From Nevskia sp. (GTDB lineage Bacteria > Pseudomonadota > Gammaproteobacteria > Nevskiales > Nevskiaceae), in contig JADHNH010000001.1 in assembly GCA_016779605.1 (NCBI GenBank), positions 1-64,000 on the forward strand: a stretch of 64,000 nucleotides of DNA, in the 5' to 3' direction. A program made the translations under genes and the position numbers. Positions 1 through 64,000 of this stretch are shown in pieces. The notes under the pieces were generated by a model that was not told the DNA's origin, did not search any database, and saw nothing but the letters and a program-made list of their open reading frames with translations. How positions within the stretch are numbered: position 1 is the first letter of the stretch; each line of letters starts with the position of its first letter.

Positions 1-497
1 TGCACCACCTCGGTGCCGGCGATCCGGTCGTGCGGCGCGCGCCGGCGGCCGTCGAGGAAGAACAGCGCAACGCCGAGCAAGGTCAGCGCCGAGGTGGCCG
101 CCAGCAAGGCGCCGCGGTGGGGCACCGCCGCCTTGGCCGGCAGCACCGCCAGGAACCAGGGCGCGAGTGCGACCAGCCAGCTCGCCAGCATGGCGGCGTA
201 GCGCACCGCCGCCACCGGCCAGCGCAGCGGCGCGCCGTCTTCCCGCCGCAGCAGCAGGCGCCAGGCGCGCATGCCGACGGTGCGCCCGCCATGGGTCCAC
301 TGCCAGCCGAAGATCGCCAGGCCCACCAGGAACAAAAGCGCCTGCAGGAACGTTGTACTACGGGGCAGGCCGGCGAGATCGCGGATCACCACGTCGGCAA
401 ACGCCGCCACCAGCCAGGACGCCCCCAGCACCAGGGCGTCGTACAGGGCGGCGGCCAGGCGCCGCCACAGCGGCGCCGGAATCGTGACAGGGGTCAT
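1..497 (-). CDS. RDD-family membrane protein, C-terminus beyond window
   Basis: The minus-strand frame opens with ATG at 497 and stays open to base 1, giving about 165 residues. It begins MTPVTIPAPLWRRLAAALYD, the typical start of RDD proteins (the RRLAAALYD segment carries the family Arg and Asp). Hydrophobic helices follow near residues 22-38, 52-68 and 95-125. A segment GGRTVGMRAWRL after the second helix is the second family signature. The role of RDD proteins is generally unknown; some act in ion transport. It belongs to the chromosomal flank upstream of the tRNA, not to the island. The true end cannot be seen. Confidence 0.8.
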   Translation of the reverse strand, partial: MTPVTIPAPLWRRLAAALYDALVLGASWLVAAFADVVIRDLAGLPRSTTFLQALLFLVGLAIFGWQWTHGGRTVGMRAWRLLLRREDGAPLRWPVAAVRYAAMLASWLVALAPWFLAVLPAKAAVPHRGALLAATSALTLLGVALFFLDGRRRAPHDRIAGTEVV

Positions 498-650
498 GGT
501 CCGGGCGGAAGGAAATCTTTACGATGAAAAAGGTGCCAAGGCCGGGCGGGTGCCCCGCAACCGGCGAGGGTCGGAACGGCACAAACGATTTATTGTGGCC
601 GATTGCCGGCAGGAGTTGTACAACGGAGCGGCAGTGCAGGAGGCAGAGAC

Positions 651-809
651 ATGATGCGTGACGAGGGTTCGCGTTTCGAGCGCAGCGACATCTTTTTCGC
701 CGAGGACGCCGGCGGGCGCCGCGCGCTGGCGATCGGCGGGCGCTGGGCGGTCGGCGCTTTCATGCTCGGGCTGCTGATCGGCTTCCTGGGCACCCGCGGC
801 CTGTTCTGA
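651..809 (+). CDS. small single-pass membrane protein, 52 aa
   Basis: A short frame starts with two Met codons (651, 654) seven bases after a strong AGGAGG ribosome site at 638-643. The product has a charged N-terminal half (RDEGSRFERSD) and one C-terminal hydrophobic helix (about residues 32-47, AVGAFMLGLLIGFLG). No family is recognised. It sits in the chromosomal flank between the divergent RDD gene and the tRNA. The good ribosome site and the coherent charged-then-hydrophobic layout support a real gene. Confidence 0.6.
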   Translation: MMRDEGSRFERSDIFFAEDAGGRRALAIGGRWAVGAFMLGLLIGFLGTRGLF

Positions 810-908
810 TCCGCGCGGCCGGGCGCCGGTGCGGCCGGTTTTGCCCGCGGTCCGCGCGCCCGGCTTTGTGCCGCCGCGCGCGGCGGCCTATAATCCCCGC
901 CGCCGCTC

Positions 909-984
909 GCTCCTATCGTCTAGAGGCCTAGGACGGAGCCCTCTCAAGGCTTAAACCCGGGTTCGAATCCCGGTAGGAGCGCCA
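909..984 (+). tRNA. tRNA-Glu (anticodon CTC), ICE insertion site
   Basis: A complete cloverleaf can be drawn. The acceptor stem is GCTCCTA (909-915) with TAGGAGC (974-980), followed by discriminator G and an encoded CCA. The D arm contains TAGAGGCCTAGGA. The anticodon stem GAGCC/GGCTT encloses the loop CTCTCAA, so the anticodon is CTC (Glu). The T arm is CCGGG-TTCGAAT-CCCGG. The integrase gene starts 173 bases downstream in the same orientation, which is the usual arrangement for an element integrated at a tRNA 3' end, with the tRNA restored by the element's copy. Confidence 0.95.
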
Positions 985-1156
985 GTTTTACGTTCCGGAG
1001 TGTTCGCTTCGGTTCGCGGTTTCGGCGAAACCCGAGCAACTTAGCGGGTTTCGCGTCCGGAGACGTTCGACCCGGTTCGTTGACAGCCGGGGGCAAACGG
1101 GGGAAACTTTGGGGGCAAAAATCGGCTTGGTTCTTCCGGTTTTTACTTTTGCCCCC
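985..1156 (+). other. probable attL region with repeated GGGGGCAAA motifs
   Basis: Between the tRNA 3' end and the integrase start there are three copies of one motif: GGGGGCAAA at 1089-1097, GGGGGCAAAA at 1111-1120 and its exact reverse complement TTTTGCCCCC at 1147-1156. The last copy abuts the integrase ATG. Copies 2 and 3 form a perfect 10-base inverted repeat with a 26-base loop. Integrase arm-type binding sites or an int autoregulatory site are the natural explanations. The core crossover is presumably in the tRNA T arm and acceptor stem. This is inference from position and repetition. Confidence 0.5.
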
Positions 1157-2386
1157 ATGCTGACCGAGATCGAGTGCAGAAACGCAGAATGCCCCGCCGG
1201 CAAAGTGCGGCTTCGCCTGGCTGACTCGGGTGGTCTCTATCTTGAATTGACGCCGAGCCGAAAAGGCTGGTTTTGGAAGTATCGGTTCGCCGGCAAAGAG
1301 AAGCGCCTTTCTCTCGGCACGTATCCGGTCAGGAGCCTGAAGGCTGCACGCCTGGAACGCGATACCGCCCGCCATCTGCTGAGCGAGGGCACCGACCCGT
1401 TGCAGGCCCGCCAGGACGCAAAGCTTGCCAAGCGCATCCGCCTGGGCACGAGCTTCGAGGCCGTGGCTCGCGCCTGGCACACCCATTGGAAAGGATCGCG
1501 ATCTGATCGGCATGCCGACTACGTGTTGCGCCGCCTCGAAGCAGACGTGTTCCCTGACCTTGGAGCGCGCCCGGTTTCAGAGATCGGTGCGCCGCAACTA
1601 CTGGCGATGGCCAAGAAGATCGAGAGCCGCGGGGCGCTGCACCTGTCACGGCGCGTTCTCCAGACCTGTGGGCAGGTGTTCCGCTATGCCGTGGCGCACG
1701 GCATCATCGAGCGCAATCCAGTTGCGGACTTCAAACCCGGCGATGCCCTGAAGCGGCAGGAACCGGAAAACTATGCGCGCCTGGAGGCCCAGGAGGTGCC
1801 GGAGCTACTGCGCAAGATCGAAACCTACGTCGGCGCGCCGCACACGCGCCTCGCCATTAAGCTGATGGCGCTGACGTTCGTCCGGACGGGAGAACTGATC
1901 GGCGCCCGCTGGGACGAATTCGAGGCACTCGCCGGTGATGAGCCGCTGTGGCGCATCCCCAAAGAGCGGACGAAGATGAAAACGCCGCACATCGTCCCGC
2001 TCTCGCGGCAAGGCGTCGAAATCGTCGCTTGCCTGCACCAGCTACGCGACCGCAGTGAATTCGTATTTCCGAGCGAACGAGACCCCCACCGTTCGATGAG
2101 CAACAACACCATCCTGTTCGCCTTGTACCGGATGGGCTACAGGGGACGCATGACCGGGCACGGTTTCCGCGGCGTAGCCTCCACGATTTTGCACGAGCTT
2201 GGGTGGCGCCATGACGTGATCGAGATTCAGCTGGCGCACCAGGAACGCGATCATGTGAGTGCTGCCTACAATCATGCAACGTACCTCAAGGACCGGCGCA
2301 AGATGATGCAAGCTTGGGCAGACCACCTCGACGCGATAAAGGAGGAGCGAAAAGTTGTTGCGGGAAAATTTGGGCGCGCAGTTTGA
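1157..2386 (+). CDS. int: P4-type tyrosine integrase
   Basis: About 409 residues. The N-terminal DUF4102-like arm-binding domain has the family pattern GLYLELTPSRKGWFWKYRF...SLGTYP (about residues 30-75). A SAM-like core-binding domain follows, then a C-terminal catalytic domain. Catalytic residues visible are Arg in TFVRTGELIGARW, the HxxR box in TGHGFRG, His in AHQERDH and the Tyr nucleophile in SAAYNHATY. The frame is open upstream to a TTG at 1109, but the ATG at 1157 leads straight into the family N-terminus (MLTEIECRNA); no clear ribosome site precedes either. It should integrate and excise the element at tRNA-Glu. No excisionase gene is recognisable nearby. Confidence 0.93.
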   Translation: MLTEIECRNAECPAGKVRLRLADSGGLYLELTPSRKGWFWKYRFAGKEKRLSLGTYPVRSLKAARLERDTARHLLSEGTDPLQARQDAKLAKRIRLGTSFEAVARAWHTHWKGSRSDRHADYVLRRLEADVFPDLGARPVSEIGAPQLLAMAKKIESRGALHLSRRVLQTCGQVFRYAVAHGIIERNPVADFKPGDALKRQEPENYARLEAQEVPELLRKIETYVGAPHTRLAIKLMALTFVRTGELIGARWDEFEALAGDEPLWRIPKERTKMKTPHIVPLSRQGVEIVACLHQLRDRSEFVFPSERDPHRSMSNNTILFALYRMGYRGRMTGHGFRGVASTILHELGWRHDVIEIQLAHQERDHVSAAYNHATYLKDRRKMMQAWADHLDAIKEERKVVAGKFGRAV

Positions 2387-3040
2387 CGGGTACAATCCGG
2401 CGCACTCTCGAAACGGTTTGGAACGTCTGAGAGCATAAGGCTCCGCGACCTCTTGCTCCCGAATTGTGCGGGCACGGACATGCCCAAGTTGACTGAGTTG
2501 AACCTCAAAGCGCTCACGGACAGGGTTCTCCTGTCGGATTAGCTACCACCCCCTGATTGGACCACACAGTCGGCGCGGGTTCAGACGGTAAACAACACCG
2601 TCTCAACCTAAGCACGCCTCCGGCGGAGAGCGAACCGGCCTGCGGGTCGTCGCTCGGCAAGCTCCGCGCCGCGTCATCGTCCGCTCAACTCACCACCCCG
2701 GCCGCCGATCCCTGCGGCGGCCGTAGGAGTCTGCGCTTCGCGCAGCAGTTTGTTCCGTGCCCGCCAATTCTGGCGGGCTGCCCTTCGGTCCACCCGCACT
2801 CAAGCCCCGCTCGCCGCCCGCGCGTGATCGCCGCTCGTCGCTGATGCGACGAATCGGCGCGCGCGGCCGACGAGGCTAGCGCCCCTCGCGGGCGAGCTGG
2901 ACTGCGGCCGGCCCTGCGGGCTTTCGGTCGCCAATGGCTCGGTCGCGCAAACCGCGCGCGCCGCGCCATTTGGCAGGAGGTGACCCGACCGAATCCCGCT
3001 GCATCCCCGTTCCGTTCCTTATATATGGAGCAACACGCAC
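2387..3040. other. structured non-coding region between int and parB
   Basis: About 650 bases without a convincing gene. Features seen: a perfect 8-base hairpin GCCCGCCA-ATTC-TGGCGGGC at 2759-2778; a short hairpin CTGCG-CTTCG-CGCAG at 2731-2745; and many GC-rich palindromic fragments at 2700-2960. A 20-codon frame at 2480-2542 encodes MPKLTELNLKALTDRVLLSD, whose first residues resemble the start of DUF4102-type integrases, so it may be a stump of a second integrase, though it is too short to be sure. The stretch could hold the parB promoter, an iteron-free origin or a partition site; none is proven. Confidence 0.4.
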
Positions 3041-4918
3041 ATGGACATGCAAACCACAACCTCAGCCCAGGAACTGGTGCTGATCCCCCTGGCCGCTTTG
3101 CGGCCCTCCCGGCGCAACGCCCGCAAGACCGGCGGCACGCCTATCAAGCAGCTTGCCCGCAGCATCGAGCGGGTCGGCCTGCTGCAAAACCTGACCGTCA
3201 CCGCCAACGGCGGCAAGCACTACGAGGTCGAGGCCGGCAAGCGCCGGCTGGCGGCGCTGCAACTGCTGGCGAAGCGCAAGCGCCTGCCGAAGTCCTACGA
3301 AGTGCCCTGCCTGGTGGTGCCGGACGCAGCGGCGCGCACCGCCAGCCTGACCGAGAACACCCAAAGGTCGGCCATGCACCCGGCGGACGAGTTCGAGGCG
3401 TTCAAGGCCCTGGTCGAGGAAGGCAAGTCCATCGAGGACATCGCCGCCGACTTCGGCGTCACCCCGCTGACGGTGCAACGCCGGCTGCGGCTCGCCAACG
3501 TCTCGCCCCGCCTGCTGGCGGACTACCGCAAGGGTCAGGTCACCCTGGAGCAGTTGATGGCCCTGGCCGTCACCGACGACCACAAGGCCCAGGAGCAGGC
3601 GTTCTACGAGGTGCCGGAATGGCAGCGCGATCCCCGTACCCTGCGCGAGCACCTGACCAGCGAGGACGCGGACGCCGCCCGCGATCCGGTGGCCCGCTTC
3701 GTCGGCTTCGAGGCTTACGAGCAGGCCGGCGGCGGCTACCGGCGCGACCTGTTCGCCGACCAGGGCCAGGGCGTCTACCTGACCGACCGGGCCTTGCTGG
3801 ACCGGCTGGCGACGGATCGGCTCAAGGAGACTGCCGCCACGGTCGAGGCCGAGGGCTGGGCCTGGGTCGAGGTGGTGCCGCGCAGCACCCCGTCCGAGCT
3901 GTACGCCTTCCGGCGGGTGCAGCCGAAGCGGCGCAAGCCCTCGCGCCGCGAGGCCCAGGCCATCGTCAAGCTGCGCCGACGGATGCGCCTGATCGATACC
4001 ACCCCGCAGGGCGAGGATGCCGAAATCGACGAGGCCCAGGCAACCGCCTTGCAGGAGGAACGCGAGGCCATCGCGGTCAAGCTGGAAGCGGCGGAGCAGG
4101 CGCTGGCGGAGTATTCCCCAAAGGCGCGCGCCGTGGCCGGCGTCGTGGTCACGGTGGATGCCGGCGGCAACGCCGTGGTGCATCGCGGTCTGGTGCGGGA
4201 GTCCGACGCCAAGCAGGCCCAGGCCGAGGACGGCAACGCCGAGGGTGCCGATCCGGGGAAGAAGAAGCGGACGGCCACGGCCAAGAACCCCGGCGTATCC
4301 GAAAAGCTGGCGCGGCAACTCAGCGCGCACCGCACCGCCGCGATTCAGGCCGAACTGGCCCGGCAGCCCCAGGTGGCGCTGGTGGCGGTGGTGCACCGGC
4401 TGGTCTTGAAGCTGTTCTACGAGGTCCGGCACACCGACGCGCCGCTGCAACTGGACGGCACGCCGCAGACCAAGCTGGACCGCTATGCGCCCGACCTGCC
4501 CGGTTCGCCGGCTGTCGCCGCGCTGGCCGAGGTGCGGCAAGGGTGGAAGGCCCGGCTGCCGGCGGAACCGGAGGCGCTGTTCATTGCCTTGCGGGAGTTG
4601 TCGCAGGATGACCTGCTGTCGCTGCTAGCGGTCTGTGCCGCCGGGTGCGTCGATGCAGTCAGCCCGCGCGAGGCGGATGGCCGAGCCGGCGAGCTTTCGG
4701 CGGCGCTCGGTCTGGACATGGCGCAGTGGTGGACGCCGACGGCGGCGGGCTACTTCGCCCAGGTGTCGAAGGCGCGGATTTTCGAGGCGATCAAGAGCTT
4801 CGCGCCGGAGTACGTGAAGCAGCTTGAACTGGCGAAGAAACCGGAGCTTGCGGCCAGGGCCGAGGAACTGGCGGCGGGCAAGGGATGGCTGCCGGAAATG
4901 CTGCGGCGAACAGCCTAA
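3041..4918 (+). CDS. parB: ParB/RepB/Spo0J-family nuclease-like partition protein
   Basis: 625 residues. The N-terminal ParB domain is clear: PLAALRPSRRNARKTGG (about 16-32), the nucleotide/active box EAGKRRLAALQLL (about 66-78) and the TENTQR segment (about 105-110). A helix-turn-helix follows (SIEDIAADFGVTPLTVQRRL, about 128-147) with SPRLLADYR behind it. The C-terminal 350 residues are a long Ala/Glu/Arg-rich region with coiled-coil potential, ending at WLPEMLRRTA. Such large ParB-like proteins are standard on plasmids and ICEs, where they aid maintenance or copy control. No parA is adjacent. An intrinsic terminator follows immediately. Confidence 0.88.
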   Translation: MDMQTTTSAQELVLIPLAALRPSRRNARKTGGTPIKQLARSIERVGLLQNLTVTANGGKHYEVEAGKRRLAALQLLAKRKRLPKSYEVPCLVVPDAAARTASLTENTQRSAMHPADEFEAFKALVEEGKSIEDIAADFGVTPLTVQRRLRLANVSPRLLADYRKGQVTLEQLMALAVTDDHKAQEQAFYEVPEWQRDPRTLREHLTSEDADAARDPVARFVGFEAYEQAGGGYRRDLFADQGQGVYLTDRALLDRLATDRLKETAATVEAEGWAWVEVVPRSTPSELYAFRRVQPKRRKPSRREAQAIVKLRRRMRLIDTTPQGEDAEIDEAQATALQEEREAIAVKLEAAEQALAEYSPKARAVAGVVVTVDAGGNAVVHRGLVRESDAKQAQAEDGNAEGADPGKKKRTATAKNPGVSEKLARQLSAHRTAAIQAELARQPQVALVAVVHRLVLKLFYEVRHTDAPLQLDGTPQTKLDRYAPDLPGSPAVAALAEVRQGWKARLPAEPEALFIALRELSQDDLLSLLAVCAAGCVDAVSPREADGRAGELSAALGLDMAQWWTPTAAGYFAQVSKARIFEAIKSFAPEYVKQLELAKKPELAARAEELAAGKGWLPEMLRRTA

Positions 4919-4935
4919 CAAGATGCTGGTACTTC

Positions 4936-4964
4936 CCCCGGCTCAAAGGCCGGGGCTTTTTTTT
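4936..4964 (+). terminator. intrinsic terminator after parB
   Basis: The stem CCCCGGC (4936-4942) pairs with GCCGGGG (4949-4955) across a six-base loop and is followed by CTTTTTTTT. It begins 18 bases after the parB stop and separates the ICE maintenance gene from the copper cargo. Confidence 0.9.
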
Positions 4965-5033
4965 GGAGGCGCGATCTCGCGGCGCACATGAACCCCAGTT
5001 GCACTCACGCGGTTGCCGGACCAAACTTGCCTT

Positions 5034-5435
5034 GTGAAAAAGCTGCGCGCCATCGTCGTTCTTCTGTTCAGCATCTCGCTGCCGTATTCCGCCACGGCAA
5101 CCATGCTGCATGACTTGCGTTGCCATCACGATGGCCTCGGCGCGTTACTGGAAGGCGCGGCGAACGGACATCAGCATGATCACTTGGCGATGCACGAACA
5201 TGCGGCGGCCCAACACGCAGGTAGTCACCAGGGCTGCGACTGCATCGTGAAGTGTCAGTGCCAGCACAATTGCGCGGGTGGCGGCTGCGGCGCTGCGTTG
5301 GCCCTAACTCCGTGGGGCGTCGATGTTTCTTCGGGGGGCGGGTTCTCAATCGGTTCCTACGACGGCCTCATGGCCGATCCCCAAAGTAGTTCCCCGTTTC
5401 GACCTCCGATCGCGGCGCCGCCCGGCGCCGCCTGA
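5034..5435 (+). CDS. copL: CopL-like His/Cys-rich copper-responsive periplasmic protein
   Basis: About 133 residues from GTG at 5034 (VKKLRAIVVLLFS). The N-terminus is a signal peptide ending near PYSATA. The mature part is rich in His (NGHQHDHLAMHEHAAAQHAG) and Cys (CDCIVKCQCQHNC), then a Gly-rich linker, and ends with FRPPIAA, a tail typical of CopL proteins. In Xanthomonas, copL lies directly upstream of copAB and is needed for copper-induced expression. Here it opens the cargo but is followed by a TolC-like gene rather than copA, which lies 16 kb away. CopL identity rests on composition, size and tail. Confidence 0.65.
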   Translation: MKKLRAIVVLLFSISLPYSATATMLHDLRCHHDGLGALLEGAANGHQHDHLAMHEHAAAQHAGSHQGCDCIVKCQCQHNCAGGGCGAALALTPWGVDVSSGGGFSIGSYDGLMADPQSSSPFRPPIAAPPGAA

Positions 5436-5554
5436 TCGTTTCCGGCCGCAGTCGCGGCTGAAGACTCCTCCGGTGTGAATCTGTCCCCGCCCTGGCGGGC
5501 GGCGGCGCTTGGCTTCGTCGCGGACAGCTGTACTGCTTCCGACGGAGGTTCACC

Positions 5555-7183
5555 GTGTTTCTCCTCTTCAAGCGAGGGCTCGTCGCCGTGGCGGCTGCGT
5601 CCCTGGCGGCCTGCGCCAGCATCCCGCAGGACCGCGGCTACGGCGATGTGCGAAATTTGGCCGCAGAGCGGGGCCAGACGCTGCCCGACGACGTCGCCGC
5701 CGATCGCTCGGCGCTGTTGACCGAGATCCTGGCCAAGCCGCTGACCGCCCCGGACGCGGTCCGCGTGGCCTTCATCAACAACCCACGCACCCGCGGCGAA
5801 TACGCCCGTCTCGGCCTGAGCGGCGCCGAGGTCATCCAGGCCGGGCGGCTCAGCAATCCGACGTTCTCCGCCGGCTGGCAGAGTTCCACTCTTGCCGTAG
5901 ACGTCAGCCGCTACGACTTCGGCATGAGCCAGAACTTCGCCGAGCTGCTGCTGCTGCCGGCGCGTCTGCGCTTCAGCAAAGGCGAGTTCGAGCGCGCCAA
6001 GCTCGACACCATCCAGGCCCTGATGGATTTGGCCGCCCAAGTGCAGTCGGCGTACTTTGCGGCCGCCGGCGCCAAGCAGGTAGCGGCGATGCGCAGCACC
6101 ATCGCCACCGCGGCCGGCGCGGCAGCGGAGCTGTCCTCGCGCTTCAAGGCGGCAGGGAATTTCACTGCCCTGGAGTTGGCCATCGACCAGGCGGGAGCGA
6201 GCCAGGCCAGGCTCGACCAGGAGCAGGCCGAAGCCGAGGCGACCCGCGCCGAGAACGTGCTCAATGAGCTGATGGGCCTGGCACCGGATGCGCAATGGGA
6301 AGTCGCGGCCGCCCTGCCCAAGCCGCTGGACCAGGAAGACGACCTCGATGCGCTGCAGAAACTCGCCGCGCTCAGGCGCGCAGACCTCGAATCCGACCGC
6401 CGCGCCGTGGCCCTGCTGGAAGACAGCCTTGGCGTGGCGCGCAGCTACCGCCTGCTCGGCAGTGTCGATGTCGGCGTGCATTACGAGCGCGACACCGACC
6501 GCAACCGGCTGCTGGGGCCCTCGCTGTCGTTGCAGCTGCCGATCTTCAACCAGGGCCAGGCGCCGATGCTGCGCGCCAACGCTCTGCTAGAAGCGGCCCA
6601 TGCCGACCTGCGCGCCAAGGAGCTGGAGGTTTCCAACGGCGTCCAGGCGGCGTATGACCGGCTCACTGCCACGCGCAAGCGCCTGGACCGGCTGGCCACC
6701 GAGACCATTCCGCTGCGCGAAGCCATCGTCGCCCGCACCCAGGAGCGGGTGAACTACATGCTGGTCGGCGTCTTCGACCTGCTGCGGGCGCGGCAGGACG
6801 AATACAGCGCCTACCAGCAATACCTCGAAACGGTGCGCGACTACTGGCAATTCCGGGTTGACCTCCCCCACGCGGTCGGCAGCAACCTGCCGAGCGACCG
6901 CCTGGTCGGCGAGCCGGTGGTTGCGCCCGAGTTCCCGATCGAGCCGAAGGACGACGGCATGGGTCACATGCACCACGGCGGCGGCATGTCGATGCCGGGC
7001 ATGGACATGGGCGGAACGGACCAAGCCCCGCCTCCGGCCGCACCGCATGCTCCCAAGCCGATGCCGTCCTTGCCGGCGCCCAAGCCCCACCACCACGAGC
7101 CGTCCGGGGCTGTTTCTCCGGATGCGCCATCGGCCGGCGCGCCGGGTTCCCCCAATCCGCCGGAACACCACCACGGAGATTGA
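5555..7183 (+). CDS. TolC/OEP-family outer-membrane lipoprotein with Met/His-rich tail
   Basis: 542 residues from GTG at 5555, with ribosome site GGAGG seven bases before. Signal peptide with lipobox LAACAS (Cys about 21). Two outer-membrane-factor repeats can be followed: an early LTAPDAVRVAFINNPR and a late GPSLSLQLPIFNQGQ, the latter being the standard OEP signature, then the long helical RLDRLATETIPLREAIV. The last 80 residues are a Pro/His/Met tail (GHMHHGGGMSMPGMDMGG). Normal OEPs pair with an RND or ABC pump and a membrane-fusion protein; none is nearby, so it may work with host pumps or as a copper-cell-envelope protein in the block. It is two bases upstream of the next gene. Confidence 0.85.
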   Translation: MFLLFKRGLVAVAAASLAACASIPQDRGYGDVRNLAAERGQTLPDDVAADRSALLTEILAKPLTAPDAVRVAFINNPRTRGEYARLGLSGAEVIQAGRLSNPTFSAGWQSSTLAVDVSRYDFGMSQNFAELLLLPARLRFSKGEFERAKLDTIQALMDLAAQVQSAYFAAAGAKQVAAMRSTIATAAGAAAELSSRFKAAGNFTALELAIDQAGASQARLDQEQAEAEATRAENVLNELMGLAPDAQWEVAAALPKPLDQEDDLDALQKLAALRRADLESDRRAVALLEDSLGVARSYRLLGSVDVGVHYERDTDRNRLLGPSLSLQLPIFNQGQAPMLRANALLEAAHADLRAKELEVSNGVQAAYDRLTATRKRLDRLATETIPLREAIVARTQERVNYMLVGVFDLLRARQDEYSAYQQYLETVRDYWQFRVDLPHAVGSNLPSDRLVGEPVVAPEFPIEPKDDGMGHMHHGGGMSMPGMDMGGTDQAPPPAAPHAPKPMPSLPAPKPHHHEPSGAVSPDAPSAGAPGSPNPPEHHHGD

Positions 7184-7185
7184 CC

Positions 7186-7434
7186 ATGAAGCTCATCACC
7201 AAGCTTGCCCTGTACCTCACCCTCACGCTGCCGCTGGCGGCGCAGGCCCACGGCAAAAAGGAACACGCGCCGGACGCCTGCGCGGCGCAGCAAAAGCAGC
7301 AGGAGCAGCAGGAGCAGCAGGACAAGAACTGCGACAAAAGCGGCATGGACATGTCGAAGATGTTGCCCGAAGACCACCAGAAGATGATGCAGCAGTGCCA
7401 GCACGGCTCCGCCCAGCCCAAGGGAGGCTCGTGA
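7186..7434 (+). CDS. small periplasmic Gln/Met-rich protein
   Basis: 82 residues from the ATG at 7186, two bases after the TolC stop. Signal peptide KLITKLALYLTLTLPLAAQA; the mature part starts HGKKEHAPDAC, continues with a Gln/Glu tract (KQQEQQEQQDKN) and ends with MDMSKMLPEDHQKMMQQCQHG. Three Cys, several His and Met suggest copper binding. The stop overlaps the start of the next gene (ATGA), so it is translationally coupled to the multicopper oxidase. No named family is recognised; it may be a metallochaperone for that oxidase (inference from coupling). Confidence 0.7.
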   Translation: MKLITKLALYLTLTLPLAAQAHGKKEHAPDACAAQQKQQEQQEQQDKNCDKSGMDMSKMLPEDHQKMMQQCQHGSAQPKGGS

Positions 7435-8864
7435 TGGTCAGCCGCAGAAGCCTGTTGTCGTATCTGGGCCTGGGCGGCGCCGGCGCCATCGCCGGCGCAT
7501 TCGGCAAGGCCGCCGCCCAGCAGCAGCCGTCCCTGCCCTGCATGAGCATGCCGGGCGATGCGCCCCTTGCGGGCGACGCCCCGCCGGCCAAGGCGGGGCC
7601 GGCCGGCGGCGACCAAGTGCCGGTGCGGACCCCGAACGGCCGCACCCTGCCGTGGAAGATAGTCGGCGGCGCCAAGGAATTCCATCTTGTCGCGGAGGAG
7701 TTGGAGCACGAGTTCGCGCCGGGCTGCAAAGCGAAGTGCTGGGGTTACAACGGCTCCACGCCCGGCCCGACCATCGAGGCGGTGGAGGGCGACCGGGTGC
7801 GCATCCTGGTCACCAACCACCTGAAGGAGTGGACCTCGGTGCACTGGCACGGCGTGATCCTGCCCAACGGCATGGACGGCGTCGGCGGTCTCAACCAGCC
7901 GCATATCAAGCCGGGCGAGACCTATGCCTATGAGTTCACGCTGCGCCAGGCGGGGACCCACATGTACCATCCGCACGCCGACGAAATGGTGCAGATGGCC
8001 TTCGGCATGATGGGATTCTTCATCATCCACCCCAGGGCCGGCTACGACGAACCGGCGGACCGCGACTTCGCGATCATGTTGCACAACTGGGCGCTGCATC
8101 CCGGCACTTACCGGCCGGACCCGGCGGTGATGCAGGACTTCGACCTGTGGACCTTCAACAGCAAGGTCTACCCGGCGACGGCTCCGATCGTCGTGCGCCA
8201 AGGCGACCGCGTGCGCCTGCGCATCGGCAACCTGTCGATGTGGAACCACCCGATCCACCTGCACGGGCACCGCTTCTGGATCACCGGCAGCGACGGCGAC
8301 CGCTGGCCGAAGTCGGCGTGGCGGCCGGAGGTCACCGAGATCATCGGCGTCGGCCAGGTGCGCGATTTCGAGTTCGTGGCGGACAACCCCGGCGACTGGG
8401 CGTTCCACTGCCACATGAGCCACCACACCATGAACGCCATGGGGCACGCCATCCCCAATCCCACCGGCGTCGACCAGAGCGGCGTGGAGAAGCAGATCCG
8501 CTCGATGCTGCCCGGCTACATGGCGATGGGCAAGGGCGGCATGGCCGAGCACGGCGAGCATGTGGCGATGGGCCTGAAAGGGCCGGAAAACACTCTGCCG
8601 ATGATGACCGGCACCGGGTCGTTCGGCTCCATCGAGATGGGCGGCATGTTCTCGGTGCTGAAAGTCCGCGAGGGCCTGGCCGCCGGCGACTACCGAGACC
8701 CGGGCTGGTACCGCCATCCCGAGGGCACGGTCGCCCGGCGGGTGGCCTTCGACCCCGCCTACGCCGTCCCCGACTCGGGAATGGGCGGAATGCAGCACCA
8801 CGGCGGACACCAAATGAAAGACATGCCCGGGATGGATATGAAGGGCATGGACATGGGCGGTTGA
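7434..8864 (+). CDS. multicopper oxidase with C-terminal Met/His tail
   Basis: 476 residues. Twin-arginine-like N-terminus MVSRRSLLSYLGLGGAG, so probable Tat export. Copper motifs in order: HWHG (137-140), HMYHPHAD (176-183), HPIHLHGHRF (272-281) and HCHMSHH with following Met (325-336), which together form the trinuclear and type 1 sites of a laccase-like oxidase. Unusually about 140 residues follow the last copper motif, ending in MQHHGGHQMKDMPGMDMKGMDMGG, likely a Cu-binding bait. It would oxidise Cu(I) in the periplasm. It overlaps the upstream gene by one base and is followed 16 bases later by a cytochrome c that could exchange electrons with it. Confidence 0.92.
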   Translation: MVSRRSLLSYLGLGGAGAIAGAFGKAAAQQQPSLPCMSMPGDAPLAGDAPPAKAGPAGGDQVPVRTPNGRTLPWKIVGGAKEFHLVAEELEHEFAPGCKAKCWGYNGSTPGPTIEAVEGDRVRILVTNHLKEWTSVHWHGVILPNGMDGVGGLNQPHIKPGETYAYEFTLRQAGTHMYHPHADEMVQMAFGMMGFFIIHPRAGYDEPADRDFAIMLHNWALHPGTYRPDPAVMQDFDLWTFNSKVYPATAPIVVRQGDRVRLRIGNLSMWNHPIHLHGHRFWITGSDGDRWPKSAWRPEVTEIIGVGQVRDFEFVADNPGDWAFHCHMSHHTMNAMGHAIPNPTGVDQSGVEKQIRSMLPGYMAMGKGGMAEHGEHVAMGLKGPENTLPMMTGTGSFGSIEMGGMFSVLKVREGLAAGDYRDPGWYRHPEGTVARRVAFDPAYAVPDSGMGGMQHHGGHQMKDMPGMDMKGMDMGG

Positions 8865-8880
8865 GAACCAGGAATTGAAA

Positions 8881-9516
8881 ATGAAAACTCTGAAGATCGT
8901 GGTGGGACTAGTCATACTTGCCTGCGCCGGCGGCGCGCTGTTCGTCTACTCCGGGATGTTCGACGCCGGAGCCGACACGCCGCACAGCCGGCCGGTCTAC
9001 TGGCTGGCACAGACGGTCCGCGAGCGCTCGATCGCGGTCCGCTCGAAAGACATCCAGGTGCCGAACCTGGACGATCCCAAGCTGATTACGGCGGGCGCCA
9101 GCGAGTACGCCGAGATGTGCACGGGCTGCCACCTCGCCCCGGGCATGGACGACAACGAGATGCGTCCGGGCCTGTATCCCTCTCCGCCAAACCTGTCGGA
9201 ACACAGGCACGACCGCGGCGTCAGCGCCGCCCAGGGCAGTGCCGCCCGGCAGTTCTGGATCATCAAGCACGGGTTGAAGATGACCGCGATGCCGGCCTGG
9301 GGCAAAACCCACGACGATCCCACGATCTGGAGCATGGTGGCGTTTCTGCAGAAGCTGCCAGAGCTCACCCAGGAGCAGTACGCGGCAATGACCGAAGACA
9401 GCGAGTCGGCACACGAAGCCTCTGGTCACGTCCATCCGCATGGCCCAGGTACGCAAGAGCGCTCCCGCGATCATGGCGGGATGCCCGGCATGAATATGCC
9501 CGGATCTGTGCGATAA
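8881..9516 (+). CDS. membrane-anchored mono-haem cytochrome c with Met/His tail
   Basis: 211 residues. An N-terminal hydrophobic segment (about 5-25) anchors or exports it. CTGCH at 80-84 binds haem c, and MTAMPAWG (about 135) gives the usual axial Met in a MPAW context. A helical WSMVAFLQKLPELT segment closes the class I cytochrome domain. The last 45 residues (SGHVHPHGPG...HGGMPGMNMPG) repeat the Met/His bait theme of the neighbouring oxidase. Context suggests it carries electrons between the multicopper oxidase and the respiratory chain, but the direction is not known. Confidence 0.88.
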   Translation: MKTLKIVVGLVILACAGGALFVYSGMFDAGADTPHSRPVYWLAQTVRERSIAVRSKDIQVPNLDDPKLITAGASEYAEMCTGCHLAPGMDDNEMRPGLYPSPPNLSEHRHDRGVSAAQGSAARQFWIIKHGLKMTAMPAWGKTHDDPTIWSMVAFLQKLPELTQEQYAAMTEDSESAHEASGHVHPHGPGTQERSRDHGGMPGMNMPGSVR

Positions 9517-9567
9517 AAGCGAGCGCATCTGCCACCTTGCACAGTCATCGACCGACTAGGATTTCTG

Positions 9568-10041
9568 ATGCTTTACTCCACTCGTTTCTTTCGCATACCC
9601 CCGCACCGGTTCCTGGCGGCGCTGCTGCTCGCGTGTCTCAGCGGTTGTGCCCCCAAGGCCGACCCCTCAAAGCCGACTGTCGAGGTCTGGAAAAGTCCGA
9701 CATGCCAATGTTGCTCGAAATGGATACAGCACTTGCGAGACAACGGCTTCAACGTCAACATCCACGGCGAAACGGACCTGGATGCGGTGAAGGCCAGGTT
9801 TGGGGTCCCGGCGGCTCTGGGCTCATGCCACACGGCCCAGGTTGGCGGCTATGTGATCGAAGGCCACGTGCCGGCCGAGGACATCAAGCGCCTGCTTGCG
9901 GAGAAGCCACCGGTCAAGGGCATAGCAGTTCCCGGAATGCCGGTTGGATCACCGGGCATGGAGCAGGGCAGCGAAAAGGAGCCGTACGAAACGCTGTCAT
10001 TCACGCAGGCCGGGGAAACCGCCGTCTATGCGCGACACTGA
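9568..10041 (+). CDS. DUF411 metal-binding lipoprotein
   Basis: 157 residues. Signal peptide with lipobox LSGCAP. The DUF411 domain follows, with the N-terminal metal site SPTCQCCSKW and the second signature GSCHTAQVGGYVIEGHVPAEDIKRLL (written here in pieces: GSCHTA, GYVIEGHVP, IKRLL). The C-terminus has GMPVGSPGMEQ. DUF411 proteins (CopG-like in copper loci) are common in copper-resistance clusters and are thought to handle periplasmic copper. It is the last clearly copper-related gene of this transcription unit and lies 15 bases before the next frame. Confidence 0.9.
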   Translation: MLYSTRFFRIPPHRFLAALLLACLSGCAPKADPSKPTVEVWKSPTCQCCSKWIQHLRDNGFNVNIHGETDLDAVKARFGVPAALGSCHTAQVGGYVIEGHVPAEDIKRLLAEKPPVKGIAVPGMPVGSPGMEQGSEKEPYETLSFTQAGETAVYARH

Positions 10042-10056
10042 AAGGCGAGGCCGGGC

Positions 10057-11358
10057 ATGAACCCTGAAATCGGCTCGCTCCACACAGACGAAGTGCTGCG
10101 TAGCCTGCTGGGCCGCTGGCGCGAAGACCCCGGCGGCACCTACCGCGGCTGGTTCCTGTGGGAGGAGCGGCTCAAGAACTTCCGCTCGATCCGGCGCGGC
10201 ATCGAGGCCGTGGTCGCGGAGATCGAGGCCGGCACGTTCGGCAACGTCTACAAGGGATCGTCCCTGGAGACCGTGGTCGGCTCGATCGCGGAGCAGCGGC
10301 AGTTGTTCAAGGGTGCTGATCACGCGTTTCTGTGGAAACCCAAGCTGCGCATTCCGGACATCTACGAGAGCCGCGAAAATCAACTGGCGTTCGGTCGCTT
10401 CCTGCACGCCTGCTCCTGCTGCGACAACGAAGGCCAGGTACTAGCCGCGATCCGCGCGCTGGATGCGCAGAAGATCAAAGGCTTGGGTCCGGCAGCAGCC
10501 AATCCGCTCTATTTCCTGCATCCGACACTGGTGCCGCCGTTCAACACGGCGATCGTCAAAGGTTACAACCTCGTCAGCGGCGCGACCGTCAAGCTCGGCC
10601 GCTGGGACGAATACCTGGCGATGCGGCAGGGCGTGATGGCACTCAACAGGCGCTTCCGCGACCTGTTGTCGAACGACCTTGGTGCCGTGGCCGGGTTCCT
10701 GTTCGACATCGGTTCGGGCAGATACGAACTGCCGCCGGCGTCCGGTGATGTGGCCGCGTTGGCGCGCTGGGAGCAGGAACTCGCACGTGTGCGAGACGAG
10801 GGCGCCCGGGAAAGCAGGCTGAAGATGCAGGCAGAACAAGCTGACCTGACGCATACGGAAGTGCAGGGTTGGTTGCGCGACCTGGGCCGGGCCCTGGGCT
10901 TCCGCATATGGATTGCCAGCAACGACCGTGGGCGCCCCTTCGGCAGCGGTCGCCTGGGGGACACCTGCCTCGACGGGCTACCCGCGTCGATCGCCAACAG
11001 CGGCGCCGAAGAAACGATCCGGCTGATCGATGTACTGTGGCTCGACCTTGCAAGCGACCGCGTAGCTGCGGCTTTCGAGGTCGAGCACAGCACCAGTATC
11101 TATTCTGGCATCGTGCGCATGCTCGACCTGGCGCTCGGCCTGCCCGATCACCTTGCCGGCGCCTATTTCCTGGTCGCGCCCGACGAACGCGAAGAAGACG
11201 TGCGCGCCCAGTTTGCGCGGCCAGCCTTCAGCCGTGTCGCCGACCTGAACCTGAACTTTCTTCCGTACAGCGAACTGCGCAGCCACCGCGAGGCCATGGC
11301 GCGCTTCGGCAGCGGGCTCAAGCCCCTGTTGGCGGTGGCACGGGCGCTTCGGCGCTGA
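10057..11358 (+). CDS. unknown protein with possible PD-(D/E)XK nuclease-like C-domain
   Basis: 433 residues, not exported. The middle part reads IKGLGPAAANPLYFLHPTLV (about 145-165), resembling helix-hairpin-helix DNA-binding turns. Near residues 327-365 a strand-acid-strand pattern DVLWLDL...AAFEVEHSTS...RMLDL looks like the ExE core of restriction-endonuclease-fold proteins. No methyltransferase or helicase partner is present. It sits 15 bases behind the DUF411 gene in a block otherwise devoted to copper. It may be an orphan restriction or defence enzyme carried by the ICE, or an unrelated conserved protein; the fold is only inferred. Confidence 0.45.
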   Translation: MNPEIGSLHTDEVLRSLLGRWREDPGGTYRGWFLWEERLKNFRSIRRGIEAVVAEIEAGTFGNVYKGSSLETVVGSIAEQRQLFKGADHAFLWKPKLRIPDIYESRENQLAFGRFLHACSCCDNEGQVLAAIRALDAQKIKGLGPAAANPLYFLHPTLVPPFNTAIVKGYNLVSGATVKLGRWDEYLAMRQGVMALNRRFRDLLSNDLGAVAGFLFDIGSGRYELPPASGDVAALARWEQELARVRDEGARESRLKMQAEQADLTHTEVQGWLRDLGRALGFRIWIASNDRGRPFGSGRLGDTCLDGLPASIANSGAEETIRLIDVLWLDLASDRVAAAFEVEHSTSIYSGIVRMLDLALGLPDHLAGAYFLVAPDEREEDVRAQFARPAFSRVADLNLNFLPYSELRSHREAMARFGSGLKPLLAVARALRR

Positions 11359-11409
11359 GAAGTGCCTCTCAGTATCTTTTTCCGGTAATGGCCAAGCCGG
11401 GATGCGCTA

Positions 11410-11423
11410 TTGACACAGATCAA
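11410..11423 (+). promoter_or_regulatory. FNR/Anr-type box upstream of triple-repeat protein
   Basis: TTGAC-ACAG-ATCAA matches TTGAY-N4-RTCAA. Its centre is 11416.5. A TATTAG/TAGTAT hexamer lies at 11443-11451, about 30 bases downstream, which places the start near 11455-11458, about 40 bases from the box centre, as in class II FNR promoters. The gene starts at 11526. The stretch is visibly AT-rich compared with its surroundings. Confidence 0.7.
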
Positions 11424-11525
11424 TGCTTTAGCTTCGGGCGACTATTAGTATTTTTACAAGAGTGCGATTTGACCAACCTGCCGCATCGCACTTGCACCAA
11501 TTTAGCCCGCCATAGGAGTCGTGTC

Positions 11526-12035
11526 ATGTTCGCAAACCTGAAGATCGCAGCCGTTCCCTTCGTCATGTGTCTCGCCCTGATCCCGCTCGCGTCCAATGCC
11601 GACGACGCGCCCGCCGCACCCGCCGCTGACGCATCGCAGGCCAGCCAGCCGGGCGAAGCCCACAACATGATGGGCCACTCGCCGGCGTCCAAAGAGCACA
11701 CCATGATGAAGGACAAGACGATCCCCATTCATCATACCGGCGATGCGGTCCCGCCCAGCGGTACGCCGGGTGAAGCCCACAACATGATGGGGCACTCCCC
11801 GGGCTCCAAAGAACACATCAAGATGACAGACAAGACGGTGCCGATCCACCACACCGGCGACGAACTGCCGCCGAGCAACACGCCGGCAGAAGATCACATG
11901 ATGATGGATCACTCGCCGGCCGATGGCAAAGGGATGATGCACATGAAGGACAAGAAGATCCCGATTCACCACAGCGAGGGCACCGCTGCCCCGGACGGCA
12001 CGGCGCCGGCTTCCGCCGACAGCGGCAAGAAGTAA
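11526..12035 (+). CDS. exported Met/His protein of three tandem repeats
   Basis: 169 residues with a signal peptide ending at PLASNADDAPA. The mature protein is made of three imperfect copies of about 38-40 residues. Each begins GEAHNMMGHSP or AEDHMMMDHSP, continues with a KEHTMMKDK-like stretch and ends IPIHHTGD..PPS. Every copy offers 3-5 His and 3-6 Met, strongly suggesting copper or silver sequestration in the periplasm. No known family fits. It has its own FNR-type promoter and an intrinsic terminator, so it is a single-gene unit. Only the composition supports the metal role. Confidence 0.75.
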   Translation: MFANLKIAAVPFVMCLALIPLASNADDAPAAPAADASQASQPGEAHNMMGHSPASKEHTMMKDKTIPIHHTGDAVPPSGTPGEAHNMMGHSPGSKEHIKMTDKTVPIHHTGDELPPSNTPAEDHMMMDHSPADGKGMMHMKDKKIPIHHSEGTAAPDGTAPASADSGKK

Positions 12036-12063
12036 GCCCCGAAGCCCGCTGCCTAGCACCCAA

Positions 12064-12100
12064 GAGCGAGCCCCGTCAAAGCGGGGCTCGCTTGCTGTTT
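12064..12100 (+). terminator. intrinsic terminator
   Basis: The stem AGCGAGCCCCG (12065-12075) pairs with CGGGGCTCGCTT (12082-12093) and is followed by GCTGTTTATT. It lies 29 bases after the triple-repeat gene and also stands between it and the convergent small lipoprotein gene. Confidence 0.85.
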
Positions 12101-12153
12101 ATTGAAACAGCGCCTTGTCGAAGCGCGGTGTTCGATGTTCTCCTTTGTAAAGG

Positions 12154-12357
12154 CTACTTTTGATCCGGCCGCGGTGTCCCCTGCGGTTGCCGATAGTTCC
12201 AATAGAATGAGTGCGGGTCCTTGACCTTGATCAGGGCGCAAAAGGTACCGGGCCGGGGCGAGTCATCGGCGCAGATTGGCCCGGACGGGTCATCGGTCGC
12301 TGTAGTCAATGCGCAGGCAGACAAGCTGCACGCCGCGAGGAACAAGATCACTTTCAT
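12154..12357 (-). CDS. small lipoprotein, 67 aa
   Basis: Minus-strand frame starting MKVILFLAACSLSACALTTA, a typical lipoprotein signal with lipobox LSACA. The mature part is short, with two further Cys (GPICADD, GTFCALI) and ends QPQGTPRPDQK. No family recognised. It converges on the preceding gene and is divergent from the FNR-box region at 12421-12474. No strong ribosome site is seen, so existence is likely rather than certain. Confidence 0.5.
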   Translation of the reverse strand: MKVILFLAACSLSACALTTATDDPSGPICADDSPRPGTFCALIKVKDPHSFYWNYRQPQGTPRPDQK

Positions 12358-12420
12358 TTTTGTAGAAGTACGGTTTGCAGGCGCATACCGTCATTCAGCG
12401 CTCTCCTTGGGCCGGGTACA

Positions 12421-12434
12421 TTGACCCAGATCAA
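12421..12434 (+). promoter_or_regulatory. FNR/Anr-type box, first of a pair
   Basis: TTGAC-CCAG-ATCAA. It starts exactly 40 bases before the second box, so both lie on nearly the same helix face (about four turns). Together they precede the Spy-like/reductase operon beginning at 12540. Confidence 0.65.
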
Positions 12435-12460
12435 ACACCCTGCGCGGAAACCCGTCCTTA

Positions 12461-12474
12461 TTGACGCAGGTCAA
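12461..12474 (+). promoter_or_regulatory. FNR/Anr-type box, second of a pair
   Basis: TTGAC-GCAG-GTCAA. A TATGGT hexamer at 12497-12502 fits a class II promoter starting near 12509. The upstream copy at 12421 could act as a second activator or repressor site. Confidence 0.65.
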
Positions 12475-12539
12475 GGCACACCCCTGGCGACGAAAGTATG
12501 GTCAGCGGACGCTAAGAATTCCCGGTCCGGAGCATCACC

Positions 12540-13535
12540 TTGCCTTTCAATGCCGCACCAGAGCGACCGCGGGCACCCATGCCTGCGACACAGGGCCAGC
12601 AGCGATTGGCGCGGCGCGGGGCGGTTCGTCCTCCGTCCAAGCGTATTCCAGTGCTCTGCGCGCTGGCCACCGCTGTGCTCGCGGGCGCGTTGATTGCACA
12701 GCCAGCGCAAGGGCAAAGCCCGGCCAGCCAGGCTGACGTCCAGCCCCCGCCCATCGGAGGCCCGGACGCTCGCGCCGATCCAGCGCTGGCGGATCAGGTC
12801 GATGCCCTGCGAAAGCAAGTGACGGCGCTGCAGATCCAGATGCAGCGGCAAAGGCACGGCCGTAAGGCTGATCGCGGCGGCCAGTCCGGCATGCCGGCCA
12901 TGACTGGCTCGGGAGCGATGCCAATGCCGCCCGGTCCTTCAAGAGGCATGGGCGAGGATGCGGGAGAAATGGGCCCAATGGGGATGGGAAGCCAGCCCGC
13001 TCCGGGAAACATGCCGATGCCGGCTGCGGCCGGCATGTCCGATCCGCAAAAGATGAGTGGCGGCATGGCCGCGGCGCCGGCCGGGATGGCCGACATGGGC
13101 CAGATGATGGGCATGATGGGCGGGCAGAAGAACGGCGCTGGTGCCTCGACGCCCAGTTCCCTGCCGGGCTTTCCCGGAGCGCCGCACCTGTACCACGTCG
13201 GCGCTGATGGCTTCTTTCTCAACCATCCGCAGCATATCGATCTGACCGCCGAGCAGCAGTCCGCCCTCGGCAAGCTCCAGGAGACAGCCCTGCTCGATCG
13301 CGCATCTGCGCAGCGCACGATCGACGAAGCGGAGCAGCAGCTGTTTCTGCTGACCGGCGCCGACCAGCCCGACGCCGCGCAGATCGAGGCGCAAGTGCAC
13401 TCGATCGAGGCGCTGCGGGCGCAGAAACGACTGGCGTACATCCGGGCGGTCGGACAAGCCGCACAGATTCTCAGTGACGACCAGCGACGCGCCCTGCTCG
13501 CGGCCCACGGCTGGTCTGGCACATCGGCGAACTGA
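12540..13535 (+). CDS. Spy/CpxP-like periplasmic protein with Met-rich linker
   Basis: 331 residues from TTG at 12540, nine bases after GGAG; an in-frame ATG at 12579 is the alternative. Hydrophobic export segment IPVLCALATAVLAGALI (about 37-53). A short coiled coil follows (ADQVDALRKQVTALQIQMQRQR), then about 100 residues very rich in Met, Gly and Pro (e.g. MADMGQMMGMMGGQK). The C-terminal 110 residues, HLYHVGADGFFLNHPQHIDLT and the helices behind it, resemble the all-helical LTxxQ/Spy fold of periplasmic metal-stress proteins (here LTAEQQSAL). A paralogue lies at 37336-38028. It leads the redox operon behind two FNR-type boxes and probably senses or binds copper. Confidence 0.75.
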   Translation: MPFNAAPERPRAPMPATQGQQRLARRGAVRPPSKRIPVLCALATAVLAGALIAQPAQGQSPASQADVQPPPIGGPDARADPALADQVDALRKQVTALQIQMQRQRHGRKADRGGQSGMPAMTGSGAMPMPPGPSRGMGEDAGEMGPMGMGSQPAPGNMPMPAAAGMSDPQKMSGGMAAAPAGMADMGQMMGMMGGQKNGAGASTPSSLPGFPGAPHLYHVGADGFFLNHPQHIDLTAEQQSALGKLQETALLDRASAQRTIDEAEQQLFLLTGADQPDAAQIEAQVHSIEALRAQKRLAYIRAVGQAAQILSDDQRRALLAAHGWSGTSAN

Positions 13536-13542
13536 GCGCGCC

Positions 13543-15402
13543 ATGACCATCGGAACGAAGACTCTGCGCCCGGTTCGTTCGAGCACCCCTGCGAGTGTCC
13601 GGATCGCCCTGCTGGCTGCTGCTGCCTTGCTTGCGCTGCCGGTATACGCCCAAACCGCGGATGAACATGCAGCCCACCATCCCCCGCCGGACGCTGCGGC
13701 GGCCGGCGCTTCGATGGGTGCCACTACTGCGCCGGCGGGGCCGGCGGCCGCCCCGATGGGCGGGATGGACATGGGCTCGATGATGAAGCAGATGGGGGCT
13801 CCCGCGGCCAAGGAGCTTTATCCGTCGCTGATGGAGCTGCCCGACCTGCCGCTGGAAAAGCGCGCCGAAGTGCAGCAGCGCGCGCACCAGCGCATGACGG
13901 CTGGCACCGACATCATGAGCGCTTCTTTGGGAGACCTTTCCACTGCGGCCGGGCGCGATGACTACACCGCCATGCAGGATGCCACTCAGCGTCTGCGGGA
14001 GGGTCTGGCCCAATTCGAAAGTGGGCTGGCGGCCCACCGCGCGCTGGCCGAAGGCGCGGCGCCGCGCAGCGTGGCGATGCAATGGTTCAAGCGCGACATG
14101 AACCTGCTGCCGCGGTTTCCAGCCGAGCAAGCGCACGGCTTCTTCGGGTTGTCCGCATTCCACTACTTCACCATGCTTATGCTGGCCGCGTTCGCGCTGA
14201 CGCTGGTTGCCATCTACTTTGCCCGCATGCGCCGCGTCAGCTCCCTCCTGGCACAGATCAAGAGCGGCGGCAAGCTCGTCGCCGTACCGCCGGCGGCGGT
14301 GCCAACGGCAGTGTCATCCTCGGAACCTGCAGCGACATCCTCCGCACCCCGCGCTGTGGCAACCACCACCGGGAGCTGGTCGGGGCAACTGCGCGTCGCA
14401 CGCATCTTCCAGGAGACGGCCGACGTCAAGACCTTCCGCCTCGCGCCCATGTCCGGCACCGAGCTGCCGTTCGTGTTCGAGCCGGGACAGTTCCTGACCG
14501 TTGGCGTCATCGTCGACGGCAAGGTTCTGAAGCGCTCCTATTCGATCGCCTCCTCGCCATGCTGCCATGGGTGGTGCGAAATCACGGTGAAGCACGCGCG
14601 CGGAGGCGCGGTGTCCGGTCACCTGCACGAACAGGTGAAAGTCGGTGATCTTCTGGACGCGTCAGGACCCTACGGGCGCTTCACCTTCCGCGGCCAGGAA
14701 GCGCCGAGCGTGGTCCTGATCGCCGGCGGCGTCGGTGTCACGCCGCTGATGAGTGCGATCCGCTATCTGACGGACCAGAGCTGGACCGGGGAGATCTTCT
14801 TGTTCTACGCCTGCGCCCGGCTCGACGCGGTGATCTTCCGCGAAGAGCTGGACTACCTGGTCAAGCGCCATCCCAACCTGCACCTGACCTTGGTGCTCAA
14901 CGAGGAGCCCTCGGCGGAGTGGTCGGGGGAGCGCGGCTTCGTGACTTCGGACCTGCTGGCGCGCACGGTGCCCGACCTCACGTCGCGACGCGTGCACCTG
15001 TGCGGCCCGCCGCCGATGATGGAAGCGGTTCGCAAGGCGCTGACCGAGGCTGGTTTGCCGCCAGAGCAAGTCAAGTCCGAATTGTTCCTGACACCGGAAG
15101 TCAAACACCCGGCGACACCCGCTGCGGAGCCACCGGCGGCTGCGGCAACATGCTCCTTCGCGCGCTCCGGCAAGAAGGGCACATTGCCGCCGGACCTCAC
15201 CGTGCTCGACGTTGCCGAGGCAACCGGCGTGGTCATTGACTCCTCCTGCCGGCAGGGCTTCTGCGGCACCTGCAAGGTCAAGCTGCTCGACGGCCAGGTC
15301 ACCATGGCAGTCGAGGACGGCCTGACACCGGCCGATAAGGCGGCGGGGCTGATTCTGGCCTGTCAGGCGAAGGCGCAGCACGACGTGACAGTAGACGCCT
15401 GA
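13543..15402 (+). CDS. membrane-spanning NAD(P)H/FAD/2Fe-2S reductase with Met-rich periplasmic part
   Basis: 619 residues in one frame. Signal-like hydrophobic segment 20-36; periplasmic stretch 37-205 with HAAHHPPPD and a Met cluster (MGGMDMGSMMKQMG, 72-85) followed by helices; transmembrane helix about 207-227. The cytosolic half then carries a ferredoxin-reductase FAD domain (RSYSIASSP, 331-339), an NAD domain (GGVGVTP, 395-401; CGPPPMM, 487-493) and a plant-type 2Fe-2S domain with Cys 569, 574, 577 and 607. It could pass electrons from NAD(P)H to the membrane cytochrome encoded next. The joining of a Met/His-rich periplasmic part to such a reductase is unusual. The start is the ATG at 13543; a cytoplasmic orientation of the FAD half is inferred. 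Confidence 0.85.
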   Translation: MTIGTKTLRPVRSSTPASVRIALLAAAALLALPVYAQTADEHAAHHPPPDAAAAGASMGATTAPAGPAAAPMGGMDMGSMMKQMGAPAAKELYPSLMELPDLPLEKRAEVQQRAHQRMTAGTDIMSASLGDLSTAAGRDDYTAMQDATQRLREGLAQFESGLAAHRALAEGAAPRSVAMQWFKRDMNLLPRFPAEQAHGFFGLSAFHYFTMLMLAAFALTLVAIYFARMRRVSSLLAQIKSGGKLVAVPPAAVPTAVSSSEPAATSSAPRAVATTTGSWSGQLRVARIFQETADVKTFRLAPMSGTELPFVFEPGQFLTVGVIVDGKVLKRSYSIASSPCCHGWCEITVKHARGGAVSGHLHEQVKVGDLLDASGPYGRFTFRGQEAPSVVLIAGGVGVTPLMSAIRYLTDQSWTGEIFLFYACARLDAVIFREELDYLVKRHPNLHLTLVLNEEPSAEWSGERGFVTSDLLARTVPDLTSRRVHLCGPPPMMEAVRKALTEAGLPPEQVKSELFLTPEVKHPATPAAEPPAAAATCSFARSGKKGTLPPDLTVLDVAEATGVVIDSSCRQGFCGTCKVKLLDGQVTMAVEDGLTPADKAAGLILACQAKAQHDVTVDA

Positions 15403-15405
15403 GCC

Positions 15406-16113
15406 ATGCGCGAACACGACCGCGCCGTCGCCAGCGGCATCATCGGCCTGATGCTGCTGCTCTGGCTCGGCTTCCTGATGCACCGCTCGCCCGATTTCGC
15501 CGGCAGCGCGTGGGGTGGAGTTTTCGCGGTCTCCGGCGCAGTCCTGATGCTGGTGCCGCTGGTGTACTCGGTGGTGAAGCGCGTCGGCCCGCTGCGGCGC
15601 AGGCTGGCTTCAGGCGGGCGTATGCGCGTGTTCCTGGTCTGGCACATCTATGCGGGGATCGCCGCTGCGATTCTGGCGTTGATCCATACCGGACACAAGT
15701 TCCAAAGCCCCTTGGGTATCGCACTGACCGGCTTGATGCTGATCGTCGCGCTGAGCGGCTTCGTGGGGCGCTATCTGCTGGGATACCTCAGCGAGGACAG
15801 CCGCTCCAAGCGGGATCAGCTCGATGTACTGCACACAGAAGTCCAGCGCCTCACGGCCTACCTGCAGAGCCCCCCAACGCCGGCCGCCGCCAGCGGTGCC
15901 GTGCTGTTTGCCGGAAGGATGCCGGAATCACGGGCACTGCCGTTGATTGAAGCCGTCGCCGACCTGGAATACGCCTTGCGCGTAGAGGATCGAGTGCGCA
16001 CGGTGTTCGGGCACTGGCTCAAGTTCCATCTGGCGATTTCCGCGATGCTGTATGGATTGCTGGCCTTGCACGTGTGGGCGGCCATTGAGTTCGGCCTGCG
16101 GTGGTTCGGATGA
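15406..16113 (+). CDS. cytochrome-b-like membrane protein
   Basis: 235 residues, about five transmembrane segments (about 10-28, 38-56, 75-95, 100-122 and 205-230). Paired His residues occur in helices (FLVWHIYAGI and LIHTGHKF; KFHLAISAM and LLALHVW), the spacing expected of a di-haem cytochrome b of the ferric-reductase/b561 type. It begins three bases after the reductase stop and overlaps the heptahaem gene by four bases, so the three are translated together. Likely role: carry electrons across the inner membrane from the reductase to the periplasmic multihaem protein. The haem sites are inferred. Confidence 0.7.
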   Translation: MREHDRAVASGIIGLMLLLWLGFLMHRSPDFAGSAWGGVFAVSGAVLMLVPLVYSVVKRVGPLRRRLASGGRMRVFLVWHIYAGIAAAILALIHTGHKFQSPLGIALTGLMLIVALSGFVGRYLLGYLSEDSRSKRDQLDVLHTEVQRLTAYLQSPPTPAAASGAVLFAGRMPESRALPLIEAVADLEYALRVEDRVRTVFGHWLKFHLAISAMLYGLLALHVWAAIEFGLRWFG

Positions 16114-16907
16114 ATCGCAACGTGGTTTTGTCGGTCGTGCTCGCGTTCCTGGTCGGCGCGCTGACGGTGGCGATTGCCTGGCGATTTCCGGAACTCCGCG
16201 CTAAGGCGTTCTGGCAGAGGCAAGCAAGCCCCGGCCCACTCTCCGCCGCGCATGCGTTCCTGGACCATCAATGTTCCGCCTGCCACACGCCGGTCAAAGG
16301 TGCCGAGGCGACCAAGTGCATCGTGTGCCATGCCAACAATACGGCCCTGCTCCAGCGGCAAGCCACCGCCTTCCACGCGAGCATCGGCGCGTGTACCCAG
16401 TGCCATGCCGAGCACCAGGGCCGCGTCATTGCGACCGCAGTGATGGACCATCAAAAGCTTGCGCTCATCGGCCTGCACCAGCTTGAGCAACAGGGGGCCG
16501 GAAGCGATGCCCGTCTGCAGCATCACGAGCTGGTCGCCTGGCTGGACTCGCGCGATCCGGTCGCCGCTGTCGCTGCGAATCCGCATCTGACACCTTTGGA
16601 AGGGACACTGGACTGCGGCAGCTGTCACGCCACCCGCGACCGGCACTGGGGGCTCTTCGGCAAGGATTGCGCCCAGTGCCACGCCACGACGCAGTGGAGC
16701 ATCGCCGAATTCCGGCATCCGCCGCCCACTTCGATGGACTGTGCCCAATGCCACCAGGCGCCCCCGAGCCATTACATGGAACACTTCAAGATGGTGTCGA
16801 TGACGGTGGCCGGCCAGGAGAACGTGCAGGTAACCCAGTGTTACCGCTGCCACCAGACCACAGCGTGGAACGACATCCGCTCCGTCGGGCTTTACAAGCA
16901 TCATTGA
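16110..16907 (+). CDS. seven-haem periplasmic cytochrome c
   Basis: 265 residues. An N-terminal uncleaved-looking anchor (about 5-24) is followed by seven CxxCH sites: CSACH 55, CIVCH 70, CTQCH 95, CGSCH 169, CAQCH 187, CAQCH 211 and CYRCH 244. Extra His residues (HHELV, FRHPPP, HYMEH) can serve as distal ligands. The layout resembles the small multihaem c7/c3-like families used in nitrate, metal or quinol redox. Start and stop overlap with the upstream gene as ATGA. It is the periplasmic end of the putative chain reductase, cytochrome b, cytochrome c. The terminal acceptor (copper, iron, hydrogenase partner) is unknown. Confidence 0.9.
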   Translation: MNRNVVLSVVLAFLVGALTVAIAWRFPELRAKAFWQRQASPGPLSAAHAFLDHQCSACHTPVKGAEATKCIVCHANNTALLQRQATAFHASIGACTQCHAEHQGRVIATAVMDHQKLALIGLHQLEQQGAGSDARLQHHELVAWLDSRDPVAAVAANPHLTPLEGTLDCGSCHATRDRHWGLFGKDCAQCHATTQWSIAEFRHPPPTSMDCAQCHQAPPSHYMEHFKMVSMTVAGQENVQVTQCYRCHQTTAWNDIRSVGLYKHH

Positions 16908-16922
16908 GTCGGAACGGTCGCC

Positions 16923-17348
16923 ATGAACTCGTTTCGCAGCTTGATGGAGTGGGTCGGCATCGCTTTCGACGCCACCGGCGTCGCCGTCATCGCCATCGGT
17001 GCGCTGGCGGCGACGTGGCGCAGGCGGGTGCGGACGTCAGAGCCCGGCGCCTCGGGCGTTCGCCAGTTCCGCCAGGAGTTCGGCGGCGCCATCGTGCTGG
17101 GCCTGGAATTCCTCGTCGCGGGCGACATTATCCGCACGGTGGTGGTGGCGCCGACCCTGGAGAACGTCGCAGTGCTGGCCATCATCGTGCTGGTGCGTAT
17201 CGTGCTGAGCCTGGCCTTGCAGATCGAAATCGAGGGGCGCTGGCCCTGGCAGGGGCACGGCTTCGGGGCTGGCGGCGCCGCGCCTTGTACACAATCCACC
17301 GCCGCTACAGCGGCTCCGCGAGCTCACCCAGAGGGAACGCCACCTTGA
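16923..17348 (+). CDS. DUF1622 membrane protein
   Basis: 141 residues with three hydrophobic segments (about 7-28, 55-75 and 80-102). The middle part, RQEFGGAIVLGLEFLVAGDIIRTV, is the recognisable DUF1622 core. The C-terminal 35 residues are Gly/Ala/Pro-rich and probably cytosolic. It starts 15 bases after the heptahaem cytochrome and ends the operon. Its role is unknown. Confidence 0.8.
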   Translation: MNSFRSLMEWVGIAFDATGVAVIAIGALAATWRRRVRTSEPGASGVRQFRQEFGGAIVLGLEFLVAGDIIRTVVVAPTLENVAVLAIIVLVRIVLSLALQIEIEGRWPWQGHGFGAGGAAPCTQSTAATAAPRAHPEGTPP

Positions 17349-17449
17349 TCCCGATTCATCGCCGTCTACCGGCCGGCGGCGCGCGCCGCCGCCACGCCGT
17401 ACCGCAGCGTCGCCGCGGCAACGCTGGCCTTTAACGCAGGAGCAAGCTG

Positions 17450-19138
17450 ATGGAGTCCTTTCTCGACCGTTCGCGCATCGCCTACTTCACCATGGAAGCC
17501 GCCGTGCATCCGCAGATTCCCACCTCCAGTGGCGGCCTGGGCATTTTGGCGGGCGATGCATTGCGCACGGCGGCAGACCTGGATCTGCCGATGGTCGGGG
17601 TGACGCTGGTCAGCCGCGCCGGCTACTTCCGGCAACACTTGTCCCCGGAAGGCCGCCAGTCCGAGTCCGCGGAGGATTGGGAGCCGGGCCGCTGGTGCCG
17701 CCGCGCCGGCGCCAAGACCGTGGTGCCGATCGAGGGCCGCGAGGTCTGGGTTGGGGCCTGGCTCCATGTGCTCGAAGGCAATCGCGGCGGACGCGAGCCG
17801 GTGCTTTTTCTCGATACCGATCTGCCCGAGAACGATCCCGCCGACCGGACAATCACCGCGCAACTCTACGGCGGCGACAGCACCTACCGGCTGAAGCAGG
17901 AGATCGTGCTCGGCATCGGCGGCGTGCGCCTGCTCCGCGGCTTGGGCTTTCGCATCCACAAGTACCACCTGAACGAGGGCCACGCGGCGCTGCTGGCACT
18001 GGAACTGCTGCGTGCCACGGTCCCGCCTAGCGCCGAGTTGCGCGCCGGGGAGCCGCAGTACAACGTGTTGCAGGTGCGCCACCGCTGCAGCTTCACCACC
18101 CACACGCCGGTCGGGGCCGGGCACGACGAGTTTGCCTATGATCTGGTCGCGCGCGTGCTGGGGCCGTTCGTTGAGGATGGCGTCCTGCGCCGGCTTGCCG
18201 GCGAGGCCGCGCTGGATATGACGCACCTCGCGCTGAACCTCAGCGGCTACGTCAACGGCGTCGCCAAGTTGCACGCAGAGACTTCGCGGCGCATGTACCC
18301 GGGCTACGCGGTGCGGGCAGTGACCAACGGCGTGCACGCCCACACCTGGACCGCGCCGAGTTTTGCGGCGCTCTATGATCACCACCTGCCGGGGTGGTGC
18401 CACGAGCCCGAGGTCTTGGTCCGTGTGCGCTGCTGCCTGTCCGACGAAGAAACCTGGCAGGCGCACGCAGCCGCCAAGCGGCGGATGCTGGAACACCTGC
18501 ACAACGCCTTCGGCGTGGCGCTGGCCCCCGAACTGCCCACAATCGGCTTCGCCCGGCGCATGACCTCGTACAAGCGCCCCGAACTCCTGTTCTCCGACCT
18601 GGAGCGGCTGCGGGCCATCGCCCAGCGCTGGCCATTCCAGATCGTATGGGGCGGCAAGGCGCACCCGCGTGACGAGGACGGTAAGCGGCGCATCGAGCAG
18701 GTACACGCGGCGCTGCGCTCGCTCGCGCCCCAGGTTCGCGGGTTCTACGTGCCCAACTACGATATGAGCATGGCGCAGATCCTGATCCCCGGTGTGGACC
18801 TGTGGCTGAACACGCCGCAGCGGCCGCTGGAGGCGTCCGGCACCAGTGGCATGAAGGCGGCCCTCAACGGCGTACCGAGCCTCAGCGTGCTGGACGGATG
18901 GTGGGTGGAGGGCTGTGTCGAAGGCATGACCGGCTGGGCCATCGGGGACGCTGGCGACAGCCCTGCGGAAAGCGAGGCGGAGGCGTTGTACCGCAAGCTC
19001 GAACAGCGGGTGCTGCCGCTGTTCCACCAGGACCGCGCCGGCTGGATCGCGGTGATGAAGGGTGCCATCACCCTGAACGGCTCTCTGTTCAACAGCCACC
19101 GCATGATGCGGCGCTACGCCGCCGAAGCCTACATGTGA
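17450..19138 (+). CDS. glgP: alpha-glucan (glycogen/maltodextrin) phosphorylase, short form
   Basis: 562 residues, ribosome site AGGAGC before the ATG. The N-terminus AYFTMEAAVHPQIPTSSGGLGILAGD is the short-form phosphorylase opening; NEGHAALLALELLR and FTTHTPVGAGHDEF follow. The pyridoxal-phosphate loop is EASGTSGMKAALNGVP near residue 460, with the Lys present. It releases glucose 1-phosphate from storage glucan, saving ATP. It is shorter than the classical 800-residue enzymes. In many proteobacteria this gene is expressed at low oxygen, which matches the FNR boxes nearby, though no box lies directly in front of it. Confidence 0.92.
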   Translation: MESFLDRSRIAYFTMEAAVHPQIPTSSGGLGILAGDALRTAADLDLPMVGVTLVSRAGYFRQHLSPEGRQSESAEDWEPGRWCRRAGAKTVVPIEGREVWVGAWLHVLEGNRGGREPVLFLDTDLPENDPADRTITAQLYGGDSTYRLKQEIVLGIGGVRLLRGLGFRIHKYHLNEGHAALLALELLRATVPPSAELRAGEPQYNVLQVRHRCSFTTHTPVGAGHDEFAYDLVARVLGPFVEDGVLRRLAGEAALDMTHLALNLSGYVNGVAKLHAETSRRMYPGYAVRAVTNGVHAHTWTAPSFAALYDHHLPGWCHEPEVLVRVRCCLSDEETWQAHAAAKRRMLEHLHNAFGVALAPELPTIGFARRMTSYKRPELLFSDLERLRAIAQRWPFQIVWGGKAHPRDEDGKRRIEQVHAALRSLAPQVRGFYVPNYDMSMAQILIPGVDLWLNTPQRPLEASGTSGMKAALNGVPSLSVLDGWWVEGCVEGMTGWAIGDAGDSPAESEAEALYRKLEQRVLPLFHQDRAGWIAVMKGAITLNGSLFNSHRMMRRYAAEAYM

Positions 19139-19247
19139 CCGGCCGGACCGAGGGCCGGTCACGGCACGAGCGAACTGATCCAGATCATTGTCGCCGTGGC
19201 GCTGAGGGCCAAAACTGCCCATGTCTATGGAATCGGAGCGGCGAATC

Positions 19248-19589
19248 ATGAGAACCAGTCGAGCTGTGCTTGTGGTGGTGCTCGCCGCCGCGCTAACCAG
19301 CGGCTGCATCGGCATCGAGACGCGTGACATTAATGAAGCCATTCTCGATCAGAAGATCGCGCAGGCCAGCACCCCAGCGGATCACACCGCGCTCGCCGCT
19401 TATTACGACGCGCAGGCCAGTGAGGCGGATCACCGGGCCGACGCGCGGCGCCGGGCGCGGCACCAGTACGAGCGCTGGCCGCCCGGCCTCTACTACCCGA
19501 TCGGCACGACGCCAAGTCTACTGGACCACTATGACCAGCTCATCGCGGGCTACGAGCAGACCGCAAGGGAGAACCCGCACCTTGGCTAA
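19248..19589 (+). CDS. small lipoprotein, member 1 of a four-paralogue family
   Basis: 113 residues from ATG at 19248, with a ribosome site GGAG 12-15 bases before. Lipobox LTSGCIG. Shared core: ASTPADHTALAAYYDAQAS (about 42-60), then a charged helix with RARHQYERWPPGLYYP, then HYDQLIAGYEQTA. The same TxxDHxxxAxxY core appears in the genes at 21251, 25278 and 25673. Periplasmic, probably alpha-helical; function unknown. A degenerate FNR-like box lies at 19175-19188. Confidence 0.7.
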   Translation: MRTSRAVLVVVLAAALTSGCIGIETRDINEAILDQKIAQASTPADHTALAAYYDAQASEADHRADARRRARHQYERWPPGLYYPIGTTPSLLDHYDQLIAGYEQTARENPHLG

Positions 19590-19663
19590 GTGGCACCAGC
19601 GCATGGCCGAAGACGAAAGCGCGACCACGCCACAGACTCGCTGACACGGAGACAGGACAGGCG

Positions 19664-20974
19664 ATGAAGCTGCTGCTGAACCCACCGGAAAGCCCGCGGC
19701 AGCTGCGCCGGCAGGTGCTGTGGGTGCTGACCGCGGCCGGCATCCTGATCGCCGCGCTGGTAGCGGTGCTTGCTTATGTCGCCGCCGCACAGCATGTCGA
19801 GCGCGCAGCGGTCGGCCGCGTCCAGTCGGCATTCGGCCACTTCGACTCCGCCGCCATGCTGCCGCTGTTTCAGGGAAACTCCGGCGGCTCGCACGAGGAT
19901 CTGTTGCGACAGCTCGACCGCGAGCATTTCGTCGGCATCCGGCTGCGAGACCCGGATGGCCGCGTCCTTGCTCAATTCTGGGCAGACGGCATTGAACCGG
20001 AACTGCGCCAGGCCGCCACCGACGCACGGCCGCGCTTTGCCGGCGACCTGCTGCGGTCGGGGGGCGAGGCCTTCGTGCGCGTAGCGCGCAGCGCGCCGGT
20101 CGGCAGCGCGCCCGGTGGCACCGTGGCCGAAGCGCTCTACCGCCTCGATCCGGAAACCGTCCACTCCATCGACCAGCAAGTGCGCGGCGCCGCTCTGATC
20201 GGTGCGACCACCGTGCTGGTCACCACCGTGCTGCTGTATCCGATTCTGCTCGCACTGAGCCGGCGGGCGCTGCGGCTGTCGCTTGACCTGTTACGGTCCA
20301 ATTTCGACCTGATGCTGACCCTTGGCAGCGCAATCGCCCTGCGCGATGCCGAGACCGACGCTCACAACTACCGGGTCACGCTGTACGCGATCCGCCTGGC
20401 AGAGGCTGTGGGCATGCCGCCGGCGGAGATCGCCGACGTGATCGCCGGCGCGTTCCTTCACGACGTCGGCAAGATCGGCATCCCAGACGCGATCCTGCTC
20501 AAGCCCGGGCCGTTGGCGCCCGAGGAGCTACGCGTGATGCAGCGCCATCCGCTACTCGGCGAGCGCGTCGTCAACAACAATCCCTGGCTGGTGCGCGCGC
20601 GCACTATCGTGCTGTGCCACCACGAGCGCTACGACGGCAGCGGTTACCCCGGCCACCTGGCCGGCACGGCCATTCCGCGCGCGGCGCGGCTGTTCGCGAT
20701 TGTTGACGTGTTCGACGCCCTGACCACGAAGCGGCCCTACAAGCCCGCATTCACCCTCGACCAAGCCCTGCAGATGATGCAGACCGACATGGCGGGCAAA
20801 TTCGACCCGGCGCTGTTGGCGGTATTCACGGCCGGCGTGGAAAGGCTGTTCCTGGAAATCGGACAGGCACCGCCGGGCGAGTTGCAGATAGCGCTCGGGG
20901 ATGCGGTCAGGCGATATTTCCCGGCGGCCGGACCACCCGCTACGCGGCAGCCGCCAGAGCGAGCGCCGGCGTGA
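19664..20974 (+). CDS. HD-GYP-domain cyclic-di-GMP phosphodiesterase, membrane-bound
   Basis: 436 residues. Transmembrane helices near 19-39 and 182-204 flank a periplasmic sensor region of about 140 residues. The cytosolic HD-GYP domain shows AFLHDVGKIGIPD (the HD pair), MQRHPLLGERVV, CHHERYDGSGYPG and FAIVDVFDALTTKRPYK, all catalytic signatures, so it should be active. It hydrolyses cyclic-di-GMP and may couple periplasmic redox or metal state to the motile/biofilm switch. A new cargo protein of this kind in a copper/hydrogenase island is uncommon. Confidence 0.9.
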   Translation: MKLLLNPPESPRQLRRQVLWVLTAAGILIAALVAVLAYVAAAQHVERAAVGRVQSAFGHFDSAAMLPLFQGNSGGSHEDLLRQLDREHFVGIRLRDPDGRVLAQFWADGIEPELRQAATDARPRFAGDLLRSGGEAFVRVARSAPVGSAPGGTVAEALYRLDPETVHSIDQQVRGAALIGATTVLVTTVLLYPILLALSRRALRLSLDLLRSNFDLMLTLGSAIALRDAETDAHNYRVTLYAIRLAEAVGMPPAEIADVIAGAFLHDVGKIGIPDAILLKPGPLAPEELRVMQRHPLLGERVVNNNPWLVRARTIVLCHHERYDGSGYPGHLAGTAIPRAARLFAIVDVFDALTTKRPYKPAFTLDQALQMMQTDMAGKFDPALLAVFTAGVERLFLEIGQAPPGELQIALGDAVRRYFPAAGPPATRQPPERAPA

Positions 20975-21058
20975 CTGTCCTGTGCGGTGGTCGGAGATGC
21001 GCGCAGCCGGATGGGTTACGGGTTGCGGCATCTTGCCGCGCCAGGGCACGCGTCTGCG

Positions 21059-21072
21059 TTGATGTGGATCAA
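21059..21072 (+). promoter_or_regulatory. FNR/Anr-type box (perfect)
   Basis: TTGAT-GTGG-ATCAA. A TACTAG hexamer at 21092-21097 is about 30 bases downstream. It lies in the 276-base gap after the HD-GYP gene and could serve the gene at 21251, together with the second box. Confidence 0.65.
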
Positions 21073-21170
21073 TTGAACGGCGCCATGCCACTACTAGTCT
21101 GCCGTCCTCGCAGGCCAGAACTTCAAAGCGTTCCCTTGCACCGCCTCCCGCATCGGACACGAGGTGCCCC

Positions 21171-21184
21171 TTGACGCAGATCAA
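21171..21184 (+). promoter_or_regulatory. FNR/Anr-type box
   Basis: TTGAC-GCAG-ATCAA, 112 bases after the preceding box. A weak TGAAAT hexamer at 21208-21213 is correctly placed for a class II promoter starting near 21219; the gene begins at 21251. Confidence 0.65.
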
Positions 21185-21250
21185 TGCCTGCAGGTCGCAG
21201 GACGGCGTGAAATGACCAGCTGAAGGCCGATGGACGGAGGGTGGCAATTC

Positions 21251-21640
21251 ATGAACAAACTCGGGTTCAAGGCGGCGGCGCTGGTGTTGTCGCTGACCGC
21301 CGCGGTCTTGGTCGCGTCCGCCTCGGACGTCGATGCAGTGTCCGAGGCCAATGTGGTGCAGCGCGTGCAATCGGCGAAAACCCCTGCCGACCACGAAGCC
21401 ATCGCCCGGTATTACAACGAACTGCTCTCGGCCGCTAGAGCGGGCTTGGACAGGCATCGCAAGCTGAAGGAAGGCTATCGGCGCAGCGCGTACGCGTCGG
21501 CCGAGCCCGGCGTCCTGCCAATGGACCGCCATTGCGATCAGCTGATCCGCGATGACGAGGATGCGGTTAAGACCTATACGGGCTTGCACGATCTACACTG
21601 GAGGTGGGGCAAACAGTTGTCCGACACCGGCAGCCGGTAA
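21251..21640 (+). CDS. small exported protein, member 2 of the paralogue family
   Basis: 129 residues from the ATG at 21251 behind GGAGG (spacing about 9). The signal peptide ends near VASASDVDA, with no lipobox Cys, so this copy is probably soluble in the periplasm while the other three are lipoproteins. The core AKTPADHEAIARYYNEL (about 40-56), then KLKEGYRR and MDRHCDQLIRDDEDAVK follow the family pattern. Function unknown. The gene lies between two FNR boxes and copA. Confidence 0.7.
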   Translation: MNKLGFKAAALVLSLTAAVLVASASDVDAVSEANVVQRVQSAKTPADHEAIARYYNELLSAARAGLDRHRKLKEGYRRSAYASAEPGVLPMDRHCDQLIRDDEDAVKTYTGLHDLHWRWGKQLSDTGSR

Positions 21641-21700
21641 CGCGAAGAACCGGTACGAATGGCTTGCTCGGGCCCTGGCGGCGCTCGATTCCGCCCGTCC

Positions 21701-21714
21701 TTGACCTGGATCAA
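21701..21714 (+). promoter_or_regulatory. FNR/Anr-type box upstream of copA
   Basis: TTGAC-CTGG-ATCAA, centre 21707.5. A TCCAAT hexamer at 21738-21743 places the start near 21749, 22 bases before the likely copA start. Copper-resistance operons usually use CopRS or CueR, so an oxygen-type box here is notable. Confidence 0.7.
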
Positions 21715-21770
21715 TGTCTCCTCGGACGCGGATGGCGTCCAATCCCTGAACGACTCCGGAAGGTATGCAG

Positions 21771-23474
21771 ATGAACACCGATGCGCCATTGATTCTCGGC
21801 CACCACGGCGTCTCCCGCCGCCGCTTCGTGCAGGGCATCGCCGCAGCGGGGGCGCTCGGTGCACTCGCCCTGCCGAAGGGCGCCGCCTGGGCGGTGGCAC
21901 CTAGCGGCAGCCAAGCCGAGCTGCGCGGCACCGAATTCGATCTGGTGGTGGCTCCGCTGCCGGTCAACTTCACCGGCAGCCCCGCCGTGGGCACGGCCAT
22001 CAACGGCCTGCTTCCGGCGCCGGTGCTGCGGGTGCGCGAAGGCGATACCGTCACCCTGCGCGTCACTAACCGGCTCAGCGAGCCGACCGCAATCCATTGG
22101 CACGGCATCATCCTGGACGCGGCGATGGACGGCGTGCAGGGCATGAGCTATCCGGGCATCGCGCCGGGCGAAACCTTCACTTACCGCTTCACCGTGAAGC
22201 AGAGCGGCACCTACTGGTATCACGCTCACACCCTGCACGAACAGACCGGCCTCTACGGCGCGCTGATCGCCGAGCCGCGGCACCCGGACCCGATCGTCGC
22301 CGACCGCGACTACACCGTGATGCTCAGCGACTGGACCGACGAGGACCCACTGGCCGTCTACCAACACCTCAAGAAGATGGGCGCGTACTACAACTACGGC
22401 CAGCCGACGGCCGGGGATTTCTTCGCCGACGCGTCCCGCATGGGTGTCGCAAAGGCGATGGAGAAGCGCAAGATGTGGAACGCCTCGCGCATGAATCCCA
22501 CCGACTTCAGCGACGTGTCCGGCGTGACCTACACCTACCTGATGAACGGCACCGCGCCCGCCGGCAACTGGACCGCTCTGGCCCGTGCCGGCGAGCGCGT
22601 GCGCCTGCGTTTCGTCGGCGCCGGCACGGCGACATTCTTCGACGTGCGCATTCCTGGGTTGAAGCTCACGGTGGTCGCCACTGACGGCCAGCGGGTGGAG
22701 CCGGTCGAGGTCGACGAATTCCGCATTTCCCCGGGTGAGACTTACGACGTCATCGTCCAGCCGCCGGACGACCGCGCCTATACCATCCTCGCCCAGTCGA
22801 TGGACCGCACCGGCTTTGCGCGCGGCACTCTGGCGCCGCGCGCCGGCATGCAGGCCGAAGTGCCCCAGCCCGACGCCCCGGTGTGGCTGACCGAGGTCGA
22901 CATGATGGGCGCGATGGCCGGGATGGCAGACATGCCGGGCATGGACATGGGCCCGCCCGCCCGGCATGCGCGAACCGAGTACGGCCCCGGCATCGACATG
23001 CGCGTGGACTATCCGCGCACCAATCTCGACGATCCCGGCATCGGCCTGCGCGACAACGGGCGGCGCGTGCTGACCTATGCCGACCTGCACACCGTCGGCG
23101 GCGCGCTCGACCCGCGCACCGCCGGCCGCGACATCGAACTGCACCTGACCGGCAACATGGACCGCTTCATTTGGTCGATCGACGGCGTCAAGCTCACCGA
23201 CGCCAAGCCGATCCATTTCCGTTCCGGCGAGCGGCTGCGCGTCATCCTGCACAACGACACCATGATGACCCATCCCATGCACCTCCACGGCATGTGGAGC
23301 GAGCTGGAGGCGCCGGATGGCACGTTCCAGGCGCGCAAGCACACCATCGCCGTGCAGCCGGCGCAGCGCGTCAGCTTTGCCGTAACGGCCGACGCGATCG
23401 GACGCTGGGCCTTCCACTGCCATTTGCTGTACCACATGGCGGCCGGGATGTTCCGTGAAGTGGTGGTGGCATGA
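21771..23474 (+). CDS. copA: CopA/PcoA-type multicopper oxidase
   Basis: 567 residues. Two nearby Mets (21765, 21771); GGAAGG fits the second better. Tat signal SRRRFVQGIAAAGALGALA. Copper motifs: HWHG, YWYHAHT, HPMHLHG and C-terminal HCHLLYHMAAGMF, all intact. A Met cluster MGAMAGMADMPGMDM lies about residues 380-394, similar to the Met-rich domain of PcoA. It oxidises Cu(I) to Cu(II) and binds extra copper in the periplasm. It overlaps copB by four bases. Canonical members of the family are about 600 residues. Confidence 0.95.
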   Translation: MNTDAPLILGHHGVSRRRFVQGIAAAGALGALALPKGAAWAVAPSGSQAELRGTEFDLVVAPLPVNFTGSPAVGTAINGLLPAPVLRVREGDTVTLRVTNRLSEPTAIHWHGIILDAAMDGVQGMSYPGIAPGETFTYRFTVKQSGTYWYHAHTLHEQTGLYGALIAEPRHPDPIVADRDYTVMLSDWTDEDPLAVYQHLKKMGAYYNYGQPTAGDFFADASRMGVAKAMEKRKMWNASRMNPTDFSDVSGVTYTYLMNGTAPAGNWTALARAGERVRLRFVGAGTATFFDVRIPGLKLTVVATDGQRVEPVEVDEFRISPGETYDVIVQPPDDRAYTILAQSMDRTGFARGTLAPRAGMQAEVPQPDAPVWLTEVDMMGAMAGMADMPGMDMGPPARHARTEYGPGIDMRVDYPRTNLDDPGIGLRDNGRRVLTYADLHTVGGALDPRTAGRDIELHLTGNMDRFIWSIDGVKLTDAKPIHFRSGERLRVILHNDTMMTHPMHLHGMWSELEAPDGTFQARKHTIAVQPAQRVSFAVTADAIGRWAFHCHLLYHMAAGMFREVVVA

Positions 23475-24469
23475 CCGCTCATCACAGCTTAATTCGGCAA
23501 TCCGCGGCGAACTTGCTGTGTGGCTTTGTCCTGCTGGCTTCCACCTCCGCGTTCGGCCAGGACGAGCACTCAGGCATGGCTGGGATGTCAATGCAGGCGC
23601 CTGCCACCCCGGAAGCATCGGCGCCGCCGGCTCCCTCCGCAACCAGCGACATGAACGGCATGGACATGGGTGCGACGGGCACCACGGCAACTACGCCCCC
23701 TCCCGCAAAGGGTCAAGGCGCCATGGACATGGGTTCAATGCAAGGCGGCCAAGCGCCGCCCGACGCGCGCGATCCCAACGCCTATGCCGACGGCTACGAC
23801 TACGGCTCGATGCCGGGCATGGAGCAGGCCGACCGGATCATGGTCAACAAGCTCCTGGTCGATCAGCTGGAGTTCGTGCACAGCCGCGAAGGCAACGGCG
23901 TCGCCTGGGACATCCACGACTCGTACGGCGGCGACCAGCAGAAGCTGCTGGTGCGCACGGAAGGCGCCGTCGCCAAGAGTTCCGCCGATTTCACCACCGG
24001 CGCCGAAGCCCTATGGTGGCGCGGCTGGACGCCGTTCTGGGGGACGGTGCTTGGATTGCGCCAGGAGTTCGGACCGGGCGCACATACCCAGGCGGCGTTC
24101 GGCGTCGAGGGGCTGGCACCGTACTGGTTCGACATGGAAGCCACTGCTTATGTCGCCGAAGACGGCCGGCTTTCGGCCCGACTGAAGGGCGGCTACGACG
24201 TGCTGATCACCAACCGGTTGGTCCTCACGCCGGAAGCGGAAACGAATCTGTTCAGCCGCAGCGACGACAAGCGTGGCGTGGGCGCGGGTGTGGCCAACCT
24301 CGAACTGAGCTTGCGGCTGCGCTACGAGTTCAGCCGCAAGTTTGCCCCATACATCGGCGTGGACTGGGACCGCGCCGTGGGCGGCACCGTCGGTCGCCGC
24401 TTGGGCGAGGGCACCGGCGAGCCGGTGAGCAATACCCAGCTCGTCGCCGGCGTGCGGATGTTGTGGTAA
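23471..24469 (+). CDS. copB: CopB/PcoB outer-membrane copper protein
   Basis: 332 residues with an N-terminal signal peptide ending at SAFGQ. The first 110 mature residues are Met/Gly/Pro-rich (GMAGMSMQ, MNGMDMG, MDMGSMQG). The CopB barrel follows, starting near MVNKLLVDQLEFVHS and ending in NTQLVAGVRMLW with a C-terminal aromatic-type membrane anchor. It is translated with copA (ATGA overlap) and acts with it in periplasmic copper handling. CopCD partners are absent. Confidence 0.92.
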   Translation: MTAHHSLIRQSAANLLCGFVLLASTSAFGQDEHSGMAGMSMQAPATPEASAPPAPSATSDMNGMDMGATGTTATTPPPAKGQGAMDMGSMQGGQAPPDARDPNAYADGYDYGSMPGMEQADRIMVNKLLVDQLEFVHSREGNGVAWDIHDSYGGDQQKLLVRTEGAVAKSSADFTTGAEALWWRGWTPFWGTVLGLRQEFGPGAHTQAAFGVEGLAPYWFDMEATAYVAEDGRLSARLKGGYDVLITNRLVLTPEAETNLFSRSDDKRGVGAGVANLELSLRLRYEFSRKFAPYIGVDWDRAVGGTVGRRLGEGTGEPVSNTQLVAGVRMLW

Positions 24470-24488
24470 TCCGGCGAACGCGCCCGCG

Positions 24489-25163
24489 ATGGATTCCGTG
24501 CTGGCACTGGGCTTCTTCATTGGGCTGCGTCATGCGCTCGAACCCGATCACGTAGCCGCCGTCGCCACCCTGGCAGCGCGGGGCGGCGGTGTACTGCGCA
24601 CCGCGGCCTTGGGCATTGCCTGGGGCACCGGTCATCTCCTGTCGCTTCTGCTGGTCGGTTCGGCAGCGTTGCTGACTGGCCAACGGGTACCCGCCGCATG
24701 GTCGCTGGCCCTGGAATCAGTCGTAGGCATCCTGCTGCTGGTGTTGGGAACGGGACTGCTGCGGGAGCTTCTGCCGGGGTGCGGCGCCCGCGGCATGGCA
24801 AATATCGAAGGACCGGGTAAACCAGCGGCTCGGTCCACGGCAGGCGCCGTCGCAGGCGTCCCGCGCCTTCACGGGCGCGCGGCGCTCGTTGGCATCGTGC
24901 ACGGCTTGGCAGGCTCGGCCGCCTTGGTCGTGCTGACGGCCAGCGTGATCCATTCAGCGGGCCTCGGCGTGCTTTACCTGGCCGTCTTCGGAACCGGCGC
25001 GATCGCCGGCATGGCTAGCTTGTCGATGCTGATGGCCCTGCCTTCGCAGTATCTGACGTCGCGCACTGCCCGCACGATGCGTTTCCTCAGCCTCGTCGTT
25101 GGCTTGCTCACGACGGCGCTCGGCCTGCGCATCCTGCTGGCGAACGCCGGCCAGTTGCTCTGA
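24489..25163 (+). CDS. UreH/NiCoT-like metal transporter
   Basis: 224 residues with six probable transmembrane segments. The first helix has the diagnostic nickel/cobalt-permease motif RHALEPDHVAAV (HxxxxDH); a second His pair is in ALVGIVHGLAG. The length and layout match the UreH/TauE-like HoxN-related importers. It begins 19 bases after copB but its likely substrate, nickel, is needed by the [NiFe] hydrogenase 1.6 kb downstream. The substrate is an inference from motif and context; cobalt or copper-linked roles are possible. Confidence 0.75.
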   Translation: MDSVLALGFFIGLRHALEPDHVAAVATLAARGGGVLRTAALGIAWGTGHLLSLLLVGSAALLTGQRVPAAWSLALESVVGILLLVLGTGLLRELLPGCGARGMANIEGPGKPAARSTAGAVAGVPRLHGRAALVGIVHGLAGSAALVVLTASVIHSAGLGVLYLAVFGTGAIAGMASLSMLMALPSQYLTSRTARTMRFLSLVVGLLTTALGLRILLANAGQLL

Positions 25164-25177
25164 AGTCCTGCGGCGGC

Positions 25178-25191
25178 TTGACCTAGATCAA
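25178..25191 (+). promoter_or_regulatory. FNR/Anr-type box
   Basis: TTGAC-CTAG-ATCAA, between the transporter and the lipoprotein pair. The -10 candidate at the expected distance (AAGCTC) is poor; TACAGT at 25236-25241 is a little far. The box sequence is near-perfect. Confidence 0.6.
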
Positions 25192-25277
25192 TGCCGGGAT
25201 CGCTTCGCTGTCGCAAGCTCTTTGTCAGTCCGAAATACAGTCTCGTACGGCGCCGCCAGCTGAAACGGAGGAACACC

Positions 25278-25667
25278 ATGTATAACAACCCCGTCAAACG
25301 CCCGTTGAGCCTTGCCATCGCGCTGGCCATGGGTCTATTATTGGATGGCTGTGCCGGGCGGACACCGCAGGCAGCACCGCTGCCCGAGCAGATCGCCGGC
25401 GCCAGGACGCGCGCCGACCATGAACAACTCGCGACGCGGTACGAGCAAGCCGCTGCTGCAGCGCAGCAAGAGGCGCAGGTGCACCGAGAAGCCAAGGATC
25501 GGTATGAACGGTTCCCCTACAGCGGCCTGTATTCTCCGCACCACGTGAACACTGCCGCTTTCGCGCAGCGCTGCCAGAGCGCCATCGTCGCCAACGAGCA
25601 GGCCGCCCAGGACGACCTGGCCCTGGCCAAGCTCCATCGCGATCTGGCCACGGAAACCAAGGAATAG
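25278..25667 (+). CDS. small lipoprotein, member 3 of the paralogue family
   Basis: 129 residues from ATG at 25278, five bases after GGAGGA. Signal peptide with lipobox LLDGCAG. Core ARTRADHEQLATRYEQAAAAA (about residues 48-68), then AKDRYERFPYSGLYSP and the closing helix ANEQAAQDDLALAKLHRDLA. This copy has a degenerate first part (TRADHE for TPADHE). It is five bases from member 4, so the two are co-transcribed. Confidence 0.72.
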   Translation: MYNNPVKRPLSLAIALAMGLLLDGCAGRTPQAAPLPEQIAGARTRADHEQLATRYEQAAAAAQQEAQVHREAKDRYERFPYSGLYSPHHVNTAAFAQRCQSAIVANEQAAQDDLALAKLHRDLATETKE

Positions 25668-25672
25668 CGGCG

Positions 25673-26152
25673 ATGAAGCGCAAATCCGCTGCGCTGGCTC
25701 TGGCGCTTCCCCTTCTGACCGGCGCGGTGCTGTTGAGCGGCTGCGGACCAAAGTCCGCGGCGCCCGCGGCCAGTGTCACCGACGCCAACCTCGTCGACAA
25801 GGTCCAGCAGGCCCGCACGCCGACCGATCACCAGGACATCGCACGCTACTACGACGCGCAGGCGCAGGCCGCCGAGCGCCAAGCCGCAGTGGACCGCAAG
25901 TTCAGGGGCAGCTATGTGCGCAGCTGGCCACCGGGCGGCCCTTCCGAAGGTCCGGCAGCCGAAGGACACTACGACTCGGCCAGCGGCACGGCCACACTCA
26001 CCCTGCGCGGCTTCGGCCCCTCGGCCGAGGGCCATTACGACCGCCTGATTGCGCGCGACGAGGACGACGCGCGCGAGTACCACGCACTGGCCGACTGGCA
26101 CCGCGACCTGGCGGGCCAGGTCGAACGCGGCGGCGCCAAGGTGGCCGAATAA
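25673..26152 (+). CDS. small lipoprotein, member 4 of the paralogue family
   Basis: 159 residues, lipobox LLSGCGPK. Core ARTPTDHQDIARYYDAQAQAA (about residues 42-62). It is the longest member: after FRGSYVRSWPPGG an insert EGHYDSASGTATLTLRG separates the two halves and SAEGHYDRLIARDEDDA restores the common ending. HYD occurs twice and may be an internal duplication. Co-transcribed with member 3; function unknown. Confidence 0.72.
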   Translation: MKRKSAALALALPLLTGAVLLSGCGPKSAAPAASVTDANLVDKVQQARTPTDHQDIARYYDAQAQAAERQAAVDRKFRGSYVRSWPPGGPSEGPAAEGHYDSASGTATLTLRGFGPSAEGHYDRLIARDEDDAREYHALADWHRDLAGQVERGGAKVAE

Positions 26153-26288
26153 TTGTCTCCCCTCCAGAGTTTTTGACACGCGGTTGCGCCGGTGGTCGCC
26201 GTGGCGCAGCGGCGTTCCTTCCACGTTTCACGGTGACTGCCGCTGGCCGGGCGGCGACGAGCCCGGCCCCAACACCTCGGAGAATTTC

Positions 26289-26669
26289 ATGACACCCAAC
26301 AGCAAGCTTTGTCTTATTGCCCTCGCGCTCGCCGGCCTGGCTTCGGCCGGGTCCGTGCTGGCGCAGGCCACCCAGCAGCCCGCCGCCCCTCAGAAGCCGG
26401 CCGCGACCACCACCGCACCGGCGGCACCGGCCGCCCAGTCCCCGGACCAGCAGGGCCACCAGATGGGCATGCACATGATGCAGATGGGCAAGCACATGGA
26501 GCAGATGGGCAAGCAGATGCAGCAAAAGGGCATGCAGATGGACAAGAAGGGCAGCGCCATGGGCATGGACATGGGCGAGATGGGCATGGACATGGACCAG
26601 ACCGACAAGGACATGGACAAGATGGAAAAGGACATGGACATGGACATGGACAAGAGTCCGCACATGTAA
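26289..26669 (+). CDS. exported protein with MxxM/Asp repeat tail
   Basis: 126 residues from ATG at 26289 behind GGAG. A signal peptide ends near SVLAQ. An Ala/Pro linker (about 25-55) leads into a C-terminal segment of 70 residues built from short units: MGMHMMQMGKHMEQMGKQM, then MQMDKKG, MDMGEMGMDMDQ, DKDMDKMEKDMD and MDMDMDKSPHM. There are about 25 Met and many Asp/Lys, so it may form a Met-lined helix or a disordered copper/silver binder. No family recognised. It lies alone before the hydrogenase operon. Confidence 0.7.
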   Translation: MTPNSKLCLIALALAGLASAGSVLAQATQQPAAPQKPAATTTAPAAPAAQSPDQQGHQMGMHMMQMGKHMEQMGKQMQQKGMQMDKKGSAMGMDMGEMGMDMDQTDKDMDKMEKDMDMDMDKSPHM

Positions 26670-26672
26670 GCA

Positions 26673-26694
26673 GCGGCTCGCCTCGGCGAGCCGC
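26673..26694 (+). terminator. possible terminator or attenuator hairpin
   Basis: GCGGCTCGCC-TC-GGCGAGCCGC is a perfect 10-base stem three bases after the stop of the Met-rich gene. The following sequence CAACCGTTTG lacks a clear T run, so it may be a weak terminator or an RNA-stability element before the hydrogenase operon. Confidence 0.5.
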
Positions 26695-26775
26695 CAACCG
26701 TTTGATCCTGGACCGCCGGGCGGCGTAGGTCTGACCGCGCCGTTCCGGCTCCGCAAGGAAATTGGGGAGGTAGGC

Positions 26776-27736
26776 ATGGCCACAGAACAAGCGCCGCCGA
26801 CGGTCTACCACCAGCTGCGCGCGCAGGGCATGAGCCGGCGCGGCTTCCTGCAGTTCTGCGCCTACATGACCACGCTGCTAGCGCTGCCCGCCAGCGCCGC
26901 CCAGGACATCGAGCAGGCGTTGCGGACCAAGCCCCGGCCCAGCGTCATCTGGATTTCGATCCAGGAATGCACCGGCTGCAGCGAATCGCTGCTGCGCTCG
27001 TTCGAGCCGACGCTGGAAGGGCTGATCCTCGACCAGTTTTCGCTCGACTACCATCATGTGCTGCAGGCGGCGGCCGGCCGCGCCGCCGAAGCCGCGCGCG
27101 AGGCCGCGATCAAGAAGGCCTGGGGCAAGTACGTGCTGATCGTCGACGGCGGCATCCCCCAGGGCGCCGACGGCGCGCTGTCCACCACCGGCGGGCGCGC
27201 CGGCATCGAGATCCTGCAGACCGCCGCGCAGGGCGCGGCGCTGATCGTCGCGGTCGGTACTTGCGCCGCCTACGGCGGCATCCCGGCCGCAGCGCCGAAT
27301 CCAACCGAGGCGACAGGTGCCGCCAAGGCGCTGACCGAGTTGCGCGACGCCGGCAAGGTGAGCGCCCCCGTGATCAACGTCCCAGGCTGTCCCCCCGTCC
27401 CGGAAGTGATGACCGGCGTGATCGCCTACTACCTGGCCTACGGCAAGGCGCCGCCACTGGACGACCTGCTGCGTCCGGTCCCGTTCTTCGGCCGCACCGT
27501 GCACGACGACTGCCCGCGGCTGCCGTTCTACAACAAGGGCCTGTTCGCCAGGAGCTTCGACGATGAGGGCGCGCGCCAGGGCCACTGCTTGCTGGAGCTG
27601 GGCTGCAAAGGCACCGTGACCTTCAACGCCTGTACCGTGGTCAAGTGGAACCAGGGCACCGGCTTTCCGATGAAAGCTGGCCACGGCTGCCTGGGCTGCT
27701 CGCAGCCCGGCTTCTGGGACCGCAAGGGAGGATTCT

Positions 27737-27753
<17 letters not shown>
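26776..27753 (+). CDS. [NiFe]-hydrogenase small subunit, no C-terminal anchor
   Basis: 325 residues. Tat signal SRRGFLQF (20-27). Fe-S ligands: proximal cluster Cys65, Cys68 (ECTGCSE), Cys163 (GTCAAYGG) and Cys205 (PGCPP); distal His243, Cys246, Cys271, Cys277; medial Cys286, Cys305, Cys308. The proximal box is ECTGC, not ECTCC, so it lacks the extra Cys of oxygen-tolerant enzymes and should carry an ordinary 4Fe-4S cluster. The chain stops at GGFYAPIA, without the usual hydrophobic tail of membrane-bound uptake enzymes. It starts with GGGGAGG eight bases before and overlaps the large-subunit gene by 17 bases. It passes electrons from the active site outward. Confidence 0.95.
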
Positions 27754-29506
<1,753 letters not shown>

Positions 29507-29517
29507 GGAGCCATGCC

Positions 29518-30366
29518 ATGAACCACGCCCTGCGCAGTCCGGCCTTGATCCGGTCCGGTCCTGTTCTGCTCATGGGGTTGCTGACCTTTGGCCTGCCGTT
29601 CGGCGCGCAGGCGCGGCCGGGCTACGCCAACCTGATCAACTCCTATTGCCAGGCCCAGGGCGCGGCGCGCCTGCGCTACACCGACGATGGCTGCACCCTG
29701 TGCCACCATCAGGGCACGTTCACCACCGACCCTGACCATCGCCTCGAACCGCAGTGGTCGGAGTTCGAGCTGGGACGGTCCTCCGGCAACTACAGCTTCT
29801 TTTGTCCCGGCAGCGGAAGTCCTCCCCTGACGGCGGACTCCGGCGCCGCCGACCAGGCCGGCGATCAGGGCACAGCGCCGGGCGAGGCGGCGCCGCAGCC
29901 CGCGATGCCGTGGATGGCGCTGGGCTATCCCAGCGGCCATGCCGCTACGATGGCGGTCAGCGGGGCGCCGGGCGAGACGGCGCCGAGCGCCGTTGCCAAA
30001 CCGTCCGCGCCGAAGGCGGTACCGGCCGAATCCCTGGCACCGCCCACGCCGGACGCCAAGACCGCCGCGGACCTCAAGAGCAAGCTGAGCAAATTGCACG
30101 CCGACCTGGCCATCGGCAAGGCCCAAGAGAGCGCCTGGCAGGATCTGGCCGATGCCGTGCTGGCGCTGGGCCCCGCGGCGACTGCGGAGCCCGCAGCCGC
30201 GGCTCCAGTGACCGCGCAACTGCAGGAGCAGCAGCGGCGGCTGGCGCAGCGCGCCGCACAATTGCGCGCCGTCAACACCGCGCTGGTGCGCCTCAACGCC
30301 AAGCTGAACGAGCGCCAGCAGCGCCTGCTCGCGGCACGCCTGCCGGCCCTGATCGGCCAAGCCTGA
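29518..30366 (+). CDS. hydrogenase-associated mono-haem protein with coiled-coil tail
   Basis: 282 residues; GAGGAG at 29505-29510 selects the ATG at 29518. A signal peptide ends around GAQARPG. One CTLCH motif (59-63) binds haem c, with SYCQAQ and SFFCPG giving two more Cys. A Pro/Ala linker (about 90-180) leads into a long helical region LQEQQRRLAQRAAQLRAV to NERQQRLL at the C-terminus, a likely coiled coil. It stands where a HyaC-type cytochrome b or an Isp1/Isp2 pair would be and may connect the hydrogenase to the periplasmic cytochromes. No family name is assigned. Confidence 0.75.
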   Translation: MNHALRSPALIRSGPVLLMGLLTFGLPFGAQARPGYANLINSYCQAQGAARLRYTDDGCTLCHHQGTFTTDPDHRLEPQWSEFELGRSSGNYSFFCPGSGSPPLTADSGAADQAGDQGTAPGEAAPQPAMPWMALGYPSGHAATMAVSGAPGETAPSAVAKPSAPKAVPAESLAPPTPDAKTAADLKSKLSKLHADLAIGKAQESAWQDLADAVLALGPAATAEPAAAAPVTAQLQEQQRRLAQRAAQLRAVNTALVRLNAKLNERQQRLLAARLPALIGQA

Positions 30367-30382
30367 CCGCCGGAGACCCGCC

Positions 30383-30616
30383 ATGTGCTTGGCCGTGCCG
30401 ATGCAAGTCGATGCCATCGAGGGATTCCGGGCGCAGTGTTCGGCCAAGGGCGTGAGCCGCGAGGTCAACCTGTTCCTGCTGCAGGACCAGGCGGTGGCGG
30501 CCGGCGATCACGTGCTGGTCCACTTGGGCTACGCCATCCAGCGCATCAGCGCCGAGGACGCCGTGCGCTATTGGGATGCCTTCGACGAAGTGCTGGCACA
30601 GAGCCCAGTGGTCTGA
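30383..30616 (+). CDS. hypC: hydrogenase maturation chaperone HypC
   Basis: 77 residues starting MCLAVPMQVD, with the essential Cys2. The OB-fold continues SREVNLFLLQDQ and ends near HLGYAIQRISAEDAV, the normal HypC closing part. It shuttles the Fe(CN)2CO precursor between HypD and the large subunit. RBS GGAGACCCGCC precedes. It follows the haem gene by 16 bases in the operon. Confidence 0.92.
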   Translation: MCLAVPMQVDAIEGFRAQCSAKGVSREVNLFLLQDQAVAAGDHVLVHLGYAIQRISAEDAVRYWDAFDEVLAQSPVV

Positions 30617-30619
30617 CCC

Positions 30620-31018
30620 ATGCACGAGCTATCGGTGGCCCAGGCCCTGCTGGATCAGATCGACGCCATCACCGCGGAACGCGCGGCGACGTGCGCGGTC
30701 GTGGTGACGATCCGCGTGGGTCCCTTATCGGGCGTCGAACCGGCCCTGCTCGACCGCGCTTTCGCCGTGGCGCGGTTGCGCGATCCGCGGACCGCCACCG
30801 CGACGCTGAGCATCGAGCCGGCGGAGATCCGCGTGGCCTGCCGCGACTGCGGCCGTGATGGTGCCGCGCACACCGGCAAGCTCGCTTGCTCGGCGTGCGG
30901 CAGCCGCGCCACGCGCCTGCTGCAAGGCGACGAGCTCCTGCTGCTCCGGGTGGAGCTGGAAATAGCGGCCGACGCGGCGCCGCAACTCAACCAATCGGAA
31001 GGAGTCTGCCATGTGTGA
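30620..31018 (+). CDS. hypA: hydrogenase nickel-insertion protein HypA
   Basis: 132 residues. Begins MHELSVAQ with the Ni-binding His2. The zinc ribbon shows CRDCGRDG and LACSACGSRA. It starts three bases after HypC and overlaps hypB. With HypB it loads nickel into the large subunit. Confidence 0.93.
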   Translation: MHELSVAQALLDQIDAITAERAATCAVVVTIRVGPLSGVEPALLDRAFAVARLRDPRTATATLSIEPAEIRVACRDCGRDGAAHTGKLACSACGSRATRLLQGDELLLLRVELEIAADAAPQLNQSEGVCHV

Positions 31019-31817
31019 CCAGTGCGGATGTGGCGCCACCGCCCAGCACGATCCGGGAGCCGCCGCCGGTGGACTCCGGTTCACGCCCCTGCGCCAACAG
31101 GTCGATGTCGTACGCGGCATCCTTGACGGCAACCACCGCCAGGCCGAGCACAACCGCGCCCACTTCGACGCGCACGGCATCGTCGCGATCAACCTGATGT
31201 CCTCGCCAGGGTCCGGCAAGACCGCGCTGCTGGAAGCGACCATCCCGCGGCTGCGCGAGCGCTACCGCATCGCCGTGGTCGAAGGCGACCTGGAAACGGA
31301 CAACGACGCCCGGCGCATCCGCGCCCAGGGCGTGCCGGCGGTGCAGATCACCACCGGCACCGCCTGCCACCTGGATGCGGCGCTGGTGCACGACGCGCTG
31401 CACGCGCTGGATCTGGACCGCATCGACCTGCTGTTCATCGAAAACATCGGCAACCTGGTCTGTCCCGCCAGCTTCGGCCTCGGCCAGCATCGCGACGTCA
31501 CGCTCCTGTCGGTCACCGAAGGCGACGACAAGCCGGCCAAGTACCCGGTGATGTTCCGCGCCAGCGACCTGGTGCTGATCTCCAAGACCGATCTGCTGCC
31601 GCACCTGCCGGAGTTCGATCCGCGACGCGCGCAGCAGGCACTGGCCGACATCGGCGCGCGCGCGTCCAGCCTGTGCGTGTCCGTGCGCGATCCGGGGTCG
31701 CTCGATCCCTGGCTGCATTGGTTGGAGCGGACCATGGCCGAGGTGCGCTCCGCGCAGCACGGCAGCGAAGCAGGTCGCGGTACGGGCGCCGGGCATGCGC
31801 ATGCGCACCGCGGCTGA
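31011..31817 (+). CDS. hypB: hydrogenase nickel-incorporation GTPase HypB
   Basis: 268 residues. N-terminal MCDQCGCG is the high-affinity nickel motif. The P-loop NLMSSPGSGKTALLE, the EGDLETDNDA metal-site segment, the GTACHLD loop and ISKTDLLPH complete the SIMIBI GTPase. No long His tract is present. It overlaps hypD by 23 bases. It delivers nickel using GTP hydrolysis. Confidence 0.95.
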   Translation: MCDQCGCGATAQHDPGAAAGGLRFTPLRQQVDVVRGILDGNHRQAEHNRAHFDAHGIVAINLMSSPGSGKTALLEATIPRLRERYRIAVVEGDLETDNDARRIRAQGVPAVQITTGTACHLDAALVHDALHALDLDRIDLLFIENIGNLVCPASFGLGQHRDVTLLSVTEGDDKPAKYPVMFRASDLVLISKTDLLPHLPEFDPRRAQQALADIGARASSLCVSVRDPGSLDPWLHWLERTMAEVRSAQHGSEAGRGTGAGHAHAHRG

Positions 31818-32922
31818 CTGGCTGCAGGCGATCCGCGGGCTACCGCTGCGGCAGGAGGTGCGCGTGCTCAACGTCTGCGGCGGCCATGAGCGCACCATGG
31901 CGCAGGCCGGGCTGCGCGGCGTGCTGCCGCCCACCGTGAAGATCATCCCCGGCCCAGGCTGCCCGGTGTGCATCTGTCCCGAGGAAGACGTCTTCGAAGC
32001 GATCCAGCTGGCGCTGACGCAGCCGGTGACGCTGGTCGCCTTCGGCGACATGCTGCGCGTACCGGTGGGCGTGCCGAAGGGCCAGGTGCGCTCGCTGGAA
32101 CAGGCCAAGGCGGCCGGCGCCGACGTGCGCCCGCTCGCCAGCCCGGAGCAGGCGCTGGCCATCGCGCGCGACAATCCGGCAAGAACGGTGGTGTTCTTCG
32201 TCGCCGGCTTCGAGACAACGCTGGCCCCGGTGGCGGCAATGATCCGGCAGGGCGTGCCGGACAACCTGCTGTTCCTGATGTCCGGGCGCCTGACCTGGCC
32301 GGCGGTAGCGATGCTGCTGGAGTCGGCCGATGTGGCTTTCGACGCCCTGGTGGCGCCCGGTCACGTCGCCACGGTGATGGGTTCGGACGAGTGGCAGTTC
32401 GTGGTGCGCGACCACCAGATGCCGGCGGCCATCGGCGGCTTCAAGCCGGAATCGCTGCTGGCGGCGGTGTACTCGGTGCTGCGCCAGCAGCTCGAAGGAC
32501 AGGCGTTCCTGGACAACTGCTACGCCGAAAGCGTGCGCCCGGCGGGCAACCGCATCGCACGCCAGTGCCTGGACGATACCCTGGAAGTGGTCGACGCCAG
32601 GTGGCGCGGCATCGGCACCATCCCCAGCTCGGGGTTCCGTTTGCGGCCCGCGCTGGCGCACCTGGACGCGCGCCTGAAGTTCGGGCCGGGGCCAGGCGTG
32701 GAGCGCGGACCGCACCGCGAAATGCCGCCGGGCTGCGACTGCGCCCGGGTCATTCTCGGCAAGGTGCTGCCCAGCGACTGCTATCTCTACGGCCGCGCCT
32801 GCACCCCGCGCACCCCGGTTGGTCCGTGCATGGTCTCCGACGAAGGCGCCTGCCACGTCTGGTGGACCGGCGGGGTGCGCGCCAACCCGCAGGCCCGGCC
32901 GCCGGCCGGTACCGGCAGCTAG
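31795..32922 (+). CDS. hypD: hydrogenase maturation Fe-S protein HypD
   Basis: 375 residues. CGGHERTMAQAG near residue 28, GPGCPVC near 58 and the FFVAGFETTLAP segment are HypD hallmarks; the Cys-rich end (PPGCDCARVILGKV and RACTPRTPVGPCMVSDEGAC) binds the 4Fe-4S cluster. It assembles the Fe(CN)2CO moiety with HypC. It overlaps hypB, indicating coupling. Confidence 0.95.
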   Translation: MRMRTAADWLQAIRGLPLRQEVRVLNVCGGHERTMAQAGLRGVLPPTVKIIPGPGCPVCICPEEDVFEAIQLALTQPVTLVAFGDMLRVPVGVPKGQVRSLEQAKAAGADVRPLASPEQALAIARDNPARTVVFFVAGFETTLAPVAAMIRQGVPDNLLFLMSGRLTWPAVAMLLESADVAFDALVAPGHVATVMGSDEWQFVVRDHQMPAAIGGFKPESLLAAVYSVLRQQLEGQAFLDNCYAESVRPAGNRIARQCLDDTLEVVDARWRGIGTIPSSGFRLRPALAHLDARLKFGPGPGVERGPHREMPPGCDCARVILGKVLPSDCYLYGRACTPRTPVGPCMVSDEGACHVWWTGGVRANPQARPPAGTGS

Positions 32923-32936
32923 GCCTAAGACAAACC

Positions 32937-33461
32937 ATGGACATGGCCGTGTTGCCCCAGCCTCACGCTGCGCATCCACGGATCGTGGTCATGGGCATCG
33001 GCAATACGCTGCTGAGCGACGAAGGGGTCGGCGTCCACGCCATCGAGCACTTGCGCAACGACCCGGATACCGAACCGGCCTTGGCCCTGGTGGATGGCGG
33101 CACCCTCAGCTTCTCTCTGCTGCCGCTGCTGCTGGAGGCCGACGCTCTGATCGTCATCGACGCCGCGCAGCTCAACCTCGCGCCGGGCGCCGTCAGGCGC
33201 TTCACCGGGCCACGCATGGACCGGTTGGTGCGCGGCGGCATCCGCACGGTGCACGAGGTCGGTCTCAAGGAGCTGCTCGACATGGCGCGGCTCGAAGGCC
33301 GCCTGCCGCGCCGACGGGCCGTCATCGCGGTGCAGCCGGCGACGCTGGACTGGGGCATGGCCCTGACGCCCCCGGTTGCCGCCACGCTGGTGCCGGTCAG
33401 CTTGATGGTGCACCGGATCGCGCAGCGCTGGCGCGCGCTACTGCCGGCGCCGGTGGCTTGA
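32937..33461 (+). CDS. hydrogenase maturation protease (HyaD/HupD family)
   Basis: 174 residues from ATG at 32937. Metal-binding and specificity residues are visible: Glu in GNTLLSDEGVGV, Asp in LVDGGTLS and His in TVHEVGL. It cuts the large subunit after His574 once nickel is bound. Ordered between hypD and hypF in this operon. The C-terminus is of normal length. Confidence 0.9.
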   Translation: MDMAVLPQPHAAHPRIVVMGIGNTLLSDEGVGVHAIEHLRNDPDTEPALALVDGGTLSFSLLPLLLEADALIVIDAAQLNLAPGAVRRFTGPRMDRLVRGGIRTVHEVGLKELLDMARLEGRLPRRRAVIAVQPATLDWGMALTPPVAATLVPVSLMVHRIAQRWRALLPAPVA

Positions 33462-33463
33462 AC

Positions 33464-35779
33464 ATGCCAGCGCCGTCGCCCGACCACTCAGCGCCACAGC
33501 ACAGGGGCGCCCTGATCGTGGTGGAAGGCCGGGTGCAGGGCGTCGGCTTCCGCCCCTTCATCCGCCGGCTGGCCGCCGCGCACGGCCTGGGCGGCTGGGT
33601 GCGCAACCGCGCCGGCCAGGTGGAGATCGCCGCGAGCGGCGAGGCCCCAGCGCTGGAACGGTTCGTGCGCGACATCGTAACGCGGGCCCCGCCGTTGGCG
33701 CGCCCGCGCATTCGCGAAGTCGTCCCGGCGTTCGTGGAGGACGAAGGTCGCTTCGACATTCTGCCCAGCGAGGCCGGCGACCCCCGCGACGCCGAGCTGT
33801 CACCGGATCTGTTCGTGTGCGACGACTGCCTGGCGGAAATGGCCGATTCTGCGGCGCGGCGCTACCGCTACCCCTTCATCAACTGCACCCAGTGCGGACC
33901 GCGCTACACCATCATCCGGGCGCTGCCTTACGACCGCGCCAATACCACGATGGCGAGCTTTGCCCTGTGCCCGGAGTGCCGGGCGCAGTACGACGATCCG
34001 GCGGATCGCCGCCATCACGCGCAGCCGCTGGCCTGTCCGGCCTGCGGGCCCAGCTTGTGGTTCCGCGATGCCGCGGGCGAGGTGCACGGCAATGAGGCCT
34101 CGATCGCGGTCTGCGTCGGCGCGCTCCACGCCGGCCGCACGGTCGCGGTCAAGGGCATCGGCGGCTATCACCTGATCTGCGACGCCGCCAGCGAAGCTGC
34201 GGTGTTGCGCCTGCGCGCGCGCAAGCGCCGTCCGGCCAAGCCGCTCGCCGTGATGGTGCCGATGCCGGCGCAGGACGCGCTGGAATGGGCGCGCCGTCTC
34301 GCCAGTTTCGATACGGTGGAGGAGGCGCAGCTGCGCGACCCGGTGCGCCCCATCGTGCTGCTGCGCCGCCGAAACGGCGCGCCGCTGGCAGACGCCGTCG
34401 CGCCGGGGCTGAGCGAGCTGGGCCTGATGCTGCCGTACAGCCCCCTGCATCACCTGCTGCTGCAGGCGTTCGCCCGGCCGGTCGTGGCCACCAGCGCGAA
34501 CATTAGCGGCGAGCCGGTGCTGACCGAAGGCGCGCACGTCGAGGCGCGCCTCGCGGCCTGCTGCGATGCCTACCTGCACCATGATCGGCCGATCCACCGG
34601 CCGGCCGACGACCCGGTGGTCCGGGTCATCGCCGGCCGCGCCCGTCCGATCCGGCTGGGCCGCGGCACGGCGCCCCTCAGCCTCGGCCTGCCATTCCCGC
34701 TGCGCGACCCCGTGCTTGCCTGCGGCGGCCAGATGCGTGCAACGGTAGCGCTGGGTTACGGCCGGCGTGCGGTGGTGTCGCCGCACATCGGCGATCTCGG
34801 CTCGGTACGTGCAGCGCGGGTGTTCGAGGACGTTGCCGAGGGACTGCAGCAGCTCTACGGCGTGCGCGCCGGCCGCATCGTCTGCGACGCGCATCCGGGA
34901 TTTTCCTCGCGCACCTGGGCGCGGCAGCGCCGGCAGCCCGTCGACCTGGTGCAACACCATTGCGCGCATGCTTCGGCGCTCTGCGGCGAGCACGAAGTGA
35001 TCGCGCCGCTGCTGGTGTTCGCCTGGGACGGCGTGGGACTGGGCGCGGACGGCGCCCTGTGGGGTGGCGAAGCGCTCTATGGCCTGCCCGGCCGGTGGCG
35101 ACGTCTGGGCTCTTTCCGGCCCTTGCGTCTGATCGGCGGCGACGCCGTGTCCCATCAGCCCTGGCGCAGCGCAGCAGCCGTGTGCTGGGCGCTGGGCCTC
35201 GCCAGGAAGCCGCCGCAGGACGCCTCAGGCTTGGCGCGGCAGGCCTGGGACCGGCGCCTCGGCACGCACGAATCCAGCGCGGTCGGACGGCTGTTCGACG
35301 CCGCAGCCGCGCTGCTCGGCCTGATCGAAACGGCGAGCTATGACGGCGAGGCGCCCGCCCTGCTGGAAGCCGCCGCGGATGACACCGGCGACCGGGTGGC
35401 GCTGCCCATCGTGGACGGCAACGCAGACTGCTGGAGCGTGGACTGGGCGCCGCTGATGCGCGCCGTGCTGGGGCCCGGCGCGATTGGCCGGAAGGCAGCC
35501 CTGTTTCACTCGTCCCTGGCGGCGTCCATCCTCGATCAGGCGCGCGTAGCGCGCGGGCGCTTTGGGGCGCAGCGCGTGGGCTTGAGCGGCGGCGTGTTCC
35601 AGAACCGGCGCTTGACGGAAGAGGCCGTCGAGTTGCTCAAAGACGACGGCTTCGAGGTGCTGTTGCACGAGCGGGTGCCCTGCAACGACGGCGGCCTGAG
35701 CTACGGCCAGCTGGTCGAACGCGCCGCGCAGGACGAGATCGAGCACTTGGTTCGCACGGAGGCCGGTCATGCTGCCTGA
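33464..35779 (+). CDS. hypF: carbamoyltransferase HypF
   Basis: 771 residues. N-terminal acylphosphatase domain (EGRVQGVGFRPF), two zinc fingers (CDDCLAEM...CTQCGPRYT and CPECRAQY...CPACGP), YrdC-like domain (KGIGGYHLICDA) and the Kae1-like C-terminal domain with QHHCAHA, DGVGLG and GLSGGVFQN. It makes thiocyanate precursor from carbamoyl phosphate on HypE. It starts two bases after the protease stop and overlaps hypE by 11 bases. Complete and canonical. Confidence 0.96.
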   Translation: MPAPSPDHSAPQHRGALIVVEGRVQGVGFRPFIRRLAAAHGLGGWVRNRAGQVEIAASGEAPALERFVRDIVTRAPPLARPRIREVVPAFVEDEGRFDILPSEAGDPRDAELSPDLFVCDDCLAEMADSAARRYRYPFINCTQCGPRYTIIRALPYDRANTTMASFALCPECRAQYDDPADRRHHAQPLACPACGPSLWFRDAAGEVHGNEASIAVCVGALHAGRTVAVKGIGGYHLICDAASEAAVLRLRARKRRPAKPLAVMVPMPAQDALEWARRLASFDTVEEAQLRDPVRPIVLLRRRNGAPLADAVAPGLSELGLMLPYSPLHHLLLQAFARPVVATSANISGEPVLTEGAHVEARLAACCDAYLHHDRPIHRPADDPVVRVIAGRARPIRLGRGTAPLSLGLPFPLRDPVLACGGQMRATVALGYGRRAVVSPHIGDLGSVRAARVFEDVAEGLQQLYGVRAGRIVCDAHPGFSSRTWARQRRQPVDLVQHHCAHASALCGEHEVIAPLLVFAWDGVGLGADGALWGGEALYGLPGRWRRLGSFRPLRLIGGDAVSHQPWRSAAAVCWALGLARKPPQDASGLARQAWDRRLGTHESSAVGRLFDAAAALLGLIETASYDGEAPALLEAAADDTGDRVALPIVDGNADCWSVDWAPLMRAVLGPGAIGRKAALFHSSLAASILDQARVARGRFGAQRVGLSGGVFQNRRLTEEAVELLKDDGFEVLLHERVPCNDGGLSYGQLVERAAQDEIEHLVRTEAGHAA

Positions 35780-36770
35780 CACGCATATTTCCCTGGCGCA
35801 CGGCAACGGCGGTCGCCAGATGCGCGAGCTGATCGACGACTTGTTCGTGCGTCATCTGGGCAATCCCGGGCTCGACGCCAACGCCGACGCCACTCCGATC
35901 GCGCCGCCCGACCAGGAACTGATGGTGACCACCGACGGGTTCACGGTGGACCCGCTGGAATTTCCCGGCGGCGACATCGGCTCGCTCGCCGTCAACGGCA
36001 CGGTCAACGACCTCGCCGTGTCGGGCGCCGATCCCCATTATCTGACGCTGAGCTGCTTCATCGAGGAGGGATTCGAGCTCGCGCGCCTGCGGCGGCTGAT
36101 CCAGTCGATGGCTGCGGCCGCCCGAACCGCCGGCGTCGACGTAGTGGCCGGGGATACCAAGGTTGTGCGCCGTGGCGAGGGCGGCGGCGTCTACCTGTCC
36201 ACCACCGGCATCGGCACGCGCCGGCGTGGCCTGGTATTGGGCATAGGCCGCATCCAGCCCGGCGACCGCATCCTGCTCAGCGGGCCTGTCGGCGATCATG
36301 GAACTGCCGTGCTGCTGGCACGCGGCGAATTCGGCCTGCGCGGCGAGTTGAGGTCGGACTGCGCCGCAGTGACGCCCATCTGCCGCGCAGTGCGCGAGAT
36401 CGACGGATTACGCTTCATGCGCGATCCCACCCGCGGCGGCCTGGCGACCGTCGCACACGAGATGATGCGCTGCACCGGCTTGAGCATCCGCCTGCGCGAG
36501 CCGCACATTCCGATCCGGCTCGAAGTCCAGGCGGTGTGCGAGATGCTCGGCTACAACCCGCTGTACCTGGCCTGCGAAGGCCGCGTCGTCGCCGTGGTCG
36601 CTCCGGACGCCGCCGACGCCGCGCTCGCGGCGATGCGGCAGGCGGGCGCGGACGCTGTCGAGATCGGCTCGGTCGAGGAGGCCGGCGACATGGTGGTGCT
36701 GGAAACCGAGCTGGGCGGCGAACGTCTGCTGGAGGAACTCGAATCTGATCCCTTACCGCGCATCTGCTGA
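35769..36770 (+). CDS. hypE: hydrogenase maturation protein HypE
   Basis: 333 residues. Start HISLAHGNGGRQM, ATP-binding TTDGFTVDPLEFPGGDIG, VAGDTKVV and RDPTRGGLATVAHEM are characteristic of HypE; the C-terminal PRIC presents the Cys that is carbamoylated and dehydrated to the cyanide donor. It finishes the hyp operon and converges by 18 bases with the HupH-like gene. Confidence 0.96.
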   Translation: MLPDTHISLAHGNGGRQMRELIDDLFVRHLGNPGLDANADATPIAPPDQELMVTTDGFTVDPLEFPGGDIGSLAVNGTVNDLAVSGADPHYLTLSCFIEEGFELARLRRLIQSMAAAARTAGVDVVAGDTKVVRRGEGGGVYLSTTGIGTRRRGLVLGIGRIQPGDRILLSGPVGDHGTAVLLARGEFGLRGELRSDCAAVTPICRAVREIDGLRFMRDPTRGGLATVAHEMMRCTGLSIRLREPHIPIRLEVQAVCEMLGYNPLYLACEGRVVAVVAPDAADAALAAMRQAGADAVEIGSVEEAGDMVVLETELGGERLLEELESDPLPRIC

Positions 36771-37193
36771 GGGATCGGGGCGTGAACCAGTTCCCGGGTC
36801 CGGCAAACGGCCGCGCAGCCGCTCGATGGCGGCGCCGAGGTCCTCTGCATGCGCCATCAGCAGCGCGGGGCAGAGCGAGACCTCGATCCACGCACCGGTG
36901 GGTTCGCCAGTGAGCTTCGCCTGGCTGACCCACCACAGCCCGGTAATTGCCGTTTCCTCGACCGTCGTGACACCCAGCGCCTTCACCGTGGCACGGATCT
37001 CCCCTGCGCCGAGCCAGGCGCGCAACGCGTCCAGCGCGCCGGGCGGCAGCGGCAAGCGCCGCAAGTCGACGCTGTCGGAGCGGCCGTCCCGCTGCAGCGC
37101 GCCGAGCTTGTCCAGCAATTCATGCAGGAGCGCCTGCACCATGGGTAGCGCCAGGATGTCCTCGGATGCCGTCTGCGAAGAATTGCGGGTCAT
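36753..37193 (-). CDS. HupH/HyaF-like hydrogenase expression protein
   Basis: 146 residues, on the minus strand. LPLPPGALDALRAWLGAGE and VTTVEETAITGLWWVSQAK match the C-terminal HupH/HyaF domain, though the N-terminal domain of the full protein (about 280 residues) is missing; this may be a short form. HyaF-type proteins help assemble the Fe-S clusters of the small subunit. It is convergent with, and outside, the main hydrogenase operon, and its start shares the 142-base gap with the next FNR box. Confidence 0.7.
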   Translation of the reverse strand: MTRNSSQTASEDILALPMVQALLHELLDKLGALQRDGRSDSVDLRRLPLPPGALDALRAWLGAGEIRATVKALGVTTVEETAITGLWWVSQAKLTGEPTGAWIEVSLCPALLMAHAEDLGAAIERLRGRLPDPGTGSRPDPSADAR

Positions 37194-37238
37194 GACCGGA
37201 AACTTCGGTCAGTCTCGCCCGCTGGCGGCCCAAGCTGA

Positions 37239-37252
37239 TTGATCCGGATCAA
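37239..37252 (+). promoter_or_regulatory. FNR/Anr-type box in divergent region
   Basis: TTGAT-CCGG-ATCAA, a perfect palindrome. Centre 37245.5; a CATTAT hexamer at 37276-37281 places the start at about 37287, the ideal class II position for the plus-strand gene at 37336. It also lies 46 bases upstream of the HupH-like start at 37193. Confidence 0.75.
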
Positions 37253-37335
37253 TGCCTTGCCCTCCTGTTTCGGCCCATTATCGCCAACAACGCGGGAAAA
37301 GGGGCACCCTCTACGATCCATTTGGAGCACGTGAA

Positions 37336-38028
37336 ATGAACATGCGAATCAAGCTGACCGAGACTGGCCGGGTCATAGCGTGCGTGCTGCTCCTGCTTGC
37401 TGCGGGTGTCACAGTACCGATGGCCTCCGCCGAGCCGGACATGAAAATGGGCGGCATGGGCATGGAGCACGGTCCGCCGGCCATCGGCGCAATGGCTGGC
37501 GACAACACGATGGAACCCATGCACTCCATGGAAGACCCGATGGGCGCGCCGGCGCCCGCAGCGCCTCAAGCCCCAGCCACGGCTGACGGCGGATCGGCGC
37601 CGGCCCTGATTGCGCTCAACTTGCCGGGGTTCACCGGAGCGCCAGGTCTGTATCACATGGGCGCGACAGACTTCTTCCTGGATCATTCCGAACACATCGC
37701 CCTCTCCGAGGCGCAGCGCAAATCTCTGGAGGCCCTCAAGGCGGCAACGCTGAAGGAGCAGGCAGGCTACCGCCGGCAGATCGAACAGCAGGAGGACGCA
37801 CTGTGGACGCTGACAGGGGCCGAAGTGCCGGACTCCACAGCAATCGCGACGAAGATCGCCGACATCGGGCTGCTGCATGCCCGCCAGCGCGGCGGCTACA
37901 TGGACGCGGTCGGCAGGGCTGGCCAGGTACTGACGGCAGAGCAGCGCAAGCAATTGACGGGTTCGGGGGTGTCGCATTCCGCTGCCGCCGCCCAAGCCGA
38001 CAAGCCCGCCTACCAGAAAGCAAATTGA
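37336..38028 (+). CDS. second Spy/CpxP-like periplasmic protein
   Basis: 230 residues from the ATG at 37336 behind GGAG. Signal peptide ends at SAEPDM. A short Met-rich region (MKMGGMGMEHG, MEPMHSMEDPMG) is followed by a core GAPGLYHMGATDFFLDHSEHI and LSEAQRKSLEALKAAT, clearly like the paralogue at 12540 (HLYHVGADGFFLNHPQHI). The LTxxQ-like helices end near LTAEQRKQL. It is shorter because the Met-rich linker is shorter. Probably a copper-responsive or sequestering periplasmic protein under FNR-type control. Confidence 0.75.
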   Translation: MNMRIKLTETGRVIACVLLLLAAGVTVPMASAEPDMKMGGMGMEHGPPAIGAMAGDNTMEPMHSMEDPMGAPAPAAPQAPATADGGSAPALIALNLPGFTGAPGLYHMGATDFFLDHSEHIALSEAQRKSLEALKAATLKEQAGYRRQIEQQEDALWTLTGAEVPDSTAIATKIADIGLLHARQRGGYMDAVGRAGQVLTAEQRKQLTGSGVSHSAAAAQADKPAYQKAN

Positions 38029-38151
38029 GGCCTGACCCGGTGCGGGCTGACTCCCGGCGGCATCCTGTTCCTCGCGGAACCTTCAGGCTGGGCAAGCAAG
38101 AGGACACGTAGCCGGGTCGTAGGCAAGCAACACCATTCAACGGAGGTCGCC

Positions 38152-38655
38152 GTGGAACAAAAACCAGAGGTACTTGACGCGGGTTTTCCGCAGAACACGC
38201 AGCGCCGTCGATTCCTGCAATCGACGCTCGGGGTCGGCATCGGGGCTGGTGCGCCGCTGCTTCTATCCGCCGGCGCCATCGCAGATGAACGGACCCCGGG
38301 AGGGCCAGGGCAAAGCTCCAACGCTTCCCAAAGTGCGGACACTCCAATGCAGGCGGCGATCAAGTCCTGCCTCGATTGTCACGGCACATGCCTGCACATG
38401 GCAATGACCTACTGCGTCGAGAAGGGTGGCCGCCATGCCGAGGCGGCGCATCTCCGGCTGCTGATGAACTGCGCCGAACTTTGCCAGACCTCCGCGAATT
38501 TCATGCTCAGCGGCTCGCCGCTGCACGGTCGCGTCTGCGGCGTTTGCGCCGAGCTGTGCGAAGCCTGCGCGCGCAGCTGCGAACAGGTCGGCGACATGAA
38601 CGAGTGCATCGAACAATGCCGGCGTTGTGCCAAGAGCTGCCGAAGCATGGCCTGA
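38152..38655 (+). CDS. Csp1-like exported copper-storage protein (DUF326)
   Basis: 167 residues from GTG at 38152 after CGGAGG. Tat motif NTQRRRFLQSTLG; the cleavage region ends at AIADE. The mature part is a four-helix-bundle with 15 Cys in CxxC and CxxxC spacings (SCLDCHGTC, MNCAELCQ, VCGVCAELCEACARSC, CIEQCRRCAKSC), the DUF326/Csp pattern in which a tube of Cys binds many Cu(I) ions. Export makes it Csp1-type, shown in methanotrophs to store copper for enzyme loading; here it may protect against copper. Confidence 0.9.
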   Translation: MEQKPEVLDAGFPQNTQRRRFLQSTLGVGIGAGAPLLLSAGAIADERTPGGPGQSSNASQSADTPMQAAIKSCLDCHGTCLHMAMTYCVEKGGRHAEAAHLRLLMNCAELCQTSANFMLSGSPLHGRVCGVCAELCEACARSCEQVGDMNECIEQCRRCAKSCRSMA

Positions 38656-38711
38656 GGTGATCGGCGCTGCGCAAAGCACGCGCCTGTAGCGCAACCGCTC
38701 CAGGCGTCGGA

Positions 38712-39281
38712 TCAGCGTGGTGGACGCAGGCCGGCCAGGGTCACCTCGACCAGGCGGCGGACGGCGGCCCGCGACGGCAGGCTGCTGGCCGCACCGAGGG
38801 CATGGAGGCAGTAGTTCGCCAGTTCATCCGGCGCGATGTCGTCCCGGACGCTGCCGCTCTTTGCGCTAGCGCTAAGCAGATTCCCGATCATAGCCTTGAG
38901 ATGCTGGTGCGCCCGGGCGACGTGCGGCCCGCGGTGCAGCAGCGCTGCCAGCTCGGTGCCGTGGTGCTGGCGGGAAATGAGCGCGTAGGCTTCCAGCACC
39001 GCACGGAGTCCCGCGTCGGCGCCATCGGCCTGGTCCCGGACCTTCGCCAGGTGATCGAGGTGGGCGGCGATCTGGCGTTGGTGCCAGGCCACCAGGATCG
39101 ATTGGACGTCGGGAAAATACTTGTACAGCGTCGCGCGTCCGACGCCGGTCTGTTCCGCGATCTGCGACATCTTCACCGATGCCAGTCCGTGTTTGGCCAC
39201 CAGCGTCGCCGTGGTGTCGAGGGTGGCGTCACGCACCGCCTGGCGGTGCGCGCTGATGGTGTCGTTCCAGAGCTTGGGCAT
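38712..39281 (-). CDS. TetR-family regulator
   Basis: 189 residues from the ATG at 39281. N-terminal HTH: LDTTATLVAKHGLASVKMSQIAEQTGVGRATLYKYFPDVQSI (shown as TLVAKHGL, IAEQTGVGRATLYKYFP) is a standard TetR domain. The C-terminal ligand domain ends LVEVTLAGLRPPR. It is divergent from the gene pair at 39387-40051 and likely represses it. An almost palindromic operator lies in between. Confidence 0.88.
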   Translation of the reverse strand: MPKLWNDTISAHRQAVRDATLDTTATLVAKHGLASVKMSQIAEQTGVGRATLYKYFPDVQSILVAWHQRQIAAHLDHLAKVRDQADGADAGLRAVLEAYALISRQHHGTELAALLHRGPHVARAHQHLKAMIGNLLSASAKSGSVRDDIAPDELANYCLHALGAASSLPSRAAVRRLVEVTLAGLRPPR

Positions 39282-39328
39282 CGCAACAGTATACGTTGCG
39301 ACGCAGTAGAGACATATTGATTTGATAT

Positions 39329-39341
39329 AGACACAATGTCT
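39329..39341 (+). promoter_or_regulatory. probable TetR operator
   Basis: AGACA-CAA-TGTCT is a perfect palindrome, in an AT-rich divergent gap between the tetR start (39281) and the 46-residue gene. A second half-site GAGACAT lies at 39308-39314. This is a typical TetR site layout. Confidence 0.65.
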
Positions 39342-39386
39342 CGATAAACTGAGGTCATCTTGATGATCGCCAAGAGAGGATTCGTA

Positions 39387-39527
39387 ATGGTTGACTCGTC
39401 CCATTCGACCTACGCCGGCACGCCGCGCTGGGTGAAAGCCGCCGGCATCATTGTCCTCGTCCTGTTCGCGTTGTTTGTGGTGCTGCACCTTACCGGGCAT
39501 GGGTTCGGGAGGCATTTGCACGGATGA
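39387..39527 (+). CDS. 46-residue single-pass membrane peptide
   Basis: Frame from ATG at 39387 behind GAGAGGA, ending at a TGA that overlaps the next gene's ATG. MVDSSHSTYAGTPRWVKAAG leads into one hydrophobic helix (IIVLVLFALFVVLHLTG) and a Gly/His end (GHGFGRHLHG). No family recognised. Coupled to the following membrane gene and probably controlled by the TetR. Confidence 0.65.
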   Translation: MVDSSHSTYAGTPRWVKAAGIIVLVLFALFVVLHLTGHGFGRHLHG

Positions 39528-40051
39528 TCCTGCCACCGCCTCTGCGCAAGCTCGCGCTGACCGTGCATGTCGCCTCCTCAATAGGCTGGTTCGGCGCCGT
39601 CGCCGCCTTCCTGGCGCTCGCCGTCACAGGTCTGAACAGCCATGACGCGCAGCTGATGCGCGCCGCCTGTCTGGCGATGGCCTTGACCACCTGGTGGGTG
39701 ATCGTCCCGCTGGCCGGAGTGTCGCTGCTCAGCGGCCTCGTCTCGTCGCTCGGCACCCGCTGGGGCTTGTTCCGCTACTGGTGGGTGCTGGCGAAGCTCC
39801 TGCTCACGGTGTTTTCTACGGCGGTACTGCTGGTGCACACGCAGCCCATCGCCCTTCTCGCCAGCGCAGCGGCGCAGACGGCGGAATTTGGCGCCGATCT
39901 GCGGAGCGCCCAGCTGCTGATGGTGATCGCCTCCGGTCTCGCCCTGCTGGTGCTGCTGGTGCTCACGGCATTGTCGGTGTACAAGCCGCAGGGCGTGACC
40001 CGGTACGGATGGCGCAAGCAGCGGGAGCAGCGCGAGCTGCTGGCACCTTAG
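39524..40051 (+). CDS. four-helix membrane protein (DUF2269-like)
   Basis: 175 residues with four hydrophobic segments (about 10-32, 47-68, 85-105 and 130-152). The first has LTVHVASSIGWFGAVAAFLAL, including a His in the helix, as in DUF2269-type redox membrane proteins. It overlaps the small peptide gene. Substrate and role unknown; co-regulated by TetR by context. Confidence 0.6.
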   Translation: MILPPPLRKLALTVHVASSIGWFGAVAAFLALAVTGLNSHDAQLMRAACLAMALTTWWVIVPLAGVSLLSGLVSSLGTRWGLFRYWWVLAKLLLTVFSTAVLLVHTQPIALLASAAAQTAEFGADLRSAQLLMVIASGLALLVLLVLTALSVYKPQGVTRYGWRKQREQRELLAP

Positions 40052-40085
40052 ATGCGGCGCCGCAAGCCTGCACTCCAAAGCCGCG

Positions 40086-40844
40086 TTACGGCAGGAGAGC
40101 CACGGAGACCGTCTGACTCGCAAGGAGCGAAGGCGTGATGCCGAACATTGCTCGGAAGGTGCGCGACAGGTGGGCGGAGTCGGCAAAGCCAGCGGCATGC
40201 GCGGCCTCGGTGAGATTCCCGGTTTGCAGCGCGGATTGCACGGCCGCGCGCAGCCGGCGCCACAGGATGTAGCGCCGCACCGGAATCCCGGTTGCGCCTC
40301 GGAACAGGTGCGCCAGGCGGCTGGCCGAAAGCCCAACTTCCCCGGCCAGTTCGGCTGAAGGCAGCGGCCGATCCAGATGTGCGGCGATGAACGCCTGGAC
40401 GTCGAGGATGCGCGGGTCGGCGGGCTTGAGTTCCGGCGCGGCCGGCCCGCCGAGGGCGCGAGCGCAAAACGCTGCTACCTCGGCCGCTGTGCCGCTGCGC
40501 TGAGCCTCCCGCGCGGCGCCGAGGACGGACAGCGCTGGCGTCCAGGCCCGCAAACCGCCGCCGGCGAGCGTCCGCAGTTCGCTGGATCGCCACTCGGCGC
40601 CTTCGGCCTCGACGTAGAGCATGGCGGTCGCTCCGGTGCCGCGGTGCGCATGGCGCACATCGGGCGGGATCACGAACCCGGGCGCCGACTGCCATTGCGC
40701 CGACTCGCCCTGATACTCGAGACCGCTTTCCAGCCCCAGCACAATCTGCGCCGCGTGATGCCGGTGCGGCGCCGAATGAAACCCTGCCGCCAGCACCAGC
40801 AGGCGGTGCGGCCACAGGAAGAGGCGGAATTCCGGGACGGTCAT
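40086..40844 (-). CDS. AraC-family transcriptional regulator
   Basis: 252 residues. N-terminal cupin-like ligand domain (FHSAPHRHHAAQIVLGL, with paired His). C-terminal two-helix-turn-helix domain: PLPSAELAGEVGLSASRLAHLFRGATGIPVRRY and EAAHAAGFADSAHLSRTFRAMFGITPS (in pieces: SRLAHLFR, FADSAHLSRTF). It is divergent from the sterol-desaturase-like gene and is the likely regulator. Full length. Confidence 0.9.
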   Translation of the reverse strand: MTVPEFRLFLWPHRLLVLAAGFHSAPHRHHAAQIVLGLESGLEYQGESAQWQSAPGFVIPPDVRHAHRGTGATAMLYVEAEGAEWRSSELRTLAGGGLRAWTPALSVLGAAREAQRSGTAAEVAAFCARALGGPAAPELKPADPRILDVQAFIAAHLDRPLPSAELAGEVGLSASRLAHLFRGATGIPVRRYILWRRLRAAVQSALQTGNLTEAAHAAGFADSAHLSRTFRAMFGITPSLLASQTVSVALLP

Positions 40845-40898
40845 GACCAGCCAGTTTATTCAAGCGCGGACCGGCCGTCCGGGGGCACGCTGTTCCGC

Positions 40899-41753
40899 AT
40901 GAAAGCCTTCTTCCGCTATGGCACCTTCCCGCTGCTCCTGCTCGGCGCCAACGCCGCGATCATCGCTTTGCTCGGCGCCGGGGCTCCGTACTGGCAGCCG
41001 TTTGCCGTGCTCGGGACCGCGGTCGCCTTCATGTTTACCGCGGAGCGGGTTATTCCCTACGTGAGCGACTGGAATGCGGATCACGAAGATGCCTGGACCA
41101 ATGCCCTGCACGCGCTCGCCAACACCGTGCTGTCGCATGCCGGGGTGTTCGCGCTGCCCTGGCTGGCCGCCGCGGCGCCGCTCAAGGGGCTGTGGCCGTC
41201 GGCCTGGCCGTTCTGGCTCCAGGTGGTGGCATCGATCCTGGTGCTCGACCTGGGCATCTCGGCGGCCCACCACGCCAGCCATCGCTGGCACTGGCTGTGG
41301 CGCTTCCATGCCGTCCACCACAGCGCGCGACGGCTTTATGGACTGAACGGCCTGATGAAGCATCCGGTGCACCAGATGATCGAAACCCTGTCCGGCGTCG
41401 GACCGCTGTGGCTGCTCGGCATCCCGCAGCTGGTCGCCGCTGCGCTGGCGTTCTGCGTTGCCGTCCAGCTGCTGTTGCAGCACGCCAACGCCGACTACCG
41501 CACCGGGCCGCTGAAATACCTGTTTGCCAACGCCGAGGTGCATCGCTTCCACCACGTCAACCGCCCCGGCGAAGGCGACGTGAACTTCGGGCTGTTCACC
41601 GCCCTGTACGACCACCTTGCAGGGACCTTCTGCTACCGCGCCGGCGCCGCGCCGCGGGCTTCCGCCGAAGTCGGGCTGGCCGACGCACCGGACTATCCGC
41701 GCGGCTACCTTGCCCAGCTCGCGCAACCGTTCCGGTCAGACACGGCCTACTGA
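40899..41753 (+). CDS. sterol desaturase / fatty-acid hydroxylase-family membrane protein
   Basis: 284 residues from ATG at 40899. Hydrophobic helices at about 8-28, 32-50 and 105-125. His clusters for the di-iron site: AAHHASHRWHWLWRFH, AVHHSARRLY and a C-terminal AEVHRFHHVNRP. This is the FA-hydroxylase superfamily with HX3H, HX2HH-type boxes. Substrate unknown. It is divergent from the AraC gene and convergent with the copper ATPase. Confidence 0.85.
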   Translation: MKAFFRYGTFPLLLLGANAAIIALLGAGAPYWQPFAVLGTAVAFMFTAERVIPYVSDWNADHEDAWTNALHALANTVLSHAGVFALPWLAAAAPLKGLWPSAWPFWLQVVASILVLDLGISAAHHASHRWHWLWRFHAVHHSARRLYGLNGLMKHPVHQMIETLSGVGPLWLLGIPQLVAAALAFCVAVQLLLQHANADYRTGPLKYLFANAEVHRFHHVNRPGEGDVNFGLFTALYDHLAGTFCYRAGAAPRASAEVGLADAPDYPRGYLAQLAQPFRSDTAY

Positions 41754-41872
41754 CCCGGCGGCGCAGATTTCGCGTCGGCGCGGCGCGATGGTTGCTCCCC
41801 AGGAAGCAGCGACGGTAATGCCATGGGTTTCCAGCCACGTACCAGCCAACGGAAGTCCGGTCGTTGCTGGCT

Positions 41873-44290
41873 TCAAAGCCGCGCTGCGCGCAGGCGGAGC
41901 GCGTTGGTGATGACCGACACCGAACTGAGGCTCATCGCCGCGCTGGCAATGATCGGCGACAACAGCACGCCGGAGTACGGATACAGCACCCCGGCGGCGA
42001 TCGGCACGCCCAGCGCGTTGTAGCCGAACGCGAACAGCAGGTTCTGGCGGATGTTGCGCATCGTGCGGTGCGACAGCCGCACCGCCTTGGCCAAGCCGCG
42101 CAGGTCGCCCTTGAGCAGGGTCACGCCGGCGGACTGCATCGCCACGTCAGTGCCGGTGCCCATGGCGATTCCGACCTGGGCCTGCGCCAGCGCCGGGGCG
42201 TCGTTGACGCCGTCGCCGGCCATGGCGACGATGCGGCCCTGGCTCTGCAAGCGCTTGACCACCGAAGCCTTGTCGGCCGGAAGCACGTCCGCAACGACTT
42301 CGTCCAACGCGAGGCTGTCGCCCACCACCTTGGCGGTGTGGGCATTGTCGCCGGTGAGCATGATGATGCGGATGCCCTGCGCTTTGAGCGCCTGTACGGC
42401 CTCCGGCGTGGTGGCCTTGATCGCGTCGGCGACGCCCAGCAGGCCCGCAGGCTTGCCGTCGATGGCGACGAGGATCACCGTCTGGCCCTTGGCGCGGTAA
42501 GTTTCCGCTTCGCGCATCAGTTCGTCGGTTACGATGCCGTCCCGCTGCAGCAGGTGCATGTTGCCGACCAACACCCTGCGGCTTTCGATCTGCCCCCAGA
42601 CTCCCAGGCCGGGATCGGATTCGAAGTTCTGCACGGCGGGCAGCGGACTGGTAGCGCGTGCTTTGGCGCCTTCCACGATGGCCCGCGCCAGGGGGTGTTC
42701 ACTGGAAGATTCCGCGGCCGCCGCCAGGCGCAGCAGTTCGCTTTCGGCAATGTCCCCAAGCGGCACGACAACCTGCAGGCTGGGCTTCCCCTCGGTCAGC
42801 GTCCCGGTCTTGTCCACCACCAAGGTATCGACCCTTTCCAGCGTCTCCAGCGCCGCGGCATCCTTGATCAAGACGCCCTCGTGGGCACCGCGGCCGACGC
42901 CAACCATGATCGACATCGGCGTGGCCAGGCCCAGCGCACAGGGGCAGGCAATGATCAGCACCGACACGGCCACGAGCAGCGCATGCGCCAAGGCCGGCGG
43001 CGGCCCCCAGATGGCCCATACCGCCGCTGCCGTCAGGGCGATGCCCACCACCGCCGGCACGAACCACGCCGACACCTGGTCGGCCAGGCGCTGCACCGGC
43101 GCCCGCGAGCGCTGCGCCTCCGCCACCATGTGCACGATCTGCGACAGCATGGTTTCTGCGCCGACCCGCTCGGCCTGGATCAATAAGCTGCCGGAGCCGT
43201 TGACGGTGCCGCCGGTGACCTGATCGCCGGCCTTCTTGTGCTGTGGGTCGGGCTCGCCGGTGAGCATCGATTCGTCGACATGGCTCGATCCCTCCACCAC
43301 CTTGCCGTCCACGGGTACTTTCTCACCGGGCCGCGCCCGCAGCCGGTCGCCGACCTGGACCGAATCCAGGGGCACGTCGGATTCCTGGCCCTGTGCGTCG
43401 AGCCGATGCGCGATCTTCGGCGCGAGCTGCAGCAGCGAGCGGATCGCGCTGGAAGTTTGCGAACGGGCGCGCAGCTCCATCACCTGGCCCAGCAGCACCA
43501 GGGTGACGATCACAGCGGCGGCCTCGAAGTACAGCGGTGGCGCGCCATTGGCAAGCTTGAAGGAGGCCGGCAGCGCCTGCGGGATCAGCAGCGCGACGAC
43601 CGAGAACAACCAGGCCGCCCCGGTGCCCAACGCGATCAGGCTGAACATATTGAGGCTGCGGTTGACCACCGACTGCCAGCCGCGCACGAAGAACACCGAG
43701 CCGCCCCACAGCACCACCGGGCTGGCCAGTGCGAACTCGGCCCAGGCGACGGGACGTTCGCCGAGCAGCATCATCGGATCTAACCCCCTGAACATCTCGC
43801 CGACCAAGGACCACAGCAAGGGTACGGTCAGCGCGGCGGAGATCCAGAAGCGCCGGGTCATGGCGCGCAGCTCGGCCGCCTCGGCGGCGCCTTCCGATGC
43901 GCCGACCGGCTCCAATGTCATGCCGCAGATCGGGCAATTGCCGTGGTGGTCCAGCCGGACCTGCGGGTGCATCGGGCAGGTGTAGATCGTGCCCGCCGGA
44001 GCCGCGGCTTTGGCGGACACGGGCTTGGGCAGCGGCTTGGCGTACTGCTCAGGTGCCGCGATGAACTTGTCCTGGCACTTCGTACTGCAGAAGTAATAGG
44101 TGCGGCCCGCGTAATCTTGGTGACGTGCCGAGGCGGGATTCACGGCCATACCGCAAACCGGATCGCGTTCTCCGGCTCCGTCGTGTGTTTCATGGTGGTC
44201 GTGGCCGGCGTGCTCGTGATGAGCGCGCGGCGCAGGTGGCTCCTCCCGTGCCATGCTCATCCCTGGCTGGTCCCTGCTGGCTGTGGTCAT
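41873..44290 (-). CDS. copper-exporting P1B-type ATPase with YHS and metal-binding domains
   Basis: 805 residues from ATG at 44290. N-terminal His-rich run ([15 protein letters not shown]), YHS domain ([10 protein letters not shown]) and a heavy-metal-binding domain ([19 protein letters not shown]) replace the usual CxxC HMA domain. Transport signatures: [31 protein letters not shown] and [11 protein letters not shown]. Length matches CopA/CtpA-like pumps. It expels Cu(I) from the cytosol. Its promoter carries a MerR-family operator, so it is probably induced by a MerR/CueR protein that is not encoded here. Confidence 0.95.
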
Positions 44291-44333
44291 GGCGTCCTCG
44301 GTCCAAGTGGTCCTCTACGGGTGCCTATTCTGA

Positions 44334-44358
44334 ACCCTGGAGTAAAGGCCAGAGTCAA
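44334..44358 (-). promoter_or_regulatory. MerR/CueR-type promoter of the copper ATPase
   Basis: On the minus strand TTGACT (44358-44353) is followed by the dyad ACTCTGG (44355-44349)-N8-CCAGGGT (44340-44334), and a -10-like CAGAAT 20 bases after the -35. The over-long spacer with a dyad in it is the mark of MerR-family activation. The nearest gene is the copper ATPase. No MerR regulator gene is visible in this window. Confidence 0.7.
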
Positions 44359-44465
44359 GCACCCTTGGCTCATCATATTGCTGACATCGACAATCCGGCG
44401 ATGGCGTCCCCAGGGTCTGCATCGGTCTATTCAACTCTAATCGTCGTTGTTGTGGCGGGGCGCAG

Positions 44466-45159
44466 TCACGTCGGCATTTCCCGAGTGTCCGTCACAATGG
44501 CTGGGCCACCCTTGAATCTGAAATCGCAGCGGGCGCAGCCGGCCGAAAGCGTTTCGTGACGCTCCAGCCGCCCACCCCACATTTCGGCGAGCGCAAAATC
44601 CAGGTTGCACCAGGTGCCTACGCACAAGTCCGAGGCGCCCTGGCTCTCGAAGTAGTCGGCGATCGGGCAATGGAGCATGTCGAGCGATACGCCCTCGCTG
44701 CTCGGCAGGCGCTCGAACTGGTAGCCCGGCGGGACCGAACGGGAAGCGCAGGAACAGGTTCACGGCGATGCGCATCTGCTCGCGCGGATCGTGCGCGCCG
44801 ATGCGGGCGATAACGTGCGGCAGCCGGCCCCACTTCTCGTACAGCTTCCAGGCGACGTCACCGATCAGTTCGATCGCATAGCTCCGCTCGACACCCATGG
44901 ACAGCAATGCGCGCAGACAGGCATAGGTCATGCAGGACAGCAGCAAATTCATGCGGCTGCCGACGGTCGCGCCGCGCGGCACCGCAGGCGCCAGTTCGTC
45001 GTAGGATGCCCAGACGCGCTCCAGCATGTGGCTCACGTCCGCGTTGGTGAAGCGCCCGGCCTCCGGCCGGCAACGGCTCCTGTTCCGGCCGGCCAGGCCC
45101 GCGCGCGCGGCCCGGCCGATCGAAGGGCGATAAACGATCCTGAGCAGCGCCGGGTTCAC
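44466..45159 (-). pseudogene. ATC hydrolase-family gene split by a frameshift
   Basis: Two overlapping minus-strand frames together make one L-2-amino-thiazoline-4-carboxylate hydrolase-like protein of about 230 residues. The first part starts MNPALLRIVYRP and continues to LRFPFGPAG; one extra base near 44731-44733 shifts the frame, and the second frame continues YQFERLPSSEGVSLDMLHCP to CDFRFKGGP. This could be a sequencing error or a real lesion. It is the last gene of the minus-strand group behind the methyltransferase. The family has a Cys-based site, conserved here as LHCP and TWCNL. Confidence 0.75.
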
Positions 45160-45171
45160 TGCGCCGGCGCC

Positions 45172-45846
45172 TCAATGCGCATGGCTTTCAGAAGCAGGAG
45201 CATGCGGCCGCCACCGCAGCCGCGGATTGAAGCGCGGCACCTCGGCGGCGTACTGCTCGTACTCGGCACCGAACTCGGCCAGGGCATCCCGCTCCTCGCG
45301 GCGCGCCAGGCGCACGTACATGTAGACCAGGATCGGATACATCGCCAGCGTGATGATGGTCGGCCACTGCAATAGGAAGCCGGTCATCACCAGCACGAAG
45401 CCGACGTATTGCGGATGCCGTATGCGTGCATACGGGCCGGTTGTGGCGAGCCGGTGCGCCTTCTGGGCGGCGTAGAGGATCTTCCAGGACGCGGCCGTGA
45501 GGATGAAGCCGCCAAAGATCAACACCTGGCTGGCAATGTGGAACGGACCGAAATGCGGGTTGGCTTTCCAGCCGAACATCGTTTCCAACAAGTACCCGGC
45601 GTCGTGCGAATACCAATTGACCCCGGGGAACCTGGTCGTCAGCCAGCCCGACAAGAGGTAGATGGTCAACGGGAAACCGTACATTTCCGCGAACAAGGCC
45701 ACGAGGAACGCCGAGAAGGCGCCGAAGGAACGCCAGTCGCGCAAAGTCTTCGGCGGCGCGAAGCTGTAAGCGAACATGATGAAGATCGCCGAGTTGATGA
45801 TCACCAACGACCAGAGGCCGTAGGCGGGAACGTCGTCATGGCTCAT
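45172..45846 (-). CDS. isoprenylcysteine-carboxyl-methyltransferase-like membrane protein
   Basis: 224 residues with five hydrophobic segments. The C-terminal part shows the ICMT/PEMT motif: GPYARIRHPQYVGFVLVMTG and RREERDALAEFGAEYEQY (in pieces: IRHPQYVG, EFGAEYEQYAAEVPRF). It begins with ATGA overlap after DUF2933. Members methylate membrane lipids or small thiols; the substrate is unknown. A FNR box serves its operon. Confidence 0.85.
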   Translation of the reverse strand: MSHDDVPAYGLWSLVIINSAIFIMFAYSFAPPKTLRDWRSFGAFSAFLVALFAEMYGFPLTIYLLSGWLTTRFPGVNWYSHDAGYLLETMFGWKANPHFGPFHIASQVLIFGGFILTAASWKILYAAQKAHRLATTGPYARIRHPQYVGFVLVMTGFLLQWPTIITLAMYPILVYMYVRLARREERDALAEFGAEYEQYAAEVPRFNPRLRWRPHAPASESHAH

Positions 45847-46112
45847 GGGCGATTCTCCTGACCGCCGCCGGCAGGCGGCGGAGCATTCTGGGAGTCCCCG
45901 GAGGAATCATGGTGGTGCCCATGGCCGTGGTGCATGAACAGGTGCATCAGCGGGCAGGACAGGAAAATCAGGAACGGGAGGAAGGGCGCGACGTGCACCC
46001 AGTGCTCGCCGATGACGAAATAGGCGGCCACCAGCACCAAGCCGACGATCATCCAATTGACCAGTGAATTGTTGCGTGGAGCGTGTGCGCCGCCCTCGTG
46101 AATATGGTCCAT
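45843..46112 (-). CDS. DUF2933 membrane protein
   Basis: 89 residues. Two hydrophobic segments (about 18-37 and 43-60) with the core FLIFLSCPLMHLFMHHGHGHHHD, a Cys-His cluster typical of DUF2933 proteins found in copper loci. A short Gly/Pro tail ends it. First gene of the minus-strand trio; its promoter region holds divergent FNR-type boxes. Confidence 0.85.
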   Translation of the reverse strand: MDHIHEGGAHAPRNNSLVNWMIVGLVLVAAYFVIGEHWVHVAPFLPFLIFLSCPLMHLFMHHGHGHHHDSSGDSQNAPPPAGGGQENRP

Positions 46113-46172
46113 GGGTACTTCCGTCGCCTGGAGGTGTATTCAGGAGACTAGGAGCAGTACGCCCCTGGCGCC

Positions 46173-46186
46173 TTGACCTGGATCAA
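46173..46186 (-). promoter_or_regulatory. FNR/Anr-type box for the minus-strand operon
   Basis: TTGAC-CTGG-ATCAA, centre 46179.5. On the minus strand a TAGTCT hexamer at 46150-46145 lies where a class II promoter -10 should be, giving a start near 46138, 26 bases before the DUF2933 start codon. The box is 25 bases from the next one, which serves the opposite gene. Confidence 0.65.
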
Positions 46187-46197
46187 TAGCGGCGGTG

Positions 46198-46211
46198 TTG
46201 ATCCACGTCAA
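46198..46211 (+). promoter_or_regulatory. FNR/Anr-type box for HiPIP
   Basis: TTGAT-CCAC-GTCAA, centre 46204.5. TAACAT at 46234-46239 gives a start near 46246, 16 bases before the HiPIP start. This is one of the best class II matches in the window. Confidence 0.7.
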
Positions 46212-46261
46212 TTCGCGCTCGGTTCCGGCCTTTTAACATCGAATCTCCAAGGAGATTCGTC

Positions 46262-46597
46262 ATGTCGAAGGCCCAATTCCTCACCCGTCGCGACTTCCTG
46301 GCGCGCATTGCGCTCGGCACCGCGACGTTGCCTCTGCTGCAACTGGCGCCGGCACAGGCCGCGGATCTGCCGCACCTGAGCCCGGATGATCCCGCCGCCA
46401 AGGCGCTGTCCTACACCGAAAACGCCGCGAAAGTCGATGGAAAGGCCGAACCGCTGTTGAAGGCAGGCAGTCATTGCGGCAGCTGCAACTTCTACCAAGC
46501 GGCGCAGGCCAAGGGCGACTGTGCGCCGTGCACCATCTTCCCGGGCAAGTCGGTGAACAAGAACGGCTGGTGCCGCGCCTGGGCCGCCAAGGCCTGA
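46262..46597 (+). CDS. high-potential iron-sulfur protein (HiPIP)
   Basis: 111 residues, Tat signal LTRRDFLARIALG. The mature part has the HiPIP four-Cys cluster: HCGSCNFYQ (two, C-x2-C), then CAPCTIFPG and NGWCRAWAAK. Size of the mature protein (about 75-80) is normal. It is a periplasmic soluble electron carrier that could link cytochromes or the hydrogenase to terminal oxidases. A ribosome site CAAGGAGA precedes. It is the first gene of a short plus-strand operon or a single unit with LemA 27 bases downstream. Confidence 0.93.
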   Translation: MSKAQFLTRRDFLARIALGTATLPLLQLAPAQAADLPHLSPDDPAAKALSYTENAAKVDGKAEPLLKAGSHCGSCNFYQAAQAKGDCAPCTIFPGKSVNKNGWCRAWAAKA

Positions 46598-46623
46598 GCT
46601 CTAACTACATCCTGGAGAACCCG

Positions 46624-47235
46624 ATGCGCAGACCATGGGCGGTGCTGGCAGCCATTGCGGCCTTGCTGTTGAGCGGCTGCGGCTACAACTCCCTGCAAAC
46701 GCAGGACGAGCAGATCAAGGCCGCCTGGTCGGAAGTGCTCAACCAGTACCAGCGTCGCGCCGACTTGGTGCCCAACCTCGTCAACACCGTGAAGGGCTAC
46801 GCCGCGCAGGAAGAACGCGTCCTGACGGAGGTCACCAATGCGCGCGCCAAGGTCGGCACCATCCAGGCCACGCCCGAGTTGATCAACGACCCGCAGGCTT
46901 TCGCCAAGTTCCAGCAGGCTCAGGGCGAGTTGAGCGGCGCGCTGTCGCGCTTGCTGGTCGTGTCGGAAAACTATCCACAGCTCAAGTCCGACGCCGCCTT
47001 CCGCGACTTGCAGGCGCAGCTTGAGGGCACCGAGAACCGCATCACCGTGGCCCGCAACCGCTACATCCAGTCGGTGCAGGACTACAACGTCACCGTCCGG
47101 CGCTTCCCAAGCAATCTCACCGCCAAGGCGTTCGGCTACCAGATCAAGCCGAACTTCACCGTCGAGAACGAGGCGGAGGTTGCCAAGCCGCCCAAGGTCG
47201 ATTTCGCACCCGCGCCCAAATCGCCGCAAGGCTGA
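46624..47235 (+). CDS. lemA: LemA-family lipoprotein
   Basis: 203 residues from ATG at 46624. Lipobox LLSGCGY. LemA signatures: QDEQIKAAWSEVLNQYQRRADLVPNLVNTV (in part), AFAKFQQAQGEL and LQAQLEGTENRITVARNRY, then NVTVRRFPSNL. Usually paired with TPM-domain proteins, as here. Function is unknown. Confidence 0.92.
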   Translation: MRRPWAVLAAIAALLLSGCGYNSLQTQDEQIKAAWSEVLNQYQRRADLVPNLVNTVKGYAAQEERVLTEVTNARAKVGTIQATPELINDPQAFAKFQQAQGELSGALSRLLVVSENYPQLKSDAAFRDLQAQLEGTENRITVARNRYIQSVQDYNVTVRRFPSNLTAKAFGYQIKPNFTVENEAEVAKPPKVDFAPAPKSPQG

Positions 47236-47264
47236 GCTTCGTGTTGCCGCATAGGGGGAACCCA

Positions 47265-48098
47265 ATGAGAAGAGCGGCAGTATTGGTGCTCACCCTCTGC
47301 ACCTCGTTCTTCGCCGCGGCGGACCTGGCGGTGCCGCCCCTGACCGGCCGCGTCGTCGATCAGACCAAAACGCTCACCCAGGATCAGATGCAGACCCTGG
47401 AACAGACACTGCAGACTTTCGAGACGAAGAAAGGAAGCCAGCTCGCGGTCCTGATCGTTCCAAGCACCCAGCCCGAGGCCATCGAGCAGTATTCGATCCG
47501 GGTGGCCGAGCAGTGGAAGCTTGGGCGAAAGAAAGTGGACGATGGCGCGATCCTGCTCGTCGCCAAGGACGACCGCACGCTGCGGATCGAGGTTGGCTAC
47601 GGCCTGGAAGGCGCGCTCAATGACGCCGTCAGCAAGCGCATCATCAGCGAGATCATCGTGCCGCGCTTCCAGCAAGGCGATTTCTACGGCGGCATTGCCG
47701 CCGGCGTCGACAGCTTGATTCGCGTCGTCGACGGGGAGCCTTTGCCAGAGCCAGTCGCCAATCCGGTTGCGGGCGCAGGAGACATCCGGCAGTTCGGGCC
47801 AGTGATCTTTGTCCTCGCTTTGGTAGTGGGGGCGGTGTTGCGCTCAATGCTCGGCCGATTTCCGGGTGCAGTCACGGCGGCTGGGTTGGTGGGCTTGATC
47901 GCCTGGTTCTTTGCCGGTGCGCTGACCGTCGCCATCGTGGCAGCGGTCATCACTTTCCTGGTCACCTTGGTCGGCGGTCTGGGCGGCATGGGCATGGGTG
48001 GCCGCCACGGCGGTTTCGGAACGGGCGGCTTCGGTGGCGGCGGTTTCCGCGGAGGTGGCGGCGGCTTCGGGGGCGGCGGCGCGTCGGGCCGGTGGTGA
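47265..48098 (+). CDS. TPM-domain protein with Gly-rich C-terminus (YgcG-like)
   Basis: 277 residues, signal peptide to FFAAADL. TPM domain: LTGRVVDQTKTLTQDQ, KKGSQLAVLIVP, VDDGAILLVAKDDRTLRIEVGYGLEG. Two transmembrane segments (about 178-195, 205-250) are followed by a Gly/Phe-rich tail (GGFGGGGFRGGGGGF). It follows LemA by 29 bases, the classic LemA/YgcG pair. Confidence 0.9.
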   Translation: MRRAAVLVLTLCTSFFAAADLAVPPLTGRVVDQTKTLTQDQMQTLEQTLQTFETKKGSQLAVLIVPSTQPEAIEQYSIRVAEQWKLGRKKVDDGAILLVAKDDRTLRIEVGYGLEGALNDAVSKRIISEIIVPRFQQGDFYGGIAAGVDSLIRVVDGEPLPEPVANPVAGAGDIRQFGPVIFVLALVVGAVLRSMLGRFPGAVTAAGLVGLIAWFFAGALTVAIVAAVITFLVTLVGGLGGMGMGGRHGGFGTGGFGGGGFRGGGGGFGGGGASGRW

Positions 48099-48100
48099 GC

Positions 48101-48598
48101 ATGCCTCTCTCGCGCATTCTGCGGCATCTCCTGACGACCCACTGGCGGGTCCGGCGGGCCTTTCCGCCCGCCACGCTCGACGCGATCGAGCAGGCGATCA
48201 AGTCCAGCGAGGCCGCCCACGTCGGCCAGATCCGCTTTGCCGTGGAGGGTGCCCTACATGCGCTGCCGTTGTTCAAAGGGCAGATGCCACGCGAGCGCGC
48301 TATTGAAGTGTTCTCGTTGCTCCGCATCTGGGACACCGAGTACAACAACGGCGTGCTGATTTACCTTCTGCTCGCGGACCACGCAGTGGAGATCGTCGCC
48401 GATCGCGGCATTCACGCCAAGGTGAACGCCGAGGCTTGGACGGCCGTCTGCCGCGATATGGAAGCCGCCTTCGGCGCTGGCCGCTACGAATCCGGCGTAG
48501 TAAATGGCATTAAGGCCGTGACGCGGCATCTGGTCGAGCATTTCCCGACTTCCGCCGCGGGCTCGAATGAGCTGCCGGATCGGCCGGTGGTCCTTTGA
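48101..48598 (+). CDS. second TPM-domain protein, cytosolic
   Basis: 165 residues from ATG at 48101 (GTG at 48095 is an alternative). No signal peptide. TPM pattern: AAHVGQIRFAVEGALHALPL, RERAIEVFSLLRIWDTEYNNGVLIYLLLADHAVEIVADRGIH (core part IWDTEYNNGVLIY). It is coupled to the membrane-bound TPM protein. Function unknown. Confidence 0.85.
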   Translation: MPLSRILRHLLTTHWRVRRAFPPATLDAIEQAIKSSEAAHVGQIRFAVEGALHALPLFKGQMPRERAIEVFSLLRIWDTEYNNGVLIYLLLADHAVEIVADRGIHAKVNAEAWTAVCRDMEAAFGAGRYESGVVNGIKAVTRHLVEHFPTSAAGSNELPDRPVVL

Positions 48599-48616
48599 AG
48601 TCGCGGAGGTGAGCCT

Positions 48617-49417
48617 GTGGCCAGGAAGTCAAAGGACAATGACAGCCACGCGCACCACTACAAGCGCGAACTGAAGCACCTGCAAATCGCGCTGGTCAAA
48701 GTGCAGCGGCATCTGATCCAGCACGGCCATCGCGTGCTGGTCATCTTCGAGGGACGCGACGCCGCCGGCAAGGACGGCACCATCAAACGCATCACCGAGC
48801 ACCTGAGCCCCCGTGATACGCGGGTGGTGGCCTTGGGCAAACCTTCCGACCGCGAGCAGACCCAGTGGTATTTCCAGCGCTTTACGCCGCACCTGCCGGC
48901 GGCGGGCGAGTTCGTGCTGTTCAACCGCAGCTGGTACAACCGCGCCGGCGTCGAGCGGGTCATGAACTTCTGCTCCGAGGAACAGACCGAAACCTTCCTG
49001 CAGGCCGTGGTTCCCTTCGAGGAAATGCTGGTCAAGGCCGGCCTGCAGCTCATCAAGTATTACCTGGACATCTCCCGCGACGAGCAGAAGTGGCGGTTGA
49101 AGAAGCGCGAGACCGATCCCCTGACACAGTGGAAGGTCAGTCCGATCGACGAGGTGGCGCTGAAGCGCTGGGACGACTACACGGAAGCGCGCGACCAGAT
49201 GCTGCAGCGCACAGAGCATGCCGCGGCGCCGTGGATCGCGGTGCGGGCGGATGACAAGAAGGCAGCCCGCCTCAACGTGATCCGCGACCTGGCGCAGCGC
49301 ATCGAATGCCCGGACCGCGACAAGCATCTGGCGGTGCCGGACCCGCAGATCGTATGTCCGTACCAGCACCTCCCCAAGGGCTTCCTGGAGCACTTGACCC
49401 GTCGATCCGCCGCTTGA
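48617..49417 (+). CDS. ppk2: polyphosphate kinase 2 (PPK2)
   Basis: 266 residues from GTG at 48617 behind GGAGG. Walker A FEGRDAAGKDGTIKRI (about 44-59), Walker B/lid VLFNRSWYNRAGVE (about 95-108), and YYLDISRDEQ. Matches the single-domain PPK2 class I, about 270-300 residues. It transfers phosphate between polyphosphate and (d)ADP/GDP, providing nucleotide triphosphates when respiration is limited. An FNR box overlaps its stop codon and serves the following gene. Confidence 0.95.
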   Translation: MARKSKDNDSHAHHYKRELKHLQIALVKVQRHLIQHGHRVLVIFEGRDAAGKDGTIKRITEHLSPRDTRVVALGKPSDREQTQWYFQRFTPHLPAAGEFVLFNRSWYNRAGVERVMNFCSEEQTETFLQAVVPFEEMLVKAGLQLIKYYLDISRDEQKWRLKKRETDPLTQWKVSPIDEVALKRWDDYTEARDQMLQRTEHAAAPWIAVRADDKKAARLNVIRDLAQRIECPDRDKHLAVPDPQIVCPYQHLPKGFLEHLTRRSAA

Positions 49418-49427
49418 TGCAGATCAA
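49414..49427 (+). promoter_or_regulatory. FNR/Anr-type box
   Basis: TTGAT-GCAG-ATCAA overlapping the PPK2 stop. CAATGT at 49450-49455 gives a start near 49462, 37 bases before the small CCGG gene. The box reads through the end of a coding gene, so its composition is partly constrained; still it is a good match. Confidence 0.6.
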
Positions 49428-49498
49428 TGTCCGACCCTACGGACAGGCTCAATGTGAGAGCACAACGCGGCTACTACTCCGCTCCCAAAGGGGTTCCC

Positions 49499-49681
49499 AT
49501 GAAACTGTTTCCCAGTAAGCAGCCGAAGGAATCGGCCACGACCGCCAAGGCCGGCGCGCAGCCAGCCTGCTGTGGCGGCCAGGCGAACACCGCCGAACCG
49601 CTGGCCGCCGCAAAGCCTGCGCCGGCCAGGAAGGCGGACAGCTCCAGCCCGTCCTGCTGCGGCGGCAAGCACGCGCCCTAA
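49499..49681 (+). CDS. 60-residue protein with two CCGG motifs
   Basis: MKLFPSKQPKESATTAKA, then ACCGGQANTA, an Ala/Pro spacer and SCCGGKHAP. Two paired-Cys CCGG motifs 34 residues apart. No signal peptide. The small, basic, Ala-rich protein with two Cys pairs could bind a metal or be a redox/thiol switch. Ribosome site AAAGGGG precedes. It sits behind an FNR-type box and in front of the SAM synthetase. Confidence 0.7.
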   Translation: MKLFPSKQPKESATTAKAGAQPACCGGQANTAEPLAAAKPAPARKADSSSPSCCGGKHAP

Positions 49682-49705
49682 AGCAGGCTTCAGCCGGCCA
49701 CCCAC

Positions 49706-50893
49706 GTGAATGCCGGCACCCGCTTTGTCGTCCAACAGGCGCCGCTGGCCGGCGGAGACCCGCCGTTCGAGATGTGCGAGCACAAGGGCATCGGCCATCC
49801 CGACAGCATCTGCGACGGCGCGGCCGAGGCCGTGTCGAGCGCGCTGTGCCGTGCCTATCTGGACGCCTACGGTGCCGTCCAGCACTACAACGTCGACAAG
49901 GCGCTGCTGGTCGGCGGCGAAAGTGCCCCTCGTTTCGGCGGCGGCCGGCTGCTCACGCCACTGCGCCTGATCGTTTGCGGTCGCGCCACGCCGCTGCCGG
50001 GTGTCGATCTGGCGCAGTTCGTCCAGGCGGCGGCGCAGGACTATCTCGCCGCCCACCTGCGCTGCGATCCGTCCTGCTTCATCATCGAATCAGCCGTGCG
50101 CGGCGGCAGTCCAAACCTGCAGCGGGTGCTGGCCAAAGGCACGGCGCGGCCACGCGCCAACGACACCTCGTTCGGCGCCGGCTTCGCGCCGTTCTCGCCG
50201 CTGGAGAGCATCGTCCTGAAAGCCGCCAGCTTGTTGCGTTCCTGGGCCTTTCGTGAAGCGTTTCCGGCCGCCGGCGACGACTACAAGGTGATGGGCGCGC
50301 GCATCGGCGACGAGCTGCACCTGACCGTGGCGCTCGCCATCGTTGACCAGCACGTGCGTGGCATCCCGGAATACTTCGACATCAAGTCCGGAATTGCCGG
50401 GTACTTGCACGACAGTATCGGGTTCAGCGGCCCGATCGCCGTCAACGCGCTCGACGACCCGCGCGCGGCCGATGAAAGCGGCGTGTACCTCACTGTCACC
50501 GGCCTCAGCGCCGAGCACGGCGACGACGGCCAGGTCGGCCGCGGCAACCGCGTCAATGGCCTGATCACGCCCGGCCGACCGATGTCGCTGGAGGCCGCCG
50601 CCGGCAAGAACTCCCTGGCGCACGTCGGCAAGCTATACAACCTGCTGGCGCACCAGATCGCGCAGGACATTGCGGCGGCGGAGCCTACGCTGCACGAAGT
50701 CACCGTGCAGATGCTCTCCACCATCGGCAAACCGGTCGACGAACCGGAGCTGGTGGCCATCCGCCTGGTCGCCGGGGAAAGCGGCAACGCGGTGGACCGC
50801 GAGGCACTCGGCATCGCCTGCGCCAAGGTGCGCTTGCAGGCCATCGATCAGCTCTCGGCGGACCTGGTCGCCGGCCGCGTGAGTGTGTTCTAG
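49706..50893 (+). CDS. archaeal-type S-adenosylmethionine synthetase
   Basis: 395 residues. The family pattern of AdoMet synthetase 2 (archaeal type) is plain: EHKGIGHPDSICDGAAEA, ESAVRGGSPNL, ANDTSFGAGFAPFSPLE, and GRGNRVNGLITPGRPMSLEAAAGKN. Length matches. It is unrelated in sequence to bacterial MetK. It makes SAM from methionine and ATP; in bacteria it is found in scattered genomes and may provide SAM to the island's methyltransferase. Start GTG at 49706. It directly precedes the broken LolA-like gene. Confidence 0.92.
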   Translation: MNAGTRFVVQQAPLAGGDPPFEMCEHKGIGHPDSICDGAAEAVSSALCRAYLDAYGAVQHYNVDKALLVGGESAPRFGGGRLLTPLRLIVCGRATPLPGVDLAQFVQAAAQDYLAAHLRCDPSCFIIESAVRGGSPNLQRVLAKGTARPRANDTSFGAGFAPFSPLESIVLKAASLLRSWAFREAFPAAGDDYKVMGARIGDELHLTVALAIVDQHVRGIPEYFDIKSGIAGYLHDSIGFSGPIAVNALDDPRAADESGVYLTVTGLSAEHGDDGQVGRGNRVNGLITPGRPMSLEAAAGKNSLAHVGKLYNLLAHQIAQDIAAAEPTLHEVTVQMLSTIGKPVDEPELVAIRLVAGESGNAVDREALGIACAKVRLQAIDQLSADLVAGRVSVF

Positions 50894-50895
50894 CC

Positions 50896-51090
50896 ATGCA
50901 CCGCGCCCTGTTCCTCGGTTTGTTTCTGGCGCTGTCGGCCGGATCGGCGCAGGCGGCGGACCCCACCGGCGAAGCGTTGGTGGCGCACATCGAGCAGGTG
51001 CTGTGGGGCAAGACCAACCAGGGCGAGGCCGAAATGGCAGTCGTCACGCCGGACTGGCAGACTGGACGACATATCGCTGCGCAAAACTGA
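50896..51090 (+). pseudogene. truncated lipoprotein-sorting-like gene at cargo boundary
   Basis: Signal peptide MHRALFLGLFLALSAGSAQA, then TGEALVAHIEQVLWGKTNQGEAEMAVVTPDW, the typical start of outer-membrane lipoprotein-sorting (LolA-like) proteins. After DWQ (near 51060) the similarity stops; the frame then reads a few random residues and ends at 51090. The remaining 180 or so residues are missing. The XRE gene's minus-strand end lies in this gene, so its last ten codons come from this stump. This is the junction of cargo with ICE backbone. Confidence 0.75.
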
Positions 51091-51298
51091 CAAAGTCGAG
51101 CCCGCAGGCTGCACAGATTTCGTCGACCTCGACAACATCGAGCTTGCGCTCTCCGCGCTCGTACTTGCTCACGTAGCTCTGCATCTTTCCTGGCAATTTG
51201 GCTGCAAGCTCCACCTGCGTAAAGCCCGCTTCCTCCCGCATCGCTCTCAGGACTCCCCGCAAGTGCTCCCGTCTTTTGTCCCAATGTTTTCTGCCCAT
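51044..51298 (-). CDS. XRE-family transcriptional regulator
   Basis: 84 residues from the ATG at 51298. HTH: LRAMREEAGFTQVELAAKL and QSYVSKYERGERKLDVVEV (the classic XRE layout). The C-terminus RYVVQSASPA is encoded by the truncated lipoprotein-sorting gene, so the original end may have been altered by the insertion. A palindrome upstream is the probable operator; it is divergent from the membrane protein at 51378. Likely a repressor of ICE genes. Confidence 0.88.
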   Translation of the reverse strand: MGRKHWDKRREHLRGVLRAMREEAGFTQVELAAKLPGKMQSYVSKYERGERKLDVVEVDEICAACGLDFVSFAQRYVVQSASPA

Positions 51299-51325
51299 AG
51301 GAGGGCAGGCTAAAACCCATTGTGG

Positions 51326-51346
51326 AATAACCCACATTAGGTTATT
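51326..51346 (+). promoter_or_regulatory. XRE operator: AATAACC inverted repeat
   Basis: AATAACC-CACATTA-GGTTATT is a perfect 7-base dyad, centred in the divergent gap between the XRE gene and the 51378 gene and AT-rich. It is the best candidate operator for the regulator next to it. Confidence 0.65.
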
Positions 51347-51377
51347 AGTAACAGAGGGAAATTATGGGTGGCGAAAG

Positions 51378-52034
51378 ATGGCCTGGCGCGGTTTGCCGGC
51401 AGTGCTGCGATCGCTCGACTGGGGTTACTGCCTGCCGGTAGCAATCAATCCTCCGCTATATGTAGGGGCGCTCTGGCTGCTCGGCCGGTTGTTTCCTGGG
51501 CCGGACGTGAGCATGCCTTGGCAGGAACCGCCGCTGTGGGAGGTGACCGTCTGTGCGGTCCTGCTGTGCCTCGCAGTGGGCGTCGTGACCCTGGCGGCAG
51601 CGCAATACGGCGATTCGCTGACCGGCCGGCTCCGGGGCGGCGGCGCGCATCGGGGAGTAGGATTCCAGCGGGAACCGAGACTGCCTGACGTCATGAAGCT
51701 CCGCTTTTCTGCCCGCGGCGATGATCCGGACCGGATCGTGCACCTGACCGTGCTGGACACCCTCCGTCTCGGCGACATCGTGCGCCGGCGCGGCGAGGCG
51801 CTGTGCCGGCCCAAGACCAGCCTGCCCAACCTGGAACCGCTGTCGCGCCAGCTTCTGGACGGGCGCAGATGTTGTCCGGAGTGCATCGACCTGATGGCGC
51901 GGGTGCGAATCAGGCAAAGGGTCGATCTGCCTGCCGCTTCGGGCGTCGTCGCCGCCGACCTGATCCGGAGTCTGGCGCAGGAGCGCGAGGCCAGCCGCGC
52001 GCCGCGCCGCCGCGCGCTGCCAGACCGCGACTGA
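51378..52034 (+). CDS. ICE-associated membrane protein, unknown
   Basis: 218 residues from the ATG at 51378. Two N-terminal hydrophobic segments (about 20-42 and 55-77) and a cytosolic basic region of about 140 residues. Two Cys (CCPEC, near residue 173) and Arg-rich end (REASRAPRRRALP). No family recognised. Divergent from the XRE gene and may be under its control. Confidence 0.6.
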   Translation: MAWRGLPAVLRSLDWGYCLPVAINPPLYVGALWLLGRLFPGPDVSMPWQEPPLWEVTVCAVLLCLAVGVVTLAAAQYGDSLTGRLRGGGAHRGVGFQREPRLPDVMKLRFSARGDDPDRIVHLTVLDTLRLGDIVRRRGEALCRPKTSLPNLEPLSRQLLDGRRCCPECIDLMARVRIRQRVDLPAASGVVAADLIRSLAQEREASRAPRRRALPDRD

Positions 52035-52297
52035 CCCTGCGCGCTGCCTTACGGCGGCGCGCAGCCGGGTTCGTTCCGAACCCGAAAGTGTGCTCCCGCT
52101 ATATGCCGTTTGACGATACCACCGTGCTCGGCCGGTCAAGGGTGCGCTGCGCCGGCTTCCGCTCCGTTCGCCGCCTGCGATGAAGCCTGCAGCCGACGAG
52201 CCGGTGCCCGCCGCCCTTGACCGTCCTGCGACCCGGTGCCGGGGAGATCCGGCAAACAGCGCTCGCCCCGAGTGCTGGCGAACCGGAGGTATCTGTC

Positions 52298-52468
52298 ATG
52301 GACGACTTCACCATCTACACCCAGCCGATGACCCTGGCCGAGTGGCGCGCCGCGCCCGACGACGTCAAGGCCGGCGTCTTCGAGGAAATCATGGAGCTGC
52401 GCGAGCAGGACCGCGCGGATCAGCACTGGGCCTGGCCGTTCGTGCAGCCCTTCTTCGCCAACGAGTGA
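52298..52468 (+). CDS. 56-residue protein upstream of ArdC-like gene
   Basis: From ATG at 52298, after CGGAGG. Sequence MDDFTIYTQPMTLAEWRAA, then VKAGVFEEIMELREQDRAD and a Trp-rich end HWAWPFVQPFFANE. No known family. It ends 11 bases before the next gene and belongs to the same short operon. Confidence 0.65.
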   Translation: MDDFTIYTQPMTLAEWRAAPDDVKAGVFEEIMELREQDRADQHWAWPFVQPFFANE

Positions 52469-52479
52469 AGGAGGGTGCC

Positions 52480-53361
52480 ATGGACATCTACGAGAAGGTT
52501 ACGCAGTCCGTGGTCCAGTTGCTGGAGCGCGGCGTGAAGCCCTGGACCCAGCCCTGGTCGGGCGGCGCCGGCGGCGGCATGCCGCTGCGCCACAACGGGC
52601 AGGGCTACCGCGGGATCAATGTGCTGATCCTGTGGGGCCAGGCGCAGGAGGCCGGCTATTCCTCCGCCTACTGGATGACCTATCGCCAGGCCCAGGTGCT
52701 GGGCGGACAGGTGCGCAAGGGCGAGCACTCGACCCAGGTGGTCTACTACGGCACGGCCGCCAGGGACGCGGAGCCGGAGGAAGGCGGGGACGGCAAGAAG
52801 CTGTTCCGCTTCATCCGCACGTTCAGTGTGTTCAACGCCGGGCAGATCGACGGGCTGCCGCAGCGGTTCTATGCCGGGCAGCCGGCAGCGGCGCCAGTCG
52901 CCGAGCGCATTCCCGAGCTGGAAGCCTTCGTGCGCAGGACTGGCGCGGATATCCGCTACGGCGGCGGCCGGGCCTTCTACCGCATCGACCAGGACTACAT
53001 CCAGATGCCGGAATTCGGAGCCTTCCGCGATGCCGAGCAGGCGTATGCCACGCTCAACCATGAGCTGACGCATTGGACGCGGGCGGAATCGCGTCTGAAT
53101 CGCGACATGGGGCGCAAGCGCTGGGGTGACGAAGGCTACGCGGCCGAGGAGTTGGTCGCGGAGCTGGGTGCCGCGTTCCTCGGCGCCGAATTGGGGCTGC
53201 GGCCCGATCACATCGAGGACCACGCCGCCTACATCGCCGGATGGCTGAAGGTGCTCAAGAACGACCGGCGCTTCATCTTTGTCGCGGCGGCGAAGGCGCA
53301 GGAGGCTGCGGACTATCTGCTGGGGCGTAAGGCGGGGGAGGCGCTGGCCGACGCAGCCTGA
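52480..53361 (+). CDS. ardC: ArdC-like antirestriction protein (ssDNA-binding + zincin)
   Basis: 293 residues behind GGAGGG. N-terminal ArdC domain (MDIYEKVTQSVVQLLERGVKPW, GYRGINVLILWGQA, ARKGEHSTQVVYYG-like KGEHSTQVVYYG). C-terminal zincin-like protease domain with NHELTHWTRAESRL (HExxH) and EELVAELGAAFLGAEL. Such proteins protect incoming single-stranded DNA from restriction during conjugation. Typical ICE backbone gene. Confidence 0.93.
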   Translation: MDIYEKVTQSVVQLLERGVKPWTQPWSGGAGGGMPLRHNGQGYRGINVLILWGQAQEAGYSSAYWMTYRQAQVLGGQVRKGEHSTQVVYYGTAARDAEPEEGGDGKKLFRFIRTFSVFNAGQIDGLPQRFYAGQPAAAPVAERIPELEAFVRRTGADIRYGGGRAFYRIDQDYIQMPEFGAFRDAEQAYATLNHELTHWTRAESRLNRDMGRKRWGDEGYAAEELVAELGAAFLGAELGLRPDHIEDHAAYIAGWLKVLKNDRRFIFVAAAKAQEAADYLLGRKAGEALADAA

Positions 53362-53955
53362 GCGATTGAGCTGAGTCCTCGGACGGAGGCCGGGGACTTC
53401 AACCCTTCAGTCCTGCCTGTTCGGTCGCGGCGCGCCCCACCGCAATCGGGGCGCCAGGGGGCGGTCATCCGTGCTGCGTCAGATGCTGCTGGGCCGTCCG
53501 CGACCGGGGCTGGGGTCGCTGGAAATGATGGTCGGCTCACGGAAAGGCCGGTCGTTTGAGGATCTTCTACGCCGCCGTCGATCCTGCCCACGCAGAAGCC
53601 GGGAGCGTTGCAGCCTGTCGTCAGGCACCAACCTTGCCGGCGTTCGGGCCGTGCCGGCGAAGCTTTTGCGCGTGTGCCGCGGTCATGGTTCCTTTCGGCA
53701 ATGTGCGCCCATACGGCCTTGGCGTGTCGTGAATCCTGGCGACGAAGCGGCTGACGCCTCGGGCTATTGGGCCGCAACCCTGCGGCGCAAAGAATTTCCC
53801 CGGCTGCTTCGCGCCTCCTCGCGGAACAAATTCTTTGCGCCTTTCGGGTCCTCCGCTGCGCTTCGGTCGCAAGCGATGCAACCCGCCCGCCCGTCGCCTG
53901 AGCGGATCACGACAAGGCCGCATCGGGCGACCTTGCAACCGAAAGGAGATGCACC
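53362..53955. other. intergenic region with large inverted repeat
   Basis: About 590 bases without a convincing gene. The main feature is a perfect 14-base inverted repeat: GGCGCAAAGAATTT at 53784-53797 and AAATTCTTTGCGCC at 53828-53841, with a 30-base loop that is GC-rich and may fold itself. It is 114 bases upstream of DUF736. It may be an oriT-like or RNA regulatory structure or part of a terminator. Other minor GC-rich hairpins are present. Confidence 0.55.
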
Positions 53956-54261
53956 ATGACCACCATTGGCACTTTCACCGCGCAGAACGGCAGCTTCACC
54001 GGCACGGTTCGCACCCTGACGCAGAACGTCAAGGTCAGGATCACCCCGGCCGACAAGAACGGCGACAACGCCCCCGACTACCGCGTCTACGCGGGCAACT
54101 TCGAGCTGGGCGCGGCCTGGAAGAAGACCTCGAAGGCGAACCGGCCCTACCTGTCGGTGACTCTGGACGACCCTTCGTTCCCGTCCACGCTCTACGCCCG
54201 CTTGGTCGAGAGCGAGGACGGCACGCACAGCCTGATCTGGTCGCGCAGCAAGAACGACTGA
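53956..54261 (+). CDS. DUF736 protein
   Basis: 101 residues, complete. MTTIGTFTAQNGSFTGTVRTL, NVKVRITPADK, PDYRVYAGNFELGAAWKK and YLSVTLDDPSFPSTLYARLV are the DUF736 signatures. RBS AAAGGAGAT. This small protein is widespread on plasmids and ICEs near conjugation genes; role unknown. Confidence 0.95.
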   Translation: MTTIGTFTAQNGSFTGTVRTLTQNVKVRITPADKNGDNAPDYRVYAGNFELGAAWKKTSKANRPYLSVTLDDPSFPSTLYARLVESEDGTHSLIWSRSKND

Positions 54262-54273
54262 TCACTCCACCTT

Positions 54274-54300
54274 GGCGCCCCGCTGTGGCGGGGCGCCTTT
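54274..54300. terminator. bidirectional terminator between DUF736 and virB11
   Basis: Stem GGCGCCCCGC (54274-54283) with GCGGGGCGCC (54288-54297), loop TGTG, followed by TTTT on the plus strand. It lies between the convergent DUF736 and virB11 stops, so it could end both transcripts. Confidence 0.85.
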
Positions 54301-55304
54301 TACGCTGGCGCGTGCTTGAAGTACACGGCAGAAACCGTGCGCCGATCCTTTGCCTTGCGCACCTGGACCACGACATCCACGACGCCGCGCAGGTAGACGA
54401 TGATCTGCTCACGCGTCAGCGAGGCGTTGCCCTGCATTACCATCAGCGCCAAGCGCTCGAAGGCCAGGGCCGGGGAGTCTGCATGCACGCTGGTCAGCGA
54501 GCCGGGATGGCCGCTGTTGACCGCGTGCAGGAAGCTGGCAGCCTCGCCGCCGCGCAGCTCGCCGAGGATGATGCGATCCGGTCGCAGCCGCAGCGAGGCT
54601 TCGAGCAAATCTTGGATCGTGACTTTCGCTACACCCTGTCCGCCCTTGCTGGCGAGCAGATGCGCGCAGTTCGGCACCTGCGGTCGCAGCTCGCGCACGT
54701 CCTCGATGGTGATGAGACGTTCTTCGTCTGCGACTTCCCGCAGCAGCGTATTGAGGAAGGTGGTCTTGCCCGAGCTGGTCGATCCCGACACCACGATGTT
54801 GCGGCGGTAGCGCACGGCATGCCGCAGAAAATCCTTGATCCGTCCATCGGCGAGCAGCGCGCGCAGGTGCTCGTCTTCCGGGCTCAGGGCGTCCTCGCGC
54901 ACCACTTCGACGCCGGCAAACATGCCCACCGCCTCGTAGTCCTCCAGCGTGTACAGCCGCTCCGCCTGGCGGCGGAACGACATCACCACCGTTCCTGTTT
55001 CGCAGGCCGGCGGCATCACCACCTGGACGCGCTGGCCAGTCGGCAGCCAGGCCGACAGCAGCGGCCGTTCCTCGTTGACGACTTGGTGGGTTTCGTAGGC
55101 GATCAGCGAGGCCAGCCGCTGCAGATGCTCGTAGCTCAGCTCCGGCAGCGCCATCCGCTCCATCCGGCCGGCGTCGTCGATGAACGCCTCGCCCGGCCGG
55201 TTGATCGAGACCTCGGTGACTTCCGGCCGCGCCAGCAGCGGCGCCAGCGGCCCGAGGAAGGTCCGCAGCGCCGCACCGCCGGGAAAGCGCTGCACCTTGC
55301 TCAT
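54300..55304 (-). CDS. virB11: VirB11-type conjugation ATPase
   Basis: 334 residues from ATG at 55304, overlapping virB10. Walker A SGSTSSGKTTFLN, Asp box EDVRELRPQ, Walker B/His box LRPDRIILGELRGGEA and HPGSLTSVHAD. N-terminal RPEVTEVSINRPGE is typical. It is the last gene of the virB operon in transcription order, as in Agrobacterium. It powers pilus assembly and DNA transfer. Confidence 0.95.
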   Translation of the reverse strand: MSKVQRFPGGAALRTFLGPLAPLLARPEVTEVSINRPGEAFIDDAGRMERMALPELSYEHLQRLASLIAYETHQVVNEERPLLSAWLPTGQRVQVVMPPACETGTVVMSFRRQAERLYTLEDYEAVGMFAGVEVVREDALSPEDEHLRALLADGRIKDFLRHAVRYRRNIVVSGSTSSGKTTFLNTLLREVADEERLITIEDVRELRPQVPNCAHLLASKGGQGVAKVTIQDLLEASLRLRPDRIILGELRGGEAASFLHAVNSGHPGSLTSVHADSPALAFERLALMVMQGNASLTREQIIVYLRGVVDVVVQVRKAKDRRTVSAVYFKHAPA

Positions 55305-56482
55305 CGCACCGCGGCCTCCGCCGGCGGCGGCAAATCGAACAGCAAGTCCCTTGCGACGAACACTTGGACCGGCGTGCCCTGGTCCACGTAGATCGTCGAC
55401 GGGATGTTGATGCTGTCCTGCAGCGATTCCTGCGCTACCTGGCCGAAGCCCTGCGAGGTGTTGACGACGAAGGTATTGCCGCCCTGGCTCGCCGTGGTCG
55501 CCGAGCCGATCAGCGACAGCAGGAAGGCGGCGCCGAAACGCTCCGCGAAATGGCGGTCGATGGCGCCGGTCAGACCGGCGCGGCCGAGATCGTCGGTGCC
55601 GGGCGAGCCGATCGCCAGGTCGGTGCCGTCCGGCTCCAAGACCCGCGTCCAGATCACGAACACCCGCGTCTGCCCGCGCACCAGCCCGGAGCGGTATTCG
55701 CCGGCCAAGCGCGAGCCGCGGCGGATCAGCTTGCGGCTGCCGTCCTCGCTCCACACGTCCTGCGAGATGATCGCGCGCAGCTTGCCCGGCAGGTCGGAGT
55801 TGATCGCCGTTTCCAGGATCGCCGGCACCATCTTGCCCTGGGCGATGCGATTGTAGAGCGTGATCCGGCGGGCGGTGGCCTCCGGCACCTGCTCGTCCGA
55901 GGCCGCGCGGGCGAACGCCTGCGTCCGCTCGGCGTAGCCTTCGGCCGGTGAGCTGCGGTCCTGCCGGTGCTGCTCGGCGGATTCCGGCGGGCTGCCGGCG
56001 TTCTGCAGCTGCGAGGCCAGCAGCGTGTTGAGCGCATCTGGCGGCGCCGGCTTGGCCGATGCCTGCGCCTCTTCCTTTCCGGACGCGTCGTAGATCAGCA
56101 TCGGCGAATGCCGCCGCGCCTCCGCTTTCTGGCGTTCCGCTTCGGCGGCCTCGGCCCGACCGGGGCCGTAGTGCTGCTGGTTGTTCGGCACTTCGCCGGG
56201 GAAACTGATGCGCTCGTTGTCCGGGATCAGCGGCGCCTGGTCGGCTAAGCCGGGCGGCAGCGCCGCATTGGCCGCCGGGATCACCGCCTTGGCGGGCGCC
56301 TGCGACCGGGCCGGATGGCGGCCGGTGAGGAACAGGAAGGCGACCGCGGCGCAGATGCCCAGCACGCCCAGGACGGTCGCGAGCGGGTTGCGCGCCCGCT
56401 GCACCACCGGGCTGCTGCCGTGCTCGCGCTGCGGGGCGCCTTCGCCCGGTTCCTGCGGCGGATCAGCATCGGTCGGGCACAT
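55301..56482 (-). CDS. virB10: VirB10-like channel protein
   Basis: 393 residues. N-terminal transmembrane helix (NPLATVLGVLGICAAVAFLFLT) after a Glu/Arg-rich cytosolic part, a Pro-rich middle and the C-terminal VirB10/TrbI domain (TLYNRIAQGKMVPAILETAI, RLAGEYRSGLVRGQTRVFVIWTRV, and NIPSTIYVDQGTPVQVFVARDL, in parts). It overlaps virB11 by four bases. Forms the core channel. Confidence 0.95.
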   Translation of the reverse strand: MCPTDADPPQEPGEGAPQREHGSSPVVQRARNPLATVLGVLGICAAVAFLFLTGRHPARSQAPAKAVIPAANAALPPGLADQAPLIPDNERISFPGEVPNNQQHYGPGRAEAAEAERQKAEARRHSPMLIYDASGKEEAQASAKPAPPDALNTLLASQLQNAGSPPESAEQHRQDRSSPAEGYAERTQAFARAASDEQVPEATARRITLYNRIAQGKMVPAILETAINSDLPGKLRAIISQDVWSEDGSRKLIRRGSRLAGEYRSGLVRGQTRVFVIWTRVLEPDGTDLAIGSPGTDDLGRAGLTGAIDRHFAERFGAAFLLSLIGSATTASQGGNTFVVNTSQGFGQVAQESLQDSINIPSTIYVDQGTPVQVFVARDLLFDLPPPAEAAVR

Positions 56483-56491
56483 GGCGGCACC

Positions 56492-57307
56492 TCACTTGGC
56501 GGCCTGTTCCGCCGCTGCGGCGGCTGGCGCCGTGGGCGCGGACTCGGCCTTGGCCGCCACGGTGCGGAAGGCCGGCTCGTTGTAGACACAGACCTCGCCG
56601 TCGCGGCTGCGCAGCGTGAACTGCTTGCCGACCCGCTCGACCACCACGTATTTGCCGGACACGTGGTAGTTGAGCAGGGATTCCTTGCGGTCCTCGCCGA
56701 CCAGGAAGATGGCCGGCGTGTCCTGGCCCTCGCGGAACTCGAAGTAGGTGAAGGTGCCGTCGTCGAACACGTGCCGCGGGGTCAGCTCGGCCTTGCCCTG
56801 GTAGCTGTAGTCCAAGTTCCAGGCCGAGGGGTCGAGCTGGCGGTCCGGCACCACTTCCTGCTGCCTCTGCTTTGCGGCGTCGGCCAGTTGCGCCTGCACC
56901 CGGGCCTCCTCGTCCTGCGGGTAGCGGAAGCGGACGATGTAGTTCATTTCCGCGGTCTGCTTGATCAGGTTCACCGCCACCAGCTCGAAGGCGTAGGTGC
57001 GGCGGTTGGTGACGACGGCCAGGTTGGTGTGCGCGTCCGGCTCCACCGGCTTGAGGAAGAACAGGTTGCCGCCCTTGTTCGGCGCCACCTGCCACGCCAG
57101 GGAGTCGCCCATGGACAGAGACTCGATCTTCTCGTCGTCGGCGAGCTGCACCATCTGCTCGAAGCCGTAGTGGCCGCGGATGATGACCACCTGGTTGGGA
57201 TCGTAGGCCACGGTGCGGATGCGCGAGTCCTCGGGGCCGGCCTTGGGCAATTCGGCGGCCGTTGCGGCCAGCGGCAGCAGTAGGACCAACAGTGCGGTGG
57301 TTCTCAT
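56492..57307 (-). CDS. virB9: VirB9-like outer-membrane core protein
   Basis: 271 residues with a signal peptide MRTTALLVLLLPLAATAAEL. Typical parts: DSRIRTVAYDPNQVV, LSMGDSLAWQVAPNKGGNLFFLKP, NLAVVTNRRTYAFELV, and a C-terminal domain TPRHVFDDGTFTYFEF. It forms the outer-membrane core complex with VirB7 and VirB10. Overlaps virB8 by four bases. Confidence 0.95.
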   Translation of the reverse strand: MRTTALLVLLLPLAATAAELPKAGPEDSRIRTVAYDPNQVVIIRGHYGFEQMVQLADDEKIESLSMGDSLAWQVAPNKGGNLFFLKPVEPDAHTNLAVVTNRRTYAFELVAVNLIKQTAEMNYIVRFRYPQDEEARVQAQLADAAKQRQQEVVPDRQLDPSAWNLDYSYQGKAELTPRHVFDDGTFTYFEFREGQDTPAIFLVGEDRKESLLNYHVSGKYVVVERVGKQFTLRSRDGEVCVYNEPAFRTVAAKAESAPTAPAAAAAEQAAK

Positions 57308-58032
57308 GGGGAGCCTTCCTTGGGCAGCGATTCCTGGTCCACGCGGTAGGAGGTGACGACGAAGCCGAGCGGATTGCGCAGGCGCTCGGCGAAGTCCTGC
57401 TTGCCGCTGAGGTACTCGAAGCCGACGCTGGCGATGTAGTTCTCGATCAGCGGCGCGGTCGCGGCCTTGGTCAGGGTGGCAGTGAAATGCACCTGGCCCA
57501 GGGCCTCGCCCAACAGCACCACGCTGCGCACCTCAATGCCGCGGCTGGCGCCGGCGTATTTGGTGTAGATGGAATCCGGGATGCCGGTCTGAAACTGCGC
57601 GGCGTAGGGCTTGAACACGGCTTCCGCGGAGCGGCTCTGCACCGTGCCGTAGAACTGCCGCAGCAGCGCCCGGTCGAAGGATTCCCGCGCGATCACGTAG
57701 GCCGCCAGGTCCGCCTTGCGGACGGCCTCTTGTTGGCTGATAGTTTGTCCCGCAAGCTGGGACACCGTATGGGCCTCGCCGGTGCTCCGGTCCACCACCA
57801 CCGGCACCACGTCCACGCGCTTGAGCGGGACGAGGAGCGCCACCGTGAGCAGCGCGAGGCCCGCCAATCCGGCCGCGACCGCGGCGACGATCCAGGCGCG
57901 GTCGCGCGATGCCTTGATCCGGCGGTAGCCCTCGTCGTAGAAGCTCTCCGCGGCGGCGGCGTATTCCGCCATGTCCGGCGGAACCGCTTCCTCAAGCCGC
58001 GGCTTGCGGACGCGGCCATTACCCCGTGCCAC
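57304..58032 (-). CDS. virB8: VirB8-like bitopic protein
   Basis: 242 residues. One transmembrane helix (DRAWIVAAVAAGLAGLALLTVALLV, about 44-68) after ESFYDEGYRRIKASR; periplasmic NTF2-like domain with RVDVVPVVVDRSTG and PLGFVVTSYRVDQES. Overlaps virB6 by 14 bases. Assembly factor of the system. Confidence 0.95.
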   Translation of the reverse strand: MARGNGRVRKPRLEEAVPPDMAEYAAAAESFYDEGYRRIKASRDRAWIVAAVAAGLAGLALLTVALLVPLKRVDVVPVVVDRSTGEAHTVSQLAGQTISQQEAVRKADLAAYVIARESFDRALLRQFYGTVQSRSAEAVFKPYAAQFQTGIPDSIYTKYAGASRGIEVRSVVLLGEALGQVHFTATLTKAATAPLIENYIASVGFEYLSGKQDFAERLRNPLGFVVTSYRVDQESLPKEGSP

Positions 58033-58960
58033 TGCCCTTCACCGTCTGCGGCGACTTGCGCTTGTCCCGCCGTTCCTGGTAGCGCTTCCAGGCCCAGCGC
58101 GCGCCAGCCCCGCCGCGATCCACCGCACCGCGGAACGCGCCCATGGTCGAGAGCGTGACGCCGCCGGCAATGCCTTCCGCGATCCACATGATCTGCGTCA
58201 GAAGCAGGATCGCAACGATTCCCACAAGGGTGAGATCCATGACTTGTTTCATCGTCGCGAAGTCGGAACTTGCGTCCAGCGCCGCAAGATCGGCCTGCGC
58301 AATAGACAGGATCAGGGCCAGAACGCCGTATACCAGGATGGGAACCAGCGCATAGTGAATAACCTGGCCGAGCCATCCCTCGAACAAGCGACGGGTGTTG
58401 CCGAACAAGTAAAACAGGGCGAACAAAGGCGTCAGAATCAACAGTACCGCCAGGGCAACTTTTGCCAGGGCCAACAGGAATGCGGCGTAGGCCGCAACGC
58501 CCAACGTGGTGACGTAAACTAGAATGGCAGCCAAATAGGGCGACCATGGGCCGGTGACATGGCCGCGACTCCATAGCTTGTTTCCGGTATCGATGCCAGT
58601 GTTGTAGAAGTTATCCATTGCGGCGTTCTGGCCCGTTGCTCCGCCGCCGCCGACAACCACATTGGCGATTGCAGCCGGGCTGCTCACGAACAGGCGCTCC
58701 AGTACGTTGGTGTATACATCGGCGCTGGTCGCCAACACGTAGACAAAGAGCATCACGCCGAGACGGCCAATGGCCTCCCGGTAGGACAGCTGAACCCGAC
58801 CGGCGAGCATCAGCACGCCGTACACCGCGACGTAGATCGCCAGGCTCAGCCGCAACGGCGTCACAAATGCGTCCCTCAACCGGCTATATCCGTCGATCAG
58901 GTAGCCGTTCACGACCAGATCAACGCTGTTCAGGAAGTTCGTGAAGACGGTTTCGCCCAC
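58019..58960 (-). CDS. virB6: VirB6/TrbL-like polytopic membrane protein
   Basis: 313 residues with at least five transmembrane helices (about 33-53, 63-82, 142-185, 196-215, 237-258). A pattern LILTPLFALFYLFGNTRRLFEGWLGQ in the loop is the VirB6/TrbL signature. A C-terminal basic tail (KRYQERRDKRKSPQT) is cytosolic. Forms part of the inner-membrane channel. Two bases from the accessory gene. Confidence 0.93.
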   Translation of the reverse strand: MGETVFTNFLNSVDLVVNGYLIDGYSRLRDAFVTPLRLSLAIYVAVYGVLMLAGRVQLSYREAIGRLGVMLFVYVLATSADVYTNVLERLFVSSPAAIANVVVGGGGATGQNAAMDNFYNTGIDTGNKLWSRGHVTGPWSPYLAAILVYVTTLGVAAYAAFLLALAKVALAVLLILTPLFALFYLFGNTRRLFEGWLGQVIHYALVPILVYGVLALILSIAQADLAALDASSDFATMKQVMDLTLVGIVAILLLTQIMWIAEGIAGGVTLSTMGAFRGAVDRGGAGARWAWKRYQERRDKRKSPQTVKGSGTG

Positions 58961-58962
58961 GG

Positions 58963-59406
58963 CTACGAACCCTGAATATGGACCAGGTGAAGGTCGAACA
59001 CCTCGTTTGCGGTAACGGTCGTGAAGCCGGCGTCGCGTGCCCGTTTAACCAAGTCGCGCTCCAGAGTTGGGCATCGCGGCGCGTACACCGAACTTTCGAT
59101 TGCACTCAGCTTCAAGCCGGCGTGTTGCTTGGCGCACGTCCGCAAGCTCATGAGATCGCTTACGCCGAACAAGTTGTGGATGATCGGCGCATCGCCGAGG
59201 GCACGCCGAAGCGGGTTGGGATCGGTTGGATGGAGCTGGTTGGCAGGATCGTTCTGCCAGCCATCTTCGCGTGGCTCAAAGCGCTGGAGGGACGCCGCCG
59301 AGGGGATGCCGGCTCCTTGTGCGCTAGCCGAACCGCGACCACACGCACCGACGGCCAGCGCACAACAGAGCATGCTTGAGCAAAGAATTAACGGCTTTGC
59401 GTTCAT
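58963..59406 (-). CDS. conjugation-operon accessory lipoprotein, unknown
   Basis: 147 residues from ATG at 59406. Lipobox AVGACGRG (Cys22). The mature part contains PREDGWQNDP, HNLFGVSDLMSL, CAKQHAGLKLSAI and YAPRCPTLERDLVKRA. Two further Cys pairs might form disulfides. No named family. Inserted between virB6 and the small lipoprotein gene and transcribed with them; could be a pilus-tip, entry-exclusion or lipoprotein component. Confidence 0.7.
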   Translation of the reverse strand: MNAKPLILCSSMLCCALAVGACGRGSASAQGAGIPSAASLQRFEPREDGWQNDPANQLHPTDPNPLRRALGDAPIIHNLFGVSDLMSLRTCAKQHAGLKLSAIESSVYAPRCPTLERDLVKRARDAGFTTVTANEVFDLHLVHIQGS

Positions 59407-59431
59407 CGGGCCTCCATGCCCAAGGGCTTCT

Positions 59432-59566
59432 TTAGTTGATCGGACTCAGCGGGCCGCAGTCGCCCGCAAACAGCGCCAGCGCCGGATGCCGGCACGGCGC
59501 CTTCAAGTCGTCATGGGCGCAGCTGCTGAGCAGCAGCGCGACAAGCAGCAGCAGTACACGCTTCAT
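59432..59566 (-). CDS. VirB7/entry-exclusion-like lipoprotein, 44 aa
   Basis: MKRVLLLLVALLLSSCAHDD is a typical lipoprotein signal (lipobox LSSCA), followed by KAPCRHPALALFAGDCGPLSPIN. The position after virB5 and the size match VirB7 or TrbK/EexN-like small lipoproteins of MPF-T systems. Start overlaps the virB5 stop. The length is too small for a family match. Confidence 0.75.
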   Translation of the reverse strand: MKRVLLLLVALLLSSCAHDDLKAPCRHPALALFAGDCGPLSPIN

Positions 59567-60279
59567 GGCTGCAGTCCAGTGGAGTTGTACGGCACGAACG
59601 CCGATTCCTCGGCGCTGCCACGCAGATGCGCCGCATTGGTAGTCCCCGCCATCTGCATCTGCGCCGCCTGCAACTGGATCAGCTGCGTCAGCGCCTCGTT
59701 GACTTCCGCCAGCAGGCGCGCGTTGAGGTCGATGGAGGCTTTCACGTCCGGCGTGGCGTTGATCTGCGCCAGGTACTGCTGCACGCGTTGCATGCGCGCC
59801 TGGGTCTGGTCGTAGGCGGCCTGGCTCAAGCCGGCCGCCGCAGCCGTGGTGTTGGCACTGCTGGTGTAGGCCGTCGCGTCGGCATTGTTGCCGCCGCGGC
59901 CGGGGAACACCTGCGCGCCAGTCTGGGTGAAGCCCTGGCTGCTGGCGAAAGCGCGGGCGAAGCGGGCCACGTCGGCGGCGCTGCCGGGATTGCCGCCCTG
60001 CTGCAGCACGCTCAGCGACTGCTGCCAGGAGCCGGGGGCGTACTGCCGCATCTGCTGTTCCAGCGGCGAGTTGTACAGCCCGCCCATGCCGCGGCTACCA
60101 GTCAGGGAGGCATACTGCTGCTGCATCTGCGCCAGCTGCTGGGTCAGCTGCATGTACTGCTGGATTGCCTGCATCAGGTTGCTGATGTCGATCACCGGGA
60201 TGCCGGTGGCCTGTGCCGAGCCGCTGAGCGCGGCGGCGAGCACCGCCACCGCCCACCATCGTTGCCATATGCGATTCAT
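59563..60279 (-). CDS. virB5: VirB5/TrbJ-like pilus-tip protein
   Basis: 238 residues from ATG at 60279. Signal peptide RWWAVAVLAAALSGSAQA; long Gln-rich helices (MQAIQQYMQLTQQLAQMQQQYASL) and a TGSRGMGGLYNS turn are standard VirB5/TrbJ. The C-terminus has LTQLIQLQAAQMQMAG. Overlaps virB4 by four bases. Minor pilin at the tip. Confidence 0.93.
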   Translation of the reverse strand: MNRIWQRWWAVAVLAAALSGSAQATGIPVIDISNLMQAIQQYMQLTQQLAQMQQQYASLTGSRGMGGLYNSPLEQQMRQYAPGSWQQSLSVLQQGGNPGSAADVARFARAFASSQGFTQTGAQVFPGRGGNNADATAYTSSANTTAAAAGLSQAAYDQTQARMQRVQQYLAQINATPDVKASIDLNARLLAEVNEALTQLIQLQAAQMQMAGTTNAAHLRGSAEESAFVPYNSTGLQP

Positions 60280-62729
60280 CGCTGCTTCCTCCGTTGCTGG
60301 AATTGGGGCAACCATGCGGCCGGGTCTTCTCCGACCTCGGCCAGAATCCGGTCGAGCAGTTCCACCGTTTCCTGCCGGCCGGACAGGATCGCGATCTCGT
60401 CCTCCATGCCGGCCAGGTCGAGCTTGGCGACGACGCTGTGGTTGCCGTGCTTGACGAGGAAGCAGCGGCTTTCCTTGTCCAAGGTCAGGATCAGTTCCAG
60501 CTCGCGCTGCGTGAGGTTGTAGCCCTCGAAGGCCTTTTCCTCGCTCTTGGGATTGGGCATGAAGATGTGGGTCGGCGACTGGCTGACGATGACCGAGCCG
60601 ACCGGGTTCTTGGTGATCGACTCCGGCGACTGCGAGGCGAACATCACCAGCCCGCCGCGCTTGCGGATGGTCCGCTCCCAGTCCTCCACCAGTTCGGCGA
60701 ACACCGGATCGGCCAGCGCCGCCCAGCCTTCGTCGATGACGATGATGGTCGGCTTGCCGGCGGACAGCACGCGGTTGACCCGCTCCAGCATGTAGTACAG
60801 CGCCGGCACGCGGATGACCGGATCGCGCAGCACGTCGGTCAGGTCGAAGCCCATCACGCGCTGATCCAGCGCCAGCCGGTCATCCTCGTTGTCGAACAGC
60901 CAGGCGTGCTGGCCGGCGCCGTGCCAGGGATGCAGGCGCTCGGCCAGGCTTCCCGTGCTGATGCGCGGGATGAAGGCGGCGATGACGTTCAGGCGCCGCT
61001 CTTCGTCCGGCAGCTTGAAGGTGTCGTCCACCGCGCTGCGCACCAGCTCGGTGTCCTGCGCCGACAATGGTTCGCCGCGGCTGGTGAGCAGCGTACCGAG
61101 CCAGTTGCCGAGGAAGGCGCGGGTGCTGGCCGAATCCGGCAGGCGCAGCGGGTTGAAGCCGGTCGCCTGGCCCTGGCGGATGATGCTGTAGCGCCCGCCG
61201 AGCGCGCGGATCAGCAGGTCGGCTCCGCGGTCCTTGTCGAAGTAGATGATGCGGCAGCCGGTGCGAAGGGCCTGCGCCAGCAGGAAGCCCATCAGCGCGG
61301 TCTTGCCGGTGCCGGTGGCGCCGACCACCAGGGTGTTGCCGATGTCGGCATCGTGGAAGTTGAAGAAGTACGGCGTGCCGCTGACCGTCTCCAGGATGGT
61401 GACGGCCGGCCCCCAGTGGTTGCCGGCGGGCTTGCCGTAGGCGTAGTTGTGCAGCGAGGCGAAGGCGGCGAAGTTCAGGCTGGAGATCGGCGCCGGCCGG
61501 GCCACGTAGCCGAAGTTGCCCGGCAACTGCGCCCAGCGCGCCAACTCCATCGCCCCGCCGGACTCCCGCACCGTGATGAGTCCCAGGTCGGTCAGCCGCT
61601 TGTCCACTTCATTGCAGGCCGCATCCAGCTCGTCGAGCCGCTCGACGATGGGTACGACCGAGAAGTGATGGCTGCCGTAGACCAGGCGCCCCGAGGCCAG
61701 ATCGTCGCGGCCCTGTTCGATCTCGTCGATCTGCGACAGGGCCGGGTCCTCGATGTTCTCCATGATCCGCGCCTGCCGCGCAAGCGCTTCCAGGGCGGTG
61801 CTGCGGCCGATGAAGGCGAAGCTCTGGGTGACGATGGCCTCACACGGCAAGGTGTACAGGCTGTCCAGCATGCCGGCCCAGGTCTGCGGGGCGTAGTCCT
61901 TCACGGTCAGCGCGGCACCGAAGCGGGACCAGCCTGGCCCGCGCATCTCGAACGCCTCGCCGCCGAGAAAATCGGTGGAGGTCGGCAGGTAGGCGTCGAG
62001 CGAGACGGGCGGCACCATCACGCCGAGAAAGGCATCCAGCGACGCCTGCGGCAGCGCCACCGGGCGGTCGCGGCCGGTGAGCAGGTGCACGACCAGCCGC
62101 AGCGGCTCGGACAGCAGGCCGGTCCGGCTTTCCACGGTGCCGAGCCGGCGCTGTCCATACGGCGCCAGCTTGGCCCTGAGATTATCCATCTGCTGGTGCA
62201 GCGCCTTCAGCGCGTCGGCCTGTTCGCGCGCGCCTTCCGCGCGGTCGAGCTGCGGCGACAGCGCACGCTTCAGCCGCAGCGCCAGGCCCGTCGCACCGGC
62301 CGGCGCGCGGCGCACCAGACTGAAATAGAGGTCGTTGACGTACAGGTGCCGGCCGCGAAGCCGCGCAAACCACTTGCGGTCGAGCTCCGCGGCGAAGCCG
62401 GCCGGGATGCCGCCGGCCAGCGCGGGTTCCACCCGCCGCCGCACGATGTGCTGCCACACCGCGTAATCGCCGCCCGCGATGGCGCGCAGCAAGGTATTGC
62501 GCGTGGTCTTGAGCCGGTCCAGCTCGCGCGTGTCCTCGGTCTCGAAGCTCTTGCCTTCGAGCTGGAGGACCTGGATCAGTTCGCCGCCGCGCGTCTGCAA
62601 GGTCCAGGGATCGGCCTGGCGGATATAGGGGATGTGCTGGCCGCTGCCGGCGTCGCGCGCCGCGATGCGGCCTGCGGGAGTGCGCCTTGCCGCGGGTTTC
62701 AGAAGCTGGGCCTTGGCGCGGCTGGACAC
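60276..62729 (-). CDS. virB4: VirB4-type conjugation ATPase
   Basis: 817 residues from GTG at 62729 (start uncertain; the frame is open upstream to 62852, through virB3). Walker A GATGTGKTALMGFLLA, Walker B TIIVIDEGWAAL, and RKRGGLVMFASQSPESI near the C-terminus, all as in VirB4/TrbE. N-terminal CagE-like domain: DPWTLQTRGGELIQVLQLEG. Drives pilus biogenesis and substrate transfer. Fifteen bases from virB3. Confidence 0.95.
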   Translation of the reverse strand: MSSRAKAQLLKPAARRTPAGRIAARDAGSGQHIPYIRQADPWTLQTRGGELIQVLQLEGKSFETEDTRELDRLKTTRNTLLRAIAGGDYAVWQHIVRRRVEPALAGGIPAGFAAELDRKWFARLRGRHLYVNDLYFSLVRRAPAGATGLALRLKRALSPQLDRAEGAREQADALKALHQQMDNLRAKLAPYGQRRLGTVESRTGLLSEPLRLVVHLLTGRDRPVALPQASLDAFLGVMVPPVSLDAYLPTSTDFLGGEAFEMRGPGWSRFGAALTVKDYAPQTWAGMLDSLYTLPCEAIVTQSFAFIGRSTALEALARQARIMENIEDPALSQIDEIEQGRDDLASGRLVYGSHHFSVVPIVERLDELDAACNEVDKRLTDLGLITVRESGGAMELARWAQLPGNFGYVARPAPISSLNFAAFASLHNYAYGKPAGNHWGPAVTILETVSGTPYFFNFHDADIGNTLVVGATGTGKTALMGFLLAQALRTGCRIIYFDKDRGADLLIRALGGRYSIIRQGQATGFNPLRLPDSASTRAFLGNWLGTLLTSRGEPLSAQDTELVRSAVDDTFKLPDEERRLNVIAAFIPRISTGSLAERLHPWHGAGQHAWLFDNEDDRLALDQRVMGFDLTDVLRDPVIRVPALYYMLERVNRVLSAGKPTIIVIDEGWAALADPVFAELVEDWERTIRKRGGLVMFASQSPESITKNPVGSVIVSQSPTHIFMPNPKSEEKAFEGYNLTQRELELILTLDKESRCFLVKHGNHSVVAKLDLAGMEDEIAILSGRQETVELLDRILAEVGEDPAAWLPQFQQRRKQR

Positions 62730-62743
62730 GGCGGGATGTCCAG

Positions 62744-63037
62744 TCAGTACGGCAAGTACAGGTTGCAGCGGTACAGCGGCCGGTTGCGCACCGGCCGGGC
62801 GTGCTGCGCAACCCGGAGCAGGATGTCGAAGAACCGTGGGTCCCACTTGCACAGCAGCACGCCGGCGGTGTGCAGCGGCAGGATCAGCAACAGGTACAGC
62901 AGGCTGTTGCCCATCAGGAACAGCACCGTGACGGCCATGCCTTCCAGCACGAAGTAGGAGTAGGTCACGCCCAGCAACATCAGCGGCCGGGTCATGCCGA
63001 CCACCAGGGGGTCGCGAGTGGTGCGCTCCTCGTTCAT
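62744..63037 (-). CDS. virB3: VirB3-like membrane protein
   Basis: 97 residues. RDPLVVGMTRPLMLLGVTYS near the N-terminus is the VirB3/TrbD signature; two hydrophobic segments (about 16-36 and 38-60) follow, ending with CKWDPRFFDILLRVAQHARP. Three bases from virB2. Inner-membrane part of the pilus machinery. Confidence 0.93.
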   Translation of the reverse strand: MNEERTTRDPLVVGMTRPLMLLGVTYSYFVLEGMAVTVLFLMGNSLLYLLLILPLHTAGVLLCKWDPRFFDILLRVAQHARPVRNRPLYRCNLYLPY

Positions 63038-63040
63038 GTC

Positions 63041-63379
63041 TCAGCCGCCGGCGGAGGTGGTGAAGAACGAGACGATGGCGTCGGCACCGAACACCAGCAC
63101 GATGCCGCCGATGACCGAGCCGGCCCAGAACCAGCGCAGCCGGCCGACCAGGGCGGCGATACCCAGGCCGATAACGGCGAGGGCCGCCAGCGTGCGCATG
63201 GCGGTGCTCTGCAGGAAGCCGTGGATGGCGTTGAGCGCGCCGGACACCGGCGCGATGTCCTGCGCCTCGGCCACCAGCGGAACCGCAAGTACCAGTATTG
63301 CCAGCAGCAGGGAGCGATTAAGCAGCGCGACATCGGGCGCCGGCGGCCGGCACAGCGGGTTGTTCTTGTTCACGTCCAT
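63041..63379 (-). CDS. virB2: VirB2/TrbC-type major pilin
   Basis: 112 residues from ATG at 63379 (frame open to 63430). Long signal peptide LNRSLLLAILVLAVPLVAEA; mature pilin has two hydrophobic helices (MRTLAALAVIGLGIAALVG and AGSVIGGIVLVFGADAIVSF). Matches VirB2/TrbC. First gene of the operon; its promoter should be in 63380-63640. Confidence 0.92.
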   Translation of the reverse strand: MDVNKNNPLCRPPAPDVALLNRSLLLAILVLAVPLVAEAQDIAPVSGALNAIHGFLQSTAMRTLAALAVIGLGIAALVGRLRWFWAGSVIGGIVLVFGADAIVSFFTTSAGG

Positions 63380-63640
63380 GTCCTCCGACCCGGGGCAATC
63401 CGTTGCCCGAACCCGGTGCTCGCCAAGCAAGCTAATGTTTGACCGCGCAGTACCGCTTTTGGTTCAGCGTCAATTGCTAAGTTGCGGCCGCTTCTTGTGT
63501 TCTTGGTGTCACGGCCGCGAAAGTTGCAGCTTCATAACGCCGCCCCGAGGTGGTGCACGCGCGCAGTGGTACCATCAACAAGGCCGCCGTTGGTCTGGAT
63601 GGCGGCGGCAATATTCAAGGATGAACCGCTTGTCAGGGTC

Positions 63641-64000
63641 ATGACCGAGGACGATTCCAAGGATTCGGATGCACCGAAGGTGGTGCGGCTGTTTCCGGCG
63701 CGGCCGCACGCAGCCGACGCGGAGCCGGCGGAGCGCGAAACAGGTGCAGAATTGCCGAACCTGGCCGATCTCGGCACCGAAGTGAACCGCTACATGGCGC
63801 ACGCCCGGGTGGCGCCGGCGGAGCAGCCGGCCGCGCCGGCGGAACCCGAAATCAAGGTGGTGGTGCAGCGGCGCCAAGCCCCGCCGCGCGGGCATCGCAA
63901 CGCGGTGCGCTGCTCGCAGTGCGACCAATACACCTGGCGCGACACCGAGGAGTGCATCCACTGCGGCGTGAACCGCGCAGCGCACGCGGCGCAGGTCGAG
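63641..64000 (+). CDS. zinc-ribbon protein, C-terminus beyond window
   Basis: Plus-strand frame from ATG at 63641 open to the end, 120 residues visible. Acidic start MTEDDSKDSDAPKVVRLF, Ala/Pro-rich middle and a Cys cluster RCSQCDQYTW and ECIHCGVNRA (two CxxC, zinc ribbon). Divergent from the virB operon. Unknown family; the zinc ribbon suggests DNA or protein binding, perhaps a regulator or transfer protein. Confidence 0.6.
   Translation, partial: MTEDDSKDSDAPKVVRLFPARPHAADAEPAERETGAELPNLADLGTEVNRYMAHARVAPAEQPAAPAEPEIKVVVQRRQAPPRGHRNAVRCSQCDQYTWRDTEECIHCGVNRAAHAAQVE

Follow-up and report, generated by a model that had tools for sequence, protein, structure and literature searches.

What do five tightly packed genes behind a double FNR-type box do in Nevskia sp., and is their order that of a working unit? 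The genes lie in a stretch of 64,000 nucleotides, all of which was analysed (the window). A sequence-only reading had taken them for a metal-redox chain, in which a Spy-like sensor, a membrane NAD(P)H reductase, a cytochrome b, a heptahaem cytochrome c and a DUF1622 protein would serve to pass electrons from NAD(P)H to copper, iron or another acceptor. All five frames were confirmed among the open reading frames of the window, on the forward strand from 12540 to 17348, and both FNR-type boxes were found upstream of them (Table 1). The intergenic spacing along the genes is 7, 3, −4 (ATGA) and 15 bases; it is as tight as had been claimed, but there is one ATGA overlap, at the cytochrome b/heptahaem junction, and not two. 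Overall, the observation made in that reading holds, and its interpretation is partly supported.

Table 1 Positions of the operon, its upstream boxes and the copper genes in the window
Feature	Position	Strand	Details
Copper block	5555..10041	+	Outer-membrane efflux protein, two-domain multicopper oxidase (frame 6858-8864), cytochrome c, DUF411
FNR-type box 1, TTGACCCAGATCAA	12421..12434	+	Upstream of operon; exact match to TTGAYNNNNRTCAA
FNR-type box 2, TTGACGCAGGTCAA	12461..12474	+	40 bp downstream of box 1
Spy/CnrX-like periplasmic protein	12579..13535 (longest frame from 12540)	+	Met-rich middle, conserved HxYH...H..H motif
Membrane-anchored NAD(P)H reductase, 619 aa	13543..15402	+	Pfam, homologue alignment, topology, fold search
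Cytochrome b-like protein	15406..16113	+	Five predicted transmembrane segments, N-in/C-out; candidate haem ligands H80/H208 and H94/H222
Heptahaem c-type cytochrome	16110..16907	+	N-terminal membrane anchor; seven CXXCH; Pfam cytochrome c3/c7 families
DUF1622 small membrane protein	16923..17348	+	Three hydrophobic stretches; Pfam DUF1622 3.8e-22
CopA multicopper oxidase and CopB	21765..24469	+	FNR-type box at 21701-21714
Copper-type P-type ATPase	41873..44290	-	YHS and HMBD metal-binding domains

Judged by gene order across genomes, the operon centres on three genes, those for the reductase, the cytochrome b and the heptahaem c. This order was found at about 50 loci in several phyla, from Proteobacteria to Bacteroidetes. 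Loci that share the N-terminal head of the reductase were recovered by a reductase search from Methylocaldum, Nitrospira, Acidobacteria, Phycisphaerae, Polyangia and Verrucomicrobia, as well as from Acetobacteraceae, Reyranella and Sphingomonas, and plasmid loci added Bacteroidetes (Spirosoma, Pontibacter), Legionella, Alteromonas, Methylophaga, Variovorax, Bradyrhizobium and Caulobacter. The order was kept in all but a few loci, and the exceptions were truncated or interrupted. Across 50 loci, the gap between reductase and cytochrome b had a median of one base, and most had the 4-base ATGA overlap at the cytochrome b/c junction. Conservation of this kind is far beyond chance. Nor is the core order rare, as many sequenced plasmids and chromosomes have it. 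Within the window's own class it was present in 2 of 369 sampled genomes, and we therefore regard it as an accessory, mobile trait. These results support the single electron chain that had been proposed to run through the reductase, cytochrome b and heptahaem c, but the conserved unit is three genes and not five; the Spy-like gene and DUF1622 are optional companions.

The reductase consists of a signal sequence, a His/Met-rich linker (mean 16% His+Met), a CnrX-like helical hairpin, a transmembrane helix (residues 209-227), FAD and NAD domains and a C-terminal 2Fe-2S domain. The three redox domains were complete in a single chain, as had been read from the sequence (Pfam FAD_binding_6 at 284-381, NAD_binding_1 at 392-498 and Fer2 at 549-611), and the count of one membrane helix is correct when the N-terminal signal sequence is counted separately. 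Motifs for FAD, NAD and the cluster were kept in 48 homologues, with the cluster cysteines at 0.98. In all 48 homologues, Lys and Arg were more numerous after the transmembrane helix than before it, so the redox domains are placed on the cytosolic side, and the predicted topology is clear. When a model of the head was compared with solved folds, CnrX, a nickel/cobalt sensor, took the first, fifth and seventh ranks; the E-values were weak (about 0.1-0.2), the probabilities 0.92-0.96. A sequence profile of the head matched nothing meaningful among solved structures. The likeness of the modelled head to CnrX is weak. Matches to protein A in the profile searches, with the head as with the cytochrome b, look like chance helix matches.

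The third gene had been described as a membrane protein with paired histidines like those of a cytochrome b, and two pairs spaced 14 residues apart were indeed found. The positive-inside pattern of its five predicted transmembrane segments is consistent with the orientation in Table 1. H80, H94, H208 and H222 are invariant or almost so and lie on helices 3 and 5, in what appears to be the classic transmembrane two-haem pattern, with haem positions predicted from the histidine spacing. The protein itself matched no family in Pfam or NCBIfam. Among 27 members of its family, 13 had weak matches to DUF4405 and 5 to Ferric_reduct (PF01794); the latter stayed below the cut-off, with a best E-value of 0.003 in the family and no match for the window protein. 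Neither a sequence profile run against solved structures nor a Foldseek search with a moderate AlphaFold model revealed a meaningful match or a solved relative. Coiled-coil and ABC-transporter proteins matched by the model were rejected as chance.

A profile of the cytochrome b, searched against genomes, recovered a distant sister family of about 300 residues (E 1e-16 to 1e-19 per genome). The two pairs with 14-residue spacing were present in at least 50 of 51 copper-family members and in 13 of 13 sister-family members, with all four haem histidines kept in the latter. Twelve of the 13 sister loci adjoin a cytochrome with 12-15 haems, and two (L132, L140) adjoin an NAD(P)H/FAD flavoprotein with Pyr_redox and 4Fe-4S motifs. 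The presence of unrelated flavin/iron-sulfur modules beside one cytochrome b family argues that the cytochrome exchanges electrons with a flavin protein. Two further histidines, H26 and H97, are invariant in the 51 copper-family members and are predicted to lie at the periplasmic edge. Only one of the 13 sister proteins has H26 and none has H97, which argues for a role specific to the copper family.

All seven CXXCH motifs ascribed to the fourth gene are present, as they are in every intact copy scored. Nine further histidines are conserved, a number that would be enough for bis-His ligation. DUF1622 lies near 12 of 34 core clusters, immediately 3' of the core in several (L014-L017, L044, L102, L106, L115, L116). 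At the other end of the operon, ATG 12579 is a likelier start for the Spy-like gene than 12540 because it gives a cleaner signal peptide. The protein matched Pfam Metal_resist at 1.7e-5, below the curated cut-off (25.4 of 29.2 bits), and its H216, H219, H229 and H232 were conserved at 0.88-1.00 in 16 homologues. Genes upstream of the core at other loci pass LTXXQ, and Spy-like or LTXXQ proteins precede the core in many copies.

The frequency of a Spy-like chaperone in these operons fits a chain that repairs proteins. In MsrPQ, a membrane haem b protein is likewise coupled to an NAD(P)H flavin reductase in the cytosol, and by analogy the electrons would go to a reductase that mends periplasmic proteins oxidised by copper. 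We consider this improbable: the annotated plasmid tables show no gene for a repair enzyme linked to the core, and a heptahaem cytochrome suggests a broad electron relay and not a single docking enzyme.

To which acceptor, then, would the chain lead? We scored loci for copper markers (multicopper oxidases, CopB, Cu-ATPases, DUF411, DUF2933 and four-helix copper proteins). These were present at 25 of 35 genome loci and 13 of 16 plasmid loci, against none of 45 loci of related reductases without the head, and after clustering at 27 of 34 core clusters against the same 0 of 45 (Fisher 5e-15), an unmatched comparison with controls drawn from other taxa. Many of the copper-flanked clusters sit on plasmids: the core lies beside CopA, CopB, Cu-ATPase, DUF411 or copper-binding proteins on plasmids of Sphingobium, Caulobacter, Bradyrhizobium, Variovorax, Methylophaga, Spirosoma and Acetobacter. 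In Sphingobium SYK-6 the genes are a MerR-type regulator, the core, DUF1622, a four-helix copper protein, CopA and CopB, and the Caulobacter plasmid is another clear case. Bradyrhizobium BTAi1 has Spy, the core, a CopA-like protein and CopB; Methylophaga has the core, DUF1622, DUF411, a Cu-ATPase and ccm genes; and an acidobacterial locus (L012) has the core, CopA, CopB and a two-component system. Linked copA/copB, Cu-ATPase or copper-binding genes, the mark of a copper-resistance island, were found in the window as in those 27 of 34 clusters. The window's copper genes lie between an integrase and a VirB-type transfer set, so the window looks like an integrative conjugative copper island. Of the acceptors named in the sequence-only reading, gene context therefore points to copper over iron.

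We propose that the core is a transmembrane electron conduit of mobile copper-resistance islands, by which electrons of NAD(P)H reach copper in the periplasm, and our confidence in this function is evenly balanced. The architecture of such a conduit (domains, topology, ligands and the linkage of three genes) is well supported by sequence analysis, and so is its copper context. We infer the direction of flow, the contacts between partners and the acceptor, which from gene context is probably copper. The thermodynamics of NAD(P)H suggest outward flow, as does the fact that most copies have no linked hydrogenase. Cytosolic NAD(P)H would reduce the membrane-tethered reductase, first at its FAD and then at its 2Fe-2S cluster. 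Electrons would cross the membrane via two stacked haems b, H80/H208 on the inner side and H94/H222 on the outer, and would be taken up by the membrane-anchored periplasmic heptahaem c. Copper could be reduced from there, or directly at a possible H26/H97 metal site beside the outer haem, and Cu(II) in the periplasm would become Cu(I) for efflux and perhaps go on to Cu(0). The His/Met-rich head of the reductase and the Spy-like protein may bind or report metal.

A more specific version, held only tentatively and with more doubt than belief, is a transmembrane enzyme that is dedicated to copper reduction, runs on NAD(P)H and has spread on plasmids and conjugative elements, with H26/H97 as the metal-reducing site and the heptahaem c as a store or second outlet. 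It would form a further periplasmic arm of resistance beside oxidation by multicopper oxidase and Cus-type efflux, and could act when the oxygen-dependent CopA cannot. The CopA encoded nearby is presumed to oxidise Cu(I), and this opposite reaction speaks against the copper-reduction model. In Shewanella in vivo, c-type cytochromes could not fully reduce Cu(II) and a periplasmic hydrogenase did (PMC12410911). Periplasmic copper can thus be reduced by a respiratory enzyme, and cytochromes alone were insufficient there, which counts against the copper model.

Other partners of the core are possible because a [NiFe] hydrogenase lies near two core clusters. Its genes directly follow the core on plasmids of Alteromonas and Glaciecola, a [NiFe] hydrogenase is encoded in the window 10 kb from the operon, and c3-type cytochromes are known hydrogenase partners. 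The chain might then run inward: H2 oxidised in the periplasm would feed heptahaem c, cytochrome b and finally the reductase, which would make NAD(P)H. This too is very unlikely. The linkage is far from constant, and we rejected a hydrogenase partnership as the general function on its frequency (2 of 34 clusters). Moreover, the products of Alteromonas orf1 and cyt, which correspond to the second and third core genes, were dispensable for hydrogenase activity in E. coli (PMC3102683).

The boxes upstream of the operon bear on a third alternative. Perfect TTGAYNNNNRTCAA sites number 11 in the window, where shuffles predict 0.01, and FNR-type sites precede several of its operons; the genome contains 77, against 6 for the reversed control. 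An FNR-type regulon therefore exists in the source genome, which also encodes two FNR-like regulators with an N-terminal Cys cluster (L118, L121). With alpha-glucan phosphorylase and pentose-phosphate genes near several core copies, this could indicate a low-oxygen redox valve, belonging to a survival island under FNR control, through which excess NAD(P)H is dumped on a periplasmic acceptor other than copper, such as an oxidase, a peroxidase or another cytochrome. Such a valve seems unlikely, however: boxes upstream of the core are uncommon at other loci, for which reason FNR control was rejected as a general trait of the module, and copper genes are near most copies.

Returning to the copper conduit, the module is probably an undescribed route that pushes the cell's electrons onto periplasmic copper. 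The periplasmic defences known in bacteria act on copper by oxidation, binding or export. If the proposal is true, metal resistance would gain a new arm in a mobile module, present across phyla, by which reducing power from the cytosol is driven onto periplasmic copper, and a set of genes called 'hypothetical' in many copper plasmids would be explained. It would offer a three-gene cassette for tests of metal reduction and recovery. The analysis has also brought to light a cytochrome b family without a name, which a second flavoprotein-multihaem set shares.

How does the module compare with known systems? No named system of this composition had come to mind in the sequence-only reading, and among open-licence papers we found no description of it under heptahaem and copper resistance, DUF1622, or cupric reductase and multihaem. 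An Alteromonas metal-resistance plasmid island that carries the module has been published with hydrogenase and metal tolerance (PMC4781885). The Alteromonas macleodii orf1 and cyt genes of the hynSL hydrogenase cluster, matched to the core by gene order (L101), were studied solely as hydrogenase accessories, and the reductase was not included (PMC3102683). The Gammaproteobacterial-type sister set shares a homologous cytochrome b with its four haem histidines and an adjacent multihaem c, but differs in its Pyr_redox and 4Fe-4S flavoprotein, its 12-15 haems and its lack of H26 and H97. Like CnrX, Spy and ZraP systems, the operon has a Spy-like gene, and CnrX is among the best fold matches of the reductase head; unlike them, the scores are weak and no CnrYH-type signalling partners were seen in the operon. 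As in CymA/MtrCAB extracellular electron transfer, a multihaem c would take electrons outward from the inner membrane, but from an NAD(P)H reductase and not a quinol oxidase. No outer-membrane porin with a decahaem partner lies next to the core in the window, and porin-like genes adjoin some copies only (L009, L057, L101). Ring-hydroxylase-type 2Fe-2S ferredoxin-NAD(P)H reductases also carry FAD, NAD and a C-terminal Fer2 domain in one chain, but the module's reductase adds an N-terminal signal, a periplasmic head and a membrane anchor. Its best NCBIfam matches, GbcB, Hcr and PaaE at 228, 199 and 182 bits, are far below the equivalog cut-offs (500, 383 and 420.8; best 228.4 against 500), and the equivalog score of no named 2Fe-2S reductase was reached. 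In the ferric reductase/NADPH oxidase superfamily (FRE, NOX and STEAP-like metalloreductases), electrons pass, as is predicted for the module, from NAD(P)H to FAD and on to two transmembrane bis-His haems, with histidine pairs about 14 residues apart and the substrate reduced outside the membrane. In contrast to that superfamily, the module has its flavin part on a separate single-helix chain with a 2Fe-2S domain, five predicted transmembrane segments in a cytochrome with a weak Ferric_reduct match, and an added heptahaem c. From its sequence, the module seems to be a new form of transmembrane metalloreductase driven by NAD(P)H, extended by a heptahaem cytochrome and tied to mobile copper resistance.

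With a tyrosine integrase at one end and VirB-type transfer genes at the other (see the table), the window is likely an integrative conjugative element. FNR-type palindromes are about tenfold denser across its 64 kb than in the remaining genome, and several of the 11 lie upstream of operons that include copper genes. On the basis of these predicted sites, we interpret the window as a mobile copper island under putative FNR control. The box at 11410 precedes a Met/His-repeat protein that likely binds copper. For the NicO/DsbD-like protein, both Pfam scores fell under the cut-off.

Features of the window outside the three-gene module
Feature	Position	Remarks
Tyrosine integrase	1109-2386	One end
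433-aa protein	10057-11358	Homologues on plasmids annotated 'type II restriction endonuclease'
Met/His-repeat protein	11622-12035	Within frame 10869-12035; imperfect repeats of motif xHNMMGHSP...
Small NicO/DsbD-like membrane protein	24489-25163	Directly after CopB
[NiFe] hydrogenase small and large subunits, hyp-type genes downstream	26776-36770	
287-aa protein	29503-30366	In hydrogenase region; one CXXCH; no known family
VirB4/VirB9/VirB10-type transfer genes	55301-62852	Opposite end from integrase
FNR-type palindromes (11)	11410, 12421, 12461, 21059, 21171, 21701, 25178, 37239, 46173, 46198, 49414	

Some neighbours of the module (reductase, cytochrome b-like protein and heptahaem c) recur with it elsewhere. 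The 433-aa protein, which had no match in Pfam or NCBIfam, has homologues (44–69% identity) near 12 of 51 loci with the core gene order, or 7 of 34 clusters, and near none of the 45 control loci, where related reductases lack the N-terminal head. Alpha-glucan phosphorylase, DUF1622 and pentose-phosphate genes are also recurrent near the module (17450-19138 in the window; core loci L102, L104, L105 and L110), possibly with a role in NAD(P)H supply.

Elsewhere in the same class, genomes carry a sister set (loci L130, L132, L133, L136–L138 and L140) that includes a distant homologue of the core cytochrome b, for which we found no family name. There, this cytochrome b of ~300 residues accompanies a flavoprotein with Pyr_redox and 4Fe-4S motifs and a c-type cytochrome with 12–15 haems.
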